Origin: Acidisarcina polymorpha
GTDB lineage: Bacteria; Acidobacteriota; Terriglobia; Terriglobales; Acidobacteriaceae
DNA length: 64,000 bases
Assembly (NCBI RefSeq): GCF_003330725.1
Contig: NZ_CP030840.1
Location: forward strand, 4,898,001-4,962,000
Reading direction: 5' to 3'
Positions 1-64,000 of the stretch are shown here, piece after piece; position 1 is the stretch's first letter; every line of letters starts with the position of its first letter. The notes under the pieces were generated by a model that saw nothing but the letters and a program-made list of their open reading frames with translations, did no database searches and had not been told where the DNA came from. The position numbers were made by a program, and so were the translations under genes.

Positions 1-233
1 TGCGTCGGTTGGATCACGACAAAGCCATGCGCCGCCCAATAGTCAGTGAGGGGGCCGTAGGCGTGAAGCGACTGACCGTTGCCGTGCGAGAAAATGATGA
101 CGGACAGCGCGTCGCCCGTGATTGGTGCGGACACTCTAACGTGCAGGTCAACGCCCCTGCGCGGTGACGGCAAGACAACGGGAGCGATGGAAACGACAGC
201 GGATGGGCCGACTGCGGCGAGCGAACTGGACAT
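1..233 (-). CDS. Alpha/beta hydrolase (chlorophyllase/dienelactone-hydrolase-like), partial
   Basis: This is the N-terminal part of a minus-strand gene that runs off the left edge (77 codons visible). The start is the ATG at 233-231. The translation carries FSHGNGQSLHAYGPL, followed by YWAAHGFVVIQPT. That is the oxyanion-hole strand (HG) and the next helix/strand of alpha/beta hydrolases of the chlorophyllase/acetylxylan-esterase-like kind. The nucleophile elbow, acid and histidine lie outside the window, so activity and substrate cannot be judged. There is no obvious signal peptide. It is transcribed in the same direction as the TetR gene ending at 374 and may be its target; that is inference. 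Confidence 0.7.
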   Translation of the reverse strand, partial: MSSSLAAVGPSAVVSIAPVVLPSPRRGVDLHVRVSAPITGDALSVIIFSHGNGQSLHAYGPLTDYWAAHGFVVIQPT

Positions 234-373
234 CAGACGGGTACCTCCAAACTAGCAAGCGGATCGATGATCTATTAAAGATTAATCGGATCGTTATTCC
301 GCTCCATCTCGAACCGCGCTACAGGAACGGGAGCCGGAATAATTTCTCTTGTGTTTCAGAATGTTTGCAGCAG

Positions 374-1120
374 TCATGCGTCGTCCTTTCGGCGTTCCGG
401 TTCAGACGGGTGGGTTTCGGTGCGAGGGAAAAGGTGCTCAACCACTTTGGGCAGGTAGCGGTTGACGAAATTCTTTGCTGTTGCACCCTTGAAGAACTGC
501 ATCGCCTTCTCTTCAATCACCATGTTGGCAAGCCCGTGAAGGGCTGCAATGCCGCATAGCATCTCTGCCGAATCCTCGAAACTGCCCGGTTGCGGAACAG
601 CGTTGGAACGGTAGGCGAGGACCGCATGTCCAAGGCGGATACCTGGCTCCTTGCTGGCCTTTGAGAGCCGTGGATCACTACGATCAACCAGATCGTTGCG
701 AAACATCAGGCGGAAGTGCCCCGGGTAATCGATGGCGAATTTGATGAAGGCCAGTCCCACCGCGCGTACATCGGCAACGATGTCGTTCGAATGGCCAGCA
801 CCGTCGATATACCTTCCCGCTCGTTCGTAGGCCAGAATCGCCACCTCCGTCAGAAGTCCTTTCGCTCCGCCGAAGTGATGCGCGGGCGCCGCAGGCGACA
901 CACCGGCCCTCTGTGCGGCTGCACGTAGAGAAAAACCCTCGATGCCACCCTGCGCAATCATCTCGTCAGCAGCCTGGATGAGTGCCACGCGTAGATCGCC
1001 GTGATGGTAGCTGTCTCGTGCTTTGCAAATGATAGCAGGTTTATCTTGACGCTGTTTAGATAAGGGGTTAGTGTTGTGTAGAGTGGTCGAAGGGGTTGCC
1101 GAAGGATTGGTGCGGCTCAT
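374..1120 (-). CDS. TetR/AcrR family transcriptional regulator (WHG-type C-terminus)
   Basis: A 248-residue DNA-binding repressor of the TetR family. The tract around SYHHGDLRVALIQAA, then FSLRAAAQRAGVSPAAPAHHF, is the three-helix TetR HTH (about residues 37-85). The hydrophobic C-terminal ligand domain looks like the WHG-associated type (GLAFIKFAIDYPGHFRLMF). About 36 residues precede the usual SYHHGDLR start; the ATG at 1120-1118 is used because no closer ATG exists, so the N-terminus is uncertain. It is divergent from the SDR gene at 1177 across 56 bp, the typical layout for a repressor and its target. The ligand is unknown. Confidence 0.85.
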   Translation of the reverse strand: MSRTNPSATPSTTLHNTNPLSKQRQDKPAIICKARDSYHHGDLRVALIQAADEMIAQGGIEGFSLRAAAQRAGVSPAAPAHHFGGAKGLLTEVAILAYERAGRYIDGAGHSNDIVADVRAVGLAFIKFAIDYPGHFRLMFRNDLVDRSDPRLSKASKEPGIRLGHAVLAYRSNAVPQPGSFEDSAEMLCGIAALHGLANMVIEEKAMQFFKGATAKNFVNRYLPKVVEHLFPRTETHPSEPERRKDDA

Positions 1121-1141
1121 AACTAAACACTGTACAGATAA
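1041..1141. promoter_or_regulatory. Candidate operator repeats of the divergent TetR/SDR pair
   Basis: The motif TGTNNAGATAA occurs twice in the same orientation, at 1053-1063 (TGTTTAGATAA) and 1131-1141 (TGTACAGATAA). TTATCT at 1041-1046 and AGATAA at 1058-1063 also form an inverted repeat with an 11-base spacer. The second copy lies between the divergent genes. The first lies inside the N-terminal codons of the TetR ORF, which could mean that the true TetR start is further downstream. Binding by the neighbouring TetR is inferred only. Confidence 0.3.
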
Positions 1142-1176
1142 ACGCCGAGGAAATACATTTCCGGCTGGAGGAATGC

Positions 1177-1986
1177 ATGAGTAAGGTTTGGTTCATCACA
1201 GGAGCATCGCGCGGTTTTGGGCGTGTCTGGGCTGAGGCCGCATTGGAGCGCGGCGACAAGGTTGTCGCGACGGCTCGCAAACTGGAGAGCCTCGGGGATC
1301 TGAAGGAGCGATTTGGCGATAGCGTCCTGCCGTTAGAGCTGGATGTAACAAACGCCGTGCGTGTGCCCGTCGTGGTGCGCGAGGCCTTCGAGCACTTCGG
1401 GCGCGTCGATGTCCTGCTTAACAACGCCGGATACAGCCTGATTGCCACGACGGAGGAGGCAACTGACGAACAGATTGCAAACCTGTTCGACGCAAACTAC
1501 ACTGGCGTAGTGCGCGTTCTGCGCGCGGCTTTGCCCCTCATGCGGCAGCAGGGAGGCGGTCACATCCTCGGTGTGACAAGCAGCGTGGGTGTGGTCCCCG
1601 CACCGTTCATCGGTGTCTACTCCGCCACGAAAGCGGCTGCTGAAGCTTTGCACGAAGCTCTGGCCAAAGAGGTTGCGCAGTTCGGGATCAAGGTCACGAT
1701 GATCGAACCTGGAGCGTATGCCACGGAGTTTGGAAAGAGCGCTACGCGAGCGAACACGCTGGAGGTCTATGACACTCTCCGCAAGGACTTCATCGGCACC
1801 CTGATGAAGTTAGAGCGCGGCAATCCCAAAGCTACGGGAGAGGCCATCCTGAAAGTTGTGGATGCGCCGGAACCGCCGCTGCGCCTCATCCTTGGAAGCA
1901 CTGCGCTTCCAGAGATACGTTCGACGTATGCTGACCGACTCGCCACCTGGGATGCATGGAAGGCTGTTTCGGACTCCGCACAGTAA
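1177..1986 (+). CDS. Short-chain dehydrogenase/reductase (classical SDR)
   Basis: A 269-residue cytoplasmic NAD(P)-dependent oxidoreductase with a complete classical SDR signature. The cofactor loop TGASRGFG is at residues 8-15, NNAG at 82-85, the catalytic serine in TSSVG near 135, and YSATK (Tyr148, Lys152) follows. The sequence after YSATK (MIEPGAYATEF) is the usual PG segment. A GGAGG-like site (ctggagga) lies before the ATG. It is divergent from the TetR gene ending at 1120 and probably controlled by it. The substrate cannot be read from the sequence. About 280 bp after the stop (to 2265) contain no gene I can support. Confidence 0.9.
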   Translation: MSKVWFITGASRGFGRVWAEAALERGDKVVATARKLESLGDLKERFGDSVLPLELDVTNAVRVPVVVREAFEHFGRVDVLLNNAGYSLIATTEEATDEQIANLFDANYTGVVRVLRAALPLMRQQGGGHILGVTSSVGVVPAPFIGVYSATKAAAEALHEALAKEVAQFGIKVTMIEPGAYATEFGKSATRANTLEVYDTLRKDFIGTLMKLERGNPKATGEAILKVVDAPEPPLRLILGSTALPEIRSTYADRLATWDAWKAVSDSAQ

Positions 1987-2265
1987 GGATCGACGCCTCT
2001 CGGCATCTCTCCCCTGGGAGCACGGGCAGCAATGCCGTGCTCCCGAACCAGCGCTGGAGTGTGACTCCCTTGAAGTCGCATTGTGTTGAGTGAATGACCG
2101 GGTGTCGAGGCGTACAGGTGTGAACGGGGCCAATTTCCGAGACCAGCGTTTCTCGTTATCTAGCCTGAACAAGGAGCATAAAGCCCCGTCACTACGAGTA
2201 CGGTACGGGAAATCCTGGAGGTCGGCGGCCCTCAAGTGCGGAACATGAAGGCCGCCATCGCTGCA

Positions 2266-3237
2266 TCATAGTGTGGATGAGGCTTGGTCCGGCAGAAGTA
2301 CAAGCTTGCCGTGAGCTCGCCCGCTGAGGCTTTCTTCGACCGCTTCGCGCCAATCATCCAGGCTGAAGGTGCGAGTAACCGGGATTGTGAAACGTCCTTC
2401 GGCCGCAAGACGTGCGTAGTGACCGAGGACGTCATACCGAACGACCAGGTCGGGTTCGCTTCCTGACGTCCGCACCCCGAAATCTTTAGCGTCTGGATCG
2501 CCTATGCTCATCACCCGTTGTGGATCTCCCCCGACGAGCCTGATGAGATCGGGCAGCGCGCCCGAGGCCATCGCGGTTTGTAGAACCATGTCGATGGGGG
2601 CTCCAGCGGCAAGCTCGCGAACACGATCCACCATGCCAGCGCGGTACGATGTCACCTTCGCGCCGAGGTCCCGCAAACGGCTTGCAAAGGTATCGCCGGC
2701 GGTTGCGATTACCTGTGCGCCTCGCAGGATCGCGATCTGGACGGCCGCGAAACCTACCATCGTTCCTCCGCCGTTGATCAGGATGGTCTGATCCCTCTTC
2801 AGCCCGAGAAGATCGAGCGTGCGGGTCGCAGTCTCAATAGCCATAGGCAAAGCGGCGGCCGCGATCAAGCTGAGGCCATCAGGTACCGGCTCCCAGACCG
2901 CAAGGATCGCAAAGTTTGCTGCACCGGCGCTTGGCTGACTCATGAAGTCTGGCACGCCGAAGACTAGGTCGCCCACACTGACGTTCGACACGCCGTCGCC
3001 TAACGCATCAACTGCCCCTGACACATCCAGGCCGATGCCGCGTGGGAGCGAACTTGCCATGAAGCCCTGACACAGGGCCCAATCTGCAGGGTTGAGTCCG
3101 CAGGCGTGAACTCGCACGCGAATCTGACCGGCGCCTGGGCTGGGAATAGTAGAGTCTTCCAGTTGCAGTACCTCCAACGGTGCTCCGTAGCTATGCAGGC
3201 GAAGTGCTTTCATCGTGCGGGCATCTAGATTTGACAT
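2266..3237 (-). CDS. NADP-dependent zinc-free alcohol dehydrogenase / quinone oxidoreductase (MDR)
   Basis: A 323-residue medium-chain reductase of the quinone-oxidoreductase group. MKALRLHSYGAPLEVLQLED opens the GroES-like domain, HACGLNPADW is the site where zinc ADHs have a zinc Cys, and INGGGTMVGFAAVQIA is the nucleotide-binding Gly-rich loop. No structural-zinc Cys cluster is present, so it is the zinc-independent type. I start at the ATG 3237-3235, which has AGGAGAAAC just upstream; an in-frame ATG five codons earlier overlaps that ribosome site. It is divergent from the TetR gene at 3398 across a shared control region with two matching operators, so it is very likely that regulator's target. 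It probably detoxifies quinones or enones. Confidence 0.88.
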   Translation of the reverse strand: MSNLDARTMKALRLHSYGAPLEVLQLEDSTIPSPGAGQIRVRVHACGLNPADWALCQGFMASSLPRGIGLDVSGAVDALGDGVSNVSVGDLVFGVPDFMSQPSAGAANFAILAVWEPVPDGLSLIAAAALPMAIETATRTLDLLGLKRDQTILINGGGTMVGFAAVQIAILRGAQVIATAGDTFASRLRDLGAKVTSYRAGMVDRVRELAAGAPIDMVLQTAMASGALPDLIRLVGGDPQRVMSIGDPDAKDFGVRTSGSEPDLVVRYDVLGHYARLAAEGRFTIPVTRTFSLDDWREAVEESLSGRAHGKLVLLPDQASSTL

Positions 3238-3321
3238 GATGTTTCTCCTCATTTTGGGCTGTCACGCAGCTGTTTGGGGTTGTTGAGAACAGGTGCAGGC
3301 TGCTGGACGTCAGGTAGAATC

Positions 3322-3334
3322 GTCAGTGACTGAC
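3322..3334. promoter_or_regulatory. TetR operator box 1 over the -35 of the tetR promoter
   Basis: GTCAGTGACTGAC is a perfect inverted repeat (GTCAGT/ACTGAC around one base). It overlaps CTGACA at 3330-3335, a candidate -35 for the + strand TetR gene, with GATAGT at 3354-3359 as -10 (18-bp spacer). It is the reverse complement of box 2 at 3369-3381, and the two centres are 47 bp apart. Confidence 0.7.
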
Positions 3335-3368
3335 AACGATTCACTTGCTGATTGATAGTACACGTATC

Positions 3369-3381
3369 GTCAGTCACTGAC
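3369..3381. promoter_or_regulatory. TetR operator box 2 over the -35 of the oxidoreductase promoter
   Basis: GTCAGTCACTGAC is the same inverted repeat as box 1 read from the other strand. On the minus strand TTGTCA (3383-3378) and TACTAT (3360-3355) make a -35/-10 pair with a 17-bp spacer leading to the oxidoreductase at 3237. A repressor on boxes 1 and 2 would therefore cover both divergent promoters. The binding protein is inferred to be the adjacent TetR. Confidence 0.7.
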
Positions 3382-3397
3382 AATAAAGGAGCCCGCC

Positions 3398-4024
3398 ATG
3401 CCGAGAAACAGCAGTGAAGTGCGTCGGCGTCTCCAACTGGCGGCTTTGGAACTGTTCCAGGAAGCTGGATATGAGGCAACTACGGCTGCACAGATCGCTG
3501 GGAGGGCCGGTGTTACGGAACGCACGTTCTTCCGTCACTTCTCCGACAAGCGAGAAGTGCTCTTTGATGGGGAGGCTTTGCTGAGCGAGGCTCTAACTAG
3601 GACGATCCGGAGCACGGCGCCTGAACTTGGCCCGTGGGATACGTTGTTTCACGCTTTCCAATCCGTGGAGCAGTTATTCATCGACAACCGCGCCTTTTCA
3701 GAGCCCCGCCTGCGTGTCATTGCCGCTAGTCCAGCACTTCAGGAGCGCGCGCACGCGAAAGAAAGATCTTTGACTCTAGCCCTTGCATCGGCATTGCTTG
3801 AGCGTGGCGTTGACAACTCGCTCGCAGTTTTGGCGGCACAGATGGGAATGGCGGCACTCGCTCATGCCTTTATGTCCTGGATTGCTGGCTCAGGCTCTTT
3901 ACACCAACATCTCGTGCTTGCCTTTGACCAAGTACGCGATCTATCTTCATCAGGTTTACAAGGGGCTCAAAGTGCGCCAGCAGCGACCAAGTCCCGGAAG
4001 CGGCGTGAGGCATCGTGCGACTAG
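3398..4024 (+). CDS. TetR/AcrR family transcriptional regulator
   Basis: A 208-residue TetR-type repressor. RRRLQLAALELFQEAGYEAT, then TAAQIAGRAGVTERTFFRHF, is the HTH (about residues 8-55) and is close to the family consensus, including the recognition helix ending in FFRHF. The C-terminal domain is all-helical and not recognisable by ligand. The start is well set by AAAGGAG seven bases before the ATG. Two mirror-image palindromes in the 160-bp divergent region with the quinone oxidoreductase gene point to autoregulation plus control of that gene. The tail after about residue 190 is basic and looks disordered. Confidence 0.92.
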   Translation: MPRNSSEVRRRLQLAALELFQEAGYEATTAAQIAGRAGVTERTFFRHFSDKREVLFDGEALLSEALTRTIRSTAPELGPWDTLFHAFQSVEQLFIDNRAFSEPRLRVIAASPALQERAHAKERSLTLALASALLERGVDNSLAVLAAQMGMAALAHAFMSWIAGSGSLHQHLVLAFDQVRDLSSSGLQGAQSAPAATKSRKRREASCD

Positions 4025-4137
4025 CGGTATCCGCTTCGTCTCACCTCCGCGTTATGCGAAGAGTCCTGCAAAGTCGGCTTCTTGTCACCAACCATTGACT
4101 GACGAGAAGCGCGTTTTCCGGGAGTAGTGTCACCAAA

Positions 4138-4168
4138 GCCCAATTTCCAACTCTATTGGAAACTGGGC
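4138..4168. terminator. Bidirectional stem-loop terminator between convergent genes
   Basis: GCCCAATTTCCAA and TTGGAAACTGGGC form a 13-bp stem with one mismatch and a five-base loop. It lies between the convergent TetR (ends 4024) and DinB (ends 4206) genes, where a shared terminator is expected. The flanking T/A tract is short, so strength is uncertain. Confidence 0.6.
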
Positions 4169-4205
4169 AAACTTTGTAGAGAGCGAATACCTGACTTCTC
4201 GAGCT

Positions 4206-4766
4206 TTACTGCTTGGGCCGTGACTCCGGCGGCACAAGACCTGCAAGGCGGTAGTACACAACGAGCTGACCATAGTGTTCACCGCTATGCTCGATGATGC
4301 CGTAGGCAATGTCGATAACGCGCGATTTCTGCCCAGGCATATAGACAACTTCCGTCGACATGCCTTTCTCGCCTTGCGCCTGAATCGCGGTTGCGCCGTC
4401 GGCGAAGGATTTCTTGACGAAGGCAACGATATCGGCCTTGGACTTGTATTGCGCGCGCTTCGGACTTCCTTGATCCGCGAGAGGCTTTCCTGTCAGAGAA
4501 TCCGTGAAGTAGTAGCATGAGCCCGCCGCGTGCAACAACTGCTCGGCGAAACTCCGTTCCGCAGGTGTCGGCTTGAAGTCATATTTGTCCTCGGGAAAAT
4601 CTTCGGCCAGCGCGGTAAGCTTGCGGCCAATCTCATTCCAGGAATCGAGCACGACCTTTACCTCCAGTTCGGCAGGTTTGGCTGCGTCTTTTCTCGACGC
4701 GTCCTGAGCGTGGGCGGCAAATGCGAATGCCATCAGGACTAAAGCGAGAAACGGTAGTTTTTTCAT
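4206..4766 (-). CDS. Exported DinB family protein
   Basis: A 186-residue protein with a signal peptide (MKKLPFLALVLMAFAFAAHA, cleavage after AHA) followed by a DinB-type four-helix bundle. The bundle shows the spaced histidines expected for a metal site: FAEQLLHAAG near residue 78 and EHSGEHYGQLVVYYR near residues 160-175. DinB/YfiT proteins are metal-binding and often thiol- or stress-linked; the role here is unknown. A strong GGGAGG site precedes the ATG. Secreted DinB proteins occur widely in Acidobacteria. It stands alone, convergent with the TetR gene on its left. Confidence 0.85.
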   Translation of the reverse strand: MKKLPFLALVLMAFAFAAHAQDASRKDAAKPAELEVKVVLDSWNEIGRKLTALAEDFPEDKYDFKPTPAERSFAEQLLHAAGSCYYFTDSLTGKPLADQGSPKRAQYKSKADIVAFVKKSFADGATAIQAQGEKGMSTEVVYMPGQKSRVIDIAYGIIEHSGEHYGQLVVYYRLAGLVPPESRPKQ

Positions 4767-5133
4767 CTTTTCCTCCCCATTTGCGTTCCGCTCATCATAG
4801 CGTTCCGGCTCTCCAGTCGATCACTCTTTCACGTTCCACTGGGCCATTTTCTCCCAAACCCCTGCCGCTTACCCGGTGTGGGAGGCTCCCGCGAAGTCGG
4901 CTTCTCGTCAGCAATGACGGAGCGGCGAAATTCCCCCCGATTCCCCGGCTTCATCGTCTCCGAAATCCGGTAAAAGTGGGAAAGGTGGTATGTTGAACCG
5001 AGTAGAGGGCGTTGGTCTTCAACCCGTTTTCAACCCGGAATACTAAATCGCTCAACGTACTTTCAACTACTTAGGACTCTTTACAGCTACCGGTCACGCC
5101 GCCTAACTCGTTGATAATACGTTAGTTGGTAAA

Positions 5134-5178
5134 CTCATAACCCAAAGGTCGCTGGTTCAAATCCAGCCCCCGCAACCA
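5134..5178 (+). other. Putative attachment site: 3' fragment of a CAT-anticodon tRNA gene
   Basis: The 45 bases from CTCATAA to GCAACCA read as the 3' half of a tRNA: anticodon loop with CAT, variable loop, T-arm GCTGG-TTCAAAT-CCAGC (5156-5167), acceptor strand CCCCGCA, discriminator A and CCA. The matching 5' acceptor strand (TGCGGGG) and D-arm are not present upstream, so it is not a working tRNA; only a weak D-loop-like AGTTGGTAA lies just before it. A fragment starting in the anticodon loop beside a tyrosine integrase is the classic att scar. I see no second copy in the window. The remainder of 4767-5252 shows no gene. Confidence 0.7.
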
Positions 5179-5252
5179 ATCCTTTCAACAACTTACAAGG
5201 ATTGAGCCCTTCGGACAAACTCCCAAAAACTCCCAATAAGAAAAATCAGGCT

Positions 5253-6392
5253 TCAGGCGCTCATCCTGGCAGGGGTGAGTACCATCTGTACGACCTTCCC
5301 ATTGGCCTCCCTTTTGGAAGCCGGCATGGCCTGTCCGTAGACGTTCATGGTCGTCTGGATCGAGGCATGTCGCATCAACTCTTGCTGCACCTTCATCGGA
5401 GCTCCGGTCTCGTCCAGCCACGAACGGTACGTGTGGCGGAACGTATGCCAGCCGAGCGCGCCCAGTCCCAACTTGTTCCCGAGCGGGCGGAGATGCCGCT
5501 TCTGGATCTCGGTGGGGTAGAAGGGCCGGCTGGTCATAGGATTTGCAAAGACCCAACCCTCTTCGGTCGGATAAGCCTTCGCACTCCAGGCCAGCATGAC
5601 TGCGATGAGCGATTCATGCAGTGGTACATAGTCGTGGGAGTATTCGGTCTTCACGTCGTCGACCCGCCCGTTCACGATGCTGCGCTGAACGAGCAGTTGC
5701 CGCCGCTCGAAGTCGAAGTCGTCCCACTTCAAGCCCGCAATCTCGCTCACGCGCAGACCGAGGCACTGGGCAATGATGACCATCGTCTTGTAGGGCTCTT
5801 TGAGCGTCTGCAGGACGGCTTGGAACGATTCCACAGTGAGGATCATGGGACGCTGGCGGCGACGTGTGCAGTTCTTGACGCGCACCAGAGCGATGGGATT
5901 GCGCTGCTCGTTGAAGAGTTCCCAGCGAGCGGCACACTGATACATCAGGTGCATCAAGCTGCGAATGTGGGCCTTCGATTTGGGAGCCATATCGAGGTTC
6001 TTCAACCAATCTTCGACCGCCATCGGCCGAATCTTTGCAAGCAGATAATCCCCCCAACGTGGTTTCAGATGCCGTTCGATGTTGCTCCTATACGACTTGC
6101 CAGTGGAGTAGCGTTCCGGCAACTCCTCTTGAATGTATCGGTCGCACACACCGCCGAACGTCACCACGGCCATCCTCTGTTGTGGGGTTTCTGAGTTGAG
6201 TTTAAGGAGAAGGGCCTCAACCGCCTTCCGGGCTTGCGCTTCGGTCTTGTACTTGTCCACCGAACCGATGGTGCAGGTCTTGCGTGTCCTGTCCCCATCC
6301 GAGGTTGACTCGTAGTACCGAAACTCCCAGGCGTCCGATCCCTTCGCCCGCTTCTTTGTGACGAGACTGCCAAACTGATAACAAGCGCGCAT
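5253..6392 (-). CDS. Tyrosine recombinase / phage-type integrase
   Basis: A site-specific recombinase of about 379 residues. It has an N-terminal SAM-like core-binding domain (YIQEELPERYSTGKSY) and a C-terminal catalytic domain with the full set of residues: Arg in CLGLRVSEIAGLKW, HTFRHTY (His and Arg), RHASIQTTMNVY with the second His and the nucleophile Tyr. It looks active. The ATG at 6392 is preferred: a GAAGGG site lies nine bases upstream, and MRACYQFGSL fits the usual N-terminus; a GTG at 6419 would add nine residues. Its 3' end is 75 bp from the tRNA fragment at 5134-5178, so it probably catalysed integration there. The partner is the AlpA-like gene at 6496. Confidence 0.9.
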   Translation of the reverse strand: MRACYQFGSLVTKKRAKGSDAWEFRYYESTSDGDRTRKTCTIGSVDKYKTEAQARKAVEALLLKLNSETPQQRMAVVTFGGVCDRYIQEELPERYSTGKSYRSNIERHLKPRWGDYLLAKIRPMAVEDWLKNLDMAPKSKAHIRSLMHLMYQCAARWELFNEQRNPIALVRVKNCTRRRQRPMILTVESFQAVLQTLKEPYKTMVIIAQCLGLRVSEIAGLKWDDFDFERRQLLVQRSIVNGRVDDVKTEYSHDYVPLHESLIAVMLAWSAKAYPTEEGWVFANPMTSRPFYPTEIQKRHLRPLGNKLGLGALGWHTFRHTYRSWLDETGAPMKVQQELMRHASIQTTMNVYGQAMPASKREANGKVVQMVLTPARMSA

Positions 6393-6495
6393 CTCAGGTT
6401 TCCCTTCGACCCGCAGCACTTCTAGCTACTCTGAGGATAGCTGATGCGGAGGGCTGATTTGTCGAAATAAGCGGTGGAAAGCCGCGGTGCACGGC

Positions 6496-6726
6496 TCACG
6501 CGGAGAGGCGGTTATCGATCCAGTTAGAGAGGCTTGATGGCCGGAACCGCCAGAGCTTTCCGACTTGAACGCCTGCAATCTGCCCTCGCTGCGCCATGCG
6601 TTGCAAGGTACGCGGGTGTACTCCCAGGACAGCTGCGGCTTCGTGGCTGTCCAGTAAAAGTTCCACTTCTTTGCCAGCAATGACGCTCACCGGCACTGCT
6701 CGACTGACGGGTTTCTTGTCGGTCAT
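6496..6726 (-). CDS. AlpA/excisionase-like helix-turn-helix protein
   Basis: A 76-residue MerR-like winged-helix protein. DSHEAAAVLGVHPRTLQRMA, followed by GQIAGVQVGKLWRFRPSSL, is the HTH_17/excisionase fold: helix-turn-helix, then a beta-hairpin with the Gly-x-x-x-Arg-Phe pattern. It lies 100 bp upstream of the integrase on the same strand, so it may direct excision or regulate the integrase. No other phage or plasmid genes follow on either side, so the element has either been reduced to this pair or extends in a way I cannot recognise. Confidence 0.8.
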   Translation of the reverse strand: MTDKKPVSRAVPVSVIAGKEVELLLDSHEAAAVLGVHPRTLQRMAQRGQIAGVQVGKLWRFRPSSLSNWIDNRLSA

Positions 6727-6800
6727 CTCGGGGCTCCTGACTTCGCCCTTAGAATCCGTGACCGACTTGATTGCTGTCCAATAACAATCCGGGAGCCTAT

Positions 6801-6817
6801 TATTCCGTGACGGAATA
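6801..6817. promoter_or_regulatory. Perfect 17-bp palindrome between the AlpA-like and LysR genes
   Basis: TATTCCGT-G-ACGGAATA is a perfect inverted repeat in the divergent region between the AlpA-like gene (starts 6726) and the LysR gene (starts 6958). It could be an operator for either regulator. Its A+T-rich ends and central G are typical of a dimer-binding site. Confidence 0.45.
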
Positions 6818-6957
6818 CACCGGGCTCATTGCCTCACCAGGCTCGGTTGCCAACCGTTAACGAAAAGGTTCTTAATACACCAGAGACGGATTCGGGTGCA
6901 AGCCCGTTTGACCCGATGACCGGCGCTTCTCAGAGCTTTCGCATGAGGTCCTGGGCC

Positions 6958-7893
6958 ATGAGTCAAATCGAAATCCATCATCTCAGAGGCGCTGTAGCCA
7001 TAGCCGACGAACTCAGCTTTTCGCGTGCAGCATCTCGTTTGAAAATTACACAACCGGCTCTAACGAAGCAGATTCAAGTCCTGGAATCAATCCTCGGCAC
7101 GATCTTGTTCTTGAGGAGCAATCAGAGGGTCGAGATCACAGACCCCGGTAAGATTTTTGTGGAGAACGCTCGGACAAGCCTCCTCAGTTTGGATCGTGCG
7201 GTCTTCCTTACTCGGGCCGCGGCTAAGGGTGCCGAAAGCGTGCTTAATTTCGGCAGTTCGCCGTACGTTGATCCTTTCCTGATCGCGACCATGCTTTCTC
7301 TGCGTCTTCCGTTGTTTTCCACCTTTCACGTTCACGCATATAGCAATCTGTCGCCTCAACTGACAATGCAAGTCATGACAGGCGAATTGGATATCGCCCT
7401 TGTTGCGGCCGGCGTTCCCAATCGTCAGCTTAATTCGCTTGAGGTGTCCAATCAACCTCTCTACACTTTGTTCGGTAGGGACGAACCTGCCGCCAAGAAG
7501 CAAGCTGTCAGCTTGGCTGACTTCGACGATCGGGTATGGGTTCTCTTCGGCAGACATGTACACCCGGTGCTCTATGAGGAGATTCTTTCGCAAAGCTTTC
7601 TATTGGGAATAAGGCCCCGTGACATCCAACACGTCACCTCTGCGGAAGAGGCTGCGCGTTTTGTCACACAGGACCGCGGTATCGCATTCCTTACTCGGAC
7701 CGGTGCTTGGCGTGTGGCGCATCACGGTCTAACCATGCGACCCATGACCGACCAAGAGCTCCGCGTCCGCACGACGCTCATAACGCGGGGTGATAACAAC
7801 AGCCGCCTGCTGAGTGATTTCGTGAGGTCGGCGATGAAAAAATTAAAGTCCAATGGGATTGCTCGCCAGAGAGAACTCCCGCTTACTGGCTAG
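6958..7893 (+). CDS. LysR family transcriptional regulator
   Basis: A 311-residue LysR-type regulator. The N-terminal winged helix (residues 1-60) shows LRGAVAIADELSFSRAASRL, then TQPALTKQIQVLE, which is the family consensus. A periplasmic-binding-like effector domain follows (TGELDIALVA, FVTQDRGIAFLT). I start at ATG 6958, which gives the standard MSQIEIHHLR opening with GAGG nine bases upstream; the reading frame is open further back to 6829, but that part does not look like protein. The target is not adjacent in the usual divergent manner; the nearest divergent gene is the AlpA-like one. The stop codon shares CTAG with the convergent zinc-ribbon gene. Confidence 0.88.
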   Translation: MSQIEIHHLRGAVAIADELSFSRAASRLKITQPALTKQIQVLESILGTILFLRSNQRVEITDPGKIFVENARTSLLSLDRAVFLTRAAAKGAESVLNFGSSPYVDPFLIATMLSLRLPLFSTFHVHAYSNLSPQLTMQVMTGELDIALVAAGVPNRQLNSLEVSNQPLYTLFGRDEPAAKKQAVSLADFDDRVWVLFGRHVHPVLYEEILSQSFLLGIRPRDIQHVTSAEEAARFVTQDRGIAFLTRTGAWRVAHHGLTMRPMTDQELRVRTTLITRGDNNSRLLSDFVRSAMKKLKSNGIARQRELPLTG

Positions 7894-8084
7894 GATGCGA
7901 GATGAGGATCATTGACGTCGATGATCCTGTCGTTTAAGGGTCCTTCGTGGCCACACTTTGAGCAGCGAAAAATCCCTCTTGTATCTGGGGTGCCATCCGA
8001 ATCCTCGCGACGTGAGGCGTGTCCACATGCCGAACAAACGTGCACATGAATGAGTTCCACCTCGGGATCGCCATTCTGATTCAT
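7890..8084 (-). CDS. Small zinc-ribbon protein
   Basis: A 64-residue protein with two Cys pairs, VCSACGH and RCSKCGH, about 25 residues apart, giving one treble-clef or zinc-ribbon unit. No other domain is present. The start is placed at the ATG of MNQNGDPEVEL; the frame is open 14 codons further upstream but lacks a ribosome site. It ends tail-to-tail with LysR, both stops lying in the palindromic CTAG at 7890-7893. A frameshifted gene with a related pattern lies at 31320-31553. The function is unknown. The 215 bp to the next gene (8300) hold nothing I recognise. Confidence 0.6.
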   Translation of the reverse strand: MNQNGDPEVELIHVHVCSACGHASRREDSDGTPDTRGIFRCSKCGHEGPLNDRIIDVNDPHLAS

Positions 8085-8299
8085 CGCATTAATCCGTTTG
8101 ATAGTCAGCAACAAGTGCCACACCAAGAATCTCGCCGGTTCTCGTGGCGTGCATCGGATAAACAGCGATAACTATCTACGGACAAGTGAGGACGTGTCTG
8201 GTCTTGTATGTCGCAGAATCAAGGGTCCTGCCGTCCAAGTGAGCGCTTGCGGGTTTATTGGCAGACAGAGAAGCCGCGCGAGGAGCAAGCTCTTTACGC

Positions 8300-8935
8300 T
8301 TACAAATTGAGAAATCCGCGCTGCGCAGCCGAGACGACGGCTTCTGTGCGACTGCTCGCTCCCAACTTTCCAACGATGTTGTCGACGTGGGTTCTCGTGG
8401 TTGCTTCTGAGATGTTCAGCCGTGCGGCGATCTCTTTATTGCGAAGCCCCTGCGCCATCTCAAGCAGAACCTCACGCTCACGGGGCGTTAGTTCCACGCG
8501 TTTACCCTGTTCTACAAGTTGAATTGCAAGCTTGGCCGGGATGAATAGTCTGCCGCTTCTTACGGCGCTGATAGCGTTGACGAGTTCTTGATCGTCAACC
8601 GAATCCTTTATCAGGTAGCCGCGGGCACCAGCATCGAGTGCACGATGGATGTTTTCATCCCCCGCATAGGTGGTCAACACGAGGATCAGAGCCCTCGGCC
8701 ACTCCTTGCAGATGCGTTCGATAGCTTCGACACCATCAATTCGACCTCCGAGACGAAGGTCCATCAGCACGACTTCGGGCTGAAGCTCGCGATATCGGAG
8801 AATCGCGTCTTCAGCGCTGGATGCCTCTCCGATTAGCTGGAGGCTTGGCTCGGTAGCGATGATCGCGGCAATGCCTCGCCGGACGATTGCGTGATCGTCT
8901 ACTGAAAGAATCCGAATCTTCTTGACGTCACCCAT
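8300..8935 (-). CDS. NarL/FixJ-type response regulator
   Basis: A 211-residue two-component output protein. The receiver domain (1-125) has the acidic pair DD at 13-14, phospho-acceptor Asp59 in VVLMDLRL, the switch Thr in LTTY near 88 and Lys110 in YLIKDS. The C-terminal LuxR-type HTH (about 148-205) has LTPREREVLLEMAQG, then NKEIAARLNISEATTRTHV. All key residues are present. Its start overlaps the end of the histidine kinase gene by 8 bp, so the two are translationally coupled and form a cognate pair. Target genes are unknown; the divergent sigma-like gene at 11229 is one candidate. Confidence 0.93.
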   Translation of the reverse strand: MGDVKKIRILSVDDHAIVRRGIAAIIATEPSLQLIGEASSAEDAILRYRELQPEVVLMDLRLGGRIDGVEAIERICKEWPRALILVLTTYAGDENIHRALDAGARGYLIKDSVDDQELVNAISAVRSGRLFIPAKLAIQLVEQGKRVELTPREREVLLEMAQGLRNKEIAARLNISEATTRTHVDNIVGKLGASSRTEAVVSAAQRGFLNL

Positions 8936-11072
8936 GTACAGGAACCTCTACCGAAACTTGACTTCCTTGCCCAGGCTTACTCTGGATATCGAAGCTGCCA
9001 CCCAGGGCGGCGGCGCGCTCCCGCATACCCGCCAAACCCCAATGTCCAGCGGTCCGCACGGCATTTTCGACGTCAAAACCAAGACCGTCGTCGCTGACAA
9101 CCGCCCGGATCTGATTGCCTAGCCTGTGGATCTCAATAGAGATACGACTAGCACTTGCGTGTTGCACCGCGTTACGGAAGGCCTCGCGGACGATACGGAA
9201 AAGATTTTCTGTTCTTTCTTCAGTCATGTCAGACAAATCGTTGAGGCAGCTGAAATGCATCTTGACCTGAGGATGTCGTTCGCACTCGGCCGATAAGACG
9301 CTGGCGATCATCTCATTCAGGCTTGCTCCTTTTGTTTGTTCACCGCGCATGTCGCCCACGGCGCGACGAGCTTCATGCATGGCACCCACGCTCTCGTTCA
9401 ATGCCATATCGATGTGTGACGCCAGCGCTTGTGAGGCCAACACGTCATCAGAGGAACGGAGTTGCTTGACTACCGCGCGAAGTTGCATAGTGACTCCAGC
9501 GAAGCCTTGCAGCAGGGTGTCATGCATTTCGCGCGCGATCCGATTACGTTCTGCAGTCGTCGCTCGACTCTTCTCGTGGGAGACAGCTTGCTCGCGAGCA
9601 TGTCGTTCCATCTGCCGGAGCTTCATGATTAGAGCCGCATGATTGCTTAGAGCAGCGAGGACCTCTTGCTGCTCCTCTGTGAACGATGTGTGGCCCGTCA
9701 AGCCCAAATCGATAACACCCAGTGCTTGTTCACCCGCTATGACAGGAATCGCAACTGTTGCTTTGCGCCAGTGAGTGAGATTCGAGTTGATTACGCCCCG
9801 CCGCGAGATCGCGCGCACCTCGTCATCAGCTCTCTCACAATTGGCATAAATCATCCTAAGATCCGCGAGACAAGAGCGAAGAGTCGACGTACTGTATGCA
9901 TCGAATGCGGCTTGGTGGGGTTCCCAATGCACTACCCCATCCTGAAACCAGAACTCGCTGCGAAGCGTGTTGGCACTAGCGTCGTAAATGTATAGGTGCC
10001 CTTCCTTTGCTCCTGCGGAGTCCGCAATACGAAGAACGACCTCCGACAAGCTCTGATCGAAGTCAGCGGATTGAGCAACGGCGTGTACGCTGTCTTTCAA
10101 GGCGGCGTTGGCCTTGACCAGCTCCGCTACCCGCTGCTGCGCCGCCTTCTCTTGCTCGCGCGCAATCGCCGCCTGCTCTACTTGCGCCGAAATGCGTTGA
10201 AATTCCAACGCAAGACCCACCTGCGTGGAAAGCGCGCTAATGGTTTCTTGAACGATTGAACTTGGCGCGGTCGACTTAATATAGGCGAGACCGAGATAAC
10301 CCTTCACTTCCCCGCCAACCTTGTAAGGAAAGTCATACAGCATCTGATTGCCGGCTTCTTGCTGGAAACGGGTTATCATCGGAAGAACATCGGTCAGAAT
10401 TTCGCCAACCCTTCGCCAGCGCGGTTTTCCGGCGGCTATTTCCGAGAAGTATCCCTGCCTGTCTTCTGCACTTGCACGCCTGATCTCCTCATTCGACTCC
10501 GGCGCAATCACATCTTCAGCTGTAGCAGTCACGCCATCTTTGTTGACCATCACAAATTCAAATTCAGTTCCGCGATTCCGCCTCAAGATTGCTCCGGCCG
10601 ACGCTCCTGAAACCTTAACGGCTTGGCCAAGAAAGCTTCGAAGCAATCCCTCCGGACTCTGCTCTCTCGTGAGTTCGTCCATGCAGTTGCGGAGCGCCTC
10701 ATTAGCTTTCGCAAGCTCCTCCGCTCGCTGCTGCGCAGGCTTCTCTTGCTCGTGAAGACTCGCTTGTTTCTCCGACTCGATGGAGAGTCGGTGTAGTTCC
10801 AAGGCCAAGGTAGCCTGCTGTGAAAGGCCATTTACGATCTCTGCTGCGGCTCTAACAGCTTCGATCAGCGCGGCATCGACATCAGCGGCATTCGCGAGAC
10901 GGGCAACGCTGCGCCGTAACAGCTCATAGGCTTTGGCCAACTCATTATGTGCCTTTTCCAACTCAGGAATTCGCTCTTCGGCTTCGACTGCTCGCCGCTC
11001 TGCCTCAGCAGGATTGAGGAGAAGATTGCTATCGGAGCTGTTGACCGCGCCCTGGAGTATCGATGCGGGCAT
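8928..11072 (-). CDS. Soluble GAF-domain sensor histidine kinase (HisKA_3 type)
   Basis: A 714-residue sensor kinase without membrane segments or signal peptide, hence cytoplasmic. In order: an N-terminal coiled-coil region, a GAF domain (about 140-290), a second coiled coil, a second GAF domain (about 340-480, with the GVIDLGLTG end strand), the dimerisation and phospho-acceptor helix RIAREMHDTLLQGFAG (about residue 505) and an HATPase with FRNAVQHA (N box), DDGLGFD (G1) and GLAGMRERA (G2). The start is the ATG at 11072, preceded by GGGAGG; a TTG five codons earlier is possible. It is paired with the response regulator at 8300. The GAF domains suggest a small-molecule, redox or gas signal; the ligand cannot be read from the sequence. 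Confidence 0.92.
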   Translation of the reverse strand: MPASILQGAVNSSDSNLLLNPAEAERRAVEAEERIPELEKAHNELAKAYELLRRSVARLANAADVDAALIEAVRAAAEIVNGLSQQATLALELHRLSIESEKQASLHEQEKPAQQRAEELAKANEALRNCMDELTREQSPEGLLRSFLGQAVKVSGASAGAILRRNRGTEFEFVMVNKDGVTATAEDVIAPESNEEIRRASAEDRQGYFSEIAAGKPRWRRVGEILTDVLPMITRFQQEAGNQMLYDFPYKVGGEVKGYLGLAYIKSTAPSSIVQETISALSTQVGLALEFQRISAQVEQAAIAREQEKAAQQRVAELVKANAALKDSVHAVAQSADFDQSLSEVVLRIADSAGAKEGHLYIYDASANTLRSEFWFQDGVVHWEPHQAAFDAYSTSTLRSCLADLRMIYANCERADDEVRAISRRGVINSNLTHWRKATVAIPVIAGEQALGVIDLGLTGHTSFTEEQQEVLAALSNHAALIMKLRQMERHAREQAVSHEKSRATTAERNRIAREMHDTLLQGFAGVTMQLRAVVKQLRSSDDVLASQALASHIDMALNESVGAMHEARRAVGDMRGEQTKGASLNEMIASVLSAECERHPQVKMHFSCLNDLSDMTEERTENLFRIVREAFRNAVQHASASRISIEIHRLGNQIRAVVSDDGLGFDVENAVRTAGHWGLAGMRERAAALGGSFDIQSKPGQGSQVSVEVPVHG

Positions 11073-11228
11073 ATACCTGCCTCCCAAAGAGTCCCACGAA
11101 TCATTTTCGCACTAAGGCGCGTTTGGCGTCGTCCTCACTTTTACGTAGGAAATCTCTAGCGATCTGCGTACGCGAAGGCTGAAGAAAAGCGGAGGCTTCC
11201 GCTGCGATGTAGAGCGAACCTGTGGGGC

Positions 11229-11849
11229 ATGACTGACATTCAAGTGGACAGCGGTAAGACTCAATCGAACCCACCCTCGAATTGGTGCAGGGTGTTCACT
11301 GCTGAAGCTGAGTCACTGCTTCGACTCGGGTTCAGCCTAACGAACAATGAAGGCTACGCGCTGAGCGCAGTTATCTTGGGGCTGGAAACGGTCCGCTCGC
11401 GCTTTGCTGATCGGGCATCTTCCAAGGTGAATCAATTGTCATTTGCAGGATTCGCTACTATCTCGGCGTCCTTGGGCATGCTCGCGTGTCTACCGAAGCG
11501 CAGCGCGGTGCAGGGCGGTCAAGCAGTCTCTGAAATGCTGCTCAATTTACCTGCTTGCTCCAGACTCGTGTTTTGTCTACGTATTCTCGAAGGGCTTTCT
11601 TTAGAAGCCACTTCGATGCTGGTTGGACAGTCTGAGGACGATTGCAAAGAGCACATCAGCACGGCTCTTCGGAGTCGATGGCAGAGCGCATCTCCTCAAT
11701 TCTACGTAGCGAGAAGCAACGCTTTTGCCGATGCGTCGCAGACCTCAGAGCGGCACACTGAAATTGCTGAGGAATCAGTCACCCGACCACAGCCGGCTAG
11801 AAGGATGCAGTACCACCTTTACAGGCAAGATGCCAGTCAAGACCTTTAG
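11229..11849 (+). CDS. RNA polymerase sigma-factor-like protein (region-4-like HTH)
   Basis: A 206-residue protein. The part around residues 97-150 (LLNLPACSRLVFCLRILEGL, SLEATSMLVGQSEDDCKEHI) looks like sigma region 4: the helix that follows LP..., then a HTH ending in a string typical of ECF sigma factors. The N-terminal half does not show a clear region 2. It may therefore be a degenerate ECF sigma factor or a region-4-only regulator. The C-terminal 50 residues are polar. It is divergent from the histidine kinase with 156 bp between starts. No anti-sigma gene is adjacent. Confidence 0.5.
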   Translation: MTDIQVDSGKTQSNPPSNWCRVFTAEAESLLRLGFSLTNNEGYALSAVILGLETVRSRFADRASSKVNQLSFAGFATISASLGMLACLPKRSAVQGGQAVSEMLLNLPACSRLVFCLRILEGLSLEATSMLVGQSEDDCKEHISTALRSRWQSASPQFYVARSNAFADASQTSERHTEIAEESVTRPQPARRMQYHLYRQDASQDL

Positions 11850-12005
11850 CGTTCATCAATCGAGATCTAGATACGTTGCGGATTGCACATATCGGACGTT
11901 TAGAGGCATCTGCAATGTACCAGAAAACAGACCTCGATCTAAATTGTCCGGCCTTATGCGAAGGGGCCGATTCGAAACCATAACGCAGATCAACCCGGAG
12001 GAGAA

Positions 12006-14186
12006 ATGATGGTCTCGCCTATAACAACCCAGAGCGCTCAGACGCACGCCTTGCCTAACGAAGCCCCGGTGGTGGCCAAGTCGCGCGCCGGAGTCGCGAA
12101 AATCGGAAAGGGTAAGCTTTTTATCAACGGCCAGTTCGTCGACGCCGAGGGCGGCAAAACTCGGCCCAATGTGGATCCCTCAACAGAATCGGTAACCACT
12201 ACGGTAGCCGACGCGTCTGCGGAAGACGTCAAGAAGGCTATCCATGCTGCCAGAGAAGCGTTCGATAGTGGCCCGTGGGGCAGCATGAATCCGTTCGACC
12301 GCGGGCTCATATTGCAGCGCGTCGCGACGCTGATGCTCGAACGGGCTGAAGACTTCGCCACTCGTGAGACGGTGGATGTGGGCAAGCCGATCACCCCCAC
12401 GAAATCCTTCGATGTCCCTCAAGGTGCCGCCTCGTTTGCCTACTACGGATCGCTTGCGGGGCAACTGGATGGCGCTACACGTCCGGGCAACGGCGCAAGC
12501 ATGGTCTATACCAGACGAGAGCCGCTTGGGGTCGTTGGAGCCATCAGCCCGTTCAACTTTCCTCTGAACCTCTCTATCAACAAGATCGCACCGGCGCTTG
12601 CAGCGGGCAATACGATCGTTCACAAGCCCGCTGCGGAGACGCCGCTTTCTGCTCTCCTGCTTGCAGAGGTCTTGCAAGATGCCGGCCTACCGAAAGGCGT
12701 TTACAACCTCGTCACAGGCAGCGGATCCGTGGCCGGAGCGGAGGTGATCGCCAACCCCGGGGTGGACAAGATCGCCTTCACCGGTTCTACCCAGGTGGGA
12801 AAGCAGACTCAGGAGATCGCGTCTAAAACCCTTAAGCATGTAACGCTGGAACTAGGCGGGAAAAACGCTCTTCTGATTTTTGCCGACGCTGTCAATGGGC
12901 CCTCCGCCGACCTCGATGCGCTAGTCGAGACCGTATTCCAGGCCGGCTACTTCAATTGTGGCCAGTTTTGCATGGGATGCTCTCGCGTCATTGTCGAGCG
13001 GAGTGTCCATGACCAGTTGGTTGAGGCTCTCTCACAGAGGATAAAAGGCGCGAAAGTTGGCGACCCTTTCGACGCGTCCACAGAAGTCGGTCCGTTGGCG
13101 CACAAGGCTCAATACGACAAGGTCCTCGAATACGTGGGCATTGCGCAATCCGAAGGTGCAAAGATCGCAGTTGGAGGCAATCCGCTTCGGGTGAAAGAAA
13201 CCGGTGGGAAGGGTTTCTTCCACGAGTTGACGTTGTTCACCGGAGTCAGGCCAACGATGCGCGTCGCCCAAGAAGAGATATTTGGGCCAGCTCTGAGTGT
13301 GCTTACTTTCGACACGGAAGCGGAGGCGCTCAGGATCGCGAACGGGCTTCCCTATGGCCTTTCGGCCGGTGTAGCAACGCATGATCTGAACCGCGCACAC
13401 CGTGTCGCGGCTGGGCTGCAAGCGGGCATCGTCTGGGTCAACACCTGGGGCCAGTTCACCGCGACGACTTCCTTCGGAGGCTACAAGCAGTCAGGATACG
13501 GTCGCGAGATCGGTCCCGAAGGCATTGAAGAGTACCTCCAGAGCAAGACGGTCTACGTGCAGATGAACGGGTTAGGGATTAGAGCCGCCTACCATAACAG
13601 AATTCAAAAACCATCAGGAGCAGCTATGCCGAAGACCTTGCAGGATACGATCCTACCGGACACGTTCTTCTCAAATCGTTTGAGCCTACCCGGCAACGAC
13701 ACTCTTAACGCGGATGACAAATTTGCCATTCTTGACGTGAGCTTTCGTTTTGAATGGTGCTTTGACTCGCAGCATATGGATGAACTGGCCGCCATACTCA
13801 CCGACGACGTGATCCTCGATCACTTCTGGGGCTATCGAGAAGGAAAGCCGGCAGTGATGGAGTTGCTGAGGGCCAACGTCCCCGCTACGCGAGGAATCCG
13901 TCATCAGAGCACCAATGCCGTAATCGTTCCGGATGGCGACGGTTCGGTCAGCGTCATTAGCTACCTGTTCGCTGTCCTTGTCGCAAATGGCAACGGGCTT
14001 CCGGCGATTGCAGGTCATGCGCTGGTGACAGACGTGATTCGGAAAGATGGCGATCGTTGGAAGATCGCACGCCGCACATTCGAACAGATGCGTACTCCCG
14101 AGGGCTACTTGCCTGCGGAGACGGAGGAGCTTTGGCAGGCGACGGCGGCGGATCGAGGCCCGGTGCTTGAGAAAAGCACCCTCTAG
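12006..14186 (+). CDS. Aldehyde dehydrogenase read through into a SnoaL/NTF2-like protein
   Basis: A 726-residue ORF made of two proteins. Residues 30-520 are an NAD(P)-dependent aldehyde dehydrogenase: FNFPLNLSINKIAPALAAGN, FTGSTQVGKQ, catalytic Glu in LELGGKN, nucleophile Cys in NCGQFCMG, QEEIFGP, and a normal C-terminal end at YLQSKTVYVQM. Residues 541-726 are an NTF2-like/SnoaL domain (cone-shaped fold, small-molecule isomerase or hydrolase relatives; ending GDRWKIARRTF). The 18-residue link looks like translated spacer, and AGGAG five bases before ATG 13626 would start the second protein on its own. So this may be a recent stop-loss fusion, with both a fusion and a separate SnoaL protein made. 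The start has a strong GGAGGAG. Confidence 0.85.
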   Translation: MMVSPITTQSAQTHALPNEAPVVAKSRAGVAKIGKGKLFINGQFVDAEGGKTRPNVDPSTESVTTTVADASAEDVKKAIHAAREAFDSGPWGSMNPFDRGLILQRVATLMLERAEDFATRETVDVGKPITPTKSFDVPQGAASFAYYGSLAGQLDGATRPGNGASMVYTRREPLGVVGAISPFNFPLNLSINKIAPALAAGNTIVHKPAAETPLSALLLAEVLQDAGLPKGVYNLVTGSGSVAGAEVIANPGVDKIAFTGSTQVGKQTQEIASKTLKHVTLELGGKNALLIFADAVNGPSADLDALVETVFQAGYFNCGQFCMGCSRVIVERSVHDQLVEALSQRIKGAKVGDPFDASTEVGPLAHKAQYDKVLEYVGIAQSEGAKIAVGGNPLRVKETGGKGFFHELTLFTGVRPTMRVAQEEIFGPALSVLTFDTEAEALRIANGLPYGLSAGVATHDLNRAHRVAAGLQAGIVWVNTWGQFTATTSFGGYKQSGYGREIGPEGIEEYLQSKTVYVQMNGLGIRAAYHNRIQKPSGAAMPKTLQDTILPDTFFSNRLSLPGNDTLNADDKFAILDVSFRFEWCFDSQHMDELAAILTDDVILDHFWGYREGKPAVMELLRANVPATRGIRHQSTNAVIVPDGDGSVSVISYLFAVLVANGNGLPAIAGHALVTDVIRKDGDRWKIARRTFEQMRTPEGYLPAETEELWQATAADRGPVLEKSTL
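13616..13628 (+). promoter_or_regulatory. Internal ribosome-binding site and start within the ALDH-SnoaL ORF
   Basis: AGGAG at 13616-13620 is followed after five bases by ATG at 13626, exactly where the SnoaL-like domain begins (MPKTLQDTILP). It is a vestige of, or a still active, independent start for the downstream protein. Confidence 0.6.
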
Positions 14187-14224
14187 TGTCTAAGAAGCCA
14201 AATCCCCTATAACGAGAGGTTGAG

Positions 14225-15268
14225 ATGTCAGCAAATGGATCTAGTCGTACCAAAATGAAGGGTCAGTGGCTCTCTGCGGCAAGAGCCCCGCTCGAATGGA
14301 AGGACCTGGATGTACCGACGATCGGACCGGATGAGGTGCTCATCAAGGTCCATGCCTGTGGAGTTTGCGGTTCCGATATCCATCTGCTCGAAGGAGATTT
14401 TGGACCGTTCGCACGGACTCCACTGGTTCCTGGACACGAAGTGGCCGGCGTCGTCAATGCGGTAGGTAGCGCCGTGGTCCACCTAAAGGTCAATGATCGC
14501 GTAGGTCTGGGTTGGACCCAGCACTCGTGTGGAGTGTGCCCACAATGCACCGCGGGCAACACCTCCATCTGCAGTCGCCAACAGGTGACCGGCATTCAGG
14601 TCAACGGAGGCTATGCCGAGTACGTGAAAGCGACAGCACGAGATGTAATCAAGATTCCCGACAACATCACCCTGGAAGAAGCCGCTCCGCTAATGTGCGC
14701 CGGTATAACCACCTATTCCCCGCTTCGACTGCTGAACGTTCGGCCTGGGCAGCGAGTCGTGACGCTGGGACTCGGCGGTTTGGGCCATGTCGCCGTGCAG
14801 TTTGCTAAAGCGCTCGGCGCGGAGTCAATCGGAGTTGCACGCGGACAGGACAAGGTCGAACTTGCCATGAACAAGCTGGGCGCGGACCTGGCGATCGACT
14901 CATCGAAGACAAACTGGGTCGAAGAGGTGAATCGTTTGGGAGGCGCAAACGTCGTCCTTAATACCGCCAATAACGCGCAACTGATGGGGGAAGCCGTTCA
15001 CGCGCTCGCGCCGGATGGAACGCTGGTTCTGCTTGCCGTTGATCCAAACCCGTTGACATTGCCATCCTCGGGCGAGTTCATTCAGAGTCGCCGGCGGCTC
15101 ATGGGGTCAAGCACCGGCTCTATCAGCGATGCGGTCGAGATGTTCGAGCTTGCGTCGCGGCGCGGTATCCGACCAATGATCGAGACCTATCCAATGGCCA
15201 ATGCCGCCGCGGTTGTAGAGCGCGTAAAAGCTGGTAAGCCAAGATTCCGCGCCGTACTCAGCACATAG
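14225..15268 (+). CDS. Zinc-dependent alcohol dehydrogenase (MDR, cinnamyl/yeast-ADH type)
   Basis: A 347-residue medium-chain zinc alcohol dehydrogenase. The catalytic zinc ligands are in HACGVCGSD and PGHEVAG; the structural zinc lobe is HSCGVCPQCTAGNTSIC with four Cys. The NAD(P) loop is GLGGLGHVAVQFAKALGA (near residue 180). All ligands are present, so it should be active on primary or allylic alcohols and aldehydes. It lies 38 bp after the ALDH-SnoaL gene, same strand, and 11 bp before an SDR, so it belongs to one redox operon; an alcohol-to-acid route through this ADH and the ALDH is a natural inference. Confidence 0.93.
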   Translation: MSANGSSRTKMKGQWLSAARAPLEWKDLDVPTIGPDEVLIKVHACGVCGSDIHLLEGDFGPFARTPLVPGHEVAGVVNAVGSAVVHLKVNDRVGLGWTQHSCGVCPQCTAGNTSICSRQQVTGIQVNGGYAEYVKATARDVIKIPDNITLEEAAPLMCAGITTYSPLRLLNVRPGQRVVTLGLGGLGHVAVQFAKALGAESIGVARGQDKVELAMNKLGADLAIDSSKTNWVEEVNRLGGANVVLNTANNAQLMGEAVHALAPDGTLVLLAVDPNPLTLPSSGEFIQSRRRLMGSSTGSISDAVEMFELASRRGIRPMIETYPMANAAAVVERVKAGKPRFRAVLST

Positions 15269-15279
15269 TAGGGGAAACT

Positions 15280-16098
15280 ATGACAACAAAGCAGCGACAG
15301 AGTGTAGCTCTCGTCACGGGGGCTACGGACGGTCTTGGGCGGGGGCTCGCAAGAGCTTTCGCCCAGGCAGGTTGGAATGTTCTTGTACACGGGCGGAACG
15401 CGCATCGTGGACGGCAAGTTGTTGACGAGCTCACGTCGCTCGGCGCGGCGGCTAGCTTTTACCAAGCCGATTTTGCTTCCTTCGATCAGGTGCGCTCGTT
15501 GGCAGACGAGATTTGCGCGAGCTACAGAAGACTCGACGTGCTGGTCAACAATGCGGGACTTGGGATTGAGGACGCTCGGCAAGAGAGCCGCGACGGGCTA
15601 GAGATGCTATTGCAGGTTGACTACCTGTCTCCGTACCTCCTGACCCGGAGACTGTTGCCGTTGCTTTCTCAATCCGGCCCTACTCGAATCGTCAACGTGT
15701 CATCGGCGGGGCAGTCGCCGTTGAACTTCAAAGACCTTATGCTGGAACACTCGTGGAGCGGTCAGCAATCTTATTGCCAGGCAAAGCTGGCGCAGATCAT
15801 GATGACGTTCGACCTTGCGGAGGAGTACAGCGCAGATCAGGTCACAATCAACGCACTGCATCCCGCCTCGATGATGCCTACCAAAATCGTTGTGGGGCGA
15901 TTCTCACCTATGAGTACCTTAGAGTCGGGCGTCGAGAATGTCTTCCGGCTCGCAACCGACGATCGTTTCCTTGGTGTGAGTGGGAAATATTTCAATGAGT
16001 TGCGAGAGGCACGGGCGAACGCTCAGGCTTACGACGCACATACCAGAGCTGAACTGAAAAGAGTCAGTGAGCAGCTACTCGGCGACTGCCTCGACTAA
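15280..16098 (+). CDS. Short-chain dehydrogenase/reductase (retinol-dehydrogenase-like)
   Basis: A 272-residue SDR. The cofactor loop TGATDGLGRG is at residues 13-22, VNNAGLG near 89-95, catalytic Ser in VNVSSAG, and the Tyr/Lys pair in YCQAKLAQ. The C-terminal stretch (NALHPASMMPTKIV) resembles retinol-dehydrogenase/WWOX-like SDRs that take lipophilic alcohols. It is the third gene of the redox run, with AGGGGAA before its ATG. The substrate is not known. Confidence 0.88.
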   Translation: MTTKQRQSVALVTGATDGLGRGLARAFAQAGWNVLVHGRNAHRGRQVVDELTSLGAAASFYQADFASFDQVRSLADEICASYRRLDVLVNNAGLGIEDARQESRDGLEMLLQVDYLSPYLLTRRLLPLLSQSGPTRIVNVSSAGQSPLNFKDLMLEHSWSGQQSYCQAKLAQIMMTFDLAEEYSADQVTINALHPASMMPTKIVVGRFSPMSTLESGVENVFRLATDDRFLGVSGKYFNELREARANAQAYDAHTRAELKRVSEQLLGDCLD

Positions 16099-16141
16099 GC
16101 AGGCAGGAACTATCGACAAATCTATGTGGGAGGACAATGGA

Positions 16142-16852
16142 ATGGGCGTGAGAAGAGTTGTCGTCGTCGGCGGCACTTCGGGGATCGGACTTGCAACGGC
16201 ACAGCAGCTCGCCGCAGAGGGAGCGGACGTGCTCGCGTTGGGGCGAAACGAGAAACAAATCGACGAAGTGAAGGAAGCGCATCCCGAGGTCAGATTCGCA
16301 TTGGCCGATGCGGCGTCCCAGGAAGCCATGGCGAGTTGCTATGCAGCGTTTGGTCCCTTCAGCGGCCTTGTGCTGTGCGTGAGCGGTGCCAAGGGTGCTG
16401 GCTTTTTCAAGGATCTGGAAGCGGACGATGTACTGAGCGGCTTTCAGCAGAAGTTCATCCCGCAGTTCCGCGCCGCTCAGGCCGCTTTGCCGTTCTTAAA
16501 GCAGGATGGGTCCATCACATTCGTTTCCGCGATCTCTGCTCGTGCGGCTAACCCCGGAACGGCCGGTCTCGCCGCTATCAATGGCGCTATTGAAGCAATG
16601 ATCAAGCCGCTTGCTCGCGAATTAAAGCCTCTTCGCGCAAATGCCGTTTCGCCCGGAGTCGTCGAGACACCATGGTGGAGCAAAGTGCCAGACGCGGTGC
16701 GGGAGCAATTGCTGCAACAAAGCGCCGCGGCCTCACTGGTCGGGAAGAATGCGCAGGCGGAAGAACTTGCCCATGCCATTGTGTTCCTGATCGGAAACGG
16801 GTTTGTCACCGGAACAGTTCTGGAAGTCGACGGCGGTCTGCGACTTTCCTAA
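16142..16852 (+). CDS. SDR-family protein lacking the YxxxK catalytic pair
   Basis: A 236-residue SDR fold. VVVVGGTSGIGLATAQQLAA gives the nucleotide loop and VLCVSGAKGAG stands where NNAG normally is. At the catalytic position the text reads GTAGLAAINGAIEAM: no Tyr-x-x-x-Lys, so ordinary SDR chemistry is not expected, although a related subgroup with this pattern is known among annotated SDRs. The C-terminus is typical (VTGTVLEVDGGLRL). I place the start at ATG 16142, preceded by GGGAGG; the frame extends back to 16067 into the previous gene without a ribosome site. It could be a scaffold or an atypical reductase. Confidence 0.75.
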   Translation: MGVRRVVVVGGTSGIGLATAQQLAAEGADVLALGRNEKQIDEVKEAHPEVRFALADAASQEAMASCYAAFGPFSGLVLCVSGAKGAGFFKDLEADDVLSGFQQKFIPQFRAAQAALPFLKQDGSITFVSAISARAANPGTAGLAAINGAIEAMIKPLARELKPLRANAVSPGVVETPWWSKVPDAVREQLLQQSAAASLVGKNAQAEELAHAIVFLIGNGFVTGTVLEVDGGLRLS

Positions 16853-16869
16853 AATTCGTGGAGTCAGCT

Positions 16870-17556
16870 ATGAGGATTGGACTCATTGGAAGCGGAAACA
16901 TGGGTCGGGCGCTCGGCGTTAGGCTGGCTCAGAGCGGGCATGAGAACTTCTTTGGTGCGCGAAGCTCAGTTCAAGCAGAAGACGCGGCAAAGCTTGCCGC
17001 CAATAACAGCAAACACGGATCGGTCGATCAAGCTGCTGGTTTTGGAGACGTGCTGATTTGGACCCCTCGAGAGGTGGACGCGACCAGAGTGCTTGACGAC
17101 GGCTCAATTCTGCGCGGCAAGGTCATTGTCGACGTAGATAACCGGAATTATGCGACGGACGTGCGGACCGGTGCGTGGTTCGAAGTGAGTCTCGCTGAAC
17201 GGCTTCAGAATAGTCTTCCAGATGCACAGGTGGTCAAAGCGTTCAACACGATCGCCATGGAAACGTTTGATCGCTCGGCGGAGAGCCTCCGCTCGCAAGG
17301 TGCTCAAACCTTCATTGCGGGACGACAAGCTGAAGCAAAACGGATTGTTGCCGAGATCGCGAGCACATTGGGGTTTGAGGCAATCGATCTCGGGAGCAGC
17401 CCGGCAGCCTTGCGGGCCATAGAGGCTTTGGGAGATATCATCCGGCTGCTCATGATCGAAGAGGGACAGGGCGGCGACGCGCACATAAAGGTGATCAAAC
17501 TAGTGGGACCAACTCTCGGAACCATCGGAACTCGGGAGCACTCTAAGTACGAGTGA
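16870..17556 (+). CDS. NADPH-dependent F420 reductase / NADP oxidoreductase coenzyme F420-dependent family
   Basis: A 228-residue Rossmann protein. MRIGLIGSGNMGRALGVRLA is the dinucleotide loop (residues 1-20) and VVKAFNTIAMETF (near 120) is the conserved KAFNT motif of the family. F420:NADP oxidoreductases share this architecture, but many bacterial members lack F420 and use NADP with unknown substrates; no F420 gene is in the window. The start is at ATG 16870, 17 bp after the upstream SDR; the longer frame upstream is shadow. It is the last gene of the redox operon. Confidence 0.85.
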   Translation: MRIGLIGSGNMGRALGVRLAQSGHENFFGARSSVQAEDAAKLAANNSKHGSVDQAAGFGDVLIWTPREVDATRVLDDGSILRGKVIVDVDNRNYATDVRTGAWFEVSLAERLQNSLPDAQVVKAFNTIAMETFDRSAESLRSQGAQTFIAGRQAEAKRIVAEIASTLGFEAIDLGSSPAALRAIEALGDIIRLLMIEEGQGGDAHIKVIKLVGPTLGTIGTREHSKYE

Positions 17557-17664
17557 ACAGTGATTGGGGAAGGGGCGAGATCAGCCGATCCCACCCTCTT
17601 AGCCAGAAAGCGAGCTCTTGCGATAAGGCTAACGAGCTTTCCATCAGAAGAAGGGTCCAATTTC

Positions 17665-18249
17665 ATGAACAAGAATAGGGTTGAAGCCTTCAGTGATGGC
17701 GTCTTCGCAATCGCGGCCACTTTAGTTATCGTTGAGATTCGCCTCCCCATGTCCGGAGACGTCTGGACGTCGTTGTGGGCGCAACGGGCACAGCTGTTGG
17801 CCTTTGGACTCAGTTTTCTGATCGTCACCATGTACTGGATTGCGCATCACGTCTTCTTTGACTTCATCGCTCGAACCGATCGCACGCTTCTCTGGTTGAA
17901 CAATCTCGGACTTACGCTCATCTCATTCTTGCCCTTCCCGACGATGGTTTTGGGAACACATCCGCTCGACCCCGCTGCCATTTGTCTGTACGGTTCGACG
18001 CTCATTCTCGTCAATCTCTTCAACCTGCTTCTGTGGCGTCACGTCGCCGCTCACGACCATCTCCACAAACCCGAGTTGACTCCAGAACTAGCTGGCCGGG
18101 TGTCACGAATCCACATGGCACCAGTCGCGCTCTACGCTTTGGCCATCCTACTTGCATTTCGAACACCGCAGCTCAGTCTATTATGCGTAGGTGCAGTACC
18201 GGTGTTCTTCATCCTCGCCTCTCCCAAGTTGGATAAACACAAGCTCTGA
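17665..18249 (+). CDS. TMEM175-family potassium channel-like membrane protein (DUF1211)
   Basis: A 194-residue integral membrane protein with about six hydrophobic segments. The N-terminal RVEAFSDGVFAIAATLVIVE is the FSDGVFAIA signature of bacterial TMEM175, a selectivity-filter helix for K+ conduction. The start is at ATG 17665 with GAAGAAGGG upstream; the open frame reaches back to 17560 but is not protein-like. It lies about 110 bp after the F420-type gene on the same strand and may be separate from that operon. The 283 bp that follow carry a small tandem repeat (18460-18497) but no gene. Confidence 0.88.
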   Translation: MNKNRVEAFSDGVFAIAATLVIVEIRLPMSGDVWTSLWAQRAQLLAFGLSFLIVTMYWIAHHVFFDFIARTDRTLLWLNNLGLTLISFLPFPTMVLGTHPLDPAAICLYGSTLILVNLFNLLLWRHVAAHDHLHKPELTPELAGRVSRIHMAPVALYALAILLAFRTPQLSLLCVGAVPVFFILASPKLDKHKL

Positions 18250-18459
18250 TCGAACTGGAAGTTGAAGCATGGCGGCGATCGACGCTCTCCGTCCACATTC
18301 CATGTAGAACAGCGACGCGTGGAAGGGCCGGATCAACAGACCCGATTTAGAATGACAAAGCCTCGCTTTTACGTGACGGCAAGTCGGAGATGTGCGACCA
18401 GTCATTTCGTTTTTGTCATAGAGTGCATGTATACTCTAAGTCAGATTGAGCAACGCGTA

Positions 18460-18497
18460 GGTGCAAGCCGAGCAACCGGGTGCAAGCCGACCAACGT
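18460..18497 (+). repeat. Tandem 19-bp repeat upstream of a TetR gene
   Basis: GGTGCAAGCCGAGCAACCG (18460-18478) is followed directly by GGTGCAAGCCGACCAACGT (18479-18497), 17 of 19 bases equal. A partial third copy (GAGCAACG) precedes them. An inverted repeat AGAGT-N8-ACTCT at 18420-18437 lies further upstream. All are within 120 bp of the TetR start at 18533 and could be regulator-binding sites or a slippage product. Confidence 0.5.
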
Positions 18498-18532
18498 GAC
18501 TGCCGTACTCTAGGGCGGGGAGGGAGACGCCT

Positions 18533-19111
18533 ATGCCGAGACGTTCTGCTTCTGACAAAGCTAAGACACACGAGAAAATTTTGACTCACGCCTCGCGTGA
18601 GTTCCGTGCGCGCGGGAGTTCCGTGGGCATCGCCGACGTGATGAAGGAGATCGGGCTGACTCAGGGTGGCTTTTATCGACACTTTGGAAGCAAGGATGAA
18701 CTGTTTGTCGACGCAATCGCTTTGAGCTTTCGAGAACTTGGAGACAGGCTTGAGCGAGTAGCGGAATCCGTACCGTCTGAGAAGGCTGCCGAAGCGATCA
18801 TCGACGCGTATCTAAGCATGGATCACGTGCGTCATCCGGAAACCTGGTGCGCGTTGGCGTCTCTGGCACCCGATATCGGCCGTATGCCTGTCTCCGTCAG
18901 AAAGCGCATCGATAACGCGACGATGTGGTACATGGAGCGCATGTCCAAGTACATGAAGGGTGCCGACGCTCAAGAAAAGCGTCACAACTTCATTCTGCTG
19001 TTCTCTGGGATGGCCGGGTCGGTTTCGCTCATTCGTTCCCTGGGTGATTCGGGAATGAAAGAACAAGCGCTGACGCTCGCAAGATCGCATTACGTGCGCG
19101 TTTTCGGATAG
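18533..19111 (+). CDS. TetR/AcrR family transcriptional regulator
   Basis: A 192-residue TetR regulator. KAKTHEKILTHASREFRARG, then IADVMKEIGLTQGGFYRHFG, is the HTH (residues 9-55); GGFYRHF in the recognition helix matches the NemR/AcrR-like group controlling electrophile-response genes. A GGAGGGAGA site precedes the ATG. The downstream exported small protein and DinB are on the same strand (38 bp, then overlap) and the DHA2 pump is convergent. A related TetR starts a similar cluster at 31916. Ligand unknown; a xenobiotic or electrophile signal fits the neighbours. Confidence 0.92.
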   Translation: MPRRSASDKAKTHEKILTHASREFRARGSSVGIADVMKEIGLTQGGFYRHFGSKDELFVDAIALSFRELGDRLERVAESVPSEKAAEAIIDAYLSMDHVRHPETWCALASLAPDIGRMPVSVRKRIDNATMWYMERMSKYMKGADAQEKRHNFILLFSGMAGSVSLIRSLGDSGMKEQALTLARSHYVRVFG

Positions 19112-19149
19112 CGATGTCAAAGGATGTTGTTCAGAATAGGAGAGAGATC

Positions 19150-19575
19150 ATGAGAAGCGTTACCATTCGTATGATTGCGCTTGTTGCGCTGACCGCCCCC
19201 TTGATAGCGTTCGCCCAGCAGAGTCCTGTCGCTCAGGCTGTCCAATCCACCCCATTAACGAAAGTGCTTGCCATTGGGCATCTCGTTTCGCCACCTTCGG
19301 GTAACAGCTTCAGCTCAACGATGGATTCGGAAGTTCGGGACACGGTGCGGCTTTACTTAGCGGGCAAGATCGATCAGTGGTACGTACGGAAGGACCAAAA
19401 CGGCGTGGTCTTTGTCCTCAACACAACTTCCTTGGAGGACGCACATCGCCTTTTGGACGGCCTTCCCCTGGTCAAGGCCAATCTCATGCAATTCGACTTG
19501 ATTCCGCTCGGCCCGCTTTCGCCGTTGGGGCTGCTCTTGAAGGACACGCCCTCGCCTGCGGCGCAAACTGAATGA
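19150..19575 (+). CDS. Small exported protein, muconolactone-isomerase/YCII-like fold
   Basis: A 141-residue protein. A signal peptide (MRSVTIRMIALVALTAPLIA, cleavage after AFA) is followed by a beta-alpha-beta ferredoxin-like domain; the motif YVRKDQNGVVFVLNTTSLED, then LMQFDLIPLGPLSPLGLLL, resembles the muconolactone-isomerase-like superfamily found beside DinB genes in soil bacteria. AGGAGAGAG precedes ATG 19150; an ATG 12 codons upstream (19114) is less likely because the leader would be too polar. Its stop overlaps the DinB start by 4 bp (ATGA). The function is not known. Confidence 0.6.
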   Translation: MRSVTIRMIALVALTAPLIAFAQQSPVAQAVQSTPLTKVLAIGHLVSPPSGNSFSSTMDSEVRDTVRLYLAGKIDQWYVRKDQNGVVFVLNTTSLEDAHRLLDGLPLVKANLMQFDLIPLGPLSPLGLLLKDTPSPAAQTE

Positions 19576-20141
19576 ACACCTGCTCGACCGTTCAGGGACC
19601 TTGGTATGCAACGCCGGACGAGATCGCAGAATTGTCAGAGAACCTGAAGCGTGCTCACTTGTCGCTTCTGAGTGCTTTAGAGGGGTTCCCGTCTGCCGAT
19701 TGGGAGCGCGTTGGGACGGATGGCGGCTGGTCAGCAGGTCAGATCGTTGAACATATTTTCCTTGCGCAACGAGTGCTCTGCGAGCAGGTCCACTCACATT
19801 TGCATGATCAGGTTCGTCCTGGGCTGCCGGCCATGATGGAGCAGCAGCGGACAAGGCTTTTTCGATATCTACCGGACGGGGGGAAAGCGGAGGCTGGTAA
19901 GCGATCCACCGCCTTCGAGGGCCTGACGCAAGGTGGAGTAGCTGGCGAGATTTCCGCAGCAGAAGAACAGTTCTCAGACCTGCTCGGAACGGCTGCTGCC
20001 TCTCCCATCAAAGCCATCGGATGGAACAGCCCCTTCTTTGGTGAGCTCAGCGCTCTTTTGTGGCTGCACTACCCGGCACTTCATACGACACGGCACGTTG
20101 CTCAGTTGTCGCGACTGCGTGCGTCTTTAGAAGATCGGTAA
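19572..20141 (+). CDS. DinB family protein (cytoplasmic)
   Basis: A 189-residue four-helix DinB_2-type protein. GGWSAGQIVEHIFLAQRVLC (near 60) and HYPALHTTRHVAQLSRLR (near 165) carry the histidines of the presumed metal site. There is no leader. It is translationally coupled (ATGA overlap) to the exported protein upstream. In some actinobacteria, DinB-fold proteins act as thiol-S-transferases that use bacillithiol or mycothiol in detoxification; here it shares a regulator with a drug pump, which fits a detoxification role but is not shown. Confidence 0.85.
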   Translation: MNTCSTVQGPWYATPDEIAELSENLKRAHLSLLSALEGFPSADWERVGTDGGWSAGQIVEHIFLAQRVLCEQVHSHLHDQVRPGLPAMMEQQRTRLFRYLPDGGKAEAGKRSTAFEGLTQGGVAGEISAAEEQFSDLLGTAAASPIKAIGWNSPFFGELSALLWLHYPALHTTRHVAQLSRLRASLEDR

Positions 20142-20149
20142 ACCTGCGT

Positions 20150-21808
20150 TTAGTGACCGGGGGAGGCATCTGGGTCGATCTTAAAGTTACGGGTGTAGAG
20201 CGCCAGAGGTGCAAGCACTAGCGTGAGCACGCCAATTGCGTAAAAGCAATCCATGTAGGCCAGAATTTGAACTTGAGCATTGAACATGCGCCCAACCATT
20301 GCTGTGGCTTTGTGAGCTGCGTCCACAGGGGATAATCCATGCTGTTGAAGATAGAGCGTAAGACTCTGTACGGTCTCCTGTAAGAGTGTGGAAGACGCCG
20401 GCAGGTTCTCGCCTAGACGGGCTTGGTGAAAATTACTGCGCCTTTCTGCCAGAGTGGTGGCAAACGCAATGCCGAAGCTTCCGCCCCAGTTGCGGAAAAA
20501 GTTCGTGAGGCTCGAAGCCTTGTTGTTCTGGTCAGGTCGAAGCTCGGAATAGGCGATTACGGTAAGGGGAACAAAGAAGAAAGCGTAGCCGAACCCCTGA
20601 AGGGCTCTCGCGAAGGCCCAGTGTCCATAGTCGGTGTCGAGGTTTAGGTGGCTGTAGTAGAGAAACGAATATCCAGCGAATGATATTGCAAGGAACATCA
20701 GATACTTAGGGCGAACAATGCCCTTCTGTACGAGAACGGCTCCAACAGGCGCCAACAGGGTGATGACACCTGCGCCTGGTCCCAGGACCAGTCCGGCGTC
20801 TATCGCTCGATACCCATAGAGACTCTGAAGTATCTGGGGGATAAGCGTTGTGGATGCAAATAGGCCAACGCTGAACAGAAAGAAGAAGACGTTAGAAATC
20901 GCGAAGTTCCGGTTGCCAAGAAGTCGAAAGTCGATCACGGGGTCCTTTTCATTCAACTCCCAAATGACTGCCGTGACGAGGCACGTCAACGCAATCACCA
21001 ACATCGAGCAGATGAACGTGGACCCAAACCAGTCATCGAGTTGGCCGCGGTCGAGCAATACCTCTAACGCGGCAGAGCCTATCGCGATGAGCGCGATTCC
21101 TGTCGCATCGATGTTGAGCTTGCCTTCAGGTGTCCTAGCCGTCTTCCTCTCTTCCGCGAACGAATCCGGATCACGGACAAAGCGATTCGTCATGAACAGT
21201 GAAAGCAATCCGACAGGGATATTGATGAAGAAACACCAACGCCAGTTGAAGTTGTCGGTAATCCATCCCCCAACTACGGGGCCGACCGCTGGCGCTGTGA
21301 CGATAGCGACGGTGTAAAGAGCGAATGCCGACGCCCGCTTTGCGGGTGGAAAAGTGTCGACTAGAATCGCTTGCTCTACCGGAGCGAGTCCGCCACCGCC
21401 AATGCCCTGCAGGATGCGGGCAATAAGCATGATAGGCAGCGTTGGTGCGGTGCCGCAGAGGAGTGAACTCAAGGTGAATAGAACGACGCAGCCCATGTAG
21501 TAGTTCTTGCGGCCAAATACTCTGCTGAGCCATGCGGACATCGGTAGCACAACAGCGTTTGCTACGAGGTACGTCGTCAGGATCCAGGTGGCTTCGTCGA
21601 ACGAACGCCCGAGACCTCCTGCGATATGCGGCAAGGCAACATTCGCAATCGATGTGTCGAGCAGTTCCATAAATGTTGCGATCGTCACGGTGATGGCCAC
21701 AACCCAAGGATTCACCCCCTTCGATATCGACATTCGCGTATTACCGCCGGTCGTCTCCATGCTGGCGCCGTACCTCGTCTTCAATTTGCTAGTTTTTCCT
21801 TGCATCAT
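20150..21808 (-). CDS. DHA2-type MFS drug efflux transporter (EmrB/QacA family)
   Basis: A 552-residue inner-membrane proton antiporter with 14 predicted segments. The first helix reads ATFMELLDTSIANVALPHIA (the D-x-T-I motif of this family), followed by WILTTYLVANAVVLPMSAWL and the motif-A loop SRVFGRKNYY, and motif C (AVGPVVGGWITDNFNWRW). The most upstream ATG (21808) is used; ATG 21760 (METTGGN) is an alternative and no start has a clear ribosome site. It is convergent with the TetR/DinB cluster and divergent from the NmrA genes by 78 bp. No EmrA partner is adjacent. Its closest relative in the window is the broken copy at 33905-34890. Confidence 0.93.
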   Translation of the reverse strand: MMQGKTSKLKTRYGASMETTGGNTRMSISKGVNPWVVAITVTIATFMELLDTSIANVALPHIAGGLGRSFDEATWILTTYLVANAVVLPMSAWLSRVFGRKNYYMGCVVLFTLSSLLCGTAPTLPIMLIARILQGIGGGGLAPVEQAILVDTFPPAKRASAFALYTVAIVTAPAVGPVVGGWITDNFNWRWCFFINIPVGLLSLFMTNRFVRDPDSFAEERKTARTPEGKLNIDATGIALIAIGSAALEVLLDRGQLDDWFGSTFICSMLVIALTCLVTAVIWELNEKDPVIDFRLLGNRNFAISNVFFFLFSVGLFASTTLIPQILQSLYGYRAIDAGLVLGPGAGVITLLAPVGAVLVQKGIVRPKYLMFLAISFAGYSFLYYSHLNLDTDYGHWAFARALQGFGYAFFFVPLTVIAYSELRPDQNNKASSLTNFFRNWGGSFGIAFATTLAERRSNFHQARLGENLPASSTLLQETVQSLTLYLQQHGLSPVDAAHKATAMVGRMFNAQVQILAYMDCFYAIGVLTLVLAPLALYTRNFKIDPDASPGH

Positions 21809-21886
21809 TTAGAGTTCGTACATAATCTAAAAGACTCAGAAATCGGGCGCGACGAATATGCGTTGAATTGGAAAAGGCGAGACAAG

Positions 21887-22975
21887 ATGATAAGGCCGAA
21901 GATTTTAGTAACCGGCTCCACGGGCAAAACGGGCTTTCCAACGGTTGCAGAACTGTGCCGTCTGGGGCATTACGTGCGGGCAGTCGCGCATCGCGAGGAC
22001 GACAGAAGCGCGGCCCTCCGTCAGTTGGGCGCGGAGATTGTCTTAGCTGACCTCTACGACTCGAAGCAGATGGCTTTGGCGATGGCCGGCGTATCCGCGG
22101 CATCCTTCTGTCCGCCCGTGCAGCCGTACATGATCGAGGCCGCCAACGTGTTCGCTGTTGCTGCCCATGATGCAGGCGTCCAGCATATTGTTCAGATGAG
22201 CCAGTGGCTCGCTCACCCTCGTCATCCGTCGATACACTCGCGCCAACTCTGGCTCGTTGAGGAAATCTTGAGAATGCTGCCAGGCTCCACGTATACACTC
22301 GTCAATCCGGGCGTGTTCGCCGACCCTATCCTGCAACTGTTACCCGCTGCAATTCACTTCGGCATGATGCCGAACATCTTCGTCGGTCTGATCAACCCGC
22401 CCGCCTCCAACGAAGACATGGGCCGATGCGTCGCTCATGCGCTGGCGAAGCCTGAGCTGCACGCTGGCATGCGTTATCGCCCAACGGGTCCAGATCTGCT
22501 CAGCATGCAGGACATCGCAGACACTTTCAGTCGCGTCCTGAGCCGCTCCGTCAAGCTGCGTGACATGCCAGCCGAGACATTTCTGAAGGCCGGTCGAGCT
22601 GCCGGAGCTCCCGATTTTGAGGTGAGCAATGTGTATCACTACATTCACGAGTCGCCGCTACATGTGTTTGACACTCACGGGCCTACCGCGGATGTGCAGT
22701 GCCTTACGGGGCGGGCACCTGAAGCCTTCGAAACCATCACACGCCGCTACGCAGCCATGCCGTATGCGCGCAACACATTCTTAAACAAGCTCAAGGCATT
22801 CGCGTCGATGGCAAAGCTGGTCGTCACACCCTCCCTCAATCTTGCGAGGCACGAAAGTGCGATGGAGTACCCCATGCCGCGCACACCGGAACAGTCGGGC
22901 GCGTCCCGGATATGGCATCAGCAGCACGACGACAACAAAGGAAAATACAGCTTCAGAGAAACCACAACGCCTTAG
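21887..22975 (+). CDS. NmrA-like NAD(P)-binding protein (atypical SDR), copy 1
   Basis: A 362-residue atypical SDR. ILVTGSTGKTGFPTVAELCR is the TGxTGxxG dinucleotide loop, and the pattern ADLYD, IEAANVFAVAAHDAGVQHIV belongs to NmrA/HSCARG proteins that bind NAD(P) and often act as redox sensors or NAD(P)H:quinone reductases. It continues with a long C-terminal extension (after about 290). The start is at ATG 21887; the open frame back to 21626 is shadow. It is followed after 24 bp by a paralogue of the same layout, so the pair arose by tandem duplication. Confidence 0.85.
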   Translation: MIRPKILVTGSTGKTGFPTVAELCRLGHYVRAVAHREDDRSAALRQLGAEIVLADLYDSKQMALAMAGVSAASFCPPVQPYMIEAANVFAVAAHDAGVQHIVQMSQWLAHPRHPSIHSRQLWLVEEILRMLPGSTYTLVNPGVFADPILQLLPAAIHFGMMPNIFVGLINPPASNEDMGRCVAHALAKPELHAGMRYRPTGPDLLSMQDIADTFSRVLSRSVKLRDMPAETFLKAGRAAGAPDFEVSNVYHYIHESPLHVFDTHGPTADVQCLTGRAPEAFETITRRYAAMPYARNTFLNKLKAFASMAKLVVTPSLNLARHESAMEYPMPRTPEQSGASRIWHQQHDDNKGKYSFRETTTP

Positions 22976-22999
22976 CGGAAGGACCGCTGGAAGGAATAT

Positions 23000-24133
23000 A
23001 TGACCAAGCCAAAGATTCTTGTAACGGGCGCGACGGGCAAGACCGGGTATGCCCTTGTAGAACAACTCAGAGCGCACGACTGGCCGGTGCGAGCGGTCGC
23101 GAGCCGAATCGATGGGCGCAGTGAAGCTTTGCAAAAGCTCGGGGCTGAGGTTGTTGTGGCCGACATGTACGACCCCGAGCAGATGTACCAGGCAGTGTGT
23201 GGTACGCAGCGGGCATACTACCTCCCGCTGATGCGGCCATACATGATCCAGGCGGCAAATGCTTTTGCCGTGGCGGCACGCGATGCAGGTCTTGAACACG
23301 TCGTTCAGATGAGCCAGTGGACATCCAGCTCGAATCATCCCACGCCGATGACGCGCCAGACATGGCTCATCGACCGTGTCTTTAGATTGATTCCACGCGT
23401 CGCGCACACGATCTTCAATCCGGGAATGTTTGCGGACAATTTCCTGCGAACAATCGACTTCGCAGCACTGCTCGGCGTTTACCCGGTGTTGATGGGCACA
23501 AGCAAAAGCGCGCCAATTTCAAACGATGACATGGCTCGTTGCGCCGCCACGCTGCTCATGCAAGGGCCTGAGAAGCATGCCGGCCGTAGCTACCATCCCA
23601 CCGGGTCGCAGCTGCTCGACGGTCGTGAGATGGCCGGAATCGTCGCGGGGGTCGTTGGACATAAGGTGGTCGCAGTGGACCTGCCGCTCGTTATGTTCCG
23701 CAAGGTTGCAAGGATGCAGCGCATTGATCCCTACCAGATCGCTCTGCTGGTGCGCTATGTCGAGGACAACAAACAAGGCACGTTTTCGTTTGAGGGCGGC
23801 GTGACGGACGTTATGCGCGAGCTGACGGGCAAACCCGCTGAGACGTTTGCTATAACTGCGGCCAGGTATGCGAGCGAGCCTTTTGCAAAGCAAACGATCG
23901 GGAACCGGCTCCGAGCATTGTGGAACTTTGCAATTACGCCGTTCTACCCGGCTTACGACCTCGACGGATACCTTCGCAAGTTACACGTTCCGGTGCCTGC
24001 ACAAACGCTGCACTGCATGCAGGACCCGCAGTGGCGCGATGCGCACGCCGCCCAGATGCAGACGTCGATAGATAGATCGCGGAACGTCGTGGAAGTTCCG
24101 AATGAAACTTTGCCCCACTTCACACGCGCCTAG
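23000..24133 (+). CDS. NmrA-like NAD(P)-binding protein (atypical SDR), copy 2
   Basis: A 377-residue paralogue of the previous gene. KILVTGATGKTGYALVEQLR, ADMYDPEQMYQAV, VFRLIPRVAHTIFNPGMFAD and NEDM/SNDD-type lines follow in the same order as in copy 1, with lower identity at the C-terminus. Like copy 1 it has no Tyr-x-x-x-Lys in the SDR position, which is common in NmrA proteins. A GGAAGGA site precedes the ATG. A methyltransferase follows 23 bp later, so the three genes form one transcription unit. Confidence 0.87.
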   Translation: MTKPKILVTGATGKTGYALVEQLRAHDWPVRAVASRIDGRSEALQKLGAEVVVADMYDPEQMYQAVCGTQRAYYLPLMRPYMIQAANAFAVAARDAGLEHVVQMSQWTSSSNHPTPMTRQTWLIDRVFRLIPRVAHTIFNPGMFADNFLRTIDFAALLGVYPVLMGTSKSAPISNDDMARCAATLLMQGPEKHAGRSYHPTGSQLLDGREMAGIVAGVVGHKVVAVDLPLVMFRKVARMQRIDPYQIALLVRYVEDNKQGTFSFEGGVTDVMRELTGKPAETFAITAARYASEPFAKQTIGNRLRALWNFAITPFYPAYDLDGYLRKLHVPVPAQTLHCMQDPQWRDAHAAQMQTSIDRSRNVVEVPNETLPHFTRA

Positions 24134-24156
24134 GCGCTCAAACGAAGGAGAGACCG

Positions 24157-25005
24157 ATGCAGGAAGCTAACTTGGAAGCAAGTCGGGATCAGTTCGCAGC
24201 ATTCAAAGCCAACCAGAAGGAAGTGTGGGCTGGATTTGGTGTCAACGAAGGTTTTACAACGGTCCCCGCCGGTGAGCTTGTGGCATTTGCCGGGGTGAAG
24301 CGTGGCGAGCGTGTTTTGGACGTGGGTTGCGGAACAGGTGTAGTGGCCGTCACCGCTGCGCGTGCTGGCGCACACGTGACAGGTTTGGACCTGACGCCCG
24401 TGTTGCTGGACCGTGCGAGGGAAAACGCAAGCATCGCCGGAGTCGAGGTGGAATTCGTCGAAGGCGATGCTGAGCGTCTACCTTTTCCCGATACCAGCTT
24501 CGACGTCGTCCTAAGCCAGCTTGGACACATGTTCGCTCCCCGACCCGACATTGCGCTTGCGGAAATGTTGCGTGTTCTAAAGCCCGGTGGACGTATTGCG
24601 TTCACCACCTGGCCCCCCGAACATGTGACCGGGCAGCTCTTTATGATGATGGCGGCTCAAATGCCCGCTCCACCGGAAGGTTCTCCTAGGCCTAGTCCCC
24701 CAGTCCTCTGGGGTGATCCTAACGTTATCCGGCAGCGACTCGGCCAGAGCGTTAGCGACTTGCGCTTCAGCCGGGGAGCGATGATCGCGCCCGCACTCAG
24801 CCCCAGGCATGTGCAGATGGGTGTGGAGGCGAGTTTTGGTCCGCTAAAGACCATGCTCGCAAAGCTCGACATTGCCGCGCCGGAACGTGCTGCCCAAATT
24901 CGTGAACAAATTGTTGAGCTAGTGCGACAGAACATGGAAGGAAACATCCTTCGGCAGCACTTCCTCATGACGGCGGCAATCAAGAGGGCGGAGCCCGATG
25001 CATGA
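24157..25005 (+). CDS. Class I SAM-dependent methyltransferase
   Basis: A 282-residue methyltransferase of the Methyltransf_11/UbiE-like group. VLDVGCGTGVVAVTAARAGA is motif I (near residue 52), LDLTPVLLDRAREN follows, and VEGDAERLPFPDTSFDVVLS is the motif II/III region. It has a long C-terminal helical part that would hold the substrate. A GGAGAG site precedes the ATG; the gene follows the two NmrA genes on the same strand. The substrate is not determined. Its stop overlaps a 41-codon ORF. Confidence 0.88.
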   Translation: MQEANLEASRDQFAAFKANQKEVWAGFGVNEGFTTVPAGELVAFAGVKRGERVLDVGCGTGVVAVTAARAGAHVTGLDLTPVLLDRARENASIAGVEVEFVEGDAERLPFPDTSFDVVLSQLGHMFAPRPDIALAEMLRVLKPGGRIAFTTWPPEHVTGQLFMMMAAQMPAPPEGSPRPSPPVLWGDPNVIRQRLGQSVSDLRFSRGAMIAPALSPRHVQMGVEASFGPLKTMLAKLDIAAPERAAQIREQIVELVRQNMEGNILRQHFLMTAAIKRAEPDA

Positions 25006-25123
25006 CCCGGTAATGTTTATTCTTCAGGCACTCGTCAGCTTTGCTAGTGCCGTTGCGCTGGTGGTGCGCCACCCCGCCTCATTCCAGGTTCCGGATTATG
25101 ACTTTCTCCGTGCTTTCAAATAG
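24998..25123 (+). CDS. Possible 41-residue hydrophobic peptide
   Basis: An ORF starting at ATG 24998, overlapping the methyltransferase stop by 8 bp. It encodes a 41-residue peptide with a hydrophobic core (MFILQALVSFASAVALVV), possibly a membrane segment. There is no homologue I know and no clear ribosome site, so it could be chance. It lies in the gap between the methyltransferase and the broken membrane gene. Confidence 0.25.
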   Translation: MHDPVMFILQALVSFASAVALVVRHPASFQVPDYDFLRAFK

Positions 25124-25192
25124 TCCCACGGTAAGCTTGCCGACGATCGTGACCGCTGGTCACGATTAGAGGAACGGATGAGAATCCGACCC

Positions 25193-25237
25193 TGTCAAGC
25201 TATCGCGACGCAAACTACACGTCGAGATAGCTTGACA
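25193..25237. promoter_or_regulatory. Long stem-loop (18-bp arms) upstream of the broken membrane gene
   Basis: TGTCAAGCTATCGCGACG (25193-25210) pairs with the reverse complement of 25220-25237, 17 of 18 positions matching, around a nine-base loop CAAACTACA. No T-run follows, so it is not a standard terminator. It lies 33 bp before ATG 25270 and could be a protein-binding palindrome or an RNA structure in the leader. Confidence 0.55.
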
Positions 25238-25269
25238 AGGAAGAGAGCTACCAAGACCGAGACACACAT

Positions 25270-25966
25270 ATGACTCAGATAGAGGTAATAGCAGGTTCAT
25301 TCTTTGCCGTGTTCCTCGTGGCGCTAGTGGTCCGGGACTTGGCGCGCGTCAATGTGGGTGTTGCAGCCCTGGTCTCGGCTTACTGCGTCGTGACCGGTTC
25401 GCTTGCCTACCGTGGAGCGCTCCTGTCGACGGCGGAAAGACTGCCTCCCGCCGCGCTCATTGACGGACAATTCCTGATGCTGCTGCTGGTTGCGTCGACA
25501 TTGGCGCCTGGAATGAAGGCTTGGCGAAAGATCCCTGTCGAGCGGTTCTTTGCCTGGCACTCGATCCGAATGCCTATGGGCGTTCTCAATGCCTATGGGC
25601 GTTCTCATGGTCGTACTGGCTTTTTCCGGTCGGCTCGCTCCGCAGTTTGGATGGGGCGCAGGGGTCGGTGAAGTCGTCGTCGGACTATGGGCCGCGGTAT
25701 ACGTCTTCGTTCCGCGATCCCGCAGCGGTCGTTCCGTTGTGGCGTGGTGTGCGCTCGGCCTGCTCGATGTCCTCGTTGGGATGACGACTGCTGTATTGAC
25801 CTTTCGATCGCCCTTTCAGCAATTTTCGCATGCCCATCAGATGACTGTGATGAGCGCGATACCCATGGTGCTAGTTCCGAGTTTCTCAATGGCCGTGCTT
25901 ACGATATCCACGCTTCTAATCTTTGTTCGGTGTGAGGAACTTGGTGATGGCCAAGTCCACGGATAA
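25270..25966 (+). pseudogene. Multi-pass membrane protein broken by a 19-bp tandem duplication
   Basis: Two frames carry one membrane protein. Frame 1 (25270-25671) begins MTQIEVIAGSFFAVFLVALV and reaches HSIRMPMGVL; frame 2 (within 25550-25966) continues MVVLAFSGRLAPQFGWGAGV and ends VRCEELGDGQVHG. They are separated by AATGCCTATGGGCGTTCTC, present twice in tandem at 25569-25587 and 25588-25606. Taking out one 19-bp copy restores one frame of about 225 residues with several membrane segments. The gene is therefore inactive as it stands unless slippage deletes a copy. The family is unknown to me; it resembles small permease-like or DUF-type membrane proteins. Confidence 0.85.
25569..25606 (+). 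repeat. 19-bp tandem duplication causing a frameshift
   Basis: AATGCCTATGGGCGTTCTC is repeated exactly, end to end (25569-25587, 25588-25606). Nineteen is not a multiple of three, so the reading frame of the membrane protein is lost. Such direct repeats are easily gained and lost by replication slippage, so the state may be reversible. Confidence 0.92.
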
Positions 25967-26010
25967 CAAACTTCAGTGGATGCGAGCCGTTGTTGAACTT
26001 GAGGTATGGA

Positions 26011-26811
26011 ATGAAGAGCAGCGTTCACGAGAAGATAGTGCTCGTACTGAATGCTTCCTCCGCTACTGGGCTAGCACAAAGCTTGTACCTGCGCCGCAAG
26101 GGTTACAGGACGATAGGATTGCTCGAAGGTTCGCCCCGGGCCGGTGTGGACCTACCTTTCGAACCCATCCTTACCTCCGTATCGGAAGAAGATAGCCTGC
26201 AAACTATCCAGAAGATAATGTCATCCCTTCGCCGACTTGACGCAGTTATTTCTTGGCCGCCGCCATTCCTGCTCGCTGCGTCGGACGAACTCCAAGACGA
26301 CGAAATAGGAAGATTTCTCTCCGCCCATCTTATTCGAATCCTGAAGATGGAAACGTTGCTCTTGCAGCATATGCGAGCCGCCGGAGGCGGAAAACTTATC
26401 AACATCGTTTCAGCTCCCGCACAGAGAGCATTATCCTGTCTCGGGCTTTACCAAGCTACGCAGGCTGCGATACGCGCGTGGTCCGAAGCAACGTCAAGAG
26501 AACTCGCGAGCGTCGGCGTTTTCATCTCTGTTGTCGAATGCGGAAGAATTCACGGAGCTAGTGCGAAACTGACGTTACCAGCGCGACCACTCAAGAGGCG
26601 AGATCATGACAGACTCGCGACTATGGAGGGCTTGGTCGCCGGAGACCGGCATTGGGTCGGCGATGAGATTCTGGTTGAGAAGGTAGAGCGCATCCTTCAA
26701 GAGAGTAAACCGAAGGCTTACTATGCTGCGGACCGAACGGTTGGTTTACGGAGTTTCATCGGACGCTTGCTGCGGTTATTTCTGGGGACAGGTGCACGAG
26801 GAGGAACTTGA
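26011..26811 (+). CDS. Degenerate SDR-family protein
   Basis: A 266-residue protein with an SDR outline but changed key residues. KIVLVLNASSATGLAQSLYL replaces the TGxxxGIG loop, AVISWPPPF stands at the NNAG position, and YQATQAAIRAW carries Tyr but Gln in place of the Lys of YxxxK. The C-terminal part ends RSFIGRLLRLFLGTGARGG. Related to DUF1776-like or other short SDRs with a non-catalytic or altered function. I start at ATG 26011, with GAGG six bases upstream; a TTG at 25990 is possible. A terminator-like hairpin follows at 26818. Confidence 0.65.
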   Translation: MKSSVHEKIVLVLNASSATGLAQSLYLRRKGYRTIGLLEGSPRAGVDLPFEPILTSVSEEDSLQTIQKIMSSLRRLDAVISWPPPFLLAASDELQDDEIGRFLSAHLIRILKMETLLLQHMRAAGGGKLINIVSAPAQRALSCLGLYQATQAAIRAWSEATSRELASVGVFISVVECGRIHGASAKLTLPARPLKRRDHDRLATMEGLVAGDRHWVGDEILVEKVERILQESKPKAYYAADRTVGLRSFIGRLLRLFLGTGARGGT

Positions 26812-26817
26812 CTCCTG

Positions 26818-26851
26818 CCGCGCGGCCGACGAGCGGAGGTCGGCCCCGCGG
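26818..26851 (+). terminator. G+C-rich stem-loop after the SDR-like gene, next to the group II intron
   Basis: CCGCGCGGCCGAC and GTCGGCCCCGCGG form a 13-bp stem with one mismatch around an eight-base loop, seven bases after the stop of the SDR-like gene. No T-tract follows because the intron starts 13 bp later; the exon downstream may have been separated by the insertion. Terminator hairpins are known targets of some group II introns. Confidence 0.6.
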
Positions 26852-27474
26852 GATGAGGGTACGGGTGCGACTTGAAGTCGTCTGAATGATTGTTCAACAC
26901 GGGAGGATTCGTGGAGCTGAACCTGCGGTTCCGTCCGCAGTAGCCTATCGGCATCGGCGTAGCTGGCAACGGCTGGGTCGAAAGCTGCCGAGACAAGGGC
27001 CCTCTATCTTTCGAGAGAGAGGGAATCCCGTGAGGGCGTCGCTCACACTGCCAGCGTCACGGCGGTGGGAGGGCCGGGCTGAGTGATATGTCCAACGCAT
27101 GTGAACTGCCGCAGGCATCGTCAACATCAAGGAGCCAAAGACGCTGATAGGCTCCAGCCAAAAGGCACGCAGCCGGTTGCTCCACCCCTAACATGGAGCA
27201 CGCGGACATAAAGGCTGCCGGTGTGCAGGCAGGGACTACATCATTCGTGTCGTTCAAGCGGAACAAGGTAAGCCCGATGCTCCGCCCTTCGGGGCAGGCG
27301 TTGCCGTAAGGCAAGCTGATGGAGCAGCGGGTAGAGGATGCTGGAGAAAGCGAATGCCGCTCTGTAACGGCGCGGATAGGAGTTGCGATATCACTCCGCT
27401 GCGAAAGCAGGCAGACTTCCAGCCGGTCGTGGTTGACGAAAGAACTTACAGAATCTTCGTAGGAGGACATGCAA

Positions 27475-28964
27475 ATGAACGTGGCGCAATCCATGTGTGC
27501 GGCCTCCGGCCCTGCGTCGCAATGGGAACAGATCGACTGGTCCCGTTGCGAGCAGACGGCCAGGAGACTGCAGGCGCGTATCGTCAAGGCACACAGGGAG
27601 GCCGTCACGGTAAGGTGAAAGCCCTGCAGTGGCTGCTGACCCACTCGTTCTGCGGCCGGGCGTTGGCCGTGAAGCGGGTGACGCACAACAAGGGCAAGAA
27701 CACGCCGGGAGTCGACGGAGCAGTCTGGCGATCTCCGGCATCCAGATACAAGGCCATCGATACGCTGCGGCGGCGCGGGTACTCTCCGCAGCCACTGCGG
27801 CGGGTCTACATCCCGAAGGCCAATGGAAAGCTGAGGCCGCTGGGCATACTCACGATGAAGGACCGCGCCATGCAGGCGCTCTACCTGCTGGCGCTGCTCC
27901 CAGTCTCGGAAACGACCGCCGATCTCAACTCCTATGGTTTTCGACCGGAACGGTCGACCGCCGATGCCATCGAGCAGGGCTTCAATGCTGTGGGTATGAG
28001 AAACAGTGCCCGATGGGTGCTGGAAGGCGACATCCGCGGCTGTTTCGATAATATCAGCCACGAATGGATGCTCGATCACATCCCTGTAGATAAAGAGGTT
28101 CTGCGGAAATGGTTGAAGGCGGGCTTCATGGAAAATCGAACGCTGTTCCCCACAGAGGCAGGAACACCGCAGGGCGGGATCATCTCGCCGACGCTGGCGA
28201 ACCTGACGCTGGACGGGCTGGAGCGGCTTCTGAAGGAGACCTTCCGCAAGCGGAAGATCGACGGGAAGCTGCACAACCTGAAGGTTAACTTCGTACGCTA
28301 TGCCGATGACTTCATCATCACTGGAAGCTCGAAGGAGCTGCTGGAGGATGAAGTCAAGCCACTGGTCGAGCGGTTCCTGCTCGACCGTGGTCTGCAGCTC
28401 TCTCCTGAGAAGACCTGCATCACGCATATCGAAGACGGCTTCGACTTCCTTGGGCAGAATCTGCGTCGGCATGGCGGCAAGGTCCTCACCACACCTTCGA
28501 AGAAGAACATGCACGCGTTCTGCGAGAAGGTACGCGGGGTCATTCGTAGGAACGACTCCGCGAAGCAGGTGCACCTGATAGGACGGCTCAACCCTGTTAT
28601 CCGGGGCTGGGCGAACTATCACCGTCATATCGTCGCAAGTGGGGCGTTCAGAAAAGCGGAGATGGTCCTCTGGCAATCGCTCTGGCGATGGGCGAAGCGC
28701 CGCCACCTGAAGAAATCCGCTGCCTGGATCGCTGAGCGGTACTGGCATCGGCTGGGCGCGGGGAGACGGTACTTCGCCGTGATGGCCGGTTCGAACGCGC
28801 GGCCTGGCCGCGCAATGGTGGCTTACCTGATCGACCCAAGGAAGATACCGATCGAACGGCACATCAAGGTGAGGTCGAATGCAAACCCGTTCGATCCACG
28901 CTGGCGCGATTACTTCGTATCTCGAAAGCGAGCGAAGCGCGTCCGGTCATCGCCTGCGTGGTGA
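27475..28964 (+). pseudogene. ltrA: Group II intron reverse transcriptase/maturase (LtrA-like), frameshifted near the N-terminus
   Basis: A perfect AGGAGG (27461-27466) precedes ATG 27475, which opens MNVAQSMCAA...QWEQIDWSRCEQTARRL, the normal start of this maturase type. That frame stops at 27616. The rest, GGRHGKVKALQWLLTHSF onward, is in the next frame and stays open to 28964. One base is missing around 27595-27600 (expected HRE-GRHGKVKALQ). Downstream are the RT fingers/palm (SYGFRPERSTADAIEQGF), catalytic FVRYADDFIITG, thumb/maturase X domain (LIGRLNPVIRGWANYHRH) and a short tail. No clear HNH endonuclease is seen. Without the N-terminal 40 residues or a -1 shift, the RT core might still be expressed from an internal start, but is likely impaired. 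Confidence 0.85.
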
Positions 28965-29000
28965 AGCCGGCTTCGCTCACGCGAGGCTTACGCACGGCTT

Positions 29001-29034
29001 GAGCCGGATGATGGGAAACCATCAAGTCCGGTTC
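29001..29034 (+). ncRNA. Group II intron domain V (catalytic hairpin)
   Basis: The 34 bases beginning GAGCCGGATGATGG and ending TCCGGTTC fold into the standard domain V: an outer stem with the AGC-containing strand, a two-base bulge, and an inner GATGG-GAAA-CCATC hairpin with a GAAA tetraloop. Length and motif are canonical, so the ribozyme core looks intact. Confidence 0.92.
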
Positions 29035-29160
29035 TTAGGGGACGGAGCGGCAGCAATGCCGCTTCCTTACCCGACGAGAAACCGAAGCAAGCGAGAAGTC
29101 CTAGCGACTAGTCCGTCATCGGAAGTAACCGGTTCACAGTGTGCCTGATCGATCTTGACT

Positions 29161-29439
29161 GTCCCTACCTTTGTACGTCGATGCGGCGTTTTATCTGCCT
29201 GGACAATCGTTTCTCCCCGGTCTTGCCAGAATGCGCTTACCACGATAATCTCATAGGCAGGCGGTATGACATAAGCCACAAAGAAGCGAGTCGGCAACGC
29301 ATCGTCGAAGCGGCCTCCCAGCGCTTTCGCCTGAATGGGGCAGAAGCTGTTCGGACCGCGGATGTCATGCAAATGACAGGCATGACCGTTGGTGGCTTCT
29401 ACAAGCATTTCGAGAGCAAAGACGACCTGCTCGAAACCG
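29161..29439 (+). repeat. Direct repeat A, copy 1 (truncated TetR region)
   Basis: This 279-bp block matches 31821-32096 with roughly 90% identity by eye, including the promoter-proximal DNA and the first part of a TetR gene. The match stops abruptly at AAACCG (29439/32096). Copies are 2.66 kb apart and in the same orientation, so recombination between them would delete the intervening DNA. Confidence 0.85.
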
Positions 29440-29486
29440 ACGTCTTCCTCCGCGCAGCTGGCGAGCGGAGGCGGCCACGCAAATGA
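29259..29486 (+). pseudogene. Truncated TetR gene (N-terminal HTH only), start codon lost
   Basis: The translation (RRYDISHKEASRQRIVEAAS..., MTVGGFYKHFESKDDLLET) matches the first 59 residues of the intact TetR at 31916. The intact ATG-AGG is here AGG-CGG, so the start codon is gone, and after LLET the sequence becomes unrelated (DVFLRAAGERRRPRK) and stops at 29486. The effector-binding domain is absent. It is a decayed partial duplicate. Confidence 0.85.
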
Positions 29487-30360
29487 GTGCACAGGGCGAA
29501 ATTCGCCGGGAGTTTCCCGTATCGCTGATTAGAACGCTTGTCATCGCACGGAGGAGAACTGCTTGATTCATTCGGACGACCCTTTACAATCCAGGTGTCC
29601 ACCTGATGGCGGAAGTCAAAAGATTTTCAGGATCAGAAATGAGAGAACTCGCTCTATCTGTCGCTTCGTTTGTCCTACCTGTCTCAGTTCTCTGTGCCTT
29701 GATGGCCTCTTCCGCTGTAGACGCCTTGAAGTGCCTGAACATCAAGGGCACTCCTAAGCAATATGTCGCAAACTTTCTTGTGGTGAGAGCGTGTTTGTCT
29801 CAGACATGGTGTCGCCCTCTTCGCGTGACGAGTCCCGTATCGAACGTGGCTCCCAAAGATCACAGCCGGCAACCTCTGACTTCCTCTCCTGGGACCTAAT
29901 CAGCGTGTCGGCGCCCTTCGGGCAATTGTATCTCTCTAACGCTCGCTCAGTAGCGCAGCGATACCCTCGACAGACGCCGGCCCGGAGTGCAGTTACTGTT
30001 CATCGCTGTCGTCGCTCCGAGCACAATCACCCTACTCTTGCCTTCCTCCGTTTGCGCCGCACTCGCGGCTTTAACATCCTATCAGCCCCTCCGACCTGCA
30101 CTTATGGCGGCACTCTCTGAAGAGAAGCTTCAGCCCCAACAAAGGGTGGTAAGGTCATCGCTTATGTTTCGCCATGTTCTATCCTTCCGGACATTCTCAG
30201 TCCATTCCGGTGGTGGTCGCAATGAGTTTTACTAGCCTCAACAAAGGAGCAGCTTCAGTGTTGACACTCACAGCTAGAAAGATCTATCGGGCTATAACTC
30301 TCATCTGTTTAGTTCACGCATTGGCCGCGTGGAGTTATCTCAGCAAAGGAAGATTTCGTA
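29487..30360. other. Gene-poor, decayed stretch
   Basis: No complete gene is supported here. Short frames occur, such as 29606-29899 with a leader-like start (SVASFVLPVSVLCALMASSA) and 29987-30235 with a hydrophobic start, but none continues into a recognisable domain or has a good ribosome site. Taken with the truncated genes on both sides, I read it as remnants left by deletions. Confidence 0.5.
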
Positions 30361-30624
30361 ATGCCGTTTAAGGATAATAAAAGAGCGGTCTTGGTGGGCG
30401 AAACGAGCGCGGGTTCTAGTGGACAACCGATCACATTTCACTTTAATGCTGATCAGAGTGTTGCAGTTTCCGCGAAGACGGTCTATTTCCCTAATGGCTC
30501 ACTGTTCGAGAGAGTTGGTATAACCCCGGATGTTGAAGCTTCTCCGAGTCTGGAAGATTTGAAAGCAGGTCGTGACACCATCTTGGACCGAGCGATTGCT
30601 TTAGCTAGAACGGCCAAACCATGA
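30361..30624 (+). pseudogene. C-terminal fragment of an S41-family (C-terminal-processing/tricorn-type) peptidase
   Basis: The 87-residue frame KDNKRAVLVGETSAGSSGQP, later FERVGITPDVEASPSLEDLKAG, ending LDRAIALARTAKP, is the last part of an S41 peptidase: the strand after the catalytic Ser region (GETSAGSSGQP), and the conserved VGxxPDVxxxP...DLxxGxD tail. The PDZ domain, the catalytic Ser and Lys and any leader are missing and I see no remainder upstream, so it cannot be active. The first ATG of the frame (30361) merely follows a decayed stretch. Confidence 0.8.
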
Positions 30625-31319
30625 GAATCGCCCCGTGTCTGCCATGTCTAATTGGCCTGTATAGTTCTGATCGCGCCAGCGGAAGCCAAAGTGCAGATCC
30701 AAATCGATACCTCGAACGCGCACGCAGTTGAGTTGTTCAGGTTCACGTGGCAGTCTCCAACAAGGTGATCGCGAACCGTCGTAGCTCCTACTGTCAACAG
30801 TCTGTACACGATCCGCTGACTGATGCTGGTGATAGGCATATCGTCGAAGAACTTGCGTACGCCCGGAAGACGAGCATCGCCAGTACCGAAGTCGATAATG
30901 GTTCCGTCTCGGATGACGCTATCCCAACGGTTACCGTACCCGGACGAGAGAGTTTTAGAGACCGGTCCAGATACGGTGGATTGTCGCCTTCTTCGGTTGT
31001 GTTTGCTTAAACGTTTAACGGCGAACCTACTCGGCTTCGGTCAGCAAGTCGGGCTGATTCTCTTGCGGAATGCCGATGTGGATTCAGAAGGCACCCCCCA
31101 CCACCTGCGTCGGTGAGGAAGATGCGCAGCAGGCAATCCTGACAGCATTGGACGGTAAGCAGTGTTTCGTTGTTCCTGACCGACTCTCGGCCGTCTCGCT
31201 CCTCTTGTCCCAGTGCACTACTCGTGTCCGGGATGTTGACCTCTGGCTGTGGGCGTATTGCGGCCACAGCTTTACAGTCTCGGTACAAGTCGTGGACCAA
31301 TCGGCCGCGCCCGCACAGT
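30625..31319. other. No recognisable gene
   Basis: Only short overlapping frames on both strands, none with a motif or ribosome site I can name. It lies between two pseudogenes and is probably further decayed sequence. Confidence 0.45.
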
Positions 31320-31553
31320 TCCAACTTCGACTCTCTACCCGAATTCAGGCGTATCCACTTCTGAATGTCGGTTGCGAGTTCCTCTTTTCGCACGATTTCT
31401 GGATGCAAACGCCCAGAATAACTGCAGGCTGGGGCAGGTAAACATCCCGGTAACGGTTGAGTCATCATTCAGATCGCTTGGCCGCCAAACGCACTCGCAC
31501 TCTTCGCACCAATGAACTACAGCAAGCGAGCTCGCATTTTCGATGTCGGACAA
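31320..31553 (-). pseudogene. Zinc-ribbon protein gene with a frameshift inside the second Cys pair
   Basis: The frame starting at 31553 reads MSDIENASSLAVVHWCEECE, then VTGMFTCPS, and then leaves the expected sequence. One base skipped near 31430 restores CPSCSYSGRLHPEIVRKEEL in the other frame. The restored protein would have two Cys pairs (WCEEC and CPSC) like the zinc-ribbon protein at 7890-8084, which shares the order IHV/VVH-C-x2-C-...-TxxGxFxC-x2-C. So this is a related small gene with a one-base insertion. The C-terminal end is unclear. Confidence 0.6.
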
Positions 31554-31820
31554 GGTAAATACTCCTAAGGTCTGGCATTTCGCCTGACGAAGATCGGGCT
31601 CGTAACCCGATTCGAGGCAAACGTCCTTCCGAAGAAACGGGCTTCGGCACCCTCGTTCACTGGTTCATATCGTGACGCACGGGCACAATCCTGACAGCGG
31701 TAAACCTAAATTACCCCTTCGTCGCTTTCTGATCGATTCACTGTCTGTATCAGCCCTGGTCGCAGTAGAAAAGTCGTGTCCTGGATGCTGGCTCCAACTG
31801 CGCTGTACTGCGGCCTCAGC

Positions 31821-32096
31821 GTCCCTGCTTCTGCACGTCGATGCAGCATTCTATCTAGCTGGATCATTGTTTCTCCCGCTTGCCAGAATGCGATTACCAC
31901 GATAATCTCATAGGCATGAGGTATGACCTAAGCCACAAAGAAGCGAGCCGGCAACGCATCGTCGAAGCGGCCTCCCAGCGCTTTCGCCTGAATGGGGCAG
32001 AAGCTGTTCGGATCGCGGATGTCATGCAAATGACAGGCATGACCGTTGGTGGCTTCTACAAGCATTTCGAGAGCAAAGACGACCTGCTCGAAACCG
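31821..32096 (+). repeat. Direct repeat A, copy 2 (intact TetR region)
   Basis: The intact partner of 29161-29439: it holds the promoter region and the first 60 codons of the TetR gene at 31916. Differences include a 3-bp change (TTCTCCCCGGTCTTGCC in copy 1, TTCTCCCGCTTGCC here), and the start codon, which is kept here. Confidence 0.85.
31892..31907. promoter_or_regulatory. Candidate operator/-10 region of the tetR-SDR-dinB operon
   Basis: GATTACCACGATAATC is an inverted repeat (GATTA/TAATC arms, six-base spacer) that contains a GATAAT -10 hexamer (31901-31906); TTGCCA at 31880-31885 is a possible -35, though the spacer is only 15 bp. The site lies just before the TetR ATG at 31916, as for an autorepressor. 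In the truncated copy the left arm is changed to GCTTA. Confidence 0.45.
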
Positions 32097-32521
32097 CAGT
32101 TTCGGCAGCGCTTGAAACCGTTTCGGCGCGAATCACAACTCAGGTTGCGGGGCTCGGTCGATCGGAAGCTTTGCGAGCAGTGATCTCTTTTTACCTGAGT
32201 GAAGAGCATGTCAAGCATCCCGAGCTGGGGTGTGCGCTCGCGGCGTTGGGTACGGAGGTAGCCCACTTTCCGCCAAGGGTTCGCCGCGAGGTCAGCAAAG
32301 CACTCGACGCATACGCGGACCGACTCGCGTTCCTTATGCCCGGCGACACACCTGCTGCTCAAAGAGGTGCCTTCCTGATTCTGTTTCCTTCAATGGCCGG
32401 TTGCGTGATGACCGCACGCGCTCACAAAGGTTCGAGCACAAGAGCAGAGATCCTCGCGGGTGCCCGTTCGTTCTTCATATCAGCTTTCTGCTCTCCCGCA
32501 ACGAAAGGACCCTCCCAGTGA
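31916..32521 (+). CDS. TetR/AcrR family transcriptional regulator
   Basis: A 201-residue TetR regulator. SHKEASRQRIVEAASQRFRL, then IADVMQMTGMTVGGFYKHFE, is the HTH, followed by the helical ligand domain (LGCALAALGTEVAHFPPRVR). GGFYKHFESKDDLL links it to the NemR/AcrR-type group, like the TetR at 18533. The start is the ATG at 31916, corresponding to the start lost in the truncated copy. Its stop overlaps the SDR's GTG (GTGA at 32518-32521) and the SDR in turn overlaps DinB, so regulator and targets form one tightly coupled operon. The inducer is unknown; an electrophile or drug is likely from the company it keeps. Confidence 0.93.
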   Translation: MRYDLSHKEASRQRIVEAASQRFRLNGAEAVRIADVMQMTGMTVGGFYKHFESKDDLLETAVSAALETVSARITTQVAGLGRSEALRAVISFYLSEEHVKHPELGCALAALGTEVAHFPPRVRREVSKALDAYADRLAFLMPGDTPAAQRGAFLILFPSMAGCVMTARAHKGSSTRAEILAGARSFFISAFCSPATKGPSQ

Positions 32522-33330
32522 ATACAGCAAGGTTGCAGAAGCGTTACGGACCGTGGGCAGTGATCACCGGCAGTTCGGACGGAATCGGGAAGGCATTCGC
32601 TAAGCAACTCGCCGCAGCGAAGTTGAACGTAGTTCTCATCGCACGTAGGGCGGCAGTGCTCGAACAGGTGGCCGAAGACCTTAGAAAGGAATACAGTGTC
32701 GACGTTCGCGTGGTCGGCGCCGATCTTTCCAAAGCAGAAGGCCTCCTCGCAGTCGATGAGCAGACGCGGGATCTAGACGTAGGGCTTTTTGTCGCTTCTG
32801 CAGGCTTTGGAACTTCTGGTCCCGTTCTTCAAGCAGACCTGGACGTCGAACACGAGATGCTCGAAGTGAACTGCTTCGCGCTGCTGCACGGTTGCGTAGT
32901 GTTCGGCAATCGACTCCGTCAGCGTCGAGCGCCCGGCGGTCTGATACTCATGTCCTCGCTTGTCGGTTGGCAGGGGACACCTCTGTCGGCGAACTACGCA
33001 GCGACCAAGGCCTATGTTCAATCGTTAGCTGAATCGTTGCGCATCGAATTGAAACCTGCGGGAATCGATGTGCTCGCGTCAGCGCCCGGACCAGTGCATA
33101 GCGGATTTGCTGCGCGCGCCGACATGGTGATGAGCGCGGCTGTCACGCCCGAGGCTGTCGCGAAAGCAACTTTAGCTGCACTGGGAAGACGAGCGACGGT
33201 GATCCCCGGCGCCTTGAGCAAAGTACTTACTTGGTCTTTGCTGCCTCTTCCGCGGGCCATACGCGCTCAGATCATGGGCAAAGTTATGGGCGGTATGACG
33301 AAGCATCAACAGCCTCAGGCGGCCAAGTGA
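32518..33330 (+). CDS. Short-chain dehydrogenase/reductase (17-beta-HSD-12/ketoreductase-like)
   Basis: A 270-residue SDR starting at GTG 32518 (AAAGGA eight bases upstream; the ORF is open further back into the TetR gene, which is not coding for it). ITGSSDGIGKAFAKQLAAAK is the cofactor loop, VASAGFGTSG follows, catalytic Ser in MSSLVG and YAATKAY carries the Tyr and Lys. The C-terminal PGPVHSGFA segment is normal. It overlaps TetR at the start and DinB at the end (both GTGA), so its product level is tied to both. A general ketone or aldehyde reductase is the best guess. Confidence 0.9.
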   Translation: MNTARLQKRYGPWAVITGSSDGIGKAFAKQLAAAKLNVVLIARRAAVLEQVAEDLRKEYSVDVRVVGADLSKAEGLLAVDEQTRDLDVGLFVASAGFGTSGPVLQADLDVEHEMLEVNCFALLHGCVVFGNRLRQRRAPGGLILMSSLVGWQGTPLSANYAATKAYVQSLAESLRIELKPAGIDVLASAPGPVHSGFAARADMVMSAAVTPEAVAKATLAALGRRATVIPGALSKVLTWSLLPLPRAIRAQIMGKVMGGMTKHQQPQAAK

Positions 33331-33902
33331 ATTCCGCCGCTTATAACCCGCCGACCGTTCGCCACGCTCTGCTGAGTTGGGGGTTGAAGCGGCTCTCCCG
33401 AAAGCGCGAGAAGATGTTCGCGGAGTTCGAAGGGTGGAACCCTGATTGGCTTTCTTACAAGCCTTCTGAGCACGGCTGGTCTGTGCTCCAAGTGCTGGAC
33501 CATCTTGCTCGATCAGAGGGCGCGGTTCGTATCCTTGGCGAGCAACAGACGGAGAGAGCGGATAGCCGAATACATCTGGTGGAACGTCTTCGCTTACTGC
33601 GATTCAAGCTTCTCCTGCGCCTCCCTGTGAAGATCAGCGTTCCGAGAAGTCTAGCCATTGTCTCTCCCGAGACGCCTGAATCTCTGGAAGCTGTAACGGC
33701 TTTCTGGCGAAATGAACACGCCCTGCTTGAGGAGTTCGTCGCTATTGCGTGCCCTGCAAGCTTAGGGACTTCGGTTCTGCGACATCCCGCTGTCGGAAGG
33801 GTGAGCCTTAGCGGCGTGTCCGGCTTCCTCCTGGCTCATTTGGCTCACCACCAATATCAACTCTGGAGAGTTCGCTTCATTGTGTCGGAGGTCTTCCTGT
33901 AG
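33327..33902 (+). CDS. DinB family protein
   Basis: A 191-residue four-helix protein starting at GTG 33327 within the SDR stop (GTGA). HGWSVLQVLDHLARSEGAVR and FLLAHLAHHQYQLWRVRFIV carry the histidine positions of the DinB_2 metal site. There is no leader. It is the third gene of the operon, and ATG 33905 of the transporter pseudogene follows two bases after its stop. The gene order TetR, enzyme, DinB, DHA2 pump repeats the layout at 18533-21808. Confidence 0.82.
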   Translation: MNSAAYNPPTVRHALLSWGLKRLSRKREKMFAEFEGWNPDWLSYKPSEHGWSVLQVLDHLARSEGAVRILGEQQTERADSRIHLVERLRLLRFKLLLRLPVKISVPRSLAIVSPETPESLEAVTAFWRNEHALLEEFVAIACPASLGTSVLRHPAVGRVSLSGVSGFLLAHLAHHQYQLWRVRFIVSEVFL

Positions 33903-33904
33903 CG

Positions 33905-34890
33905 ATGAGCACCGTGTGGATAACAGTGGAGCCGGAGATGAAGGCGGTGTCTGCGTCCGAATCTGCACTGAACCCGTGGCTGATCGCGGTCACAGTGACG
34001 TTGGCGACCTTCATGGAGTTGCTGGATACATCGATCGCCAACGTGTCCCTGCCCAACATAGCCGGCGGGCTCGGCCGGTCATTTGACGAGGTCACGTGGA
34101 TTCTAACTACCTACCTCGTTGCGAACGCCGTCGTTCTCCCCATGTCCGCCTGGTTGTCAAGGGTGTTCGGACGAAAGACCTACTACATGGCATGCGTGGC
34201 GCTCTTCACGCTTGCCTCGTTCTTCTGCGGCGTCGCACCCAGCTTGCCGATTCTGCTGGTGGCGCGAATTTTCCAAGGCATTGGTGGTGGGGGTTTGGCT
34301 CCCGTCGAGCAGGCGATACTCGTCGACACCTTTCCGCCGAAGCAACGCGCTGCCGCCTTCGCGCTCTACACCATCGCCATCGTCACTGCTCCTGCCATCG
34401 GGCCCGTGCTGGGCGGCTGGATCACCGACAACTTCAGCTGGCGCTGGGTCTTCTTCATCAACGTTCCGGTCGGTCTGCTGTCGTTACTTCTCACGAGCAG
34501 GCTGGTGCACGACCCTCCCAGCTTTGCGAAGGAGCGGCGGACAGTGCGCGACGCTAGTGGGCGGCTGCAGGTAGATGGCTTAGGAATCGCCCTCATCGGC
34601 ATCGGGTCGGCGGCGCTGGAATTGCTGCTGGACCGCGGCCAAATCGAGGATTGGTTCGGCTCAAGGCTGATCGTCTGGATGAGCGTTATCGCTGTGGTCT
34701 GCCTCGGTTCAGCAGTGTTCTGGGAACTGAACCATCGTGATCGGTTATCGATTTCCGTCTGCTGAACAACCGTAATTTCACGGTTGCGAACCTTTTCTAC
34801 TTCCTCTTCGGCTTCGGCCTGTTCTCATCAACGACGATCATCCCGCAGATGCTTGAATCTTTGTATGGGTACCGCTCGCTCGGCCTTGAG
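33905..34890 (+). pseudogene. DHA2-type MFS transporter, frameshifted and truncated
   Basis: The first frame (33905-34765) is the N-terminal half of a DHA2 pump, nearly parallel to the intact one at 20150 (ATFMELLDTSIANVSLPNIA, SRVFGRKTYYM, GPVLGGWITDNFSWRW). At GATCGG (34739-34744) one C is missing: GAT-CCG-GTT-ATC-GAT-TTC would give the expected RDPVIDF. The next frame then carries RLLNNRNFTVANLFYFLFGF, SSTTIIPQMLESLYGYRSLG and leaves the family at about 34885. The last half of the pump is missing. Its loss leaves the operon with regulator, reductase and DinB only. Confidence 0.9.
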
Positions 34891-34895
34891 GAGAA

Positions 34896-35042
34896 ATGCT
34901 GCGCTTCCTGGCCGTACTGGGAATCTGGGCAGTCTTGCTTTGCTGTGGCCGCCGTCGGTCTCTGCGGTGCTGCAGTAATACCGGAAAGAACGCTCTTCAC
35001 TTCTCGCGAGCGAGCACCGTCTCACTCAGCAATAGTCCGTAG
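34896..35042 (+). pseudogene. Leader-peptide remnant fused after the broken transporter
   Basis: GAGGAGAA precedes ATG 34896, which opens a 48-codon frame, MLRFLAVLGIWAVLLCCG and then low-quality sequence, stopping at 35042. It resembles the signal peptide of a secreted or lipoprotein gene whose body is gone. It marks the far side of the deletion that truncated the transporter. The 110 bp to the next gene hold nothing recognisable. Confidence 0.35.
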
Positions 35043-35154
35043 TGTTCACCCAGCAATTCTATTGCTCGCCGCTCATTTACTTGCCAAGCGACCCGTCAGA
35101 ACTGCGCTCACTTGAAGACCAGCGCACAGTCATTCGCGAATTAGCGGCGACCCA

Positions 35155-36561
35155 TCAGTTGGCCGTATCGGGGCGGTAAGGCTCGTTATTCGAGATGATC
35201 GCTCTGTCACCGATCTCGTTTTTAATACTCACGCCAAAATACCCGTTGTTGCCGAGGATGATCGCATTCTTCGCCTCCGGGCCGATATGGATGCTCGTCT
35301 GCTGAGGGCGCGGATCGTTTCCCGTATAAGAATGACCTGGCTGACGCTTGGGAGAAACTGCGTCGAAGGTCGAATTCTCGATCTGCACTTTACCGCGTTC
35401 GACTTCAATTGCCGCACCATCGGACGCGAGATCGTTGGAGAAATAGCAACTGGAAAAGGAGACAAAACCGTCGCCACCCAATATCGCGTTGTGATCGACC
35501 GGACCCCAGAAGCCGCTATTGACGAAGCGCACGTTGCCTGCTGCCCCCGGCGAGATGATTACCTGGGTGCTCTTACCCACCTTATGGCTATTGAATTCGG
35601 CATTGGTGATCAGCAGACCCTGCGGTTGGACGGCGTCGACCTGCAGGGCGGTCGCGGTCGCGTCTGCGCCAATTCCCAAGAATTGGCCGTTGGTGGTGCC
35701 GTTTTCTGTCCTGATAAAGCGATAGCCGATCTTCGCCGGAAAGACGAAGGTGTTGGTCACATACTCCCAGTCGCTACGACCGAAGACGAAAGCCTCCAGG
35801 TTTTGCTGCATATAAGTGAAGACCTTATTCCAATCGCCATGGAAGGCGGCGCTGGCCCAGAAATGCGAATGGAACTGGACATTTTCCAGGCGGCCAATGT
35901 CACCGGTCCAATCGACAAATATGCCACGGCGCAGCACGCATCCGTACACGCTCATAATACGGTGCCGACCGTTTTCGCCCGGTCCTGTGCGGATGCCATT
36001 GTAGCTGTTGATCAGCGTCAGGTTCTCAACGGTAGTGTCGAAGACAACCTCTTTCGGATTCCCCGGATTGGCACGCATATAGATCGTCCACGGATACGGT
36101 TGAATGTCATCGACAGTCTGCTCGGGATAGTAGATCGTGAGTCCTGCGACAGATGTTGAACTGCGCATTTCGATGAATGCTGGCGCATCTTCTTTACTGC
36201 GGCCCTCGGTCGGCTCAAGGATCGAGCCAGTCTGCGGCTCCCACGACTGCGGGGCCTCATTCATCCCTTTAAGGTGGACGCCCATCTTCAGATCCAGATG
36301 CCCGCGGCATAACCAACGGCCCACTGGGACAAGCACGACTCCACCCCGCTTGCTGGCGGCGTCTATGGCTCGCTGGATTGCCAGTGTGTTGTCGGTCACT
36401 CCGTCAGGAACGGCACCAAAGCTGCGGATGTTAAAGGCTACATCCTGTCTTTTCCCGGTCTCGGCATGCGTAAGAAAAGCCCCCGAGAACACGGCAAGTA
36501 GCCCCGCGAACATCACCTGGGCACTAGCCACGCGGAGAAATCGACCACCGTGTTGTCCCAT
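35155..36561 (-). CDS. Exported right-handed beta-helix protein (pectate_lyase_3 / GH28-related)
   Basis: A 468-residue secreted protein. A leader (FLRVASAQVMFAGLLAVFSG, end near HAE) is followed by FNIRSFGAVPDGVTDNTLAI, the signature of the pectate_lyase_3/polygalacturonase-like domain (near residues 45-65), and then beta-helix coils with Asn/Gly turns (VSFSSCYFSNDLASDGAAIE). Such proteins act on galacturonans or other acidic glycans, or serve as phage-tail-like lyases. No clear polygalacturonase catalytic motif (NTD, DD, GHG, RIK) is visible, so activity is open. ATG 36561 is used: GAGGAG precedes it, and the TTG one codon earlier is unlikely. It follows the glycosidase operon after a 250-bp gap. 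Confidence 0.75.
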   Translation of the reverse strand: MGQHGGRFLRVASAQVMFAGLLAVFSGAFLTHAETGKRQDVAFNIRSFGAVPDGVTDNTLAIQRAIDAASKRGGVVLVPVGRWLCRGHLDLKMGVHLKGMNEAPQSWEPQTGSILEPTEGRSKEDAPAFIEMRSSTSVAGLTIYYPEQTVDDIQPYPWTIYMRANPGNPKEVVFDTTVENLTLINSYNGIRTGPGENGRHRIMSVYGCVLRRGIFVDWTGDIGRLENVQFHSHFWASAAFHGDWNKVFTYMQQNLEAFVFGRSDWEYVTNTFVFPAKIGYRFIRTENGTTNGQFLGIGADATATALQVDAVQPQGLLITNAEFNSHKVGKSTQVIISPGAAGNVRFVNSGFWGPVDHNAILGGDGFVSFSSCYFSNDLASDGAAIEVERGKVQIENSTFDAVSPKRQPGHSYTGNDPRPQQTSIHIGPEAKNAIILGNNGYFGVSIKNEIGDRAIISNNEPYRPDTAN

Positions 36562-36811
36562 CAAGCCACTCTCCTCAAAGGCGAGACATTCGCGAAAAAA
36601 TATTCCCTCAAGCCGGGCAATGCTCCGCGGCCGATGAGAGTCTGGGCAATCGGGTGGCCGAAACCGCCATGCGTCTCAAAGGGTCTAATTGCACCGATCA
36701 GAAGGCCGGGAAGAAAAATGGTGCGTCTGTACATAGAACCTCGCATTCCAGTTGCGGCCTATTGCTTTTCGCGTAAGAGTATAGAGGTTCGCGCTTCCGC
36801 GCACACCTGTG

Positions 36812-38824
36812 TCATTTCTTGTCGGTGCAGTAAGCCGCGCAGATCGCATGTCCCACATATCCAGCGGCGGTGGCAAAGGCACGCCCGTCGTGATCGACGA
36901 CACCGGACGTCGGATCGATACCCTCCGATATGATGCCGGCGTCCCAGTTAGTGCCGCGAATTACATTGAGCGCCTGCTCGCGCCCATGCTTTAGCAACAA
37001 GTGGTCGGCGACGCTCCATGACGTTGTGAAAGGTAAACGGTAGCTCCCTGGAAGCCCAAACGGCTTTCCTGTATAGGAGTATTCATAATTGCGGGAGTGT
37101 AGCCACTCATAGGTGCGGACGAACGTAGGATTGTCCTCGCTGACAAAGCCGAGCGTAGGTAATTTAAGCAAAGAGCCGGGAGGCACGTCGGCCAGAATTG
37201 GGTTGATAACAGGTTTTTTGCCATCGGTCGCCGAGACGAAGATCTTGTCATTGGAGCCGGGAGCAACGGCTTGGCAGCGGTCCATGATGGCATCATGCAG
37301 TTTTGCGGCGCGCGCATCAGCGTCGCTGGCGGCAGCGCTATCGGCCAGCCTTCTGTACATGCGCGCAAGCTCCTGAAAAACGTGCCAGACCAGGACGTTG
37401 TTATAGGTATTGAAGGGTTGTTTGCGATATTGGTCTTGAGCATCTTGCAGCGTTGAATAAAGCTCGGTCACAGGATCGTAGCGAGAGAGAATCCGGTCTT
37501 GGAGCACATGCAGCGCATCCCGATGTGCGACGAGGAAGGTCGTGTCTCCGGTCGCCTCGACATATTGCGCAAGCGCATGGAGTGGCGCTACTACTTCGTC
37601 CAATTCCAGCCCATCCTCAAGCACAACTCCGTCGATGAAGCGTGAATGTGTGCCGGCGTTGCGCAACTGCGTAGTGATGGCATATTCAAGCGCCTCGCGC
37701 GCGAGGTCGCGGTCGATCTCCATCAGACCGGGAAAGCTCCATAGCATCGCGTCGCGATCCCAGTAGGCGGCCGACACATAGTAACGCGGACTCCGTGAAG
37801 TAACGCCGATGAGCTGCTCAGTATCGAGTGTGCGTCCCCAGGCGTAGAGTGCGGTGAAGAGCAGGTTCCGGTTCATGAGCAGATCGAGCGTGGGTTGACC
37901 CGTGGTTCGCGAACGCTGCCGACACCAGGCCGCCGTCTCCTCGATGACGGCATCCGCGCCCTCGCGGTCGATCGTCTCGGCTAACGCCTGCGCGGACTGC
38001 GACGCGCTATACTCCTCGACGCCCACGCCAATCACGAAGTTGGCCTCTTCGGTCGCCCCAGGTTGTAAGGTGACTGGATGAGTTGCGTCTAGTTCAGGAT
38101 CAGGAGTAATCGGGGACGCTGTGACCTTCCCAGTCGATCGCGGATAAACTACCGACCAGGCGAATCGCGTATCGGAGTCGGCGAAGGAAAAGTACTGCCC
38201 CGGAAATTCCCCGCTCTCGACCCACGGGACTGAGGCAACCGAGCGGATGCCATGAAGTTCGACGGGCGTGTAGGTGACGCGGTTCAGTGCGCCCCACGAG
38301 GCATGGAGCGCCATCGTGATCGGTACCGACCGTGGTCCGCGATTCTGCACGGCCATCTTGATCAACGCGGCGCGTGATCCCGGCGGAGCGCAATAGGTAA
38401 TCGTCATCTCCAGCCCGTCACGGATTAGAGTGGCAATAGGAATCCAGTTCTCGATGAGCTGCCATGAAGGGTTCTCGAAGGCGACCGGTTTGCCGTCGAC
38501 CATGAAGTACGGTTGCGCCGCTGCCGCGCCGCGCTCGCCGACGACCTCAAGTAGTCCGCGGTCTCGCATCGAGAGGACATTAAAGCTCTCGATCGAGCCA
38601 TCGTTGGCGCGGATCGTAGGCAGCGCGATCCACTCGTTGCCGGTGGGGACGACGTCGCCGGGCTTTGTCTGGATCGCTGCGCGGGTAGATTGCGCAAATG
38701 CCCCGCCGGCAGCTCCGATTGCTATAGCTGCCGCGGTGAATACTGATCCCAGGAGCCGGAGAGCAGGGAACAGCGTGCCTTCACGTTCAACGCGAATAAA
38801 AAAAGTGTAAATGATCTCTTTCAT
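36812..38824 (-). CDS. Exported glycoside hydrolase of the six-hairpin (alpha/alpha)6 type, family unassigned
   Basis: A 670-residue protein. A leader ends near GAFAQ (about residue 45). An N-terminal beta-sandwich (about 50-280) leads to an (alpha/alpha)6-barrel with YYVSAAYWDRDAMLWSFPGL, QPFNTYNNVLVWHVFQELAR and PFTTSWSVADHLLLKHGREQ. This outline is that of six-hairpin glycosidases (families such as GH15, GH63, GH78, GH116). Acidic residues in the WDRD and EDGLELDE stretches could be catalytic, but I cannot assign the family or linkage. It lies 12 bp after the alpha-galactosidase in the same operon. Confidence 0.6.
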   Translation of the reverse strand: MKEIIYTFFIRVEREGTLFPALRLLGSVFTAAAIAIGAAGGAFAQSTRAAIQTKPGDVVPTGNEWIALPTIRANDGSIESFNVLSMRDRGLLEVVGERGAAAAQPYFMVDGKPVAFENPSWQLIENWIPIATLIRDGLEMTITYCAPPGSRAALIKMAVQNRGPRSVPITMALHASWGALNRVTYTPVELHGIRSVASVPWVESGEFPGQYFSFADSDTRFAWSVVYPRSTGKVTASPITPDPELDATHPVTLQPGATEEANFVIGVGVEEYSASQSAQALAETIDREGADAVIEETAAWCRQRSRTTGQPTLDLLMNRNLLFTALYAWGRTLDTEQLIGVTSRSPRYYVSAAYWDRDAMLWSFPGLMEIDRDLAREALEYAITTQLRNAGTHSRFIDGVVLEDGLELDEVVAPLHALAQYVEATGDTTFLVAHRDALHVLQDRILSRYDPVTELYSTLQDAQDQYRKQPFNTYNNVLVWHVFQELARMYRRLADSAAASDADARAAKLHDAIMDRCQAVAPGSNDKIFVSATDGKKPVINPILADVPPGSLLKLPTLGFVSEDNPTFVRTYEWLHSRNYEYSYTGKPFGLPGSYRLPFTTSWSVADHLLLKHGREQALNVIRGTNWDAGIISEGIDPTSGVVDHDGRAFATAAGYVGHAICAAYCTDKK

Positions 38825-38836
38825 CTTCCCCGATTC

Positions 38837-40051
38837 TTATGGCTGAGAAGGTCCAATCCGAAGCATGACGACACCGTGTGACGGAACCATGGCCGAATAC
38901 TCGCCGCGATGGCCACCCATATCCCGATGCATCCACAAATCTCGCACGGTCAGCGTCTCATTCGATGTTTTGCGGATGTCAGTCCATAGCACTGCGATTG
39001 TCTTCGGCGAAGGACCCCGATTGAAGAGCACGACAGCTGTGTCATGGTTCGCAAGAGGCCGTGCCCAAACCTCTCCGTCGCCTCGCTTCGCAACACGGTC
39101 ACCTTCAATTCCTGCCGGGTCCTGGTCAACTGCGATTACTTCCTTATTGAGGAAAATATCTTTGAGTTTCGGGGAAAGTGATCGCAGATCGGCGCCGACA
39201 AACAACGGTGAAGCGAGAATTGACCACAGACTGAAGTTGGCTCGCGATTCTTCCACCGGTACACCCCTCACACCCGCTACCAGTATGTCTGCGTCATTCC
39301 AGTGGCCGGGTGCTGCATATTGCTTGAGAGTCGGTTGTGCATCAAGAATCAGCGTCCACCCGCGCGGATAGCCGCCAGGTTTGTCTTTGGTGTCGTGTCC
39401 GCAGTCCCAGCACTGCTTGCTATCGCCGGTCGTCCTCCACATGTTTGCGACATCGGCGCCCCATAGCCACGGGTGGTTGTCGCCCCACTCGCACATGCTG
39501 AAGGTGATGGGCCGTCCCGTGTCGCGAAGAGCGCGACTCATTTTCGTGTAGACCTCTTGCGCCTTCAGGCCGGCGGTATTGCACCAGTCTTCCTTTACGA
39601 AATCGACGCCCCACGATGCAAAGGTCGCCGCGTCCTGCGCTTCGTGATCGTGGCTGCCGGGTGCGCCGGAGTCGCAGTCCTTTATCCCCGCATCCGTATA
39701 AATTCCGAACTTCAGTCCCTTGGAGTGGATATAGTCGGCGAGCGCTTTGATCCCTGACGGGAACTTCGCTGGATCGGCGACCAGTTCTCCCCGCGGGCCG
39801 CGCTGCTTGCCCTTCCAGCCGGCATCGACGACGAGATACACATAGCCCGCATCTTTCATGCCGCTCGTTACCATGGCATCGGCCATCGATCGGACCAGCT
39901 TTTCATCGACTTTCAGCTCAAATGTAATCCACGAGTTCCACCCCATCGGCGGAGTGCGGGCGAGGCTATTTTCTAGCGCATTTCCGGAAGTGCCGGCGAG
40001 TGAGCAGGTCAGCGCAAGAGCAGCCAAGTGCAGGAGAGGTTTTCGAGCCAT
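38837..40051 (-). CDS. Exported alpha-galactosidase, GH27
   Basis: A 404-residue GH27 enzyme. A leader (MARKPLLHLAALALTCSLAG) precedes ARTPPMGWNSWITFE, the GH27 start. YLVVDAGWKG, FGIYTDAGIKDC, FVKEDWCNTAG (nucleophile Asp) and WNDADILVAG (acid/base Asp) all match. A short beta-domain ends the protein. It hydrolyses terminal alpha-1,6-galactose or a related alpha-galactoside, and is exported. It starts at ATG 40051, two bases before the GH3 stop codon; a TTG at 40057 would give an overlap instead. It is the second gene of the minus-strand glycosidase operon. Confidence 0.92.
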   Translation of the reverse strand: MARKPLLHLAALALTCSLAGTSGNALENSLARTPPMGWNSWITFELKVDEKLVRSMADAMVTSGMKDAGYVYLVVDAGWKGKQRGPRGELVADPAKFPSGIKALADYIHSKGLKFGIYTDAGIKDCDSGAPGSHDHEAQDAATFASWGVDFVKEDWCNTAGLKAQEVYTKMSRALRDTGRPITFSMCEWGDNHPWLWGADVANMWRTTGDSKQCWDCGHDTKDKPGGYPRGWTLILDAQPTLKQYAAPGHWNDADILVAGVRGVPVEESRANFSLWSILASPLFVGADLRSLSPKLKDIFLNKEVIAVDQDPAGIEGDRVAKRGDGEVWARPLANHDTAVVLFNRGPSPKTIAVLWTDIRKTSNETLTVRDLWMHRDMGGHRGEYSAMVPSHGVVMLRIGPSQP

Positions 40052-40053
40052 GG

Positions 40054-42585
40054 TCAAGGCGCAGTCACAGTAAGGTCTGCAGTGAGTTGTGTGTTTTCAG
40101 AGGAGTCGCCCACATAGACTTTGAAGACGCCGGGATCGACGATCCAATCATGCGCCTGTTCGTCCCAGTAGGAGAGAGCACGCTTGTTGATGATGAGGTC
40201 GACGTGTTTGGATTGGCCGGAATCGAGGCGTACTTTTTCAAATCCCTTCAGCTCTTTCGCCGGACGCTTTACCTTGGCCGACGGATCACCGATGTAGAGT
40301 TGGGCCACATCCGCCGCGGGGCGAGCGCCAATGTTTGCGATGTCGAAAGAGACATGGAAATTGCCGACCGCACCGGCATCCGGGGAAATGCTCAGGTTGC
40401 TAAACCTGAAATCGCTGTAGGTGAGACCGAAGCCAAATGGGTAGAGCGGCTTTTTTCCATTTGTAGTGAAGTATCGATAGCCAAGAAAGACGCCTTCTTC
40501 GTAGCGAATATGAGGTGTGACGCCTGGCGCGACGGGTGCAGCGTAATAGTGGTCATGCACCGGGTTCTCTTCCCACGAGCCGACAAAAGTGAATGGAAGC
40601 TTGCCTTCGGGTGAGCGTTCGCCGGAGAGGATCTCGGCGACGGCTGTGCCGCCCTCCTGGCCGGGATACCAGAGCTGCAGAAACGCTGGCACATGGCCAA
40701 GCCATGCGCGAGTATCCACCTCGCCGCCCGCAACCAAAGCAACGATGGTATTTTTGTTGGCGGTCGCGATGGTGTCGATCAGCGCGTCTTGGGCGAACGG
40801 TAACCTATACGTGCGGTCGAATCCCTCGCTCTCTAGTGAGGAGTCGTAACCGACAGCGACAAGTACGGCGTCGGCCTGGGCAGCAATAACCCGCGCATTG
40901 GGCGAAATGAGGTCGTTTACAGCGCGAATGCCTAGGCTAATGCGGGGAGCATCGGCGCCTGGGAGATAGTCGAGCTGTACAGCGATGGGAACGTCCTTCT
41001 TGAGATCTAGCTCCGTCCATAATGGAGACTGCGACTCATGTCCAGGCTGCTGGATGAGAAGCTTGCCATCGACCAGCAAGCGATAGCTGTCGGATGCAAC
41101 CGCAGCCGTCGCGAAAATGTATGCGCCGGTTGATTGAGGTGTAAAGGTTGCCTTATATCGGATGCTCTGCTTCTCCGACACGGCGGCTGTCCATTCGTTT
41201 GGACGCCAATTGGCAACATTGCCGGCATAGCTCACCGACCCCGGCATCCCAGAGAAGTCGCGATTGGAAAATGTGTCGATCTCTACCGTGTCATGCTCCG
41301 CCGCGCCGTCCAGCGGCCGATCGAACTTGGTGGCGTTGTACAGGTCTTGAACGGCGATGACGCCGGGCGAGTAAAGCACCTTCAGCCCTCGCAAACTGCT
41401 TAGGCCTCGCAAAATGCTTTCCGCGTCGAATGGAGTAACGTAGGAGCTGCCCCCCCCCCCAGTATTCGCCGGCCATGCTGCGGGGCCTATGACGGCAAGC
41501 GTATGGATCTTTGTGAAGTCGAGCGGAAGCAAAGTGCCTTCATTCTTTAGGAGAATTATGCTTTCTCGCGCCTCTTGAAGAGCAATGGCACGAGATTCGG
41601 GGTTGTCGCGGGGAATCGAGAGATCGAGCTGCGGTCGGTCTCCGAAGCCAAAGCGGAGGGAGATGCGGAGGATGCGTCGCACCTTGTCATCGATCGTCGC
41701 CATGGAAACGACACCAGATCGAATCGCAGGAAGCAGCGTAGTGCGATTCATGTAGTCGGGGTTGGGCATCTCCAGGTCAAGTCCGGCATTGGCCGCAGCT
41801 ACGCCGTCGTAGGTCGCAGCCCAATCCGACATGAGCACACCATCGAACCCCCAGTCTTTCTTGAGCACCTCCAAGTTCAGCCATTTGTTCTGAGTGGCGT
41901 GCTCGCCGTCGATCAGGTTGTAGGAATCCATCACGGCCCCCACGCGGGCCTCGCGGACCGCAGCCTCGAATGCGGGAAGATAGATCTCGCGCAAGGTACG
42001 CTCATCCGCGTCGGAGCTGACGTCATGCCTGCTGTATTCCTGGTTGTTGAGCGCATAATGCTTTACGGTCGCTACTACACCGCGGCTTTGGATCCCCTCG
42101 ATGTAACCCACGACCGTTCTCGACGCGAGGTAGGGATCTTCGCCGAAGTACTCGAAGTTTCGTCCGCACATTGGCGCACGATAGATGTTCACTCCTGGGC
42201 CGAGAAGATAGGAGACGCCCTGAGCGCGAGCATCGTTGCCCAGCGCTTCGCCTATGCTGAAAGCGAGCGCAGGGTCCCATGATGCCGCAAGTGCGATACC
42301 TGCCGTGTATGCAGTCGACGGGCCGTCGGGATGCGCGCCGACCGGCCCGTCGGACAGCCGTAGCCGAGGAAAACCCAGTTTGGGCTCAGCGTAAATGTAC
42401 GTTCCCGCATCGCCGCCGATCAGCTGGATCTTTTCATCCAGCGTGAGCTTGGCGAGCAGGGAATCGATTTTCCGCTCCATCACAGCATCGTCGCTTGGAG
42501 GGGCGGAGGATTGCGCCAGACTTTGTGTTAACAAAAGGAACGGGACGTAAATCAGAAGGCCGGCGATCTTGCGTGTTCCGCGCAA
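40054..42585 (-). CDS. Exported GH3 beta-glycosidase with PA14 insert
   Basis: An 843-residue GH3 enzyme. A leader (IAGLLIYVPFLLLTQSLA) precedes an N-terminal TIM barrel with TLDEKIQLIGG, YLLGPGVNIYRAP, KHYALNNQE and nucleophile Asp in GVLMSDWAA; the second domain has GGGGSSYVTPF, a PA14 insert (YIFATAAVASDSYRLLVDGK), and a C-terminal fibronectin-III-like domain. Barrel motifs are intact. The likely start is TTG 42585, with AAGGGAGG just upstream; no in-frame ATG is closer. An 11-base poly-C at 41450-41460 lies inside it (see repeat). It is the first gene of the operon, divergent from the AraC regulator. Confidence 0.92.
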   Translation of the reverse strand: MRGTRKIAGLLIYVPFLLLTQSLAQSSAPPSDDAVMERKIDSLLAKLTLDEKIQLIGGDAGTYIYAEPKLGFPRLRLSDGPVGAHPDGPSTAYTAGIALAASWDPALAFSIGEALGNDARAQGVSYLLGPGVNIYRAPMCGRNFEYFGEDPYLASRTVVGYIEGIQSRGVVATVKHYALNNQEYSRHDVSSDADERTLREIYLPAFEAAVREARVGAVMDSYNLIDGEHATQNKWLNLEVLKKDWGFDGVLMSDWAATYDGVAAANAGLDLEMPNPDYMNRTTLLPAIRSGVVSMATIDDKVRRILRISLRFGFGDRPQLDLSIPRDNPESRAIALQEARESIILLKNEGTLLPLDFTKIHTLAVIGPAAWPANTGGGGSSYVTPFDAESILRGLSSLRGLKVLYSPGVIAVQDLYNATKFDRPLDGAAEHDTVEIDTFSNRDFSGMPGSVSYAGNVANWRPNEWTAAVSEKQSIRYKATFTPQSTGAYIFATAAVASDSYRLLVDGKLLIQQPGHESQSPLWTELDLKKDVPIAVQLDYLPGADAPRISLGIRAVNDLISPNARVIAAQADAVLVAVGYDSSLESEGFDRTYRLPFAQDALIDTIATANKNTIVALVAGGEVDTRAWLGHVPAFLQLWYPGQEGGTAVAEILSGERSPEGKLPFTFVGSWEENPVHDHYYAAPVAPGVTPHIRYEEGVFLGYRYFTTNGKKPLYPFGFGLTYSDFRFSNLSISPDAGAVGNFHVSFDIANIGARPAADVAQLYIGDPSAKVKRPAKELKGFEKVRLDSGQSKHVDLIINKRALSYWDEQAHDWIVDPGVFKVYVGDSSENTQLTADLTVTAP
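41450..41460. repeat. 11-bp homopolymer (C on +, G in the coding strand) within the GH3 gene
   Basis: Eleven consecutive C occur on the + strand; in the GH3 frame they read as four glycines (TGGGGSS). A one-base change in length would frameshift the gene before its PA14 insert and C-terminal domains. Such tracts can act as slippage switches, or may be an assembly uncertainty. Confidence 0.8.
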
Positions 42586-42831
42586 ATAACCTCCCTTATA
42601 AGGTGACCAGACAAAAAGCAACAAGTTGTACAGGGCCGCAATTCTTCAGTACCTTGTTGTGAAGAAAAGGTTAGTTTGGTGATTTGTCCTCTTTCTGTGA
42701 CGAACAGAGTGGTTGTTCTAAGAAAAAGATCATTCTCCCGGGAACCTCTCGGATCAACAATTTTGTCGAATTCCGCTATAGAATCATTGTTTCCCTTTGT
42801 TATACTGATTGAGTCAAAAAACACGACTCGA

Positions 42832-43815
42832 GTGAATACTCCAGAACTCACCGCAGAAGAGAACGATTTTTTGGTATCCACTTCGCAGGTCAACGCCGAA
42901 GGCGTTCATGTCTGGCAATTTGATCCGACTTGTCCGGTTGATGTCGTCCGGCATAAGCTCAGCGGCCGGTACCCTTTCCGCATGAACCGACATGAGTACT
43001 ACGAGATCGTCTTTCTACGCTCCGGGTCGGTGATGTGGCAGGTGCAGGATTCGATGGTCGGCGAGAATGAAGGCGACCTCTTCATCATGACCAATCCGAA
43101 ATATCATCGAGTCACCGAGCATTCCAGCTCCGAAATTCAGGCCGAGTCGCTGTTTTTTCACCCTGAACTAGTGAAGTCCGCGTGGGGCAGCGATTTTCGG
43201 GCACTGGAGGACTTCTTCTCACGCGACCGGTCGCTTCCACACGTCTTTCCTGCCGAATGCGGTCTTCCGCAAGAGATTCATCACCTGATACAACAGATTT
43301 CAACGAAGCTTCCTGCCACCGATCTGCGGGCCCGTTTAACGGTAAGGGCCTACCTGAAGATGATCCTCGTGCTGCTGATGACCCACGCCGGGATGCCGGA
43401 AAGGTCTTCGGTTACGGGGTCGGACCGCAGAAGGGTGGCCTTCGACTCCTTTAAGCCCCTCTTTCAACTTCTTGAGAAGAGATACAGCGAGCCGGTCAGC
43501 CCAAATGATGCCGCGAGGGTGATGCACATGAGTCCATCCAATTTCCGACGCACCTTCAAACAGGTCACCGGTCAGTCATTTGTCTCCTATCTGAATAACT
43601 TCCGCGTCGCCAAGGCGCAGGAACTACTGGCCAGTAGCGATATGCCGATCTCCGAAGTTGGCCTGGAGACGGGTTTCTGCGACCAGAGCTATTTCGGCAT
43701 GATTTTCCGCCGGCTGACACAGGCCACCCCCAGGCAATACCGTAGGCAAATCCAGCAGGTGCGAAGGCATAAGGATTATGACCGGGCGACGTCTTCCTAT
43801 TTTTATAACGCCTAG
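42832..43815 (+). CDS. AraC family transcriptional regulator
   Basis: A 327-residue regulator with a cupin-like sensor at the N-terminus (HEYYEIVFLRSGSVMW, MVGENEGDLFIMTNP) and a C-terminal double HTH (about 230-320: NDAARVMHMSPSNFRRTFKQ, ISEVGLETGFCDQSYFGMIF). This is the AraC/XylS layout for sugar-responsive activators. I use GTG 42832; the longer frame to 42676 opens with residues that look non-coding, so the exact start is uncertain. It is divergent from the GH3/GH27 operon and is probably its regulator. The C-terminal end is followed by a 283-bp gap before the apiose-type operon. Confidence 0.85.
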   Translation: MNTPELTAEENDFLVSTSQVNAEGVHVWQFDPTCPVDVVRHKLSGRYPFRMNRHEYYEIVFLRSGSVMWQVQDSMVGENEGDLFIMTNPKYHRVTEHSSSEIQAESLFFHPELVKSAWGSDFRALEDFFSRDRSLPHVFPAECGLPQEIHHLIQQISTKLPATDLRARLTVRAYLKMILVLLMTHAGMPERSSVTGSDRRRVAFDSFKPLFQLLEKRYSEPVSPNDAARVMHMSPSNFRRTFKQVTGQSFVSYLNNFRVAKAQELLASSDMPISEVGLETGFCDQSYFGMIFRRLTQATPRQYRRQIQQVRRHKDYDRATSSYFYNA

Positions 43816-44098
43816 TTTGTCGGGGCCTGGCGCGGTTTTCATCAGAAAACATGAAACATGTGCCTTCCTCATAGCATTTGAGGCTCGGATGCATTCGTCT
43901 TGCGGTTTAGAGTCTTGTAAAATGATCGGACTTCTGGCGAAGATGTTTCTGGCAATGAGATGTTCCAGCAGCCGCGCATCGTGATTGACTTCGCCACAAG
44001 AAGAGAAATAATTTGCCCAGGCAGAAGGGGCAGAACACTCTTTTGCTGCACACAGGCTTGATCGCTGGGATTGGTGAGATTCCTATGAGAGTAGCCAG

Positions 44099-44944
44099 CT
44101 ACCAACGGCCCGCGACGCCGCGAAGATACTTTACGCCCTCGAAGGCGATTGCTTCGGGTGTGGGCGCAAGGTCTCGCCAGATCGCGGTTGCGGCCGCTAT
44201 TTCCGGAAGCAGATAGCCAAAACTCTCGATCACCAATGCACCTTCGTAGCCAGTCTCGCGCAGGGTCTTCACGATGCCGGGAAAATCCGTGTGTCCGCTG
44301 CCCGGAATGCCACGGTCGTTCTCGCTGATGTGAACATGCTTCAGTCTGCCCTTTGCGAGGGCAAAAGCAGCCGGCACATTCTTTTCTTCGATATTGGTGT
44401 GAAAGGTGTCGAAGAGGATGCCAACGCGTGGATGATCGATCGCCGCGCAAAAGCGAACGGCCTCTTCGGCGGTGGTCAGAAAGAATGTCTCGAACCGGTT
44501 GAGCGGCTCGATCGCAAGAGCGATTCCATTTTCATCGAGCGTGGCTGCTAGGTTCTGAAAACACTCGATCGCGAGCTTCCACTCTTCGTCGGTTCTGCGC
44601 CGCCCGCTGAGGTATCCTACAGGCGCATAGAGCGGACCTGCAATGAGCTTCGATCCAAGATCGGCGGTCGCTTTCACGCAGGCTTTCAAGTGCGCGAGGG
44701 TCTTAGAGCGTACGCCTACGTCTTCGTGAATGGGGTTCAGGCCCGGCGGCAGAATCGCGCAAACTGTGCTGTCGAGCCCGTTTTCATTGAGCGCCCGGTT
44801 AAGCTGCGCGATCGGCACCGCCATCGGCTCAAACATCGGCACTTCGAAGAGATCGAAGCCGGCCGCGCGCAATCGAGGCAGCAGGTCGATCTGCTCCTGA
44901 TCGATGCGCGCGGACCATAACAACCCGTTTACGCCGATTTTCAT
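44099..44944 (-). CDS. TIM-barrel sugar isomerase/epimerase (D-tagatose 3-epimerase-like)
   Basis: A 281-residue protein of the xylose-isomerase-like TIM-barrel superfamily. ALAIEPLNRFE carries the metal-binding Glu, GILFDTFHTN the second metal and His site, HVHISENDRG the third, and ALVIESFG the last Glu; this is the pattern of D-tagatose/D-psicose 3-epimerases. It is the last gene of the operon, overlapping the PD40 gene by 4 bp (ATGA at 44941-44944), which also fixes the start. If the operon makes a ketotetrose or ketopentose, this epimerase could feed it into central metabolism; that is inference. Confidence 0.85.
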   Translation of the reverse strand: MKIGVNGLLWSARIDQEQIDLLPRLRAAGFDLFEVPMFEPMAVPIAQLNRALNENGLDSTVCAILPPGLNPIHEDVGVRSKTLAHLKACVKATADLGSKLIAGPLYAPVGYLSGRRRTDEEWKLAIECFQNLAATLDENGIALAIEPLNRFETFFLTTAEEAVRFCAAIDHPRVGILFDTFHTNIEEKNVPAAFALAKGRLKHVHISENDRGIPGSGHTDFPGIVKTLRETGYEGALVIESFGYLLPEIAAATAIWRDLAPTPEAIAFEGVKYLRGVAGRW

Positions 44945-45885
44945 CTTTCGTGTGCCTTCGGATGCCAGACGGCCCGGCTGCCGTCGATCGCGCACTGGTA
45001 GCGTAGTGTCTCCAGCACATGTGGCTCCCTGCCATCGGCGCGCATCACCCATACGGGACGCTTATCCCCCCGCCGCTCCTCGTGTACTTGCCGGGCAATC
45101 GTCGCATCGTTCCAGAAGTTTTGATCTGTAAGACGGAAGGATATCCATTGCTGATCAGGAGACCAGGCAGGCGAGGTCGCGAACATGCCGAAATTAGTGA
45201 GCTGGTGGATGTCGCCGGTGGCGACATCCAGCGAAAATATCTCCAACACCTCGCCTAATGAATCGGAGTATAGGATGCGTTTGCCATCAGGGGAGAAGGT
45301 CGGTGTCACCGCGCCAATATGGTTCTGATGGGATGTGAGCTGCCGTACTTCAGCTGTTTTCAGATCTAAGACGAAAACGCAATAGCCGGTCTCGACCCAG
45401 TTAGTGAAGGTGATCGCCGCCCCGTTGGCAGAGATATGGGGATCGCGTCCCGGCGCGACAACCTGAACCTCGCGCTTCTGTGTATCGATTACCTCGAAGC
45501 GCGCATTGGTGCCCGAGATGCCGAAGGCGATGAGGTCGTCCTCGCGGGACCAACTCGGAAGGTAAACCGCCGAAGGAGGGGAGACATGCGTGAGTTGCTC
45601 GACGTCGCTCCCGTCGGCCTTGGCGATGAATAGGTTGTAAGCTCCGTCACGGTCGGAGGTGAAGAGAAATCTCTCGCCATCAGGCGACCACATGGGATAG
45701 CGCTGGTGGGAATTTGGGCTGCGGGTGAGATTTGTTGCGTCGCCAGAGTAAGGATCAAAGCGAAACACCTCGGTGTTGCCTGTACGCAAACTGGTCATGA
45801 GGAATTCATGGCCTCGCAGTTCGCCCCCGAAGAGTGCCGGCGTGACGACCGCGGTAGGTGAGGGGGGGACAACACCTGTGGTCAT
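44941..45885 (-). CDS. PD40/TolB-like beta-propeller protein (oligogalacturonate-lyase-like?)
   Basis: A 314-residue cytoplasmic protein with repeated PD40 blades: YPMWSPDGERFLFTSDRDGA, PTFSPDGKRILYSDSLGEVL and SPAWSPDQQWISFRLTDQNF. The repeats form a WD40-like propeller as in TolB and in oligogalacturonate lyases (PL22), which are about 70 residues longer. There is no leader, so it is not a TolB. It is coupled at both ends (ATGA with the Gfo/Idh gene, ATGA with the epimerase). Either an intracellular uronate lyase or a non-enzymatic propeller is possible. A GGGG-rich site precedes the ATG. Confidence 0.7.
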   Translation of the reverse strand: MTTGVVPPSPTAVVTPALFGGELRGHEFLMTSLRTGNTEVFRFDPYSGDATNLTRSPNSHQRYPMWSPDGERFLFTSDRDGAYNLFIAKADGSDVEQLTHVSPPSAVYLPSWSREDDLIAFGISGTNARFEVIDTQKREVQVVAPGRDPHISANGAAITFTNWVETGYCVFVLDLKTAEVRQLTSHQNHIGAVTPTFSPDGKRILYSDSLGEVLEIFSLDVATGDIHQLTNFGMFATSPAWSPDQQWISFRLTDQNFWNDATIARQVHEERRGDKRPVWVMRADGREPHVLETLRYQCAIDGSRAVWHPKAHER

Positions 45886-46997
45886 GCTTGCCCCTTCTCG
45901 AAACGAGGGAGGGATACGATTTTACCCCCGAGCATGGCCGATTCATGGGCGCAGATACCGGCGCACGTCCAGTTCACCGACTTATACACATCGGGGAACG
46001 ACGGCCGGTTCTCGACGATGCTGCTAACGAACTCATGCACCAGATGGGGATGCGAGCCGCCATGGCCGCCGCCCTGAGTGAATGAGAGATGCGCATGGTC
46101 ACTATCGTATACGCCCTTGGTGGTGAACCGCTGGATCGGTTTCGGCAGTAAATGCGCGAAATCGCCCACATCCACGCGCTCGGGCTGCTCACCGGTATGG
46201 ACGATCATCTTCTCGCCTTCCACGAGCGTCCACTCGAACGACGCAAGTTCTCCATAGACATCGAAGCTCTCGATGTACTCACGCGCGGTCTGGAATAAAG
46301 AACGCGTCACCTCAAAGGCGAGGGGTTGGTTGCGAACCTGGAAATGCGCCGTCTCAACTGCAAAGGGCGACCCATATTTGTCGGTGAGATTCTTGGCGAT
46401 TCGGCCCGAGCCCAGGCATGAAACGTAGTCTGCCTCGCTTTTTACGATAGCCAGGCAAGGGCTGACGGCGTGCGTAGCATAATGCATAGGCGGTAGGCCC
46501 TCCCAGTAGCCGGGCCATCCCGCCATTTCCTGCTGGTGGCTGCCCCGCATGAACTGGATGCGTCCGAGTTTTCCCGAGTCCCTCAATTCGCGGGCATAAA
46601 GGAATTCACGAGTATAGATGGCGGTCTCCATCATCATGTAGGCTTTGCCGGACGCTTCAGCCGCAGCGACGATATCGCGGCATTCGTCAACCGTCGTCGC
46701 CGCAGGCACTGTGCAGGCGACATGCTTCCCGGCGCGCAGCGCGGCGATGCTTTGCTGAGCATGCAGGTGGATGGGAGAATTGATATGCACAGCGTCGACC
46801 GCGTAGTCGGCGAGGAGCTCGTCGAACGAGGTGTAGCGCCTGGCGACCCCATAGGTCTCGCCCACTTCGTCCAGCGTTGGCTGGGTGCGCTGACAGATCG
46901 CGTACATCTCGGTCTGGGGGTGATGCTGATAGATCGGAATGAACTCTTTTCCGAATCCCAGGCCTACGATGGCCACATTGAGCTTCTGTTTCTTCAC
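45882..46997 (-). CDS. Gfo/Idh/MocA-family oxidoreductase
   Basis: A 371-residue NAD(P)-dependent oxidoreductase. VAIVGLGFGKEFIPIYQHHP is the Rossmann loop, AVHINSPIHLHAQQSIAALR and GKHVACTVPAATTVDE correspond to the EKP region (here TVPAA, so the usual Lys is missing), and GGGHGGSHPHLVHEFVSSIV is the C-terminal substrate site. It starts at GTG 46997 with GGGAG upstream and overlaps the ApnO-like gene by 4 bp. The absence of EKP-type Lys97 makes classical sugar dehydrogenation uncertain; some such enzymes act in elimination or retaining chemistry (GH109-like). Confidence 0.82.
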   Translation of the reverse strand: MKKQKLNVAIVGLGFGKEFIPIYQHHPQTEMYAICQRTQPTLDEVGETYGVARRYTSFDELLADYAVDAVHINSPIHLHAQQSIAALRAGKHVACTVPAATTVDECRDIVAAAEASGKAYMMMETAIYTREFLYARELRDSGKLGRIQFMRGSHQQEMAGWPGYWEGLPPMHYATHAVSPCLAIVKSEADYVSCLGSGRIAKNLTDKYGSPFAVETAHFQVRNQPLAFEVTRSLFQTAREYIESFDVYGELASFEWTLVEGEKMIVHTGEQPERVDVGDFAHLLPKPIQRFTTKGVYDSDHAHLSFTQGGGHGGSHPHLVHEFVSSIVENRPSFPDVYKSVNWTCAGICAHESAMLGGKIVSLPRFEKGQA

Positions 46998-47875
46998 GCG
47001 ATGCTCCCGGTTGTGGAGGGCGCTCCCTTTGCGGAATGTCCCTCCGGATGCAGCATCACATGGATCGCGCGATGCAGCGATTCAGGCTCGAATATGTGTC
47101 TCCAGTCGGGTTGAATAATCTGTTCCATGCCCCACTGGATGGCGATCTTGGCTGCGTCGGAGAAGGGTGAAGGCTCGGCTCCGAAGACAATGGCCATGGC
47201 AATCTGGGCGTGGCCGGCCATAAAGGCCTCCGCCGCCTCGCGGGGGACGCCGCGTTCGATGGCCGCATCCATGGAGGCTTTCATCAGCGTGGCCGCGGTG
47301 GCCACCACGATTTCCGACATTGCGGGCTCTAGTAGAGCGAACTCTTTAGGTGTGACGCGATGGGCTGTGCGCACCGGCGCGAACATCGCTCTGGAGACTT
47401 CGATCCCTTGGTGGAAGAATTCTTCGGATCCCTCGATGAGCGCGACCAAGATGTCCTGGGTAGCGATTCCGCCGAAGAAATCGCGGCGACCGGTGTGTGG
47501 TTCCTGCTCGGCAAATAATGGCGGATGGCACGGATGGGCGATCATTTGTGTTATGTCGGCGCGCGAGGGAATCTCGCCAACATAGGCTGCGGCGGCGTCC
47601 AATGCGATCAGCACCGCCCCGGACTTCATCTGAGGTACGATGGCGTGGGAAATCGAGCCGATCAGTTCGTCGGGCACGGCGAGTACGATGAAGTCCGCCT
47701 CTCGTACTGCGTCATCTAGCGTCGTCACGTGTTTGCCTGCGCCTTCGATCGCGGCCGCCTTTCCCGAATCTCTCTCGCATAAAAGCAACCGAAAGCCTGA
47801 GGCGGCTTCGATCTTATCCGCTGCCCTAGCTCCCATTTTGCCTCCGGCACCCACAATCGCGACCGTTTTGCTCAT
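46994..47875 (-). CDS. apnO: D-apionate oxidoisomerase-like dehydrogenase
   Basis: A 293-residue protein. TVAIVGAGGKMGARAADKIE is the Rossmann loop, FIVLAVPDELIGSISHAIVP follows, and the long C-terminal helical region (MAGHAQIAMAIVFG, IAIQWGMEQIIQPDWRHIFE) is that of the 6-phosphogluconate-dehydrogenase-like group to which D-apionate oxidoisomerase (ApnO) belongs. In known pathways ApnO turns D-apionate into 3-oxo-isoapionate. The assignment rests on this fold plus the ApnL-like gene three positions up; other 3-hydroxyacid dehydrogenases share the fold. A clear GAGGAGAG lies before the ATG. Confidence 0.65.
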   Translation of the reverse strand: MSKTVAIVGAGGKMGARAADKIEAASGFRLLLCERDSGKAAAIEGAGKHVTTLDDAVREADFIVLAVPDELIGSISHAIVPQMKSGAVLIALDAAAAYVGEIPSRADITQMIAHPCHPPLFAEQEPHTGRRDFFGGIATQDILVALIEGSEEFFHQGIEVSRAMFAPVRTAHRVTPKEFALLEPAMSEIVVATAATLMKASMDAAIERGVPREAAEAFMAGHAQIAMAIVFGAEPSPFSDAAKIAIQWGMEQIIQPDWRHIFEPESLHRAIHVMLHPEGHSAKGAPSTTGSIA

Positions 47876-47901
47876 TTTCTCTCCTCAGCGAACTCGAGAA
47901 T

Positions 47902-48714
47902 TCAATTCAGAATGTAGCGACGAAGATACGAAATGCTCTCCACCGCCCAACGATGCTCCAATGCGACGGTCTCAGAGATGCTGCTCTGTTCTGGAGGCCA
48001 TAATTCTAAAATTGCGTTAGCGTTCACTCGCATCGCGCGCAAGGATGCGATCAGGCTGGGAACGTCGAGCTGACCTGCACCAGCGGGGCGCCCCTCTACT
48101 ATGAAGCCCATTCGGTGCTGCATTCGGCTGATTTGATAGTCCTTGATGTGCAGACTCGCGATGTAGGGCGCTAAATTCTCGATCACGCAAGCCGGCCCTT
48201 CGGGAATGGCAAGCGAGTTGACGGTGTCGAGGGTCACGCCAACCCACGCGCTGTCCACTCGTTGGAGCATCTTGGCCAGAAGAACGGACGGGATGCACGA
48301 ATTTTCGATGGCTAGTCGAACCCTGGCTCGTTCCAAATTCAACAGGACGCGCTGGACGCAGTCCTCCACCGCATCGATGCCGATCTGGACGGAGTTGGCT
48401 TCGTCGATGCTCCATCGGAGGGTTGCGGAGCCAACCTGTTTAGCCAAATCGATCTGTCGGGCCAAGTACTCGGGATCGAGCCCTTGCGTCCCAATTTCGA
48501 TTTCAATGTGGCGCGCCGAGGCGCACCGCATCAATTGGTGAAGCTCGTCAGTGGGGAGCCCGTCGATAGGAAGATTGGGGCCATATTGCACCACTCCTAC
48601 TTCCAACGCAGACGCAAGACTCAGGAGATCCAAAGCATTCAGCGGCTTTTCGGGCTGATAGCCGGGGGCGCCGATGGACCAGGCAAAGGTATACGTACCG
48701 ATTCCCAGCTTCAT
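47902..48714 (-). CDS. TIM-barrel protein, 3-oxo-isoapionate decarboxylase-like (OiaC type)
   Basis: A 270-residue protein of the sugar isomerase/AP-endonuclease-2 superfamily. MKLGIGTYTFAWSIGAPGYQ opens it; RLAIENSCI carries the first metal-site Glu, VGVTLDTVNSL, SLHIKDYQ and AILELWPPEQ follow. OiaC, which decarboxylates 3-oxo-isoapionate to L-erythrulose, is of this superfamily, and the gene sits between the ApnO-like and ApnL-like genes. That context makes OiaC the best guess; sequence alone does not separate it from other members. The start is ATG 48714, overlapping the ApnL stop by one base (TGATG), with AGGAGAAGGGG upstream. Confidence 0.6.
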   Translation of the reverse strand: MKLGIGTYTFAWSIGAPGYQPEKPLNALDLLSLASALEVGVVQYGPNLPIDGLPTDELHQLMRCASARHIEIEIGTQGLDPEYLARQIDLAKQVGSATLRWSIDEANSVQIGIDAVEDCVQRVLLNLERARVRLAIENSCIPSVLLAKMLQRVDSAWVGVTLDTVNSLAIPEGPACVIENLAPYIASLHIKDYQISRMQHRMGFIVEGRPAGAGQLDVPSLIASLRAMRVNANAILELWPPEQSSISETVALEHRWAVESISYLRRYILN

Positions 48715-50597
48715 CACCCCTTCTCCTGCGATCTGCCCTCGAGGGTGACGATGCCTCGGGGAGGAATCACGACGTCTGCTGCGCCGCCCGCCGCCATGAG
48801 AGGTCTGAGCGATAGGGCGCGCCAACGTGCCGGCTCCGTCAGGGCTTCGAGGCAATTGCTTTCGTCGAGGCACCGAGTGTGCAACCACTGGCAAACAGCC
48901 TCGGCTTGCACAGTAACGGATTGTTCATCATTGTCGAAGTTGGTCAGTAGGACGCGAATGCGCTCGCCCGCACGGACCGCGATTCCTTCGACTCGCAAAG
49001 GATGGCTTGAGCGGGTAAACAGCGACTCTCCGCCTCGAAATTCAATCAAATCCGACAATACATGGTAGACCGGGGAAATCGCCCCGCATCCCAGTCCGGA
49101 AGAGGCGATGTATGCGTTGCTATTATGGACCGGCATTAGTCCACAAAGTCCTACATCCGTGAAGTAAGCCACGCTGTCAGTCTCGCCCTCGGCGAGATGC
49201 TTAAAACTGGCAAGCGTCCAAGCTGCCTCAAACAACGACATTTGAAGAGCGCCTGCGCGAAAACCTTCATCGCTGGGACAAACTGACGAAAGGCAGGAGA
49301 CGGCCAGCGGTGATCCCTGGGCCAAACGTCGCGCCTCGGTGGCCAATGATGCCTGGGCAGAGAGACTTTCCACTAGAGAATCGTTATCTGAGGCGTGTAC
49401 GCGGGGATCGATGGAAAACCACACGCCGTGTCCCTGTCGTGCGATGGACCGATTTCGGTTGATCTCCACGAATCCTTTGCTGCTACCCCAATAGACTTCG
49501 GCGCCGACGGGCAGCGCCGGCGTGAGAGGATCGAACTTGGAATCTGCATCGATCAGCCATCGGCAGACTGCCGCTCCGCCGAGAGACTGCTCCAGGAGGC
49601 GTCGATCCTTCAGCCAGGACCCGTCCCGGTAAACTGTGCGGATCTCCAATGGGATTTTCAATGCCTTAGCCAAGGCGCTCGCGTCTGAAATGCGGATCTC
49701 CCGGCGAGGATCTATGAAATCATGTTCGATGCTTATGTATTCAGGATGCAGTGCACGCAACAATCCCAGCCGATCTAGAATTGCCTCCGGCAAATAGGAG
49801 AAGCCCAATCCGATTTTCGGCAAACGAGAGCCTCGGAGACCGGAGATACGAAAGACATTCGACTCGGGCGTGTTCGAATGCGGTCGCACGTGTGAGGCTA
49901 GGCTCAGGCACGCAGATTGCTGGATTCTAGACCCCTCGTCGACACGATACGGGTTGGGAAGACGCAGCGGTCGCGAATAAATCTTGAACGAAGCGTCACT
50001 CCAGTTGCGCTGGTCTTCTGCTTCAAAGAGATCGCCTGAGAGTGAAAGTTGAATAGGCGGGAATTCGTCGAGCCGGTAAGAGATCTCCCGCGCGTCGGTG
50101 AAAAGTGGCCATGGAGCGATCTCCTGGGGAAGTACCAGCTGCTGGATCGTGCCATTTTCCGCCGTAACGGAAAGAGTCCTTCCGCAAAATTCGGTTGTGG
50201 ATTGGAGCACGCAGATGCCAATTCGGCTTGCCCAAAAAGTGGAGAAGGCGGTGCCATCAAAAGCGTAGCGGATAGTCCCGTCCTCCGAACCCTCGGCGCG
50301 AAGCGTCCAGCGGAAATCGACATCCTCAAGGTGGCTTTGGCACTCGCAGGAGAGAAAGAAGCTTTGGACATTGCTTTCAACGTCCAAGGATGAAATTGTT
50401 CGTGGTAACGTTTCCCAATTCTTTCCGCGAACAAGCACGCAAAGCCGCTGCACCACTTCGGTGTGATCGAGCGCGATTCTACGCAGATCGCCGTCCTGAA
50501 AATCCATCGACCATGGGCCCGCCCGAAGAGGAATCTTGGCGAGACGTTGGGCTTCGCCCTCGTAGTGAATCGCTTTGCGCCCGACGGTTGCGTTCAT
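48714..50597 (-). CDS. apnL: D-apionate lactonase-like protein
   Basis: A 627-residue protein that fits D-apionate lactonase (ApnL). GPWSMDFQDGDLRRIALDHT, VVQRLCVLVRGKNWETLPRT, then DGTIRYAFDGTAFSTFWASR, IGICVLQST and CGRTLSVTAENG match the family's N-terminal sandwich; a middle region with IEHDFIDPRREIRISDASAL, and a C-terminal domain ending VVIPPRGIVTLEG complete the expected three parts. ApnL opens D-apionolactone to D-apionate. No signal peptide, so cytoplasmic. It overlaps the upstream dehydrogenase gene by 4 bp (ATGA). I recognise the family from pattern memory only. Confidence 0.75.
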   Translation of the reverse strand: MNATVGRKAIHYEGEAQRLAKIPLRAGPWSMDFQDGDLRRIALDHTEVVQRLCVLVRGKNWETLPRTISSLDVESNVQSFFLSCECQSHLEDVDFRWTLRAEGSEDGTIRYAFDGTAFSTFWASRIGICVLQSTTEFCGRTLSVTAENGTIQQLVLPQEIAPWPLFTDAREISYRLDEFPPIQLSLSGDLFEAEDQRNWSDASFKIYSRPLRLPNPYRVDEGSRIQQSACLSLASHVRPHSNTPESNVFRISGLRGSRLPKIGLGFSYLPEAILDRLGLLRALHPEYISIEHDFIDPRREIRISDASALAKALKIPLEIRTVYRDGSWLKDRRLLEQSLGGAAVCRWLIDADSKFDPLTPALPVGAEVYWGSSKGFVEINRNRSIARQGHGVWFSIDPRVHASDNDSLVESLSAQASLATEARRLAQGSPLAVSCLSSVCPSDEGFRAGALQMSLFEAAWTLASFKHLAEGETDSVAYFTDVGLCGLMPVHNSNAYIASSGLGCGAISPVYHVLSDLIEFRGGESLFTRSSHPLRVEGIAVRAGERIRVLLTNFDNDEQSVTVQAEAVCQWLHTRCLDESNCLEALTEPARWRALSLRPLMAAGGAADVVIPPRGIVTLEGRSQEKG

Positions 50598-51619
50598 ACC
50601 AGCCGCACACTCTGGCCGGTGCGGGCTGATTCATAAGAGGCGTCCACCAGCCTAACGCTTTTTATATTGTCTTCGCCGGTCGTTTCGGCGGTTCCTTCAC
50701 CTTTCAAAGCGCAGAGCAGATTTGCCTGGCATGGGACGATACTCGAGTGAACAATATCGTAGGCCGGATCTGCCCAGCCATATCTTGGAGGAGGGACCCG
50801 CCGAGAATGTGTGCCTCTTGAGGTTGTTATACGGACTTGGAAATCGAGCGACAGTTCAATGGATCCGCGGCTGCCTTCGACGAAGATGCAGGTCTCAGGA
50901 AATCTGTCCCGTTCGAGATGGTTGCCGGCGTAGGCCAACTCGCAGACCACTGTGCATCCGTTCGCGGTTTCGAGCACAACAGTCGCGACATCTTCTCCTA
51001 CGATGTCGGCATGAACGCGGGCGGTCTGGCAGTAGAGGCGGCCCATTTCTCCGAAGAGAAACCGGGCCACATCGAGAATGTGACTACCGAGATCGGCGAG
51101 TATGAACTGCTCGGCGCTGCGCAGAAAAGGCTGATTTTCGAAGACCGGAAAACCAGAAACCATGTCGATTCGCGCGCGGAAAGGTAGACCGATTTCGCCG
51201 CCATCCAGTAGCCGTTTCACCTCGCGGATCGGCGTCTGCCATCTCCAGTTTTCGTTGATCAGGAGCGGAACCCCCGCTTCGGCGCAGCTCTTGACCATAT
51301 CTTCGGCTTCATCGACCGAGGTTGCCATCGGCTTCTGACAGACGACAGGCAACCTTCGGGACGAGGCCATCCTCGTGAATAGCGCATGGGTTTCGACACC
51401 AGTGATGATGTCCACGAAGTCAAGGCTCTCCTTGTCAAGCATTTCCCTGGCGTCTGAATACCAGTGGGGGATCTGAAACCGCGCGGCGATTGCTTCGGCC
51501 TTTGCTGCTGTCCGGTTGTAGATGGCCACGCAATTCGTGCCTCCAATTTCGCGCCAGCCGGCCAATTGAAAAGTTGTCCAAAATCCAGCACCAAAGGCCG
51601 CAAAATTTAAACTTGGCAT
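50594..51619 (-). CDS. apsD: Gfo/Idh/MocA-family dehydrogenase, D-apiose dehydrogenase-like
   Basis: A 341-residue NAD(P)-dependent dehydrogenase. FAAFGAGFWTTFQLAGWREI is the Rossmann loop with an unusual FWTTFQ stretch, VVCQKPMATSVDEAEDMVKS has the Lys of the EKP-type motif (QKP), and LADLGSHILDVARFLFGEM carries the catalytic His region. Enzymes with the GAGFWxxFQLAxW start occur beside ApnL genes and include D-apiose dehydrogenase (ApsD), which makes D-apionolactone. It is the first gene of the operon, with AGGAGCGGAC before ATG 51619. Confidence 0.7.
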   Translation of the reverse strand: MPSLNFAAFGAGFWTTFQLAGWREIGGTNCVAIYNRTAAKAEAIAARFQIPHWYSDAREMLDKESLDFVDIITGVETHALFTRMASSRRLPVVCQKPMATSVDEAEDMVKSCAEAGVPLLINENWRWQTPIREVKRLLDGGEIGLPFRARIDMVSGFPVFENQPFLRSAEQFILADLGSHILDVARFLFGEMGRLYCQTARVHADIVGEDVATVVLETANGCTVVCELAYAGNHLERDRFPETCIFVEGSRGSIELSLDFQVRITTSRGTHSRRVPPPRYGWADPAYDIVHSSIVPCQANLLCALKGEGTAETTGEDNIKSVRLVDASYESARTGQSVRLV

Positions 51620-52054
51620 GTCCGCTCCTGACTACGCTGTGCCTTCGATGCCCGTGTCGGGCTATTAGAATTCTGCGCGCCAGTGATATCAAAGGAACAG
51701 CTTATTGGCTGGCGCTCCCCAAACTCTGTGACCATGAACGCATCTTTTCTAGCAAAACGATCACATGAGATCGATTTTTGGACGTTCCCGGGCTGAAGCA
51801 GCGGTCTAGTAATAGGACGAGTCTCTTCAGAAATCAGAAGGCCCTACAATCAGGCAGTTGCAGTGAGTCCTGACAAAAGGGGATCAGCGGCTAGACCTAG
51901 CCAGCCCTTCTCTTCCATCTGATCTGAGTGAGAGAAAATAGTCAGATTCTCACATCTGGCATCGTCGGTTTTCGATAGTTTCGCCTAAGTGAAACCTCGG
52001 AAGTTTTGGTCCAACTCGCGGCGTTGGCGTCTTGCCCAAGCTCGAATAGACGCT
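51620..52054. promoter_or_regulatory. Divergent control region of the apiose-type operon and the GH92 gene
   Basis: This 435-bp gap separates the minus-strand operon start (51619) and the + strand mannosidase. It contains short inverted repeats such as CGATC-N6-GATCG (51758-51773) and CAGAT-N6-ATCTG (51943-51958) that could be regulator sites. A + strand GTG at 51989 would lengthen the mannosidase by 22 residues. No ORF is supported here otherwise. Confidence 0.35.
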
Positions 52055-54370
52055 ATGCAGCTTAAAGATGGCGTAAGCCGGCGCCATTTTTTAGGTTCGC
52101 TGGCGGCCTCGGCGGCGTTGGTCACGCCAACAAATCGGTCATTCACCAGAGCCGCCGATAAACAAAGTTTAGACGGGCCGCGGGCCGCGCCGAAGGCAAG
52201 TGTGGATTCAGTAGACCCGCACATTGGCGGCATCGGTCACCTACTCACATCTAACTCGCCAGAGGCCCAGCTTCCGCACGGCATGATGGTGGTTACGCCG
52301 TGGTTCGCTCGCGACGTGACCGATGTCTATCTCGCGACTCGAATGTACGGATTCACCGTTGGTGCCTCCGTCATCATGCCCGTAAGCGGAAAGATCACGG
52401 CTGCTCCGGACAGGATATTTTCTGAGTGGGACCCGGACAACGATGTTGTCACACCTTATTCTTCTCGCTATCTGCTCGAAGACTTCGAAACCGTCGTCGA
52501 GTATGCCGTAAGCGAGCGCGGGGCTCATTTCCGCTTTCATTTCCCGGACGGTAAACCCGCCAATATCTTCTTGAGGCCCCAGGAAACCGCGCAATACAAA
52601 TTAAGCGGAAGCAAAACGATTCTGGGGACGGAGCAAAAACAGGGCGTGAACACCTATCTTTGTGTCGAGTTCTCGCGCTCTCCCGTTTCGCAGCGGAAAG
52701 TGACAGTGCCGGCCGGAGGCGCGGTGCTAGGCGACACAGATGCGCTCGTCCTTGACTTCGGCCAGGGAGTTGGAGTGGTCGAGGTCCGCGCCGCCATCTC
52801 CTACATCTCGAGGTCACAGGGGGCGCAGACATTGCGTGAACAATTAGCCGCGAAGAGCTTTGACGAGACGCGCTCCGCCGGGCGCGCAGCCTGGGAAAAA
52901 GCGCTGGAGGCGATTCATGTCGAAGGCGGCAGCGACGAGCAGCGCGCGATATTTTACACAGCGCTCTATCGTTTTTTTCAATATCCGAAAGATGTCACCG
53001 AAGATGGTCATTATTTCGGCCCGTACGACAGAAAGATTCGCGATGCGTCAGGCAATGACTTCTACATCGAGGACAATCTCTGGGATACGTACCGAACGCG
53101 CCACCCTCTTTCGGCGCTGATTGAGCCTAGGCGGCATCAGGACATGCTGCGTTCGTACGTCAGGCTCTTTGAAGAATCGGGATGGATGCCGCAGTTTCCT
53201 TTTATGGCCGGCGACCTGCCATTCATGGACGGCAACAATGCGGCATCGATGTTCCTGGACGCATACGGGAAGGGTCAGCGGGATTTCGACCTAGAGTTGG
53301 CATATCAAGGCATCCGCAAAGACGCGATGCAGGCAACGATGCTCCCATACCGCCGGGGGGCCCTCACTGATCTCGACCAGTTCTATCAGAAGCACGGCTA
53401 TTTTCCTGCGCTACGCAAAGGTGAGAAGGAGACTGAACCCCGTGTCGATCCCGATATGCGGCGGCAGGCCGTTTCTGTCACACTTGATTCCGCGTACGAC
53501 GATTGGTGCGTCGCCGAGGTTGCCAAGATACTGGGAAAGGCCGACGACACGGAGTATTTCGGTCGCAGGGCGCTGAATTATCGTAATCTCTATAATCCCG
53601 CGACCGGGTTTATGTCACCCAAAGGTGCGAACGGCGAATTTATCCCAGACTTCGATTCAAAATGGTCGGGCGGTCAGGCCGGCAGGGACTACTTCACCGA
53701 ATGCAATGGTTGGGTCTACAGCTTCGACGTCCCGCATGACATTGGTGGCCTGATCGCGCTGATGGGCGGTCGTGATCGCTTCGTCGGCAGGCTAGATCAG
53801 CTCTTTGCAGAGGGGTACAACGGCAGGCTGAAATTCGAATTCCTTGCGCAATTTCCTGACTCCACCGCCCTGATCGGGCAATATCCGCAAGGCAATGAGC
53901 CCGCCCATCACATCGCTTATCTCTACAACTACGCCGGCGCTCCCTGGAAAACTCAGAAGCGTGTGCGCCAGATTATGCGCAACTGGTACGCGTCAAGACC
54001 GCTTGGGCTCCCGGGTGACGACGACAACGGCGCGATGTCGAGCTGGTATGTCTTCAGCGCGATGGGATTTTATCCGATATGTCCGGGGCGACCGATTTAC
54101 ACGATAGGCAGCCCACTCTTTAATAAGAGTTTGATTCAAGTCAGTGACGGCAAGATCTTCACCATCGTGGCGAACCGGACCTCTGTTGTAAACAAGTACA
54201 TCCAATCGGCCCGATTGAACGGTTCTGACTTCAACCGGACATGGTTTGAGCACGCCGATGTGGTAAATGGCGGCACATTGGTTCTTGAGATGGGACCTGA
54301 GCCAAACAAATCGTGGGCCGCTGGGCTGGACGCGGCGCCCCCGTCTCTTTCACCGCAATTGAATTCATGA
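52055..54370 (+). CDS. Tat-exported GH92 alpha-mannosidase
   Basis: A 771-residue GH92 enzyme. The twin-arginine leader reads GVSRRHFLGSLAASAALV. The N-terminal beta-sandwich (VDPHIGGIGHLLTSNSPEAQ) and the (alpha/alpha)6 domain with DNLWDTYRTRHPL and the family hallmark GDDDNGAMSSWYVFSAMGFY, ending YPICPG, are intact. Known GH92 members are exo-acting, calcium-dependent alpha-mannosidases cleaving alpha-1,2 and other linkages, usually exported. ATG 52055 is used; GTG 51989 would add 22 residues. It is divergent from the apiose-type operon and followed by a leader remnant and the TonB receptor on the same strand. Confidence 0.93.
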   Translation: MQLKDGVSRRHFLGSLAASAALVTPTNRSFTRAADKQSLDGPRAAPKASVDSVDPHIGGIGHLLTSNSPEAQLPHGMMVVTPWFARDVTDVYLATRMYGFTVGASVIMPVSGKITAAPDRIFSEWDPDNDVVTPYSSRYLLEDFETVVEYAVSERGAHFRFHFPDGKPANIFLRPQETAQYKLSGSKTILGTEQKQGVNTYLCVEFSRSPVSQRKVTVPAGGAVLGDTDALVLDFGQGVGVVEVRAAISYISRSQGAQTLREQLAAKSFDETRSAGRAAWEKALEAIHVEGGSDEQRAIFYTALYRFFQYPKDVTEDGHYFGPYDRKIRDASGNDFYIEDNLWDTYRTRHPLSALIEPRRHQDMLRSYVRLFEESGWMPQFPFMAGDLPFMDGNNAASMFLDAYGKGQRDFDLELAYQGIRKDAMQATMLPYRRGALTDLDQFYQKHGYFPALRKGEKETEPRVDPDMRRQAVSVTLDSAYDDWCVAEVAKILGKADDTEYFGRRALNYRNLYNPATGFMSPKGANGEFIPDFDSKWSGGQAGRDYFTECNGWVYSFDVPHDIGGLIALMGGRDRFVGRLDQLFAEGYNGRLKFEFLAQFPDSTALIGQYPQGNEPAHHIAYLYNYAGAPWKTQKRVRQIMRNWYASRPLGLPGDDDNGAMSSWYVFSAMGFYPICPGRPIYTIGSPLFNKSLIQVSDGKIFTIVANRTSVVNKYIQSARLNGSDFNRTWFEHADVVNGGTLVLEMGPEPNKSWAAGLDAAPPSLSPQLNS

Positions 54371-54379
54371 GGCTGAAGC

Positions 54380-54520
54380 GTGCCCGGACCAACTAAGTCT
54401 ACGAATCCCTCCCGTCGCACCTTCCTAGGAAGCGAGCTGCCGGAACAATAGGCCTGGCCGCGTTTGACCAGGCGCTGCCTTCGCCTTCGCACGTGTGTAG
54501 CACGCCATGGAGGAGATGCC
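54380..54520 (+). pseudogene. Remnant of a Tat-type leader gene
   Basis: GTG 54380 opens VPGPTKSTNPSRRTFLG, a twin-arginine motif, and then the frame stops at 54449. In the adjacent frame the text continues AAGTIGLAAFDQALPSP, as in a Tat h-region. So one base was gained or lost in the leader, and no enzyme body follows. It suggests a second exported protein was deleted after GH92. The remaining 54521-54948 shows no gene. Confidence 0.5.
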
Positions 54521-54948
54521 TTTGAGGTCTGGGGTAGGCGATGTCCTGTTTTCTTATTGAGATTTCGAGCGCCCTCTCGACGTCGACGTAGTGGGGTTGG
54601 TGCAGACACAGGAAAGAGATCGCGGCAAGACAACTCACTGATGGCGAAGCTACTAGCATTTACCTGCTGCTTCCGGCGAAGACCAAATGATGGCTTCACC
54701 CCTATTCGACACAAAATATGACTCGCGTTGAATTGACCGTCAAGAGCTGACGCAGAGGCCGGCGCGACGATGTTTTTGACAGAGATTATTCCGAGTTTCT
54801 TACAGAACAGATCGTCATACGGCACGTAGTCTTCGTGTCCAGTGGAAAGAGCGCCGTGCGATCTGCGCGAAAACTGCGCACTAGCCGGAGTTGTAGGCCA
54901 CATGACGCTTTGGCTTTGAGTACCTGAATGGACTTTCCTGGAGGCAAT

Positions 54949-57900
54949 ATGTGTAAGCGGTTATTAGTAGCCTTAGTGATTTTCGTTGTGCTGGTCGTCG
55001 CCCCTGTACTTCTGGCTCAATCGGGCACCGGCAACATCACGGGGCGAGTGACCGATCCAACCGGAGCGGTTATTCCAGGAGCGAAGATCCTGGCTACTAA
55101 TCTAGATACCGGCGTCGTCAAGGAAGCAACCACGAATAGCGCCGGTGTATATCTGCTTCAAGAGCTAAAGCCGGGCCACTACAGCCTGCAAGCCTCGGCT
55201 CCTAACTTCAAAACCCTGCTGCGTTCCGGTGTCACCTTGGACGTCGAGGATCAGCTGGGCGTGGATCTGGCGCTCGAAGTGGGCGCCGTTTCGGATACAG
55301 TCACAGTGAAGCAGGATACCTCTGGGCTGCGAACCGAGGATGCACAGACAGGCGAGGTGGTTACCAATGCATTGGTCGAGAACATACCAAACATCTCGAC
55401 GGGCTCTATTCGCGACCCGTTTGCATTGATATCGATTGCCGGCAACGTTCAAGGGACCGGCGGTCGAGCGGGCTATGGGATTGGTCTCAACGGTATTAAC
55501 TCTCCCTCTACGACACGCATCAACGGCGGACGCACCGAAGCCACAGAATACCTTGTCGACGGTATTCCCGTGACGTTTGGTTTTGTGCACAACGTCTCAA
55601 ATGCCACACCTGCGACTGAAGACGTTGCTGAGTTTAAGGTCATCACGAACGGCTTGTCGGCCGAATATGGACGTCTCTCCGGCGGAGCTCTTAGTATTGC
55701 AACCCAGGCCGGGACGAACAATCTTCATGGTCAACTCTTCGAATATAACCAGAACGCCTTCCTGAACGCGAACAACTATCAAAACACCGCACAAACGCCA
55801 GTCGCGTCCAAGTCGAACTTCCGTCAAAATGATTTTGGGATCGCAATGGGTGGCCCCGTTATTTTGCCCCACTACAACGGCCACAATAAGACGTTCTGGT
55901 TTGCGAACTACGAGGGTCTGCGAAGCAGTCAATCGGGCAATGTGCAGCTCGCGCAGACGATCACCGATCAGGAGCGCACGGGAGATATGAGGGACATCGG
56001 AACTCCCGAAGGAGAAGCTTCAGGAAATGATCCTTATCCACAGGTTTGGAACCCTTACCAATACAATCCAAACCAGGTCGTTGACCCGAATACCGGAAAT
56101 CTGACTTATGAAAAATACCTATCTCAGGATCCACGGTGCCCTGGTCAGAACGGCGAGTGTATTCCTCAGGGCGAGCTCAATCCGATCACCCAGGCATACA
56201 TCGCCCTATTGCCCCATCCCAACCACGCGGTGATCGCGGGTTCTGGAACAGCCGGTAATTTCTCTATTCGTCAACCAGGTACGATCACTCAAAACAATTG
56301 GTCGGTTCGCATCGACCAAAATCTGAGCGAAAAAAGCAATATGTATGCCCGCTTTTCCTACAGCTCGGGTTCGACCTACACGGGTCCGCTCAACCCGGTT
56401 CTGGGCACTGCTTCCTATAACAATATTGATGGCGGTTACAGCGCGACCCTTCATTACAACCACGCGTTTTCTCCGACAACCCTTTTGGACGTTTACGTGG
56501 GTGGAAACTACAACCCTTTCAGCGGTGGCAACACTCTTCCTTCCAGCTACGACAACTCGAACCTTGGACTTAGTTCAAACGTTCTTGCACTGATCGGAAC
56601 GAAGAACAATATCTTCAACGTGCATAACGGACCCTTTAGCGAAGCCATGAATTTTGGCGGAAATCTCCCCGGTGGCGGACAACTATGGCCCATGCTACAG
56701 GCCGCAGTCTACAACAAAATAGCCTCTACTTCGTACTCCTACGGGGGTTCGATGACGAAGATTCTCGGACGTCACTCGCTCAAGTTCGGTTATGAGGGTC
56801 GGCGCTACTTCGACAATCCGCTAACGTCTTCGCAGGCTGCCTCAAACAACGACGGCGACGGTCTGGCATTCACAGCTGACGCGGTCGTGAATCAATACCT
56901 GGATACGGGTTCCAACACGTGGGGCTCCCAAGCCAACTCAAGCGGCTTGGGACAATTTCTATTGGGTGTTGATACCTGGGCCCAGATCACCGCCCAGGTG
57001 GGCCGCTCGCTCGCCCAAAACTACTATGCGTCTTACGTGCAGGACGACTTCAAAGCCACTCCAAAACTCACGCTCAATCTCGGCCTTCGCTGGGAGATGG
57101 AAAGTCCGGTTACGGAGCGCCATAACAACCTGAGCCTTTGGGACCCGAATGCGGCGCCCCCATTTAGTATAGTTCCTGGATACAGCTTTAGTGCGGCGGT
57201 CGCAGCCGCCGGCCTCAATCCGGCCGACGTGCAAACGCCTCCCTGGATAAACGGCTATTTGCCAGGAAATCTAGTATTAGCCGGTACGCCGGAGCACCCT
57301 GCACGCACCGCGACCGGCTATTATCCTTGGAATTTTTCTCCACGACTTGGTTTCGCTTACCAAATCGATTCTAAGACAGTCGTACGCGGATCGTTCGCGT
57401 TCATGTACCTTCCGACCAGCGGTAACATCACGAGCTATGGGGACGCCCCGGGCGTTACATACAGCACCCAAGCCAGCAACAATCCCACGCAGATCGCGAA
57501 TTATTCAGCCCTTCCCGGACAAGGCCTTAGCTCCGTGTCTGATCTATTTACACCCGCGCAAATCACCACTTTCGAGCACAACACTCACGCGGCTAACATC
57601 CAGACAACACAGACCATCGTGGGCACTGGCGGAGTCAACATTCATTCCCACATGCCGAGAGAATCCGACTGGGGTCTCAGTGTCCAGCGCCAGTTGCCCG
57701 GCGGCTGGCTAATGGAACTCATTTATTCGGCGAATTACAGTGACTCGCTGTTAGCGGAGGCGACGCCAAGCCGTTTCCCGGCCAATCTACATACGGGCGG
57801 TCCCAACGGCTCCAATGCCAGCATTTACACAACCCCGGTTGCGGCGCCGTTCGGTTCACAAATCCCGTGCATCAATCCCAACAGCTGCGGCATCATCGGG

Positions 57901-58857
57901 TCGACCATGAGCCTCGGAATACTCGAGTATCCGTATCCCTACTATGGTCCGACGCTTGTCGAGGACTCAAATATTGGGAAGTCGAACTATGAGAGTGGCA
58001 GTGTAAGAGTTGAGCACCGATACAATAGCGGGCTCTACCTCTTGTTCAATTACACCTACAGCAAATCCCTAGACGACGCTGGCGGCGCGGACAATAATCT
58101 GGGGGGGCCCGGCACGGGGACCGGCACCGGCGGCAAGCCATACCAAACCGTCTACACTATCGCCAGCTCGTACGGTCTGAGCTCGCTCGATGTGGCTAAC
58201 AAGGCAAGCCTGACGTATATATATGATCTTCCATTCGGGCAAGGGCGCAAATGGGTGAACCAGACCCAAGGTGTAGGACACGCGATCCTGAACGGCGTCG
58301 CTGGCGGCTGGAGCTTTGCTGGGCTTTCGCAGTGGTACTCAGGCACGCCAATCTCCATAGCGCCTCAAGGGACACAGCAGGATTCGGTCACTGTCTACAA
58401 CTTTTACACGGGTCTATCACTTCTTCCGGGGTACACCCTTTCAGACCTCTTCGCCAAGAATTTCAGGGGGAACGGTTCTGTGAAGGTTCCGTACGGTGGA
58501 ACTCCCAAGAGCGGGGCCGTGGGGCGATTCAATTGCGCGGCAGCGGAAAGCTATGGGGGTACCCCGCAGTCGAATTGTTGGACGGTGACGCCGTTCACCA
58601 ACGGGAACATCCCTTCCGTAGTTGGTGAAGCCCGCAACCCGGGGAACTGGATAACGAATCTTTCCTTCATGAAGAATTTTCCCGTCGGTTCTGACGGGTC
58701 GCGCTACTTCCAACTCCGGCTCGAGGCGACTAACGCATTTAACCATCCGGGGTATGGCAACTACGACAACAACCCGCAGGACAGTACGTTCGGATATGTT
58801 ATCAACCCCGCAAATGCGGAGAGGCACATGCAGGTGGGTGGGCGATTTGTCTTCTGA
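54949..58857 (+). CDS. TonB-dependent outer-membrane receptor with N-terminal carboxypeptidase-regulatory domain (Oar-like)
   Basis: A 1302-residue outer-membrane protein. A leader (LLVALVIFVVLVVAPVLLAQ) is followed by SGTGNITGRVTDPTGAVIPG, the carboxypeptidase-regulatory-like domain (about 27-110). Then a plug (VKVITNG-type line EFKVITNGLSAEYGRLSGGA) and a 22-strand barrel with many aromatic strands, ending VGGRFVF, which fits BamA recognition. SD GGAGG stands before ATG 54949; an upstream ATG at 54928 is less likely. This is the Acidobacterial Oar/SusC-like type; with the GH92 enzyme on one side it probably takes up an oligosaccharide. The plug lacks a clear TonB box in what I can read. Confidence 0.93.
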   Translation: MCKRLLVALVIFVVLVVAPVLLAQSGTGNITGRVTDPTGAVIPGAKILATNLDTGVVKEATTNSAGVYLLQELKPGHYSLQASAPNFKTLLRSGVTLDVEDQLGVDLALEVGAVSDTVTVKQDTSGLRTEDAQTGEVVTNALVENIPNISTGSIRDPFALISIAGNVQGTGGRAGYGIGLNGINSPSTTRINGGRTEATEYLVDGIPVTFGFVHNVSNATPATEDVAEFKVITNGLSAEYGRLSGGALSIATQAGTNNLHGQLFEYNQNAFLNANNYQNTAQTPVASKSNFRQNDFGIAMGGPVILPHYNGHNKTFWFANYEGLRSSQSGNVQLAQTITDQERTGDMRDIGTPEGEASGNDPYPQVWNPYQYNPNQVVDPNTGNLTYEKYLSQDPRCPGQNGECIPQGELNPITQAYIALLPHPNHAVIAGSGTAGNFSIRQPGTITQNNWSVRIDQNLSEKSNMYARFSYSSGSTYTGPLNPVLGTASYNNIDGGYSATLHYNHAFSPTTLLDVYVGGNYNPFSGGNTLPSSYDNSNLGLSSNVLALIGTKNNIFNVHNGPFSEAMNFGGNLPGGGQLWPMLQAAVYNKIASTSYSYGGSMTKILGRHSLKFGYEGRRYFDNPLTSSQAASNNDGDGLAFTADAVVNQYLDTGSNTWGSQANSSGLGQFLLGVDTWAQITAQVGRSLAQNYYASYVQDDFKATPKLTLNLGLRWEMESPVTERHNNLSLWDPNAAPPFSIVPGYSFSAAVAAAGLNPADVQTPPWINGYLPGNLVLAGTPEHPARTATGYYPWNFSPRLGFAYQIDSKTVVRGSFAFMYLPTSGNITSYGDAPGVTYSTQASNNPTQIANYSALPGQGLSSVSDLFTPAQITTFEHNTHAANIQTTQTIVGTGGVNIHSHMPRESDWGLSVQRQLPGGWLMELIYSANYSDSLLAEATPSRFPANLHTGGPNGSNASIYTTPVAAPFGSQIPCINPNSCGIIGSTMSLGILEYPYPYYGPTLVEDSNIGKSNYESGSVRVEHRYNSGLYLLFNYTYSKSLDDAGGADNNLGGPGTGTGTGGKPYQTVYTIASSYGLSSLDVANKASLTYIYDLPFGQGRKWVNQTQGVGHAILNGVAGGWSFAGLSQWYSGTPISIAPQGTQQDSVTVYNFYTGLSLLPGYTLSDLFAKNFRGNGSVKVPYGGTPKSGAVGRFNCAAAESYGGTPQSNCWTVTPFTNGNIPSVVGEARNPGNWITNLSFMKNFPVGSDGSRYFQLRLEATNAFNHPGYGNYDNNPQDSTFGYVINPANAERHMQVGGRFVF

Positions 58858-58882
58858 TCTACTCCGTTGGCGCCGTTTTTTT

Positions 58883-58910
58883 CTGGGGAGAGGCGCAGGC
58901 CTCTCCCCAG
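58883..58910. terminator. Perfect 12-bp hairpin after the TonB receptor gene
   Basis: CTGGGGAGAGGC (58883-58894) and GCCTCTCCCCAG (58899-58910) pair perfectly around a GCAG loop. It lies 25 bp after the receptor stop. The T-run precedes rather than follows it, so it may be an attenuator or mRNA-stabilising element that lowers expression of the next genes rather than a strong terminator. Confidence 0.6.
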
Positions 58911-58940
58911 CTATACTCTTGTGGTGAAGGCCACGCCGCT

Positions 58941-60512
58941 GTGAGAACCCTTTTGCCGCATCATTTCCACTTCGCGCTACTTTTCGCAACTGGGGCCGCG
59001 TTCGTGGGTCTGGTTCTTGTTCCCTGCATTGCCGCTGAACAAGGCCCTCCGACCGCGAGAAAGGCGACCTCCAATAGCTCTGACGTCCATCTCTTGGTCG
59101 GCAAACAATTTGGCGCTCAAGGGAAATGGAAGGAAGCCGAGGTCGAGTTGCGGACATTCAAGAATGAATATCCGGACTCAGTCGAAGCGGTGGTTCTCCA
59201 CGGCGAGGCTCTTGTAGAAATCAACCAGCCGTTCGACGCGGCCCTGGAACTTCAAGAGTTTCTGCAGCAAAACCCCGATTCTCTGCGCGCACATGAGCTC
59301 TATGCGGTGCTGGCTGCCGGTCCACTCCGCGATGTAAACCTTGCGATTCGCGAACTCGAGATCTGCGTAAAGCTTGCACCAAAAGACTTTCAGGCATGGG
59401 AATCGCTCGGGGACGCGTACCTGGATCAAGCGAAAACGGAACAGGCCGTACACGCCTACGGTGAAGCGGTTCGATTCCGACCCGATGATCCGATATCGTC
59501 GGCATCTCTGGCCCACGCCTACGCCGAGGGCGGCGACGTGACCAAGGCCGCCGAGGAATTCAGACGGGCCAATGCTCTCACCAACCATCCTGGCCGGCCG
59601 GCGAAGAGTATCGCTACCGTCGAGTACCTATGGGGAAAATATCTGGCGGAGCAGGGTGAGGGAGCTGAAGGCGTCGCCGAACTGACGAAGGCCCTAGAGT
59701 TTAACCCTAAATCGGCCGATGCTTACTATTGGCGTGCTCGCGCTTACGAGAAGATGAACGACCGCGACCATGCTATTGGTGATGCGCTAAAGGCGATTGA
59801 GCTGTCGCCGGGGAGCAAAGAGGCCGCGCTGTTCCTAATCACGCAGTATCGCAAAGCCGGCGATATGCAAAACGCTCAGAAATACGCAGACCTGGCTCAG
59901 AGAATCACCGACACCGAGCAGGCTCAACAGACCTTCGGACGAGGTTTACGAGACACGCTGGACAAGGCGGAGCCGTTGCTACGGCAGGGGGAGTTTGCCG
60001 AGGCTATTCCGCTGTACGAGTCAATCGCGCAGCACCTGCCGACGTTTTACGAGGCGTACTTCGACCTCGGCACTTGCTACGCACAAACAGGGCGACTGAA
60101 CGATGCCGAGATTGCGCTTCGGAAATACCTATCGTTCCAGCCTGTTTCTGCCGACGGCCACGCGGCTCTGGGCTTAGTCCTGGCAGAGCAAATTAAGAAT
60201 GAAGGGGCGATTGCGGAATTTTCTCAGGCGATCCAGATAGATCCGACGCTGGTGGAGGCTCGCAAGGCGCTTGCCAATGAATATTTGCAACAAGGCGATC
60301 CCAAGGCAGCGGTCGGAGTGTTGCTTGCCGTCAAGAACGTACCGGACGCCGAAGTCGAAACAATGCTCGCGATTGCGTTAGGGAAGACGGGAGACTACTC
60401 CTCCGCGCTGGTGGCAGTAAATCGTGCCTTAGCGATCGACCCTGCAAGCGCGCAGGTTCAGCAGTTGAAGCAAGAGTTGCTAAGCGAGAGTACCGGCGCG
60501 CGGCAGCACTAG
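58941..60512 (+). CDS. Exported tetratricopeptide-repeat protein
   Basis: A 523-residue protein with a leader (FALLFATGAAFVGLVLVPCI) and about nine to ten TPR units (for example AWESLGDAYLDQAKTEQAVH, AYFDLGTCYAQTGRLNDAEI, and AHALGLVLAEQ-like lines). TPR proteins form superhelical scaffolds that bind other proteins. It starts at GTG 58941. It is followed six bases later by a CRTAC1 protein, so the two are co-transcribed. TonB receptor, TPR and CRTAC1 genes occur together repeatedly in Acidobacteria, suggesting a shared surface assembly of unknown role. Confidence 0.87.
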   Translation: MRTLLPHHFHFALLFATGAAFVGLVLVPCIAAEQGPPTARKATSNSSDVHLLVGKQFGAQGKWKEAEVELRTFKNEYPDSVEAVVLHGEALVEINQPFDAALELQEFLQQNPDSLRAHELYAVLAAGPLRDVNLAIRELEICVKLAPKDFQAWESLGDAYLDQAKTEQAVHAYGEAVRFRPDDPISSASLAHAYAEGGDVTKAAEEFRRANALTNHPGRPAKSIATVEYLWGKYLAEQGEGAEGVAELTKALEFNPKSADAYYWRARAYEKMNDRDHAIGDALKAIELSPGSKEAALFLITQYRKAGDMQNAQKYADLAQRITDTEQAQQTFGRGLRDTLDKAEPLLRQGEFAEAIPLYESIAQHLPTFYEAYFDLGTCYAQTGRLNDAEIALRKYLSFQPVSADGHAALGLVLAEQIKNEGAIAEFSQAIQIDPTLVEARKALANEYLQQGDPKAAVGVLLAVKNVPDAEVETMLAIALGKTGDYSSALVAVNRALAIDPASAQVQQLKQELLSESTGARQH

Positions 60513-60518
60513 ACAGCA

Positions 60519-62342
60519 ATGCGTTCTCTCAAGCGAATGCACCTCACTGAAGCGCGGACCGCGGCGAGTTGGTTACCCAGCGGCTTCCCTATGCTTCGAG
60601 GAGGAGTCATATTGGCCGGACTGCTGCTGGTGGCTGCGACAACACGATCGCAAGAGAAGAGAGCCGGCAAGGCGCAGTTCCTCAACGTGACGAAATCAGC
60701 CGGCATCACGTTTGTCCATACGAAAGGGAAGCCCGGTGCGCCGATGATTCTTGCGGAGATGGCTCCAGGGGTGTGTGTAGGCGACTTCGACGGGGACGGC
60801 TGGCCGGATTTTTACATCGTCAACGGCGGAGACCTGGGTGTTCGCGGATCGCGCGATAGCAACGCTCTCTACCATAACAACGGTGATGGGACTTTTACCG
60901 ACCTGACTACCAAAGCCGGTGTCCCCGGAACCTCATACGGTCTGGGGTGCGTTTGGGGAGACTACGATAATGACGGTCATCCGGACCTTTATGTATCACA
61001 GTACGGTGAAGACATTCTTTACCACAATAACGGCAACGGTACCTTCACCGACGTCACGGTCAAAGCGGGAGTGGGAGCAACGGAACTGGGCACCTCGTTT
61101 CACTCGGGAGCGACTTTCTTCGACTACGACCGAGACGGCTTACTTGATCTTTACGTGGGTGGATATGTGACCTTCGGCACTGATAGCCCACAGTCGTGCA
61201 TTATCTATGGAATTACCACCAGCTGTGCACCCAGTGCCTACAATGGGAGCGCGAACGCACTCTATCACAACAATGGCGACGGGACCTTCACCAACGTGAC
61301 TAAAGAGTCTGGCCTATTTACCAGCAATGGGAAGAATCTTTCGGTTGGCGCAGCCGACTACGACAATGATGGCTGGCCCGATTTGTTTGTAGCCAATGAC
61401 GGGCAGTCCGCCAACCTCTATCACAACGAACGCAACGGCAGCTTCAAGGACATCGGACTGCTCGCGGGGATGGCGGTCGGCGGCCAGGGCGGGATCATGG
61501 CCGGAATGTGTATTTCGCTGGGCGACTACGACAACGATGGGTGGCTCGATCTTTACATCTCCGACTGGCAGGGAAGTTCGGACCACCTCTGGAAAAATGA
61601 CGGCAAGGGCGGCTTCGACGAAATGAGCCACGAAGCGGGAATCACTCGCGCTACTTTGGACCACCTGAGCTTCGGCGGAGGCTTCCTTGACTATGACAAC
61701 GACGGCCTTCTCGATTTGTTCATTGCCAATGGTCATGTATTTCCCGGAATTGAGCGCTCCTTCCCAAGAATCCACTATAAGCAGACCAATACTTTGCTTC
61801 ACAACGAGGGCAAGATGGGCTTCATCGACATGAGCAGTTCTCAGGGACAGGACTGGCAGATACCAAACTCTGGCCGAGGTGCGGCGTTCGCGGACTTCGA
61901 TAACAGCGGGAACCTCAACATTCTTGTGGGCAACGGAGGCGCCGCGCCTTCCCTCTGGCGTAACCAGGGTCGAAATGGAAATCATTTCATCAACATCAAG
62001 CTGATCGGCACCAAGAGCAATCGCGATGCGATCGGCGCACGTGTGCGGATTGAGGTTGGCGGCGTATCGCTCATCCAGGAGGTAGAGGGAGGCGGAAGCT
62101 ATCTATCTCAAAGCGATCTCCGTCTTCACTTTGGTCTGGGAGCCGCGCGTGAAGTCCAGGCGGTCCAGGTGATGTGGCCGAGTGGCGCGCACCAAGAGTT
62201 TAATCACATGACAGCGGACAAGTTCTATTTGATCGAGGAAGGCCAGGAAGAAGTTAAATTACAGTACTTCGCAGGTCACCACGACGGGACTGGATTCGAA
62301 TCTTCGATTAGTCGTGACACGAAGTTTAAGAAGGTTCCATAG
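60519..62342 (+). CDS. CRTAC1-family exported protein (FG-GAP/VCBS repeats, ASPIC/UnbV domain), copy 1
   Basis: A 607-residue secreted protein with a leader near residues 25-45 (LRGGVILAGLLLVAATTRSQ). It carries repeated calcium-binding FG-GAP/VCBS blades (VGDFDGDGWPDFYIVNGGDL, WGDYDNDGHPDLYVSQ, FFDYDRDGLLDLYVG), giving an integrin-alpha-type propeller. The ASPIC/UnbV domain lies at about 500-590 (SNRDAIGARVRIEVGGVSLI, RLHFGLGAAREVQAVQVMWP). The start may instead be ATG 60591 (MLRGGV), closer to the leader. It probably binds carbohydrate or protein outside the cell. The next gene starts directly at its stop. Confidence 0.9.
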   Translation: MRSLKRMHLTEARTAASWLPSGFPMLRGGVILAGLLLVAATTRSQEKRAGKAQFLNVTKSAGITFVHTKGKPGAPMILAEMAPGVCVGDFDGDGWPDFYIVNGGDLGVRGSRDSNALYHNNGDGTFTDLTTKAGVPGTSYGLGCVWGDYDNDGHPDLYVSQYGEDILYHNNGNGTFTDVTVKAGVGATELGTSFHSGATFFDYDRDGLLDLYVGGYVTFGTDSPQSCIIYGITTSCAPSAYNGSANALYHNNGDGTFTNVTKESGLFTSNGKNLSVGAADYDNDGWPDLFVANDGQSANLYHNERNGSFKDIGLLAGMAVGGQGGIMAGMCISLGDYDNDGWLDLYISDWQGSSDHLWKNDGKGGFDEMSHEAGITRATLDHLSFGGGFLDYDNDGLLDLFIANGHVFPGIERSFPRIHYKQTNTLLHNEGKMGFIDMSSSQGQDWQIPNSGRGAAFADFDNSGNLNILVGNGGAAPSLWRNQGRNGNHFINIKLIGTKSNRDAIGARVRIEVGGVSLIQEVEGGGSYLSQSDLRLHFGLGAAREVQAVQVMWPSGAHQEFNHMTADKFYLIEEGQEEVKLQYFAGHHDGTGFESSISRDTKFKKVP

Positions 62343-64000
62343 ATGAAGTGTGAAAGGGAACCAGACAGGTCGCATTGGCAAAGACTCGAGGGGCTTGGTT
62401 GGCACTCGAGCCTGCTGATCAAAGTCTCCATATGCTGTTGGCTGTGCTGGAGGACAGCAGCTACCATGAGTGGCCAGCAATCTGTCGGGGGTGGATGGTT
62501 TCTTGACGTGGCCCCGCGTTCCACCTTCTCCTACAAAACCAACAATGACTACACAGGGCGGAAGTATTTCCCGCAGCCTATGTGCGGGGGGGTGGCGATT
62601 TTCGATTACGATAACGACGGTCGAATGGACATCTTTCTCACGAATGGGGCCAAGCTTCCCGAACTTCAAAAGGTTGGGACTACCTACGACAACGCTCTAT
62701 TGCGCAACAACGGCGACGGGACCTTTGAGGATGTGACCGTCAAAGCGGGACTGAAAGGCGCGGAAACGGGCTATAGTTTCGGCGTAGCGGCCGGGGACTA
62801 CGATAATGACGGCAGGGAGGATCTGTTTGTCGCCAGTGCGGGCCGCAATACGCTTTACCACAACAACGGCGACGGGACGTTTTCGGATGTGACCGCGAAC
62901 TCAGGGCTGGATGATAAGAAGGCAGGGCTCCTCAGTGTAGGCGCGGCCTGGTTCGACTTTGATAATGATGGCCTGCTAGACCTGATCGTTTCCAATTACA
63001 CGCTTTGGGACCCTCATTTGGACAAACCTTGCTTCCGTGTAGCTTCGGGGGACACCGCCGAGGCCAAAGCGGGCAGCAAGATCGTCGAGTCCTACTGCAG
63101 CCCTCGGGACGTGGTCAGTGTTTCGCCCAGTCTGTATCGCAATCTTGGCAACGGCCATTTTGAGAATGTCACGGAGACGTCTGGAATAGGGAGCGTGCTC
63201 GGAAAAGGTATGGGGATATCTATCGCCGATTTCAACGGAGACGGCCTGATGGATATCTTCATGGCAAACGATACGGAGAGGAATTTCCTCTTTATCAATC
63301 AAGGTGGAGGCAAATTTAGAGAACAAGCCCTTCTTTATGGCGTGGCATACAACGAGGGGGGGTCTTCCGTCTCCGGAATGGGAAGCGACGCAAAGGATTA
63401 TGACAATGACGGGCTGCCGGACGTTGCATACAACGATCTCGCTGGCCAAATCTTCGGCCTCTTCAAAAACAACCAGGGTCACTATTTCGACGATTCGGCG
63501 CGAAAGTCCAATATTGAGAATTTGAGCCGACCCATCGCTGGATGGAGCATGGGTTTCATCGACTATGACAACGACGGCTGGAAGGACATTTATTCGGCGA
63601 ATGGAGATGTGGACAATCTCGGACCCAACGCAAAGCAGCACGATTCAATGTTCAGGAACCTGAATGGCAAATACTTTGTAGATGCGACCACCGAGATGGG
63701 CCAGGATTTTCTTTTCACGGGCTTCCAGCGCGGTGCGGCCTTCGGTGATCTCAACAATGACGGGTACCCGGACATCGTGGTCACTTCGCTTGGACAAAAG
63801 CCGCGCATCCTGATCAACCGCGCTTTGAGCGGAAACCACTGGCTGCTCTTCGATTTGCGCGGGACCATTAGCAATCGTGACGCGATCGGTGCCCAGGTCA
63901 AAGTGACCACCGCAGCAGGGCAAAAGCTCTTCAACCATGTCGCGACCAGCGTAGGCTTTATGTCTTCGAGCGACCGCCGGGTGCCCTTTGGGCTGGGCAA
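62343..64000 (+). CDS. CRTAC1-family protein (FG-GAP/VCBS repeats, ASPIC/UnbV), copy 2, partial
   Basis: The frame opens at ATG 62343, right after the TAG stop of copy 1, and is still open at the window end (552 codons visible). It carries FG-GAP/VCBS blades (VAIFDYDNDGRMDIFLTNGA, AAGDYDNDGREDLFVASAGR, IADFNGDGLMDIFMANDTER), then the start of the ASPIC/UnbV domain (SNRDAIGAQVKVTTAAGQKL). It is a paralogue of copy 1. A weak hydrophobic stretch near residue 26 (LLIKVSICCWLCW) is a possible leader. The abutting TAG-ATG implies translational coupling. Confidence 0.87.
   Translation, partial: MKCEREPDRSHWQRLEGLGWHSSLLIKVSICCWLCWRTAATMSGQQSVGGGWFLDVAPRSTFSYKTNNDYTGRKYFPQPMCGGVAIFDYDNDGRMDIFLTNGAKLPELQKVGTTYDNALLRNNGDGTFEDVTVKAGLKGAETGYSFGVAAGDYDNDGREDLFVASAGRNTLYHNNGDGTFSDVTANSGLDDKKAGLLSVGAAWFDFDNDGLLDLIVSNYTLWDPHLDKPCFRVASGDTAEAKAGSKIVESYCSPRDVVSVSPSLYRNLGNGHFENVTETSGIGSVLGKGMGISIADFNGDGLMDIFMANDTERNFLFINQGGGKFREQALLYGVAYNEGGSSVSGMGSDAKDYDNDGLPDVAYNDLAGQIFGLFKNNQGHYFDDSARKSNIENLSRPIAGWSMGFIDYDNDGWKDIYSANGDVDNLGPNAKQHDSMFRNLNGKYFVDATTEMGQDFLFTGFQRGAAFGDLNNDGYPDIVVTSLGQKPRILINRALSGNHWLLFDLRGTISNRDAIGAQVKVTTAAGQKLFNHVATSVGFMSSSDRRVPFGLG

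Follow-up and report, generated by a model that had tools for sequence, protein, structure and literature searches.

In the 64,000-nucleotide window of the Acidisarcina polymorpha chromosome that was analysed, seven minus-strand genes form one run, and a gene for an AraC-family regulator is convergent with it. The features, with the basis of each assignment, are as follows.

50594..51619, minus strand: gene 1, ApsD-like Gfo/Idh/MocA dehydrogenase, 341 aa (Pfam, PDB, neighbourhood)
48714..50597, minus strand: gene 2, divergent ApnL-like putative D-apionolactonase, 627 aa (NCBIfam NF049900)
47902..48714, minus strand: gene 3, OiaC-like putative 3-oxo-isoapionate decarboxylase, AP_endonuc_2 TIM barrel, 270 aa (PF01261)
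46994..47875, minus strand: gene 4, ApnO-like putative D-apionate oxidoisomerase, PGDH_C family, 293 aa (PF16896)
45882..46997, minus strand: gene 5, second Gfo/Idh/MocA oxidoreductase (Gfo2), 371 aa (PF01408)
44941..45885, minus strand: gene 6, PD40/TolB-like beta-propeller protein, 314 aa (PF07676)
44099..44944, minus strand: gene 7, ketose-3-epimerase-type TIM barrel (TIM2), 281 aa (PDB, NCBIfam)
42676..43815, plus strand: AraC-family regulator, possible operon regulator (HTH_18 plus AraC_binding)

The initial annotation described the seven genes as overlapping by 1-4 bp or lying 26 bp apart, and the ORF coordinates bear this out. The overlap is 4 bp between genes 1 and 2 and 1 bp between genes 2 and 3, and a 26 bp gap separates genes 3 and 4. 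The 4/5, 5/6 and 6/7 junctions are 4 bp overlaps. The ATG at 48714 was taken as the start of gene 3, and position 44944 as that of gene 7; the starts at 48894 (TTG) and 45052 are over-extended ORF calls. The packing was regarded as beyond chance, since groups of at least two of these four pathway genes are seen again in other taxa. A scan for promoter-like sites (1 versus 3.0 expected) and terminator-like sites (14 versus 7.1 expected) produced nothing usable. The AraC gene is 57.5% identical to the one directly upstream of the apn operon in G608, a genome of the same family, and 41% identical to one beside ApnL in G242, and its product may regulate the operon. An outer-membrane receptor with a carboxypeptidase-regulatory domain is also encoded, which fits an acidobacterial chromosome.

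Gene 1 contains a GFO_IDH_MocA domain (71 bits) and two C-terminal domains. Its best PDB match (E 2.5e-80) is an oxidoreductase of Agrobacterium radiobacter with NAD+, 5uhw, which we take to be ApsD. Six relatives at ApnL-bearing loci are 59, 57, 52, 48, 38 and 38% identical to gene 1, and the relative at the S. meliloti ApnL locus is 38% identical. K96, D176 and H180, presumably the catalytic residues, are invariant across seven sequences. ApnL has an ApsD relative as its neighbour in G608, G164, G104, G379, G285 and S. meliloti. Family membership, residue conservation and adjacency to ApnL all point to ApsD, and gene 1 is predicted to encode an enzyme that oxidises apiose. Its placement in the ApsD tree has low support (0.39), and the pLDDT of its predicted structure is 55.9.

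Gene 2 matched the NCBIfam ApnL model NF049900 with an E of 4e-58, and is the sole match in the A. polymorpha genome. Because its 197.4 bits fall below the curated cut-off of 750, it was filed as ApnL-like and not as an ApnL equivalog. Of ten proteins scored with this model only the S. meliloti positive control passed (834.9); the G608 (306.9) and L024 (512.5) proteins also fell short of 750. The HMM comparison proposed in the initial annotation gave a match to ApnL below the cut-off, and curated models for ApsD, OiaC and ApnO were sought in NCBIfam for genes 1, 3 and 4 without a match. Gene 2 matched no Pfam family at E <= 0.001 and no PDB sequence at E <= 0.01. Of the 24 alignment columns that do not vary among the other 14 sequences, it retains 22, the EDQRNW motif among them. 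P435 and R437 are missing; the arginine is present in all 14 other sequences, and the segment that carries it is retained in the G608 ApnL.

Gene 2 has also changed quickly. With G164 as outgroup it has 119 lineage-specific sites versus 66 in the G608 ApnL (p 1e-4), and it was faster at p<0.05 with 5/8 outgroups, where p-values are uncorrected and the outgroup tests share sequences, so that not all are independent. The two proteins stand apart in the tree. The predicted structure of gene 2 is poor overall (pLDDT 57.4) and confident at residues ~16-235 only. This confident part resembles galactose mutarotases and a beta-galactosidase domain (residues 744-1023), with Z of 13.9-15.2 and rmsd of 3.4-4.4 among the 50 matches listed. 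Longer Foldseek matches to GH36/GH97 (best E 4e-8) had TM-scores of ~0.2 and rmsd >20 A, so no such likeness is claimed for the C-terminal half. We infer that gene 2 encodes a divergent ApnL-like lactonase that would hydrolyse D-apionolactone.

Gene 3 is a PF01261 barrel (58.3 bits, cut-off 31.1) in which E137, D163, H189 and E237, presumably the OiaC metal ligands, are invariant in nine aligned sequences. Its relatives adjoin ApnL, ApnO or both, and some adjoin neither; OiaC-like barrels away from ApnO occur beside transketolase genes. Most relatives have D46 and an HDR loop, but neither occurs in gene 3 or in the G608 OiaC. The Erwinia, Rhizobium and Salipiger copies retain D46 without having the complete HDR. 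Decay of OiaC was rejected because G608 shares the changes, along with the same one-residue deletion. Barrel family, metal ligands and linkage to ApnO predict OiaC activity for gene 3.

Gene 4 belongs to PF16896 (168 bits, cut-off 25) and matches 5t57 (E 2.7e-63) and 3c24 (E 3.1e-61), neither labelled ApnO in the PDB. It is 34 to 42% identical to eight relatives at apn loci, 62-64% identical to the G608 ApnO, and 40% identical to the relative at the S. meliloti ApnL locus. ApnO activity is predicted from its PGDH_C domain and from its linkage to other apn genes. In rate, ApsD (0/5 outgroups) and ApnO (0/6 outgroups) showed no significant difference from the G608 copies.

The neighbourhood of ApnL was then compared across genomes. 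In G608 the ApsD-ApnL-OiaC-ApnO order is identical, with AraC, GH27, GH3 and an apiosidase domain alongside. Relatives of ApnO and OiaC were found within ~10 kb of an ApnL relative in 13/14 contig loci, though 11/14 of these loci are actinobacterial by title and alike, and hence not independent. Within the phylum, all four genes occur at 3/8 loci counted as ApnL and at least one partner at 7/8; four other ApnL matches cover only ~190-240 residues and have no partner genes. Among 300 genomes of the same family ApnL was matched in three, one being A. polymorpha itself and one too weak to count, making ApnL rare in this lineage. Relatives of genes 1 and 4 adjoin the S. meliloti ApnL that exceeds the curated cut-off. 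An Erwinia plasmid carries an MFS gene, a Dak-family kinase, a triose-phosphate-isomerase-family gene (PF00121), OiaC and ApnO, with rpiB nearby, a set that we read as leading from apionate to erythrose 4-phosphate. Several relatives have ABC transporter genes beside ApnL; the A. polymorpha operon has no transporter gene.

Elsewhere in the genome, a strong apiosidase (PF13204, 416-417 bits) is encoded ~29 kb from the operon, next to an MFS carrier of the FucP/GluP type that falls below both NCBIfam cut-offs. A Dak1-Dak2 kinase, 34% identical to the Erwinia kinase, is encoded 3.1 Mb away. The genome, 96.4% complete, gave no match at E <= 0.001 to SBD_N (OiaK, PF07005) or RuBisCO_large (PF00016), families that were matched in 3/14 and 5/14 control genomes, respectively; an OiaK-like gene in G235 scored 466 bits against a cut-off of 700. 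The phosphorylating branch was therefore rejected, and only the non-phosphorylating branch fits, as initially proposed.

Homology and gene neighbourhood agree with the earlier naming of ApsD, ApnL, OiaC and ApnO, in that order, and we consider it likely that genes 1-4 constitute an operon for D-apiose/D-apionate catabolism by the non-phosphorylating route. In plant cell walls, apiose serves to cross-link rhamnogalacturonan II. The apiosidase would probably release it from glycosides or plant polysaccharide, and the FucP/GluP-like carrier would probably take it up. We infer every reaction, substrate and transport step of the pathway, whose intermediates are those of the published apiose route. 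ApsD would oxidise freed apiose at C1 to D-apionolactone, which the divergent ApnL would hydrolyse to D-apionate. ApnO would oxidise and rearrange D-apionate to 3-oxo-isoapionate, and OiaC would decarboxylate this to L-erythrulose and CO2. L-erythrulose may then enter central metabolism, possibly via the dihydroxyacetone-kinase-family enzyme. With the operon clustered and an apiosidase-family gene nearby, apiose use by this lineage can be tested directly. Apiose adds to plant wall stability, according to PMC11747546.

Several observations count against this assignment. The ApnL reaches 197 of 750 bits, changes faster, lacks P435 and R437 and does not group with that of G608, and D46 and the HDR loop are missing from OiaC. 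The curated ApsD, OiaC and ApnO models are unmatched, the operon has no transporter, the apiosidase is 29 kb off and the kinase 3.1 Mb away. Apiosidase-type genes occur at just 4/29 related loci, OiaC-like barrels are found away from ApnO, and four partial ApnL matches in the phylum have no partners.

A search of 30 related loci revealed no close relative of genes 5-7. Gene 5 (PF01408, 82.6 bits) has relatives 55 to 63% identical in 13 other genomes (297 searched, E <= 1e-60), and only 25-31% matches, to its N-terminal domain, at the 30 loci. Gene 6 (PF07676, 65.7 bits) matched only the A. polymorpha genome itself among 297 at E <= 1e-30, and nothing at the 30 loci at E <= 1e-3. Gene 7 matches D-tagatose, L-ribulose and D-allulose 3-epimerases in the PDB (E to 2e-38). 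A 22% match to gene 7 at L101 was discarded as it is the OiaC of that locus. A weak proposal, less firm than that for genes 1-4, is that gene 7 acts as an epimerase on erythrulose and would interconvert its L and D forms.

There is about an even chance that genes 5-7 are a separate sugar module, merely co-transcribed and not acting on apiose products. Gene 7 adjoins a gene 5 relative in G014, where the pair stands on its own, and in none of the other four Gfo2 loci read; at six further gene 7 loci tblastn found neither a Gfo2 nor a PD40 relative. Two same-family TIM2 relatives adjoin GH32 genes, one of them also a sugar transporter, the weak PDB matches of Gfo2 include the C-glycoside oxidases DgpA, and the four apn genes of G608 are not accompanied by genes 5-7. 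Against a separate module, three 4-bp overlaps couple genes 4-7 within the same run as the apn genes. This reading is limited to genes 5-7 and is compatible with the apiose reading of genes 1-4.

A joint re-routing of the pathway seems rather unlikely. In it ApnL would act on a different lactone or have lost its old role, the OiaC site would have shifted with it, and gene 7 would make D-erythrulose, which a kinase would convert directly to D-erythrulose 4-phosphate; genes 5 and 6 would give apiosyl glycosides an oxidative side entry into the pathway. An L-erythrulose-1-phosphate isomerase step would then be superfluous.

We also think it quite improbable that the four enzymes act on another branched or rare sugar, such as D-hamamelose, by the same enzyme logic. 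ApnL and OiaC are indeed changed at positions conserved in most relatives, ApnL is far under its cut-off, and OiaC-like barrels occur at loci without ApnO. However, ApsD and ApnO show no such rate difference, apiosidase-type genes are present at 4/29 related loci and ~29 kb away in A. polymorpha, and the hamamelose route, going by a reference title in PMC10176493, uses a RuBisCO-like protein, a family unmatched in this genome. An operon that begins at D-apionate or apionolactone, with gene 1 not an apiose dehydrogenase, is very improbable. In its favour, ApnO and OiaC are retained but ApsD is not clearly present at the Erwinia locus and the 11 actinobacterial-titled loci; in the two of those 11 that were inspected, a short-chain dehydrogenase gene lies between those for OiaC and ApnL. 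Against it stand the 4-bp overlap of genes 1 and 2 here and the ApsD relatives that adjoin ApnL in the six genomes named above.

The operon is most likely a variant of the already known apiose route, with an altered lactonase and three extra genes. The fast-changing lactonase and the added epimerase-type gene point to parts of the pathway that may still be evolving. Carter et al. (2018) reportedly described a non-phosphorylating D-apiose/D-apionate pathway of ApsD, ApnL, ApnO and OiaC. The same four enzyme families are clustered in A. polymorpha, but ApnL is divergent, the OiaC active-site region is altered, three genes are added and a transporter is missing from the operon. The phosphorylating branch shares the ApsD, ApnL and ApnO steps, whereas A. 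polymorpha has no SBD_N or RuBisCO_large match. That branch, with the OiaK kinase, is reported for strain LCG007, which grows on D-apiose and carries a cluster bearing D-apiose enzyme names (PMC11747546); RuBisCO-like proteins are covered in PMC6302742, and LerK, LerI and DerI in PMC10733421. The literature found on apiose and acidobacteria includes a paper on RuBisCO-like proteins in permafrost. Gene 7 aligns over nearly its whole length with solved members of the D-tagatose/D-psicose 3-epimerase family (five shown), but scores 157.4 bits against the D-psicose 3-epimerase cut-off of 300, and its substrate is a prediction. The G608 locus has the same gene order, AraC, GH27, GH3, apiosidase domain and OiaC variant as A. 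polymorpha, but lacks genes 5-7, and its ApnL keeps the arginine segment and scores 307 bits.

Seven minus-strand genes lie between window positions 44099 and 51619. The initial annotation had described them as tightly packed, and the same open reading frames and junctions were recovered: successive genes overlap by 4 bp, overlap by 1 bp, are 26 bp apart, then overlap by 4, 4 and 4 bp. The window is G000:C1:4898001-4962000 of the 7.6 Mb, 5 contig Acidisarcina polymorpha assembly. The operon is real and probably functional, and would represent a novel form of the non-phosphorylating apiose type, its steps being assigned by homology and gene order.

50594..51619, minus strand: gene 1, ApsD-like
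48714..50597, minus strand: gene 2, ApnL-like
47902..48714, minus strand: gene 3, OiaC-like
46994..47875, minus strand: gene 4, ApnO-like
within 44099-51619, minus strand: genes 5-7, a second Gfo/Idh/MocA oxidoreductase, a PD40/TolB-like propeller and a ketose-3-epimerase-type TIM barrel
42676..43815, plus strand: AraC gene

The proposed likeness to ApsD, ApnL, OiaC and ApnO held at the level of protein families, an ApnL model match and gene neighbourhood. Pfam and PDB searches classified gene 1 as a Gfo/Idh/MocA dehydrogenase, gene 3 as an AP_endonuc_2 barrel and gene 4 as a PGDH_C protein near 5t57 and 3c24. The sole profile match of gene 2, for which no Pfam family was found, was the NCBIfam ApnL model (E 4e-58), at 197 bits against a cut-off of 750, and curated ApsD, OiaC and ApnO models were absent among the NCBIfam matches of the operon proteins. 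By PDB sequence search the closest solved structure to gene 1 is 5uhw (E 2.5e-80; second best, E 1.7e-18), recorded as an Agrobacterium radiobacter oxidoreductase with NAD+ and magnesium, which we take to be ApsD itself. Strain K84 of A. radiobacter is a source of RuBisCO-like proteins in the apiose work (PMC6302742).

The neighbourhood comparison called for by the initial annotation showed apn partners recurring beside ApnL relatives in S. meliloti, same-phylum genomes and G608, a same-family genome. On S. meliloti pSymB a Gfo/Idh gene adjoins an ApnL scoring 834.9 bits, above the curated cut-off; the vicinity also contains a PGDH_C gene, an annotated ABC permease and a ribose-type binding protein. 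ApnO and OiaC relatives occurred within ~10 kb in 13/14 gene 2-related loci from the genome_contigs search, the exception (L030) having neither; 11 of the 14 carry actinobacterial titles and are closely alike, both of the two checked have a short-chain dehydrogenase between OiaC and ApnL, and a clear ApsD was seen at L029 only.

Gene 2 matched 12/396 same-phylum genomes, its own included. The matches in G298, G322, G050 and G024 span ~190-240 residues and lack apn partners; they were not counted as ApnL. Their ORFs (L025-L028) resemble the ApnL N-terminal region only; L025, the one tested, gave no Pfam family. The same-phylum set (n=8) comprised G608 and seven others. The complete four-gene set is present in G608, G164 and G104, the latter two in the order ApnL, ApsD, OiaC, ApnO. 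G379 has ApsD and ApnL with apiosidase-type fragments, G285 has ApsD, ApnL and ApnO, G242 has OiaC and an ApnL divided between two contigs, G211 has a lone ApnL on a short contig, and G235 is described below.

OiaC-like barrels are not exclusive to apn loci, since copies on Rhizobium, S. meliloti and Salipiger plasmids adjoin transketolase and short-chain dehydrogenase genes with no ApnO within the stretch. At L097, L098 and L099 the barrels stand next to a transketolase split into parts, together with SDR and TRAP transporter genes and no ApnO in the stretch, and perhaps serve a pathway for a related substrate.

Window ApnL is 22-33% identical to eight other copies against 24-43% for G608 ApnL, lower in each case. 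Relative-rate counts, uncorrected and with outgroups that share sequences, gave p<0.05 for ApnL with 5/8 outgroups, ApsD 0/5, ApnO 0/6 and OiaC 2/6, where G608 is the faster. P435 and R437, present in all 14 other sequences of alignment A2, are missing from window ApnL; G608 retains the arginine. The N-terminal domain of window ApnL (residues 16-235) is predicted to form a galactose-mutarotase-like sandwich (Z ~15). Window OiaC has P at 46 and lacks the HDR loop, as does G608 OiaC; HDR is also absent from Erwinia OiaC.

No close relative of genes 5-7 was found at 30 related loci, some of which end at contig ends: gene 5 had 25-31% matches to its N-terminal domain only, gene 6 none, and gene 7 one (22%, to an OiaC). 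In a set of 297 genomes, relatives of gene 5 at 55-63% identity occur in 13 besides its own; G104 carries one (59%) on a contig other than its apn locus. Gene 6 matched only itself at E <= 1e-30. Gene 7 is ketose-3-epimerase-like across nearly its full length; at E <= 1e-40 it has relatives in 11 more of the 297 genomes, and its own genome holds a 45% identical paralogue. A relative adjoins a GH32 gene in two same-family genomes, in one with a sugar transporter, and in G014 directly follows a gene 5 relative. We infer that gene 7 may epimerise erythrulose; a literature search on L-erythrulose 3-epimerases yielded EryC, a phosphate-level epimerase, in one paper.

The A. polymorpha genome gave no match to PF07005 (OiaK) or PF00016 (RuBisCO), found in 3/14 and 5/14 control genomes respectively. 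Its one Dak1-Dak2 kinase is 34% identical to that of Erwinia and 37% to that of Salipiger. An L-erythrulose 1-kinase and the isomerases LerI and DerI, leading to erythrose 4-phosphate, are described in PMC10733421, and a strain carrying the kinase branch is reported to grow on D-apiose (PMC11747546).

Two PF13204 (apiosidase) genes were identified in this genome, the stronger (416-417 bits, C1:4978802) ~29 kb from the operon and the weaker on contig C4. The former directly follows a FucP/GluP-type MFS carrier, below both NCBIfam cut-offs; the two genes lie just past the window on G000:C1 (L046:15125-18100). Apiosidase-type sequences occur at 4/29 related loci (L019, L029, L105 and, as fragments, L022). 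Pectate-lyase-type, GH125-like, GH27, GH3, GH92 and outer-membrane receptor genes flank the operon (window 35155-42624 and 51989-58857). Elsewhere on L046 (5043-10103), a copper amine oxidase, a PfkB kinase (weakly fructoselysine-6-kinase-like), a SIS-domain protein and an EamA carrier form a single tight run that may be an Amadori-compound (fructosamine) operon.

On an Erwinia sp. E602 plasmid (L100, 2246-8663), MFS, dihydroxyacetone-kinase-family, triose-phosphate-isomerase-family, OiaC and ApnO genes are consecutive with rpiB nearby, and ApnL was not found within the stretch shown; this looks like an apionate to erythrose-4-phosphate pathway. The G235 locus (L019, 7270-17813), which holds ApnL, ABC transporter genes, an ApnO relative, an apiosidase and an OiaK-like gene scoring 466 bits against a cut-off of 700, is a same-phylum counterpart of the phosphorylating kind. 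The closest counterpart is G608, where AraC, ApsD, ApnL, OiaC, ApnO and GH27 lie on one strand, GH3 farther on, with a divergent apiosidase-domain gene (269 bits). Identities to the window copies are 61% (ApsD), 30% (ApnL), 50% (OiaC), 62-64% (ApnO), 57.5% (AraC), 39.6% (GH27) and 43-56% (GH3). The window GH3 and GH27 genes stand directly past the AraC gene.
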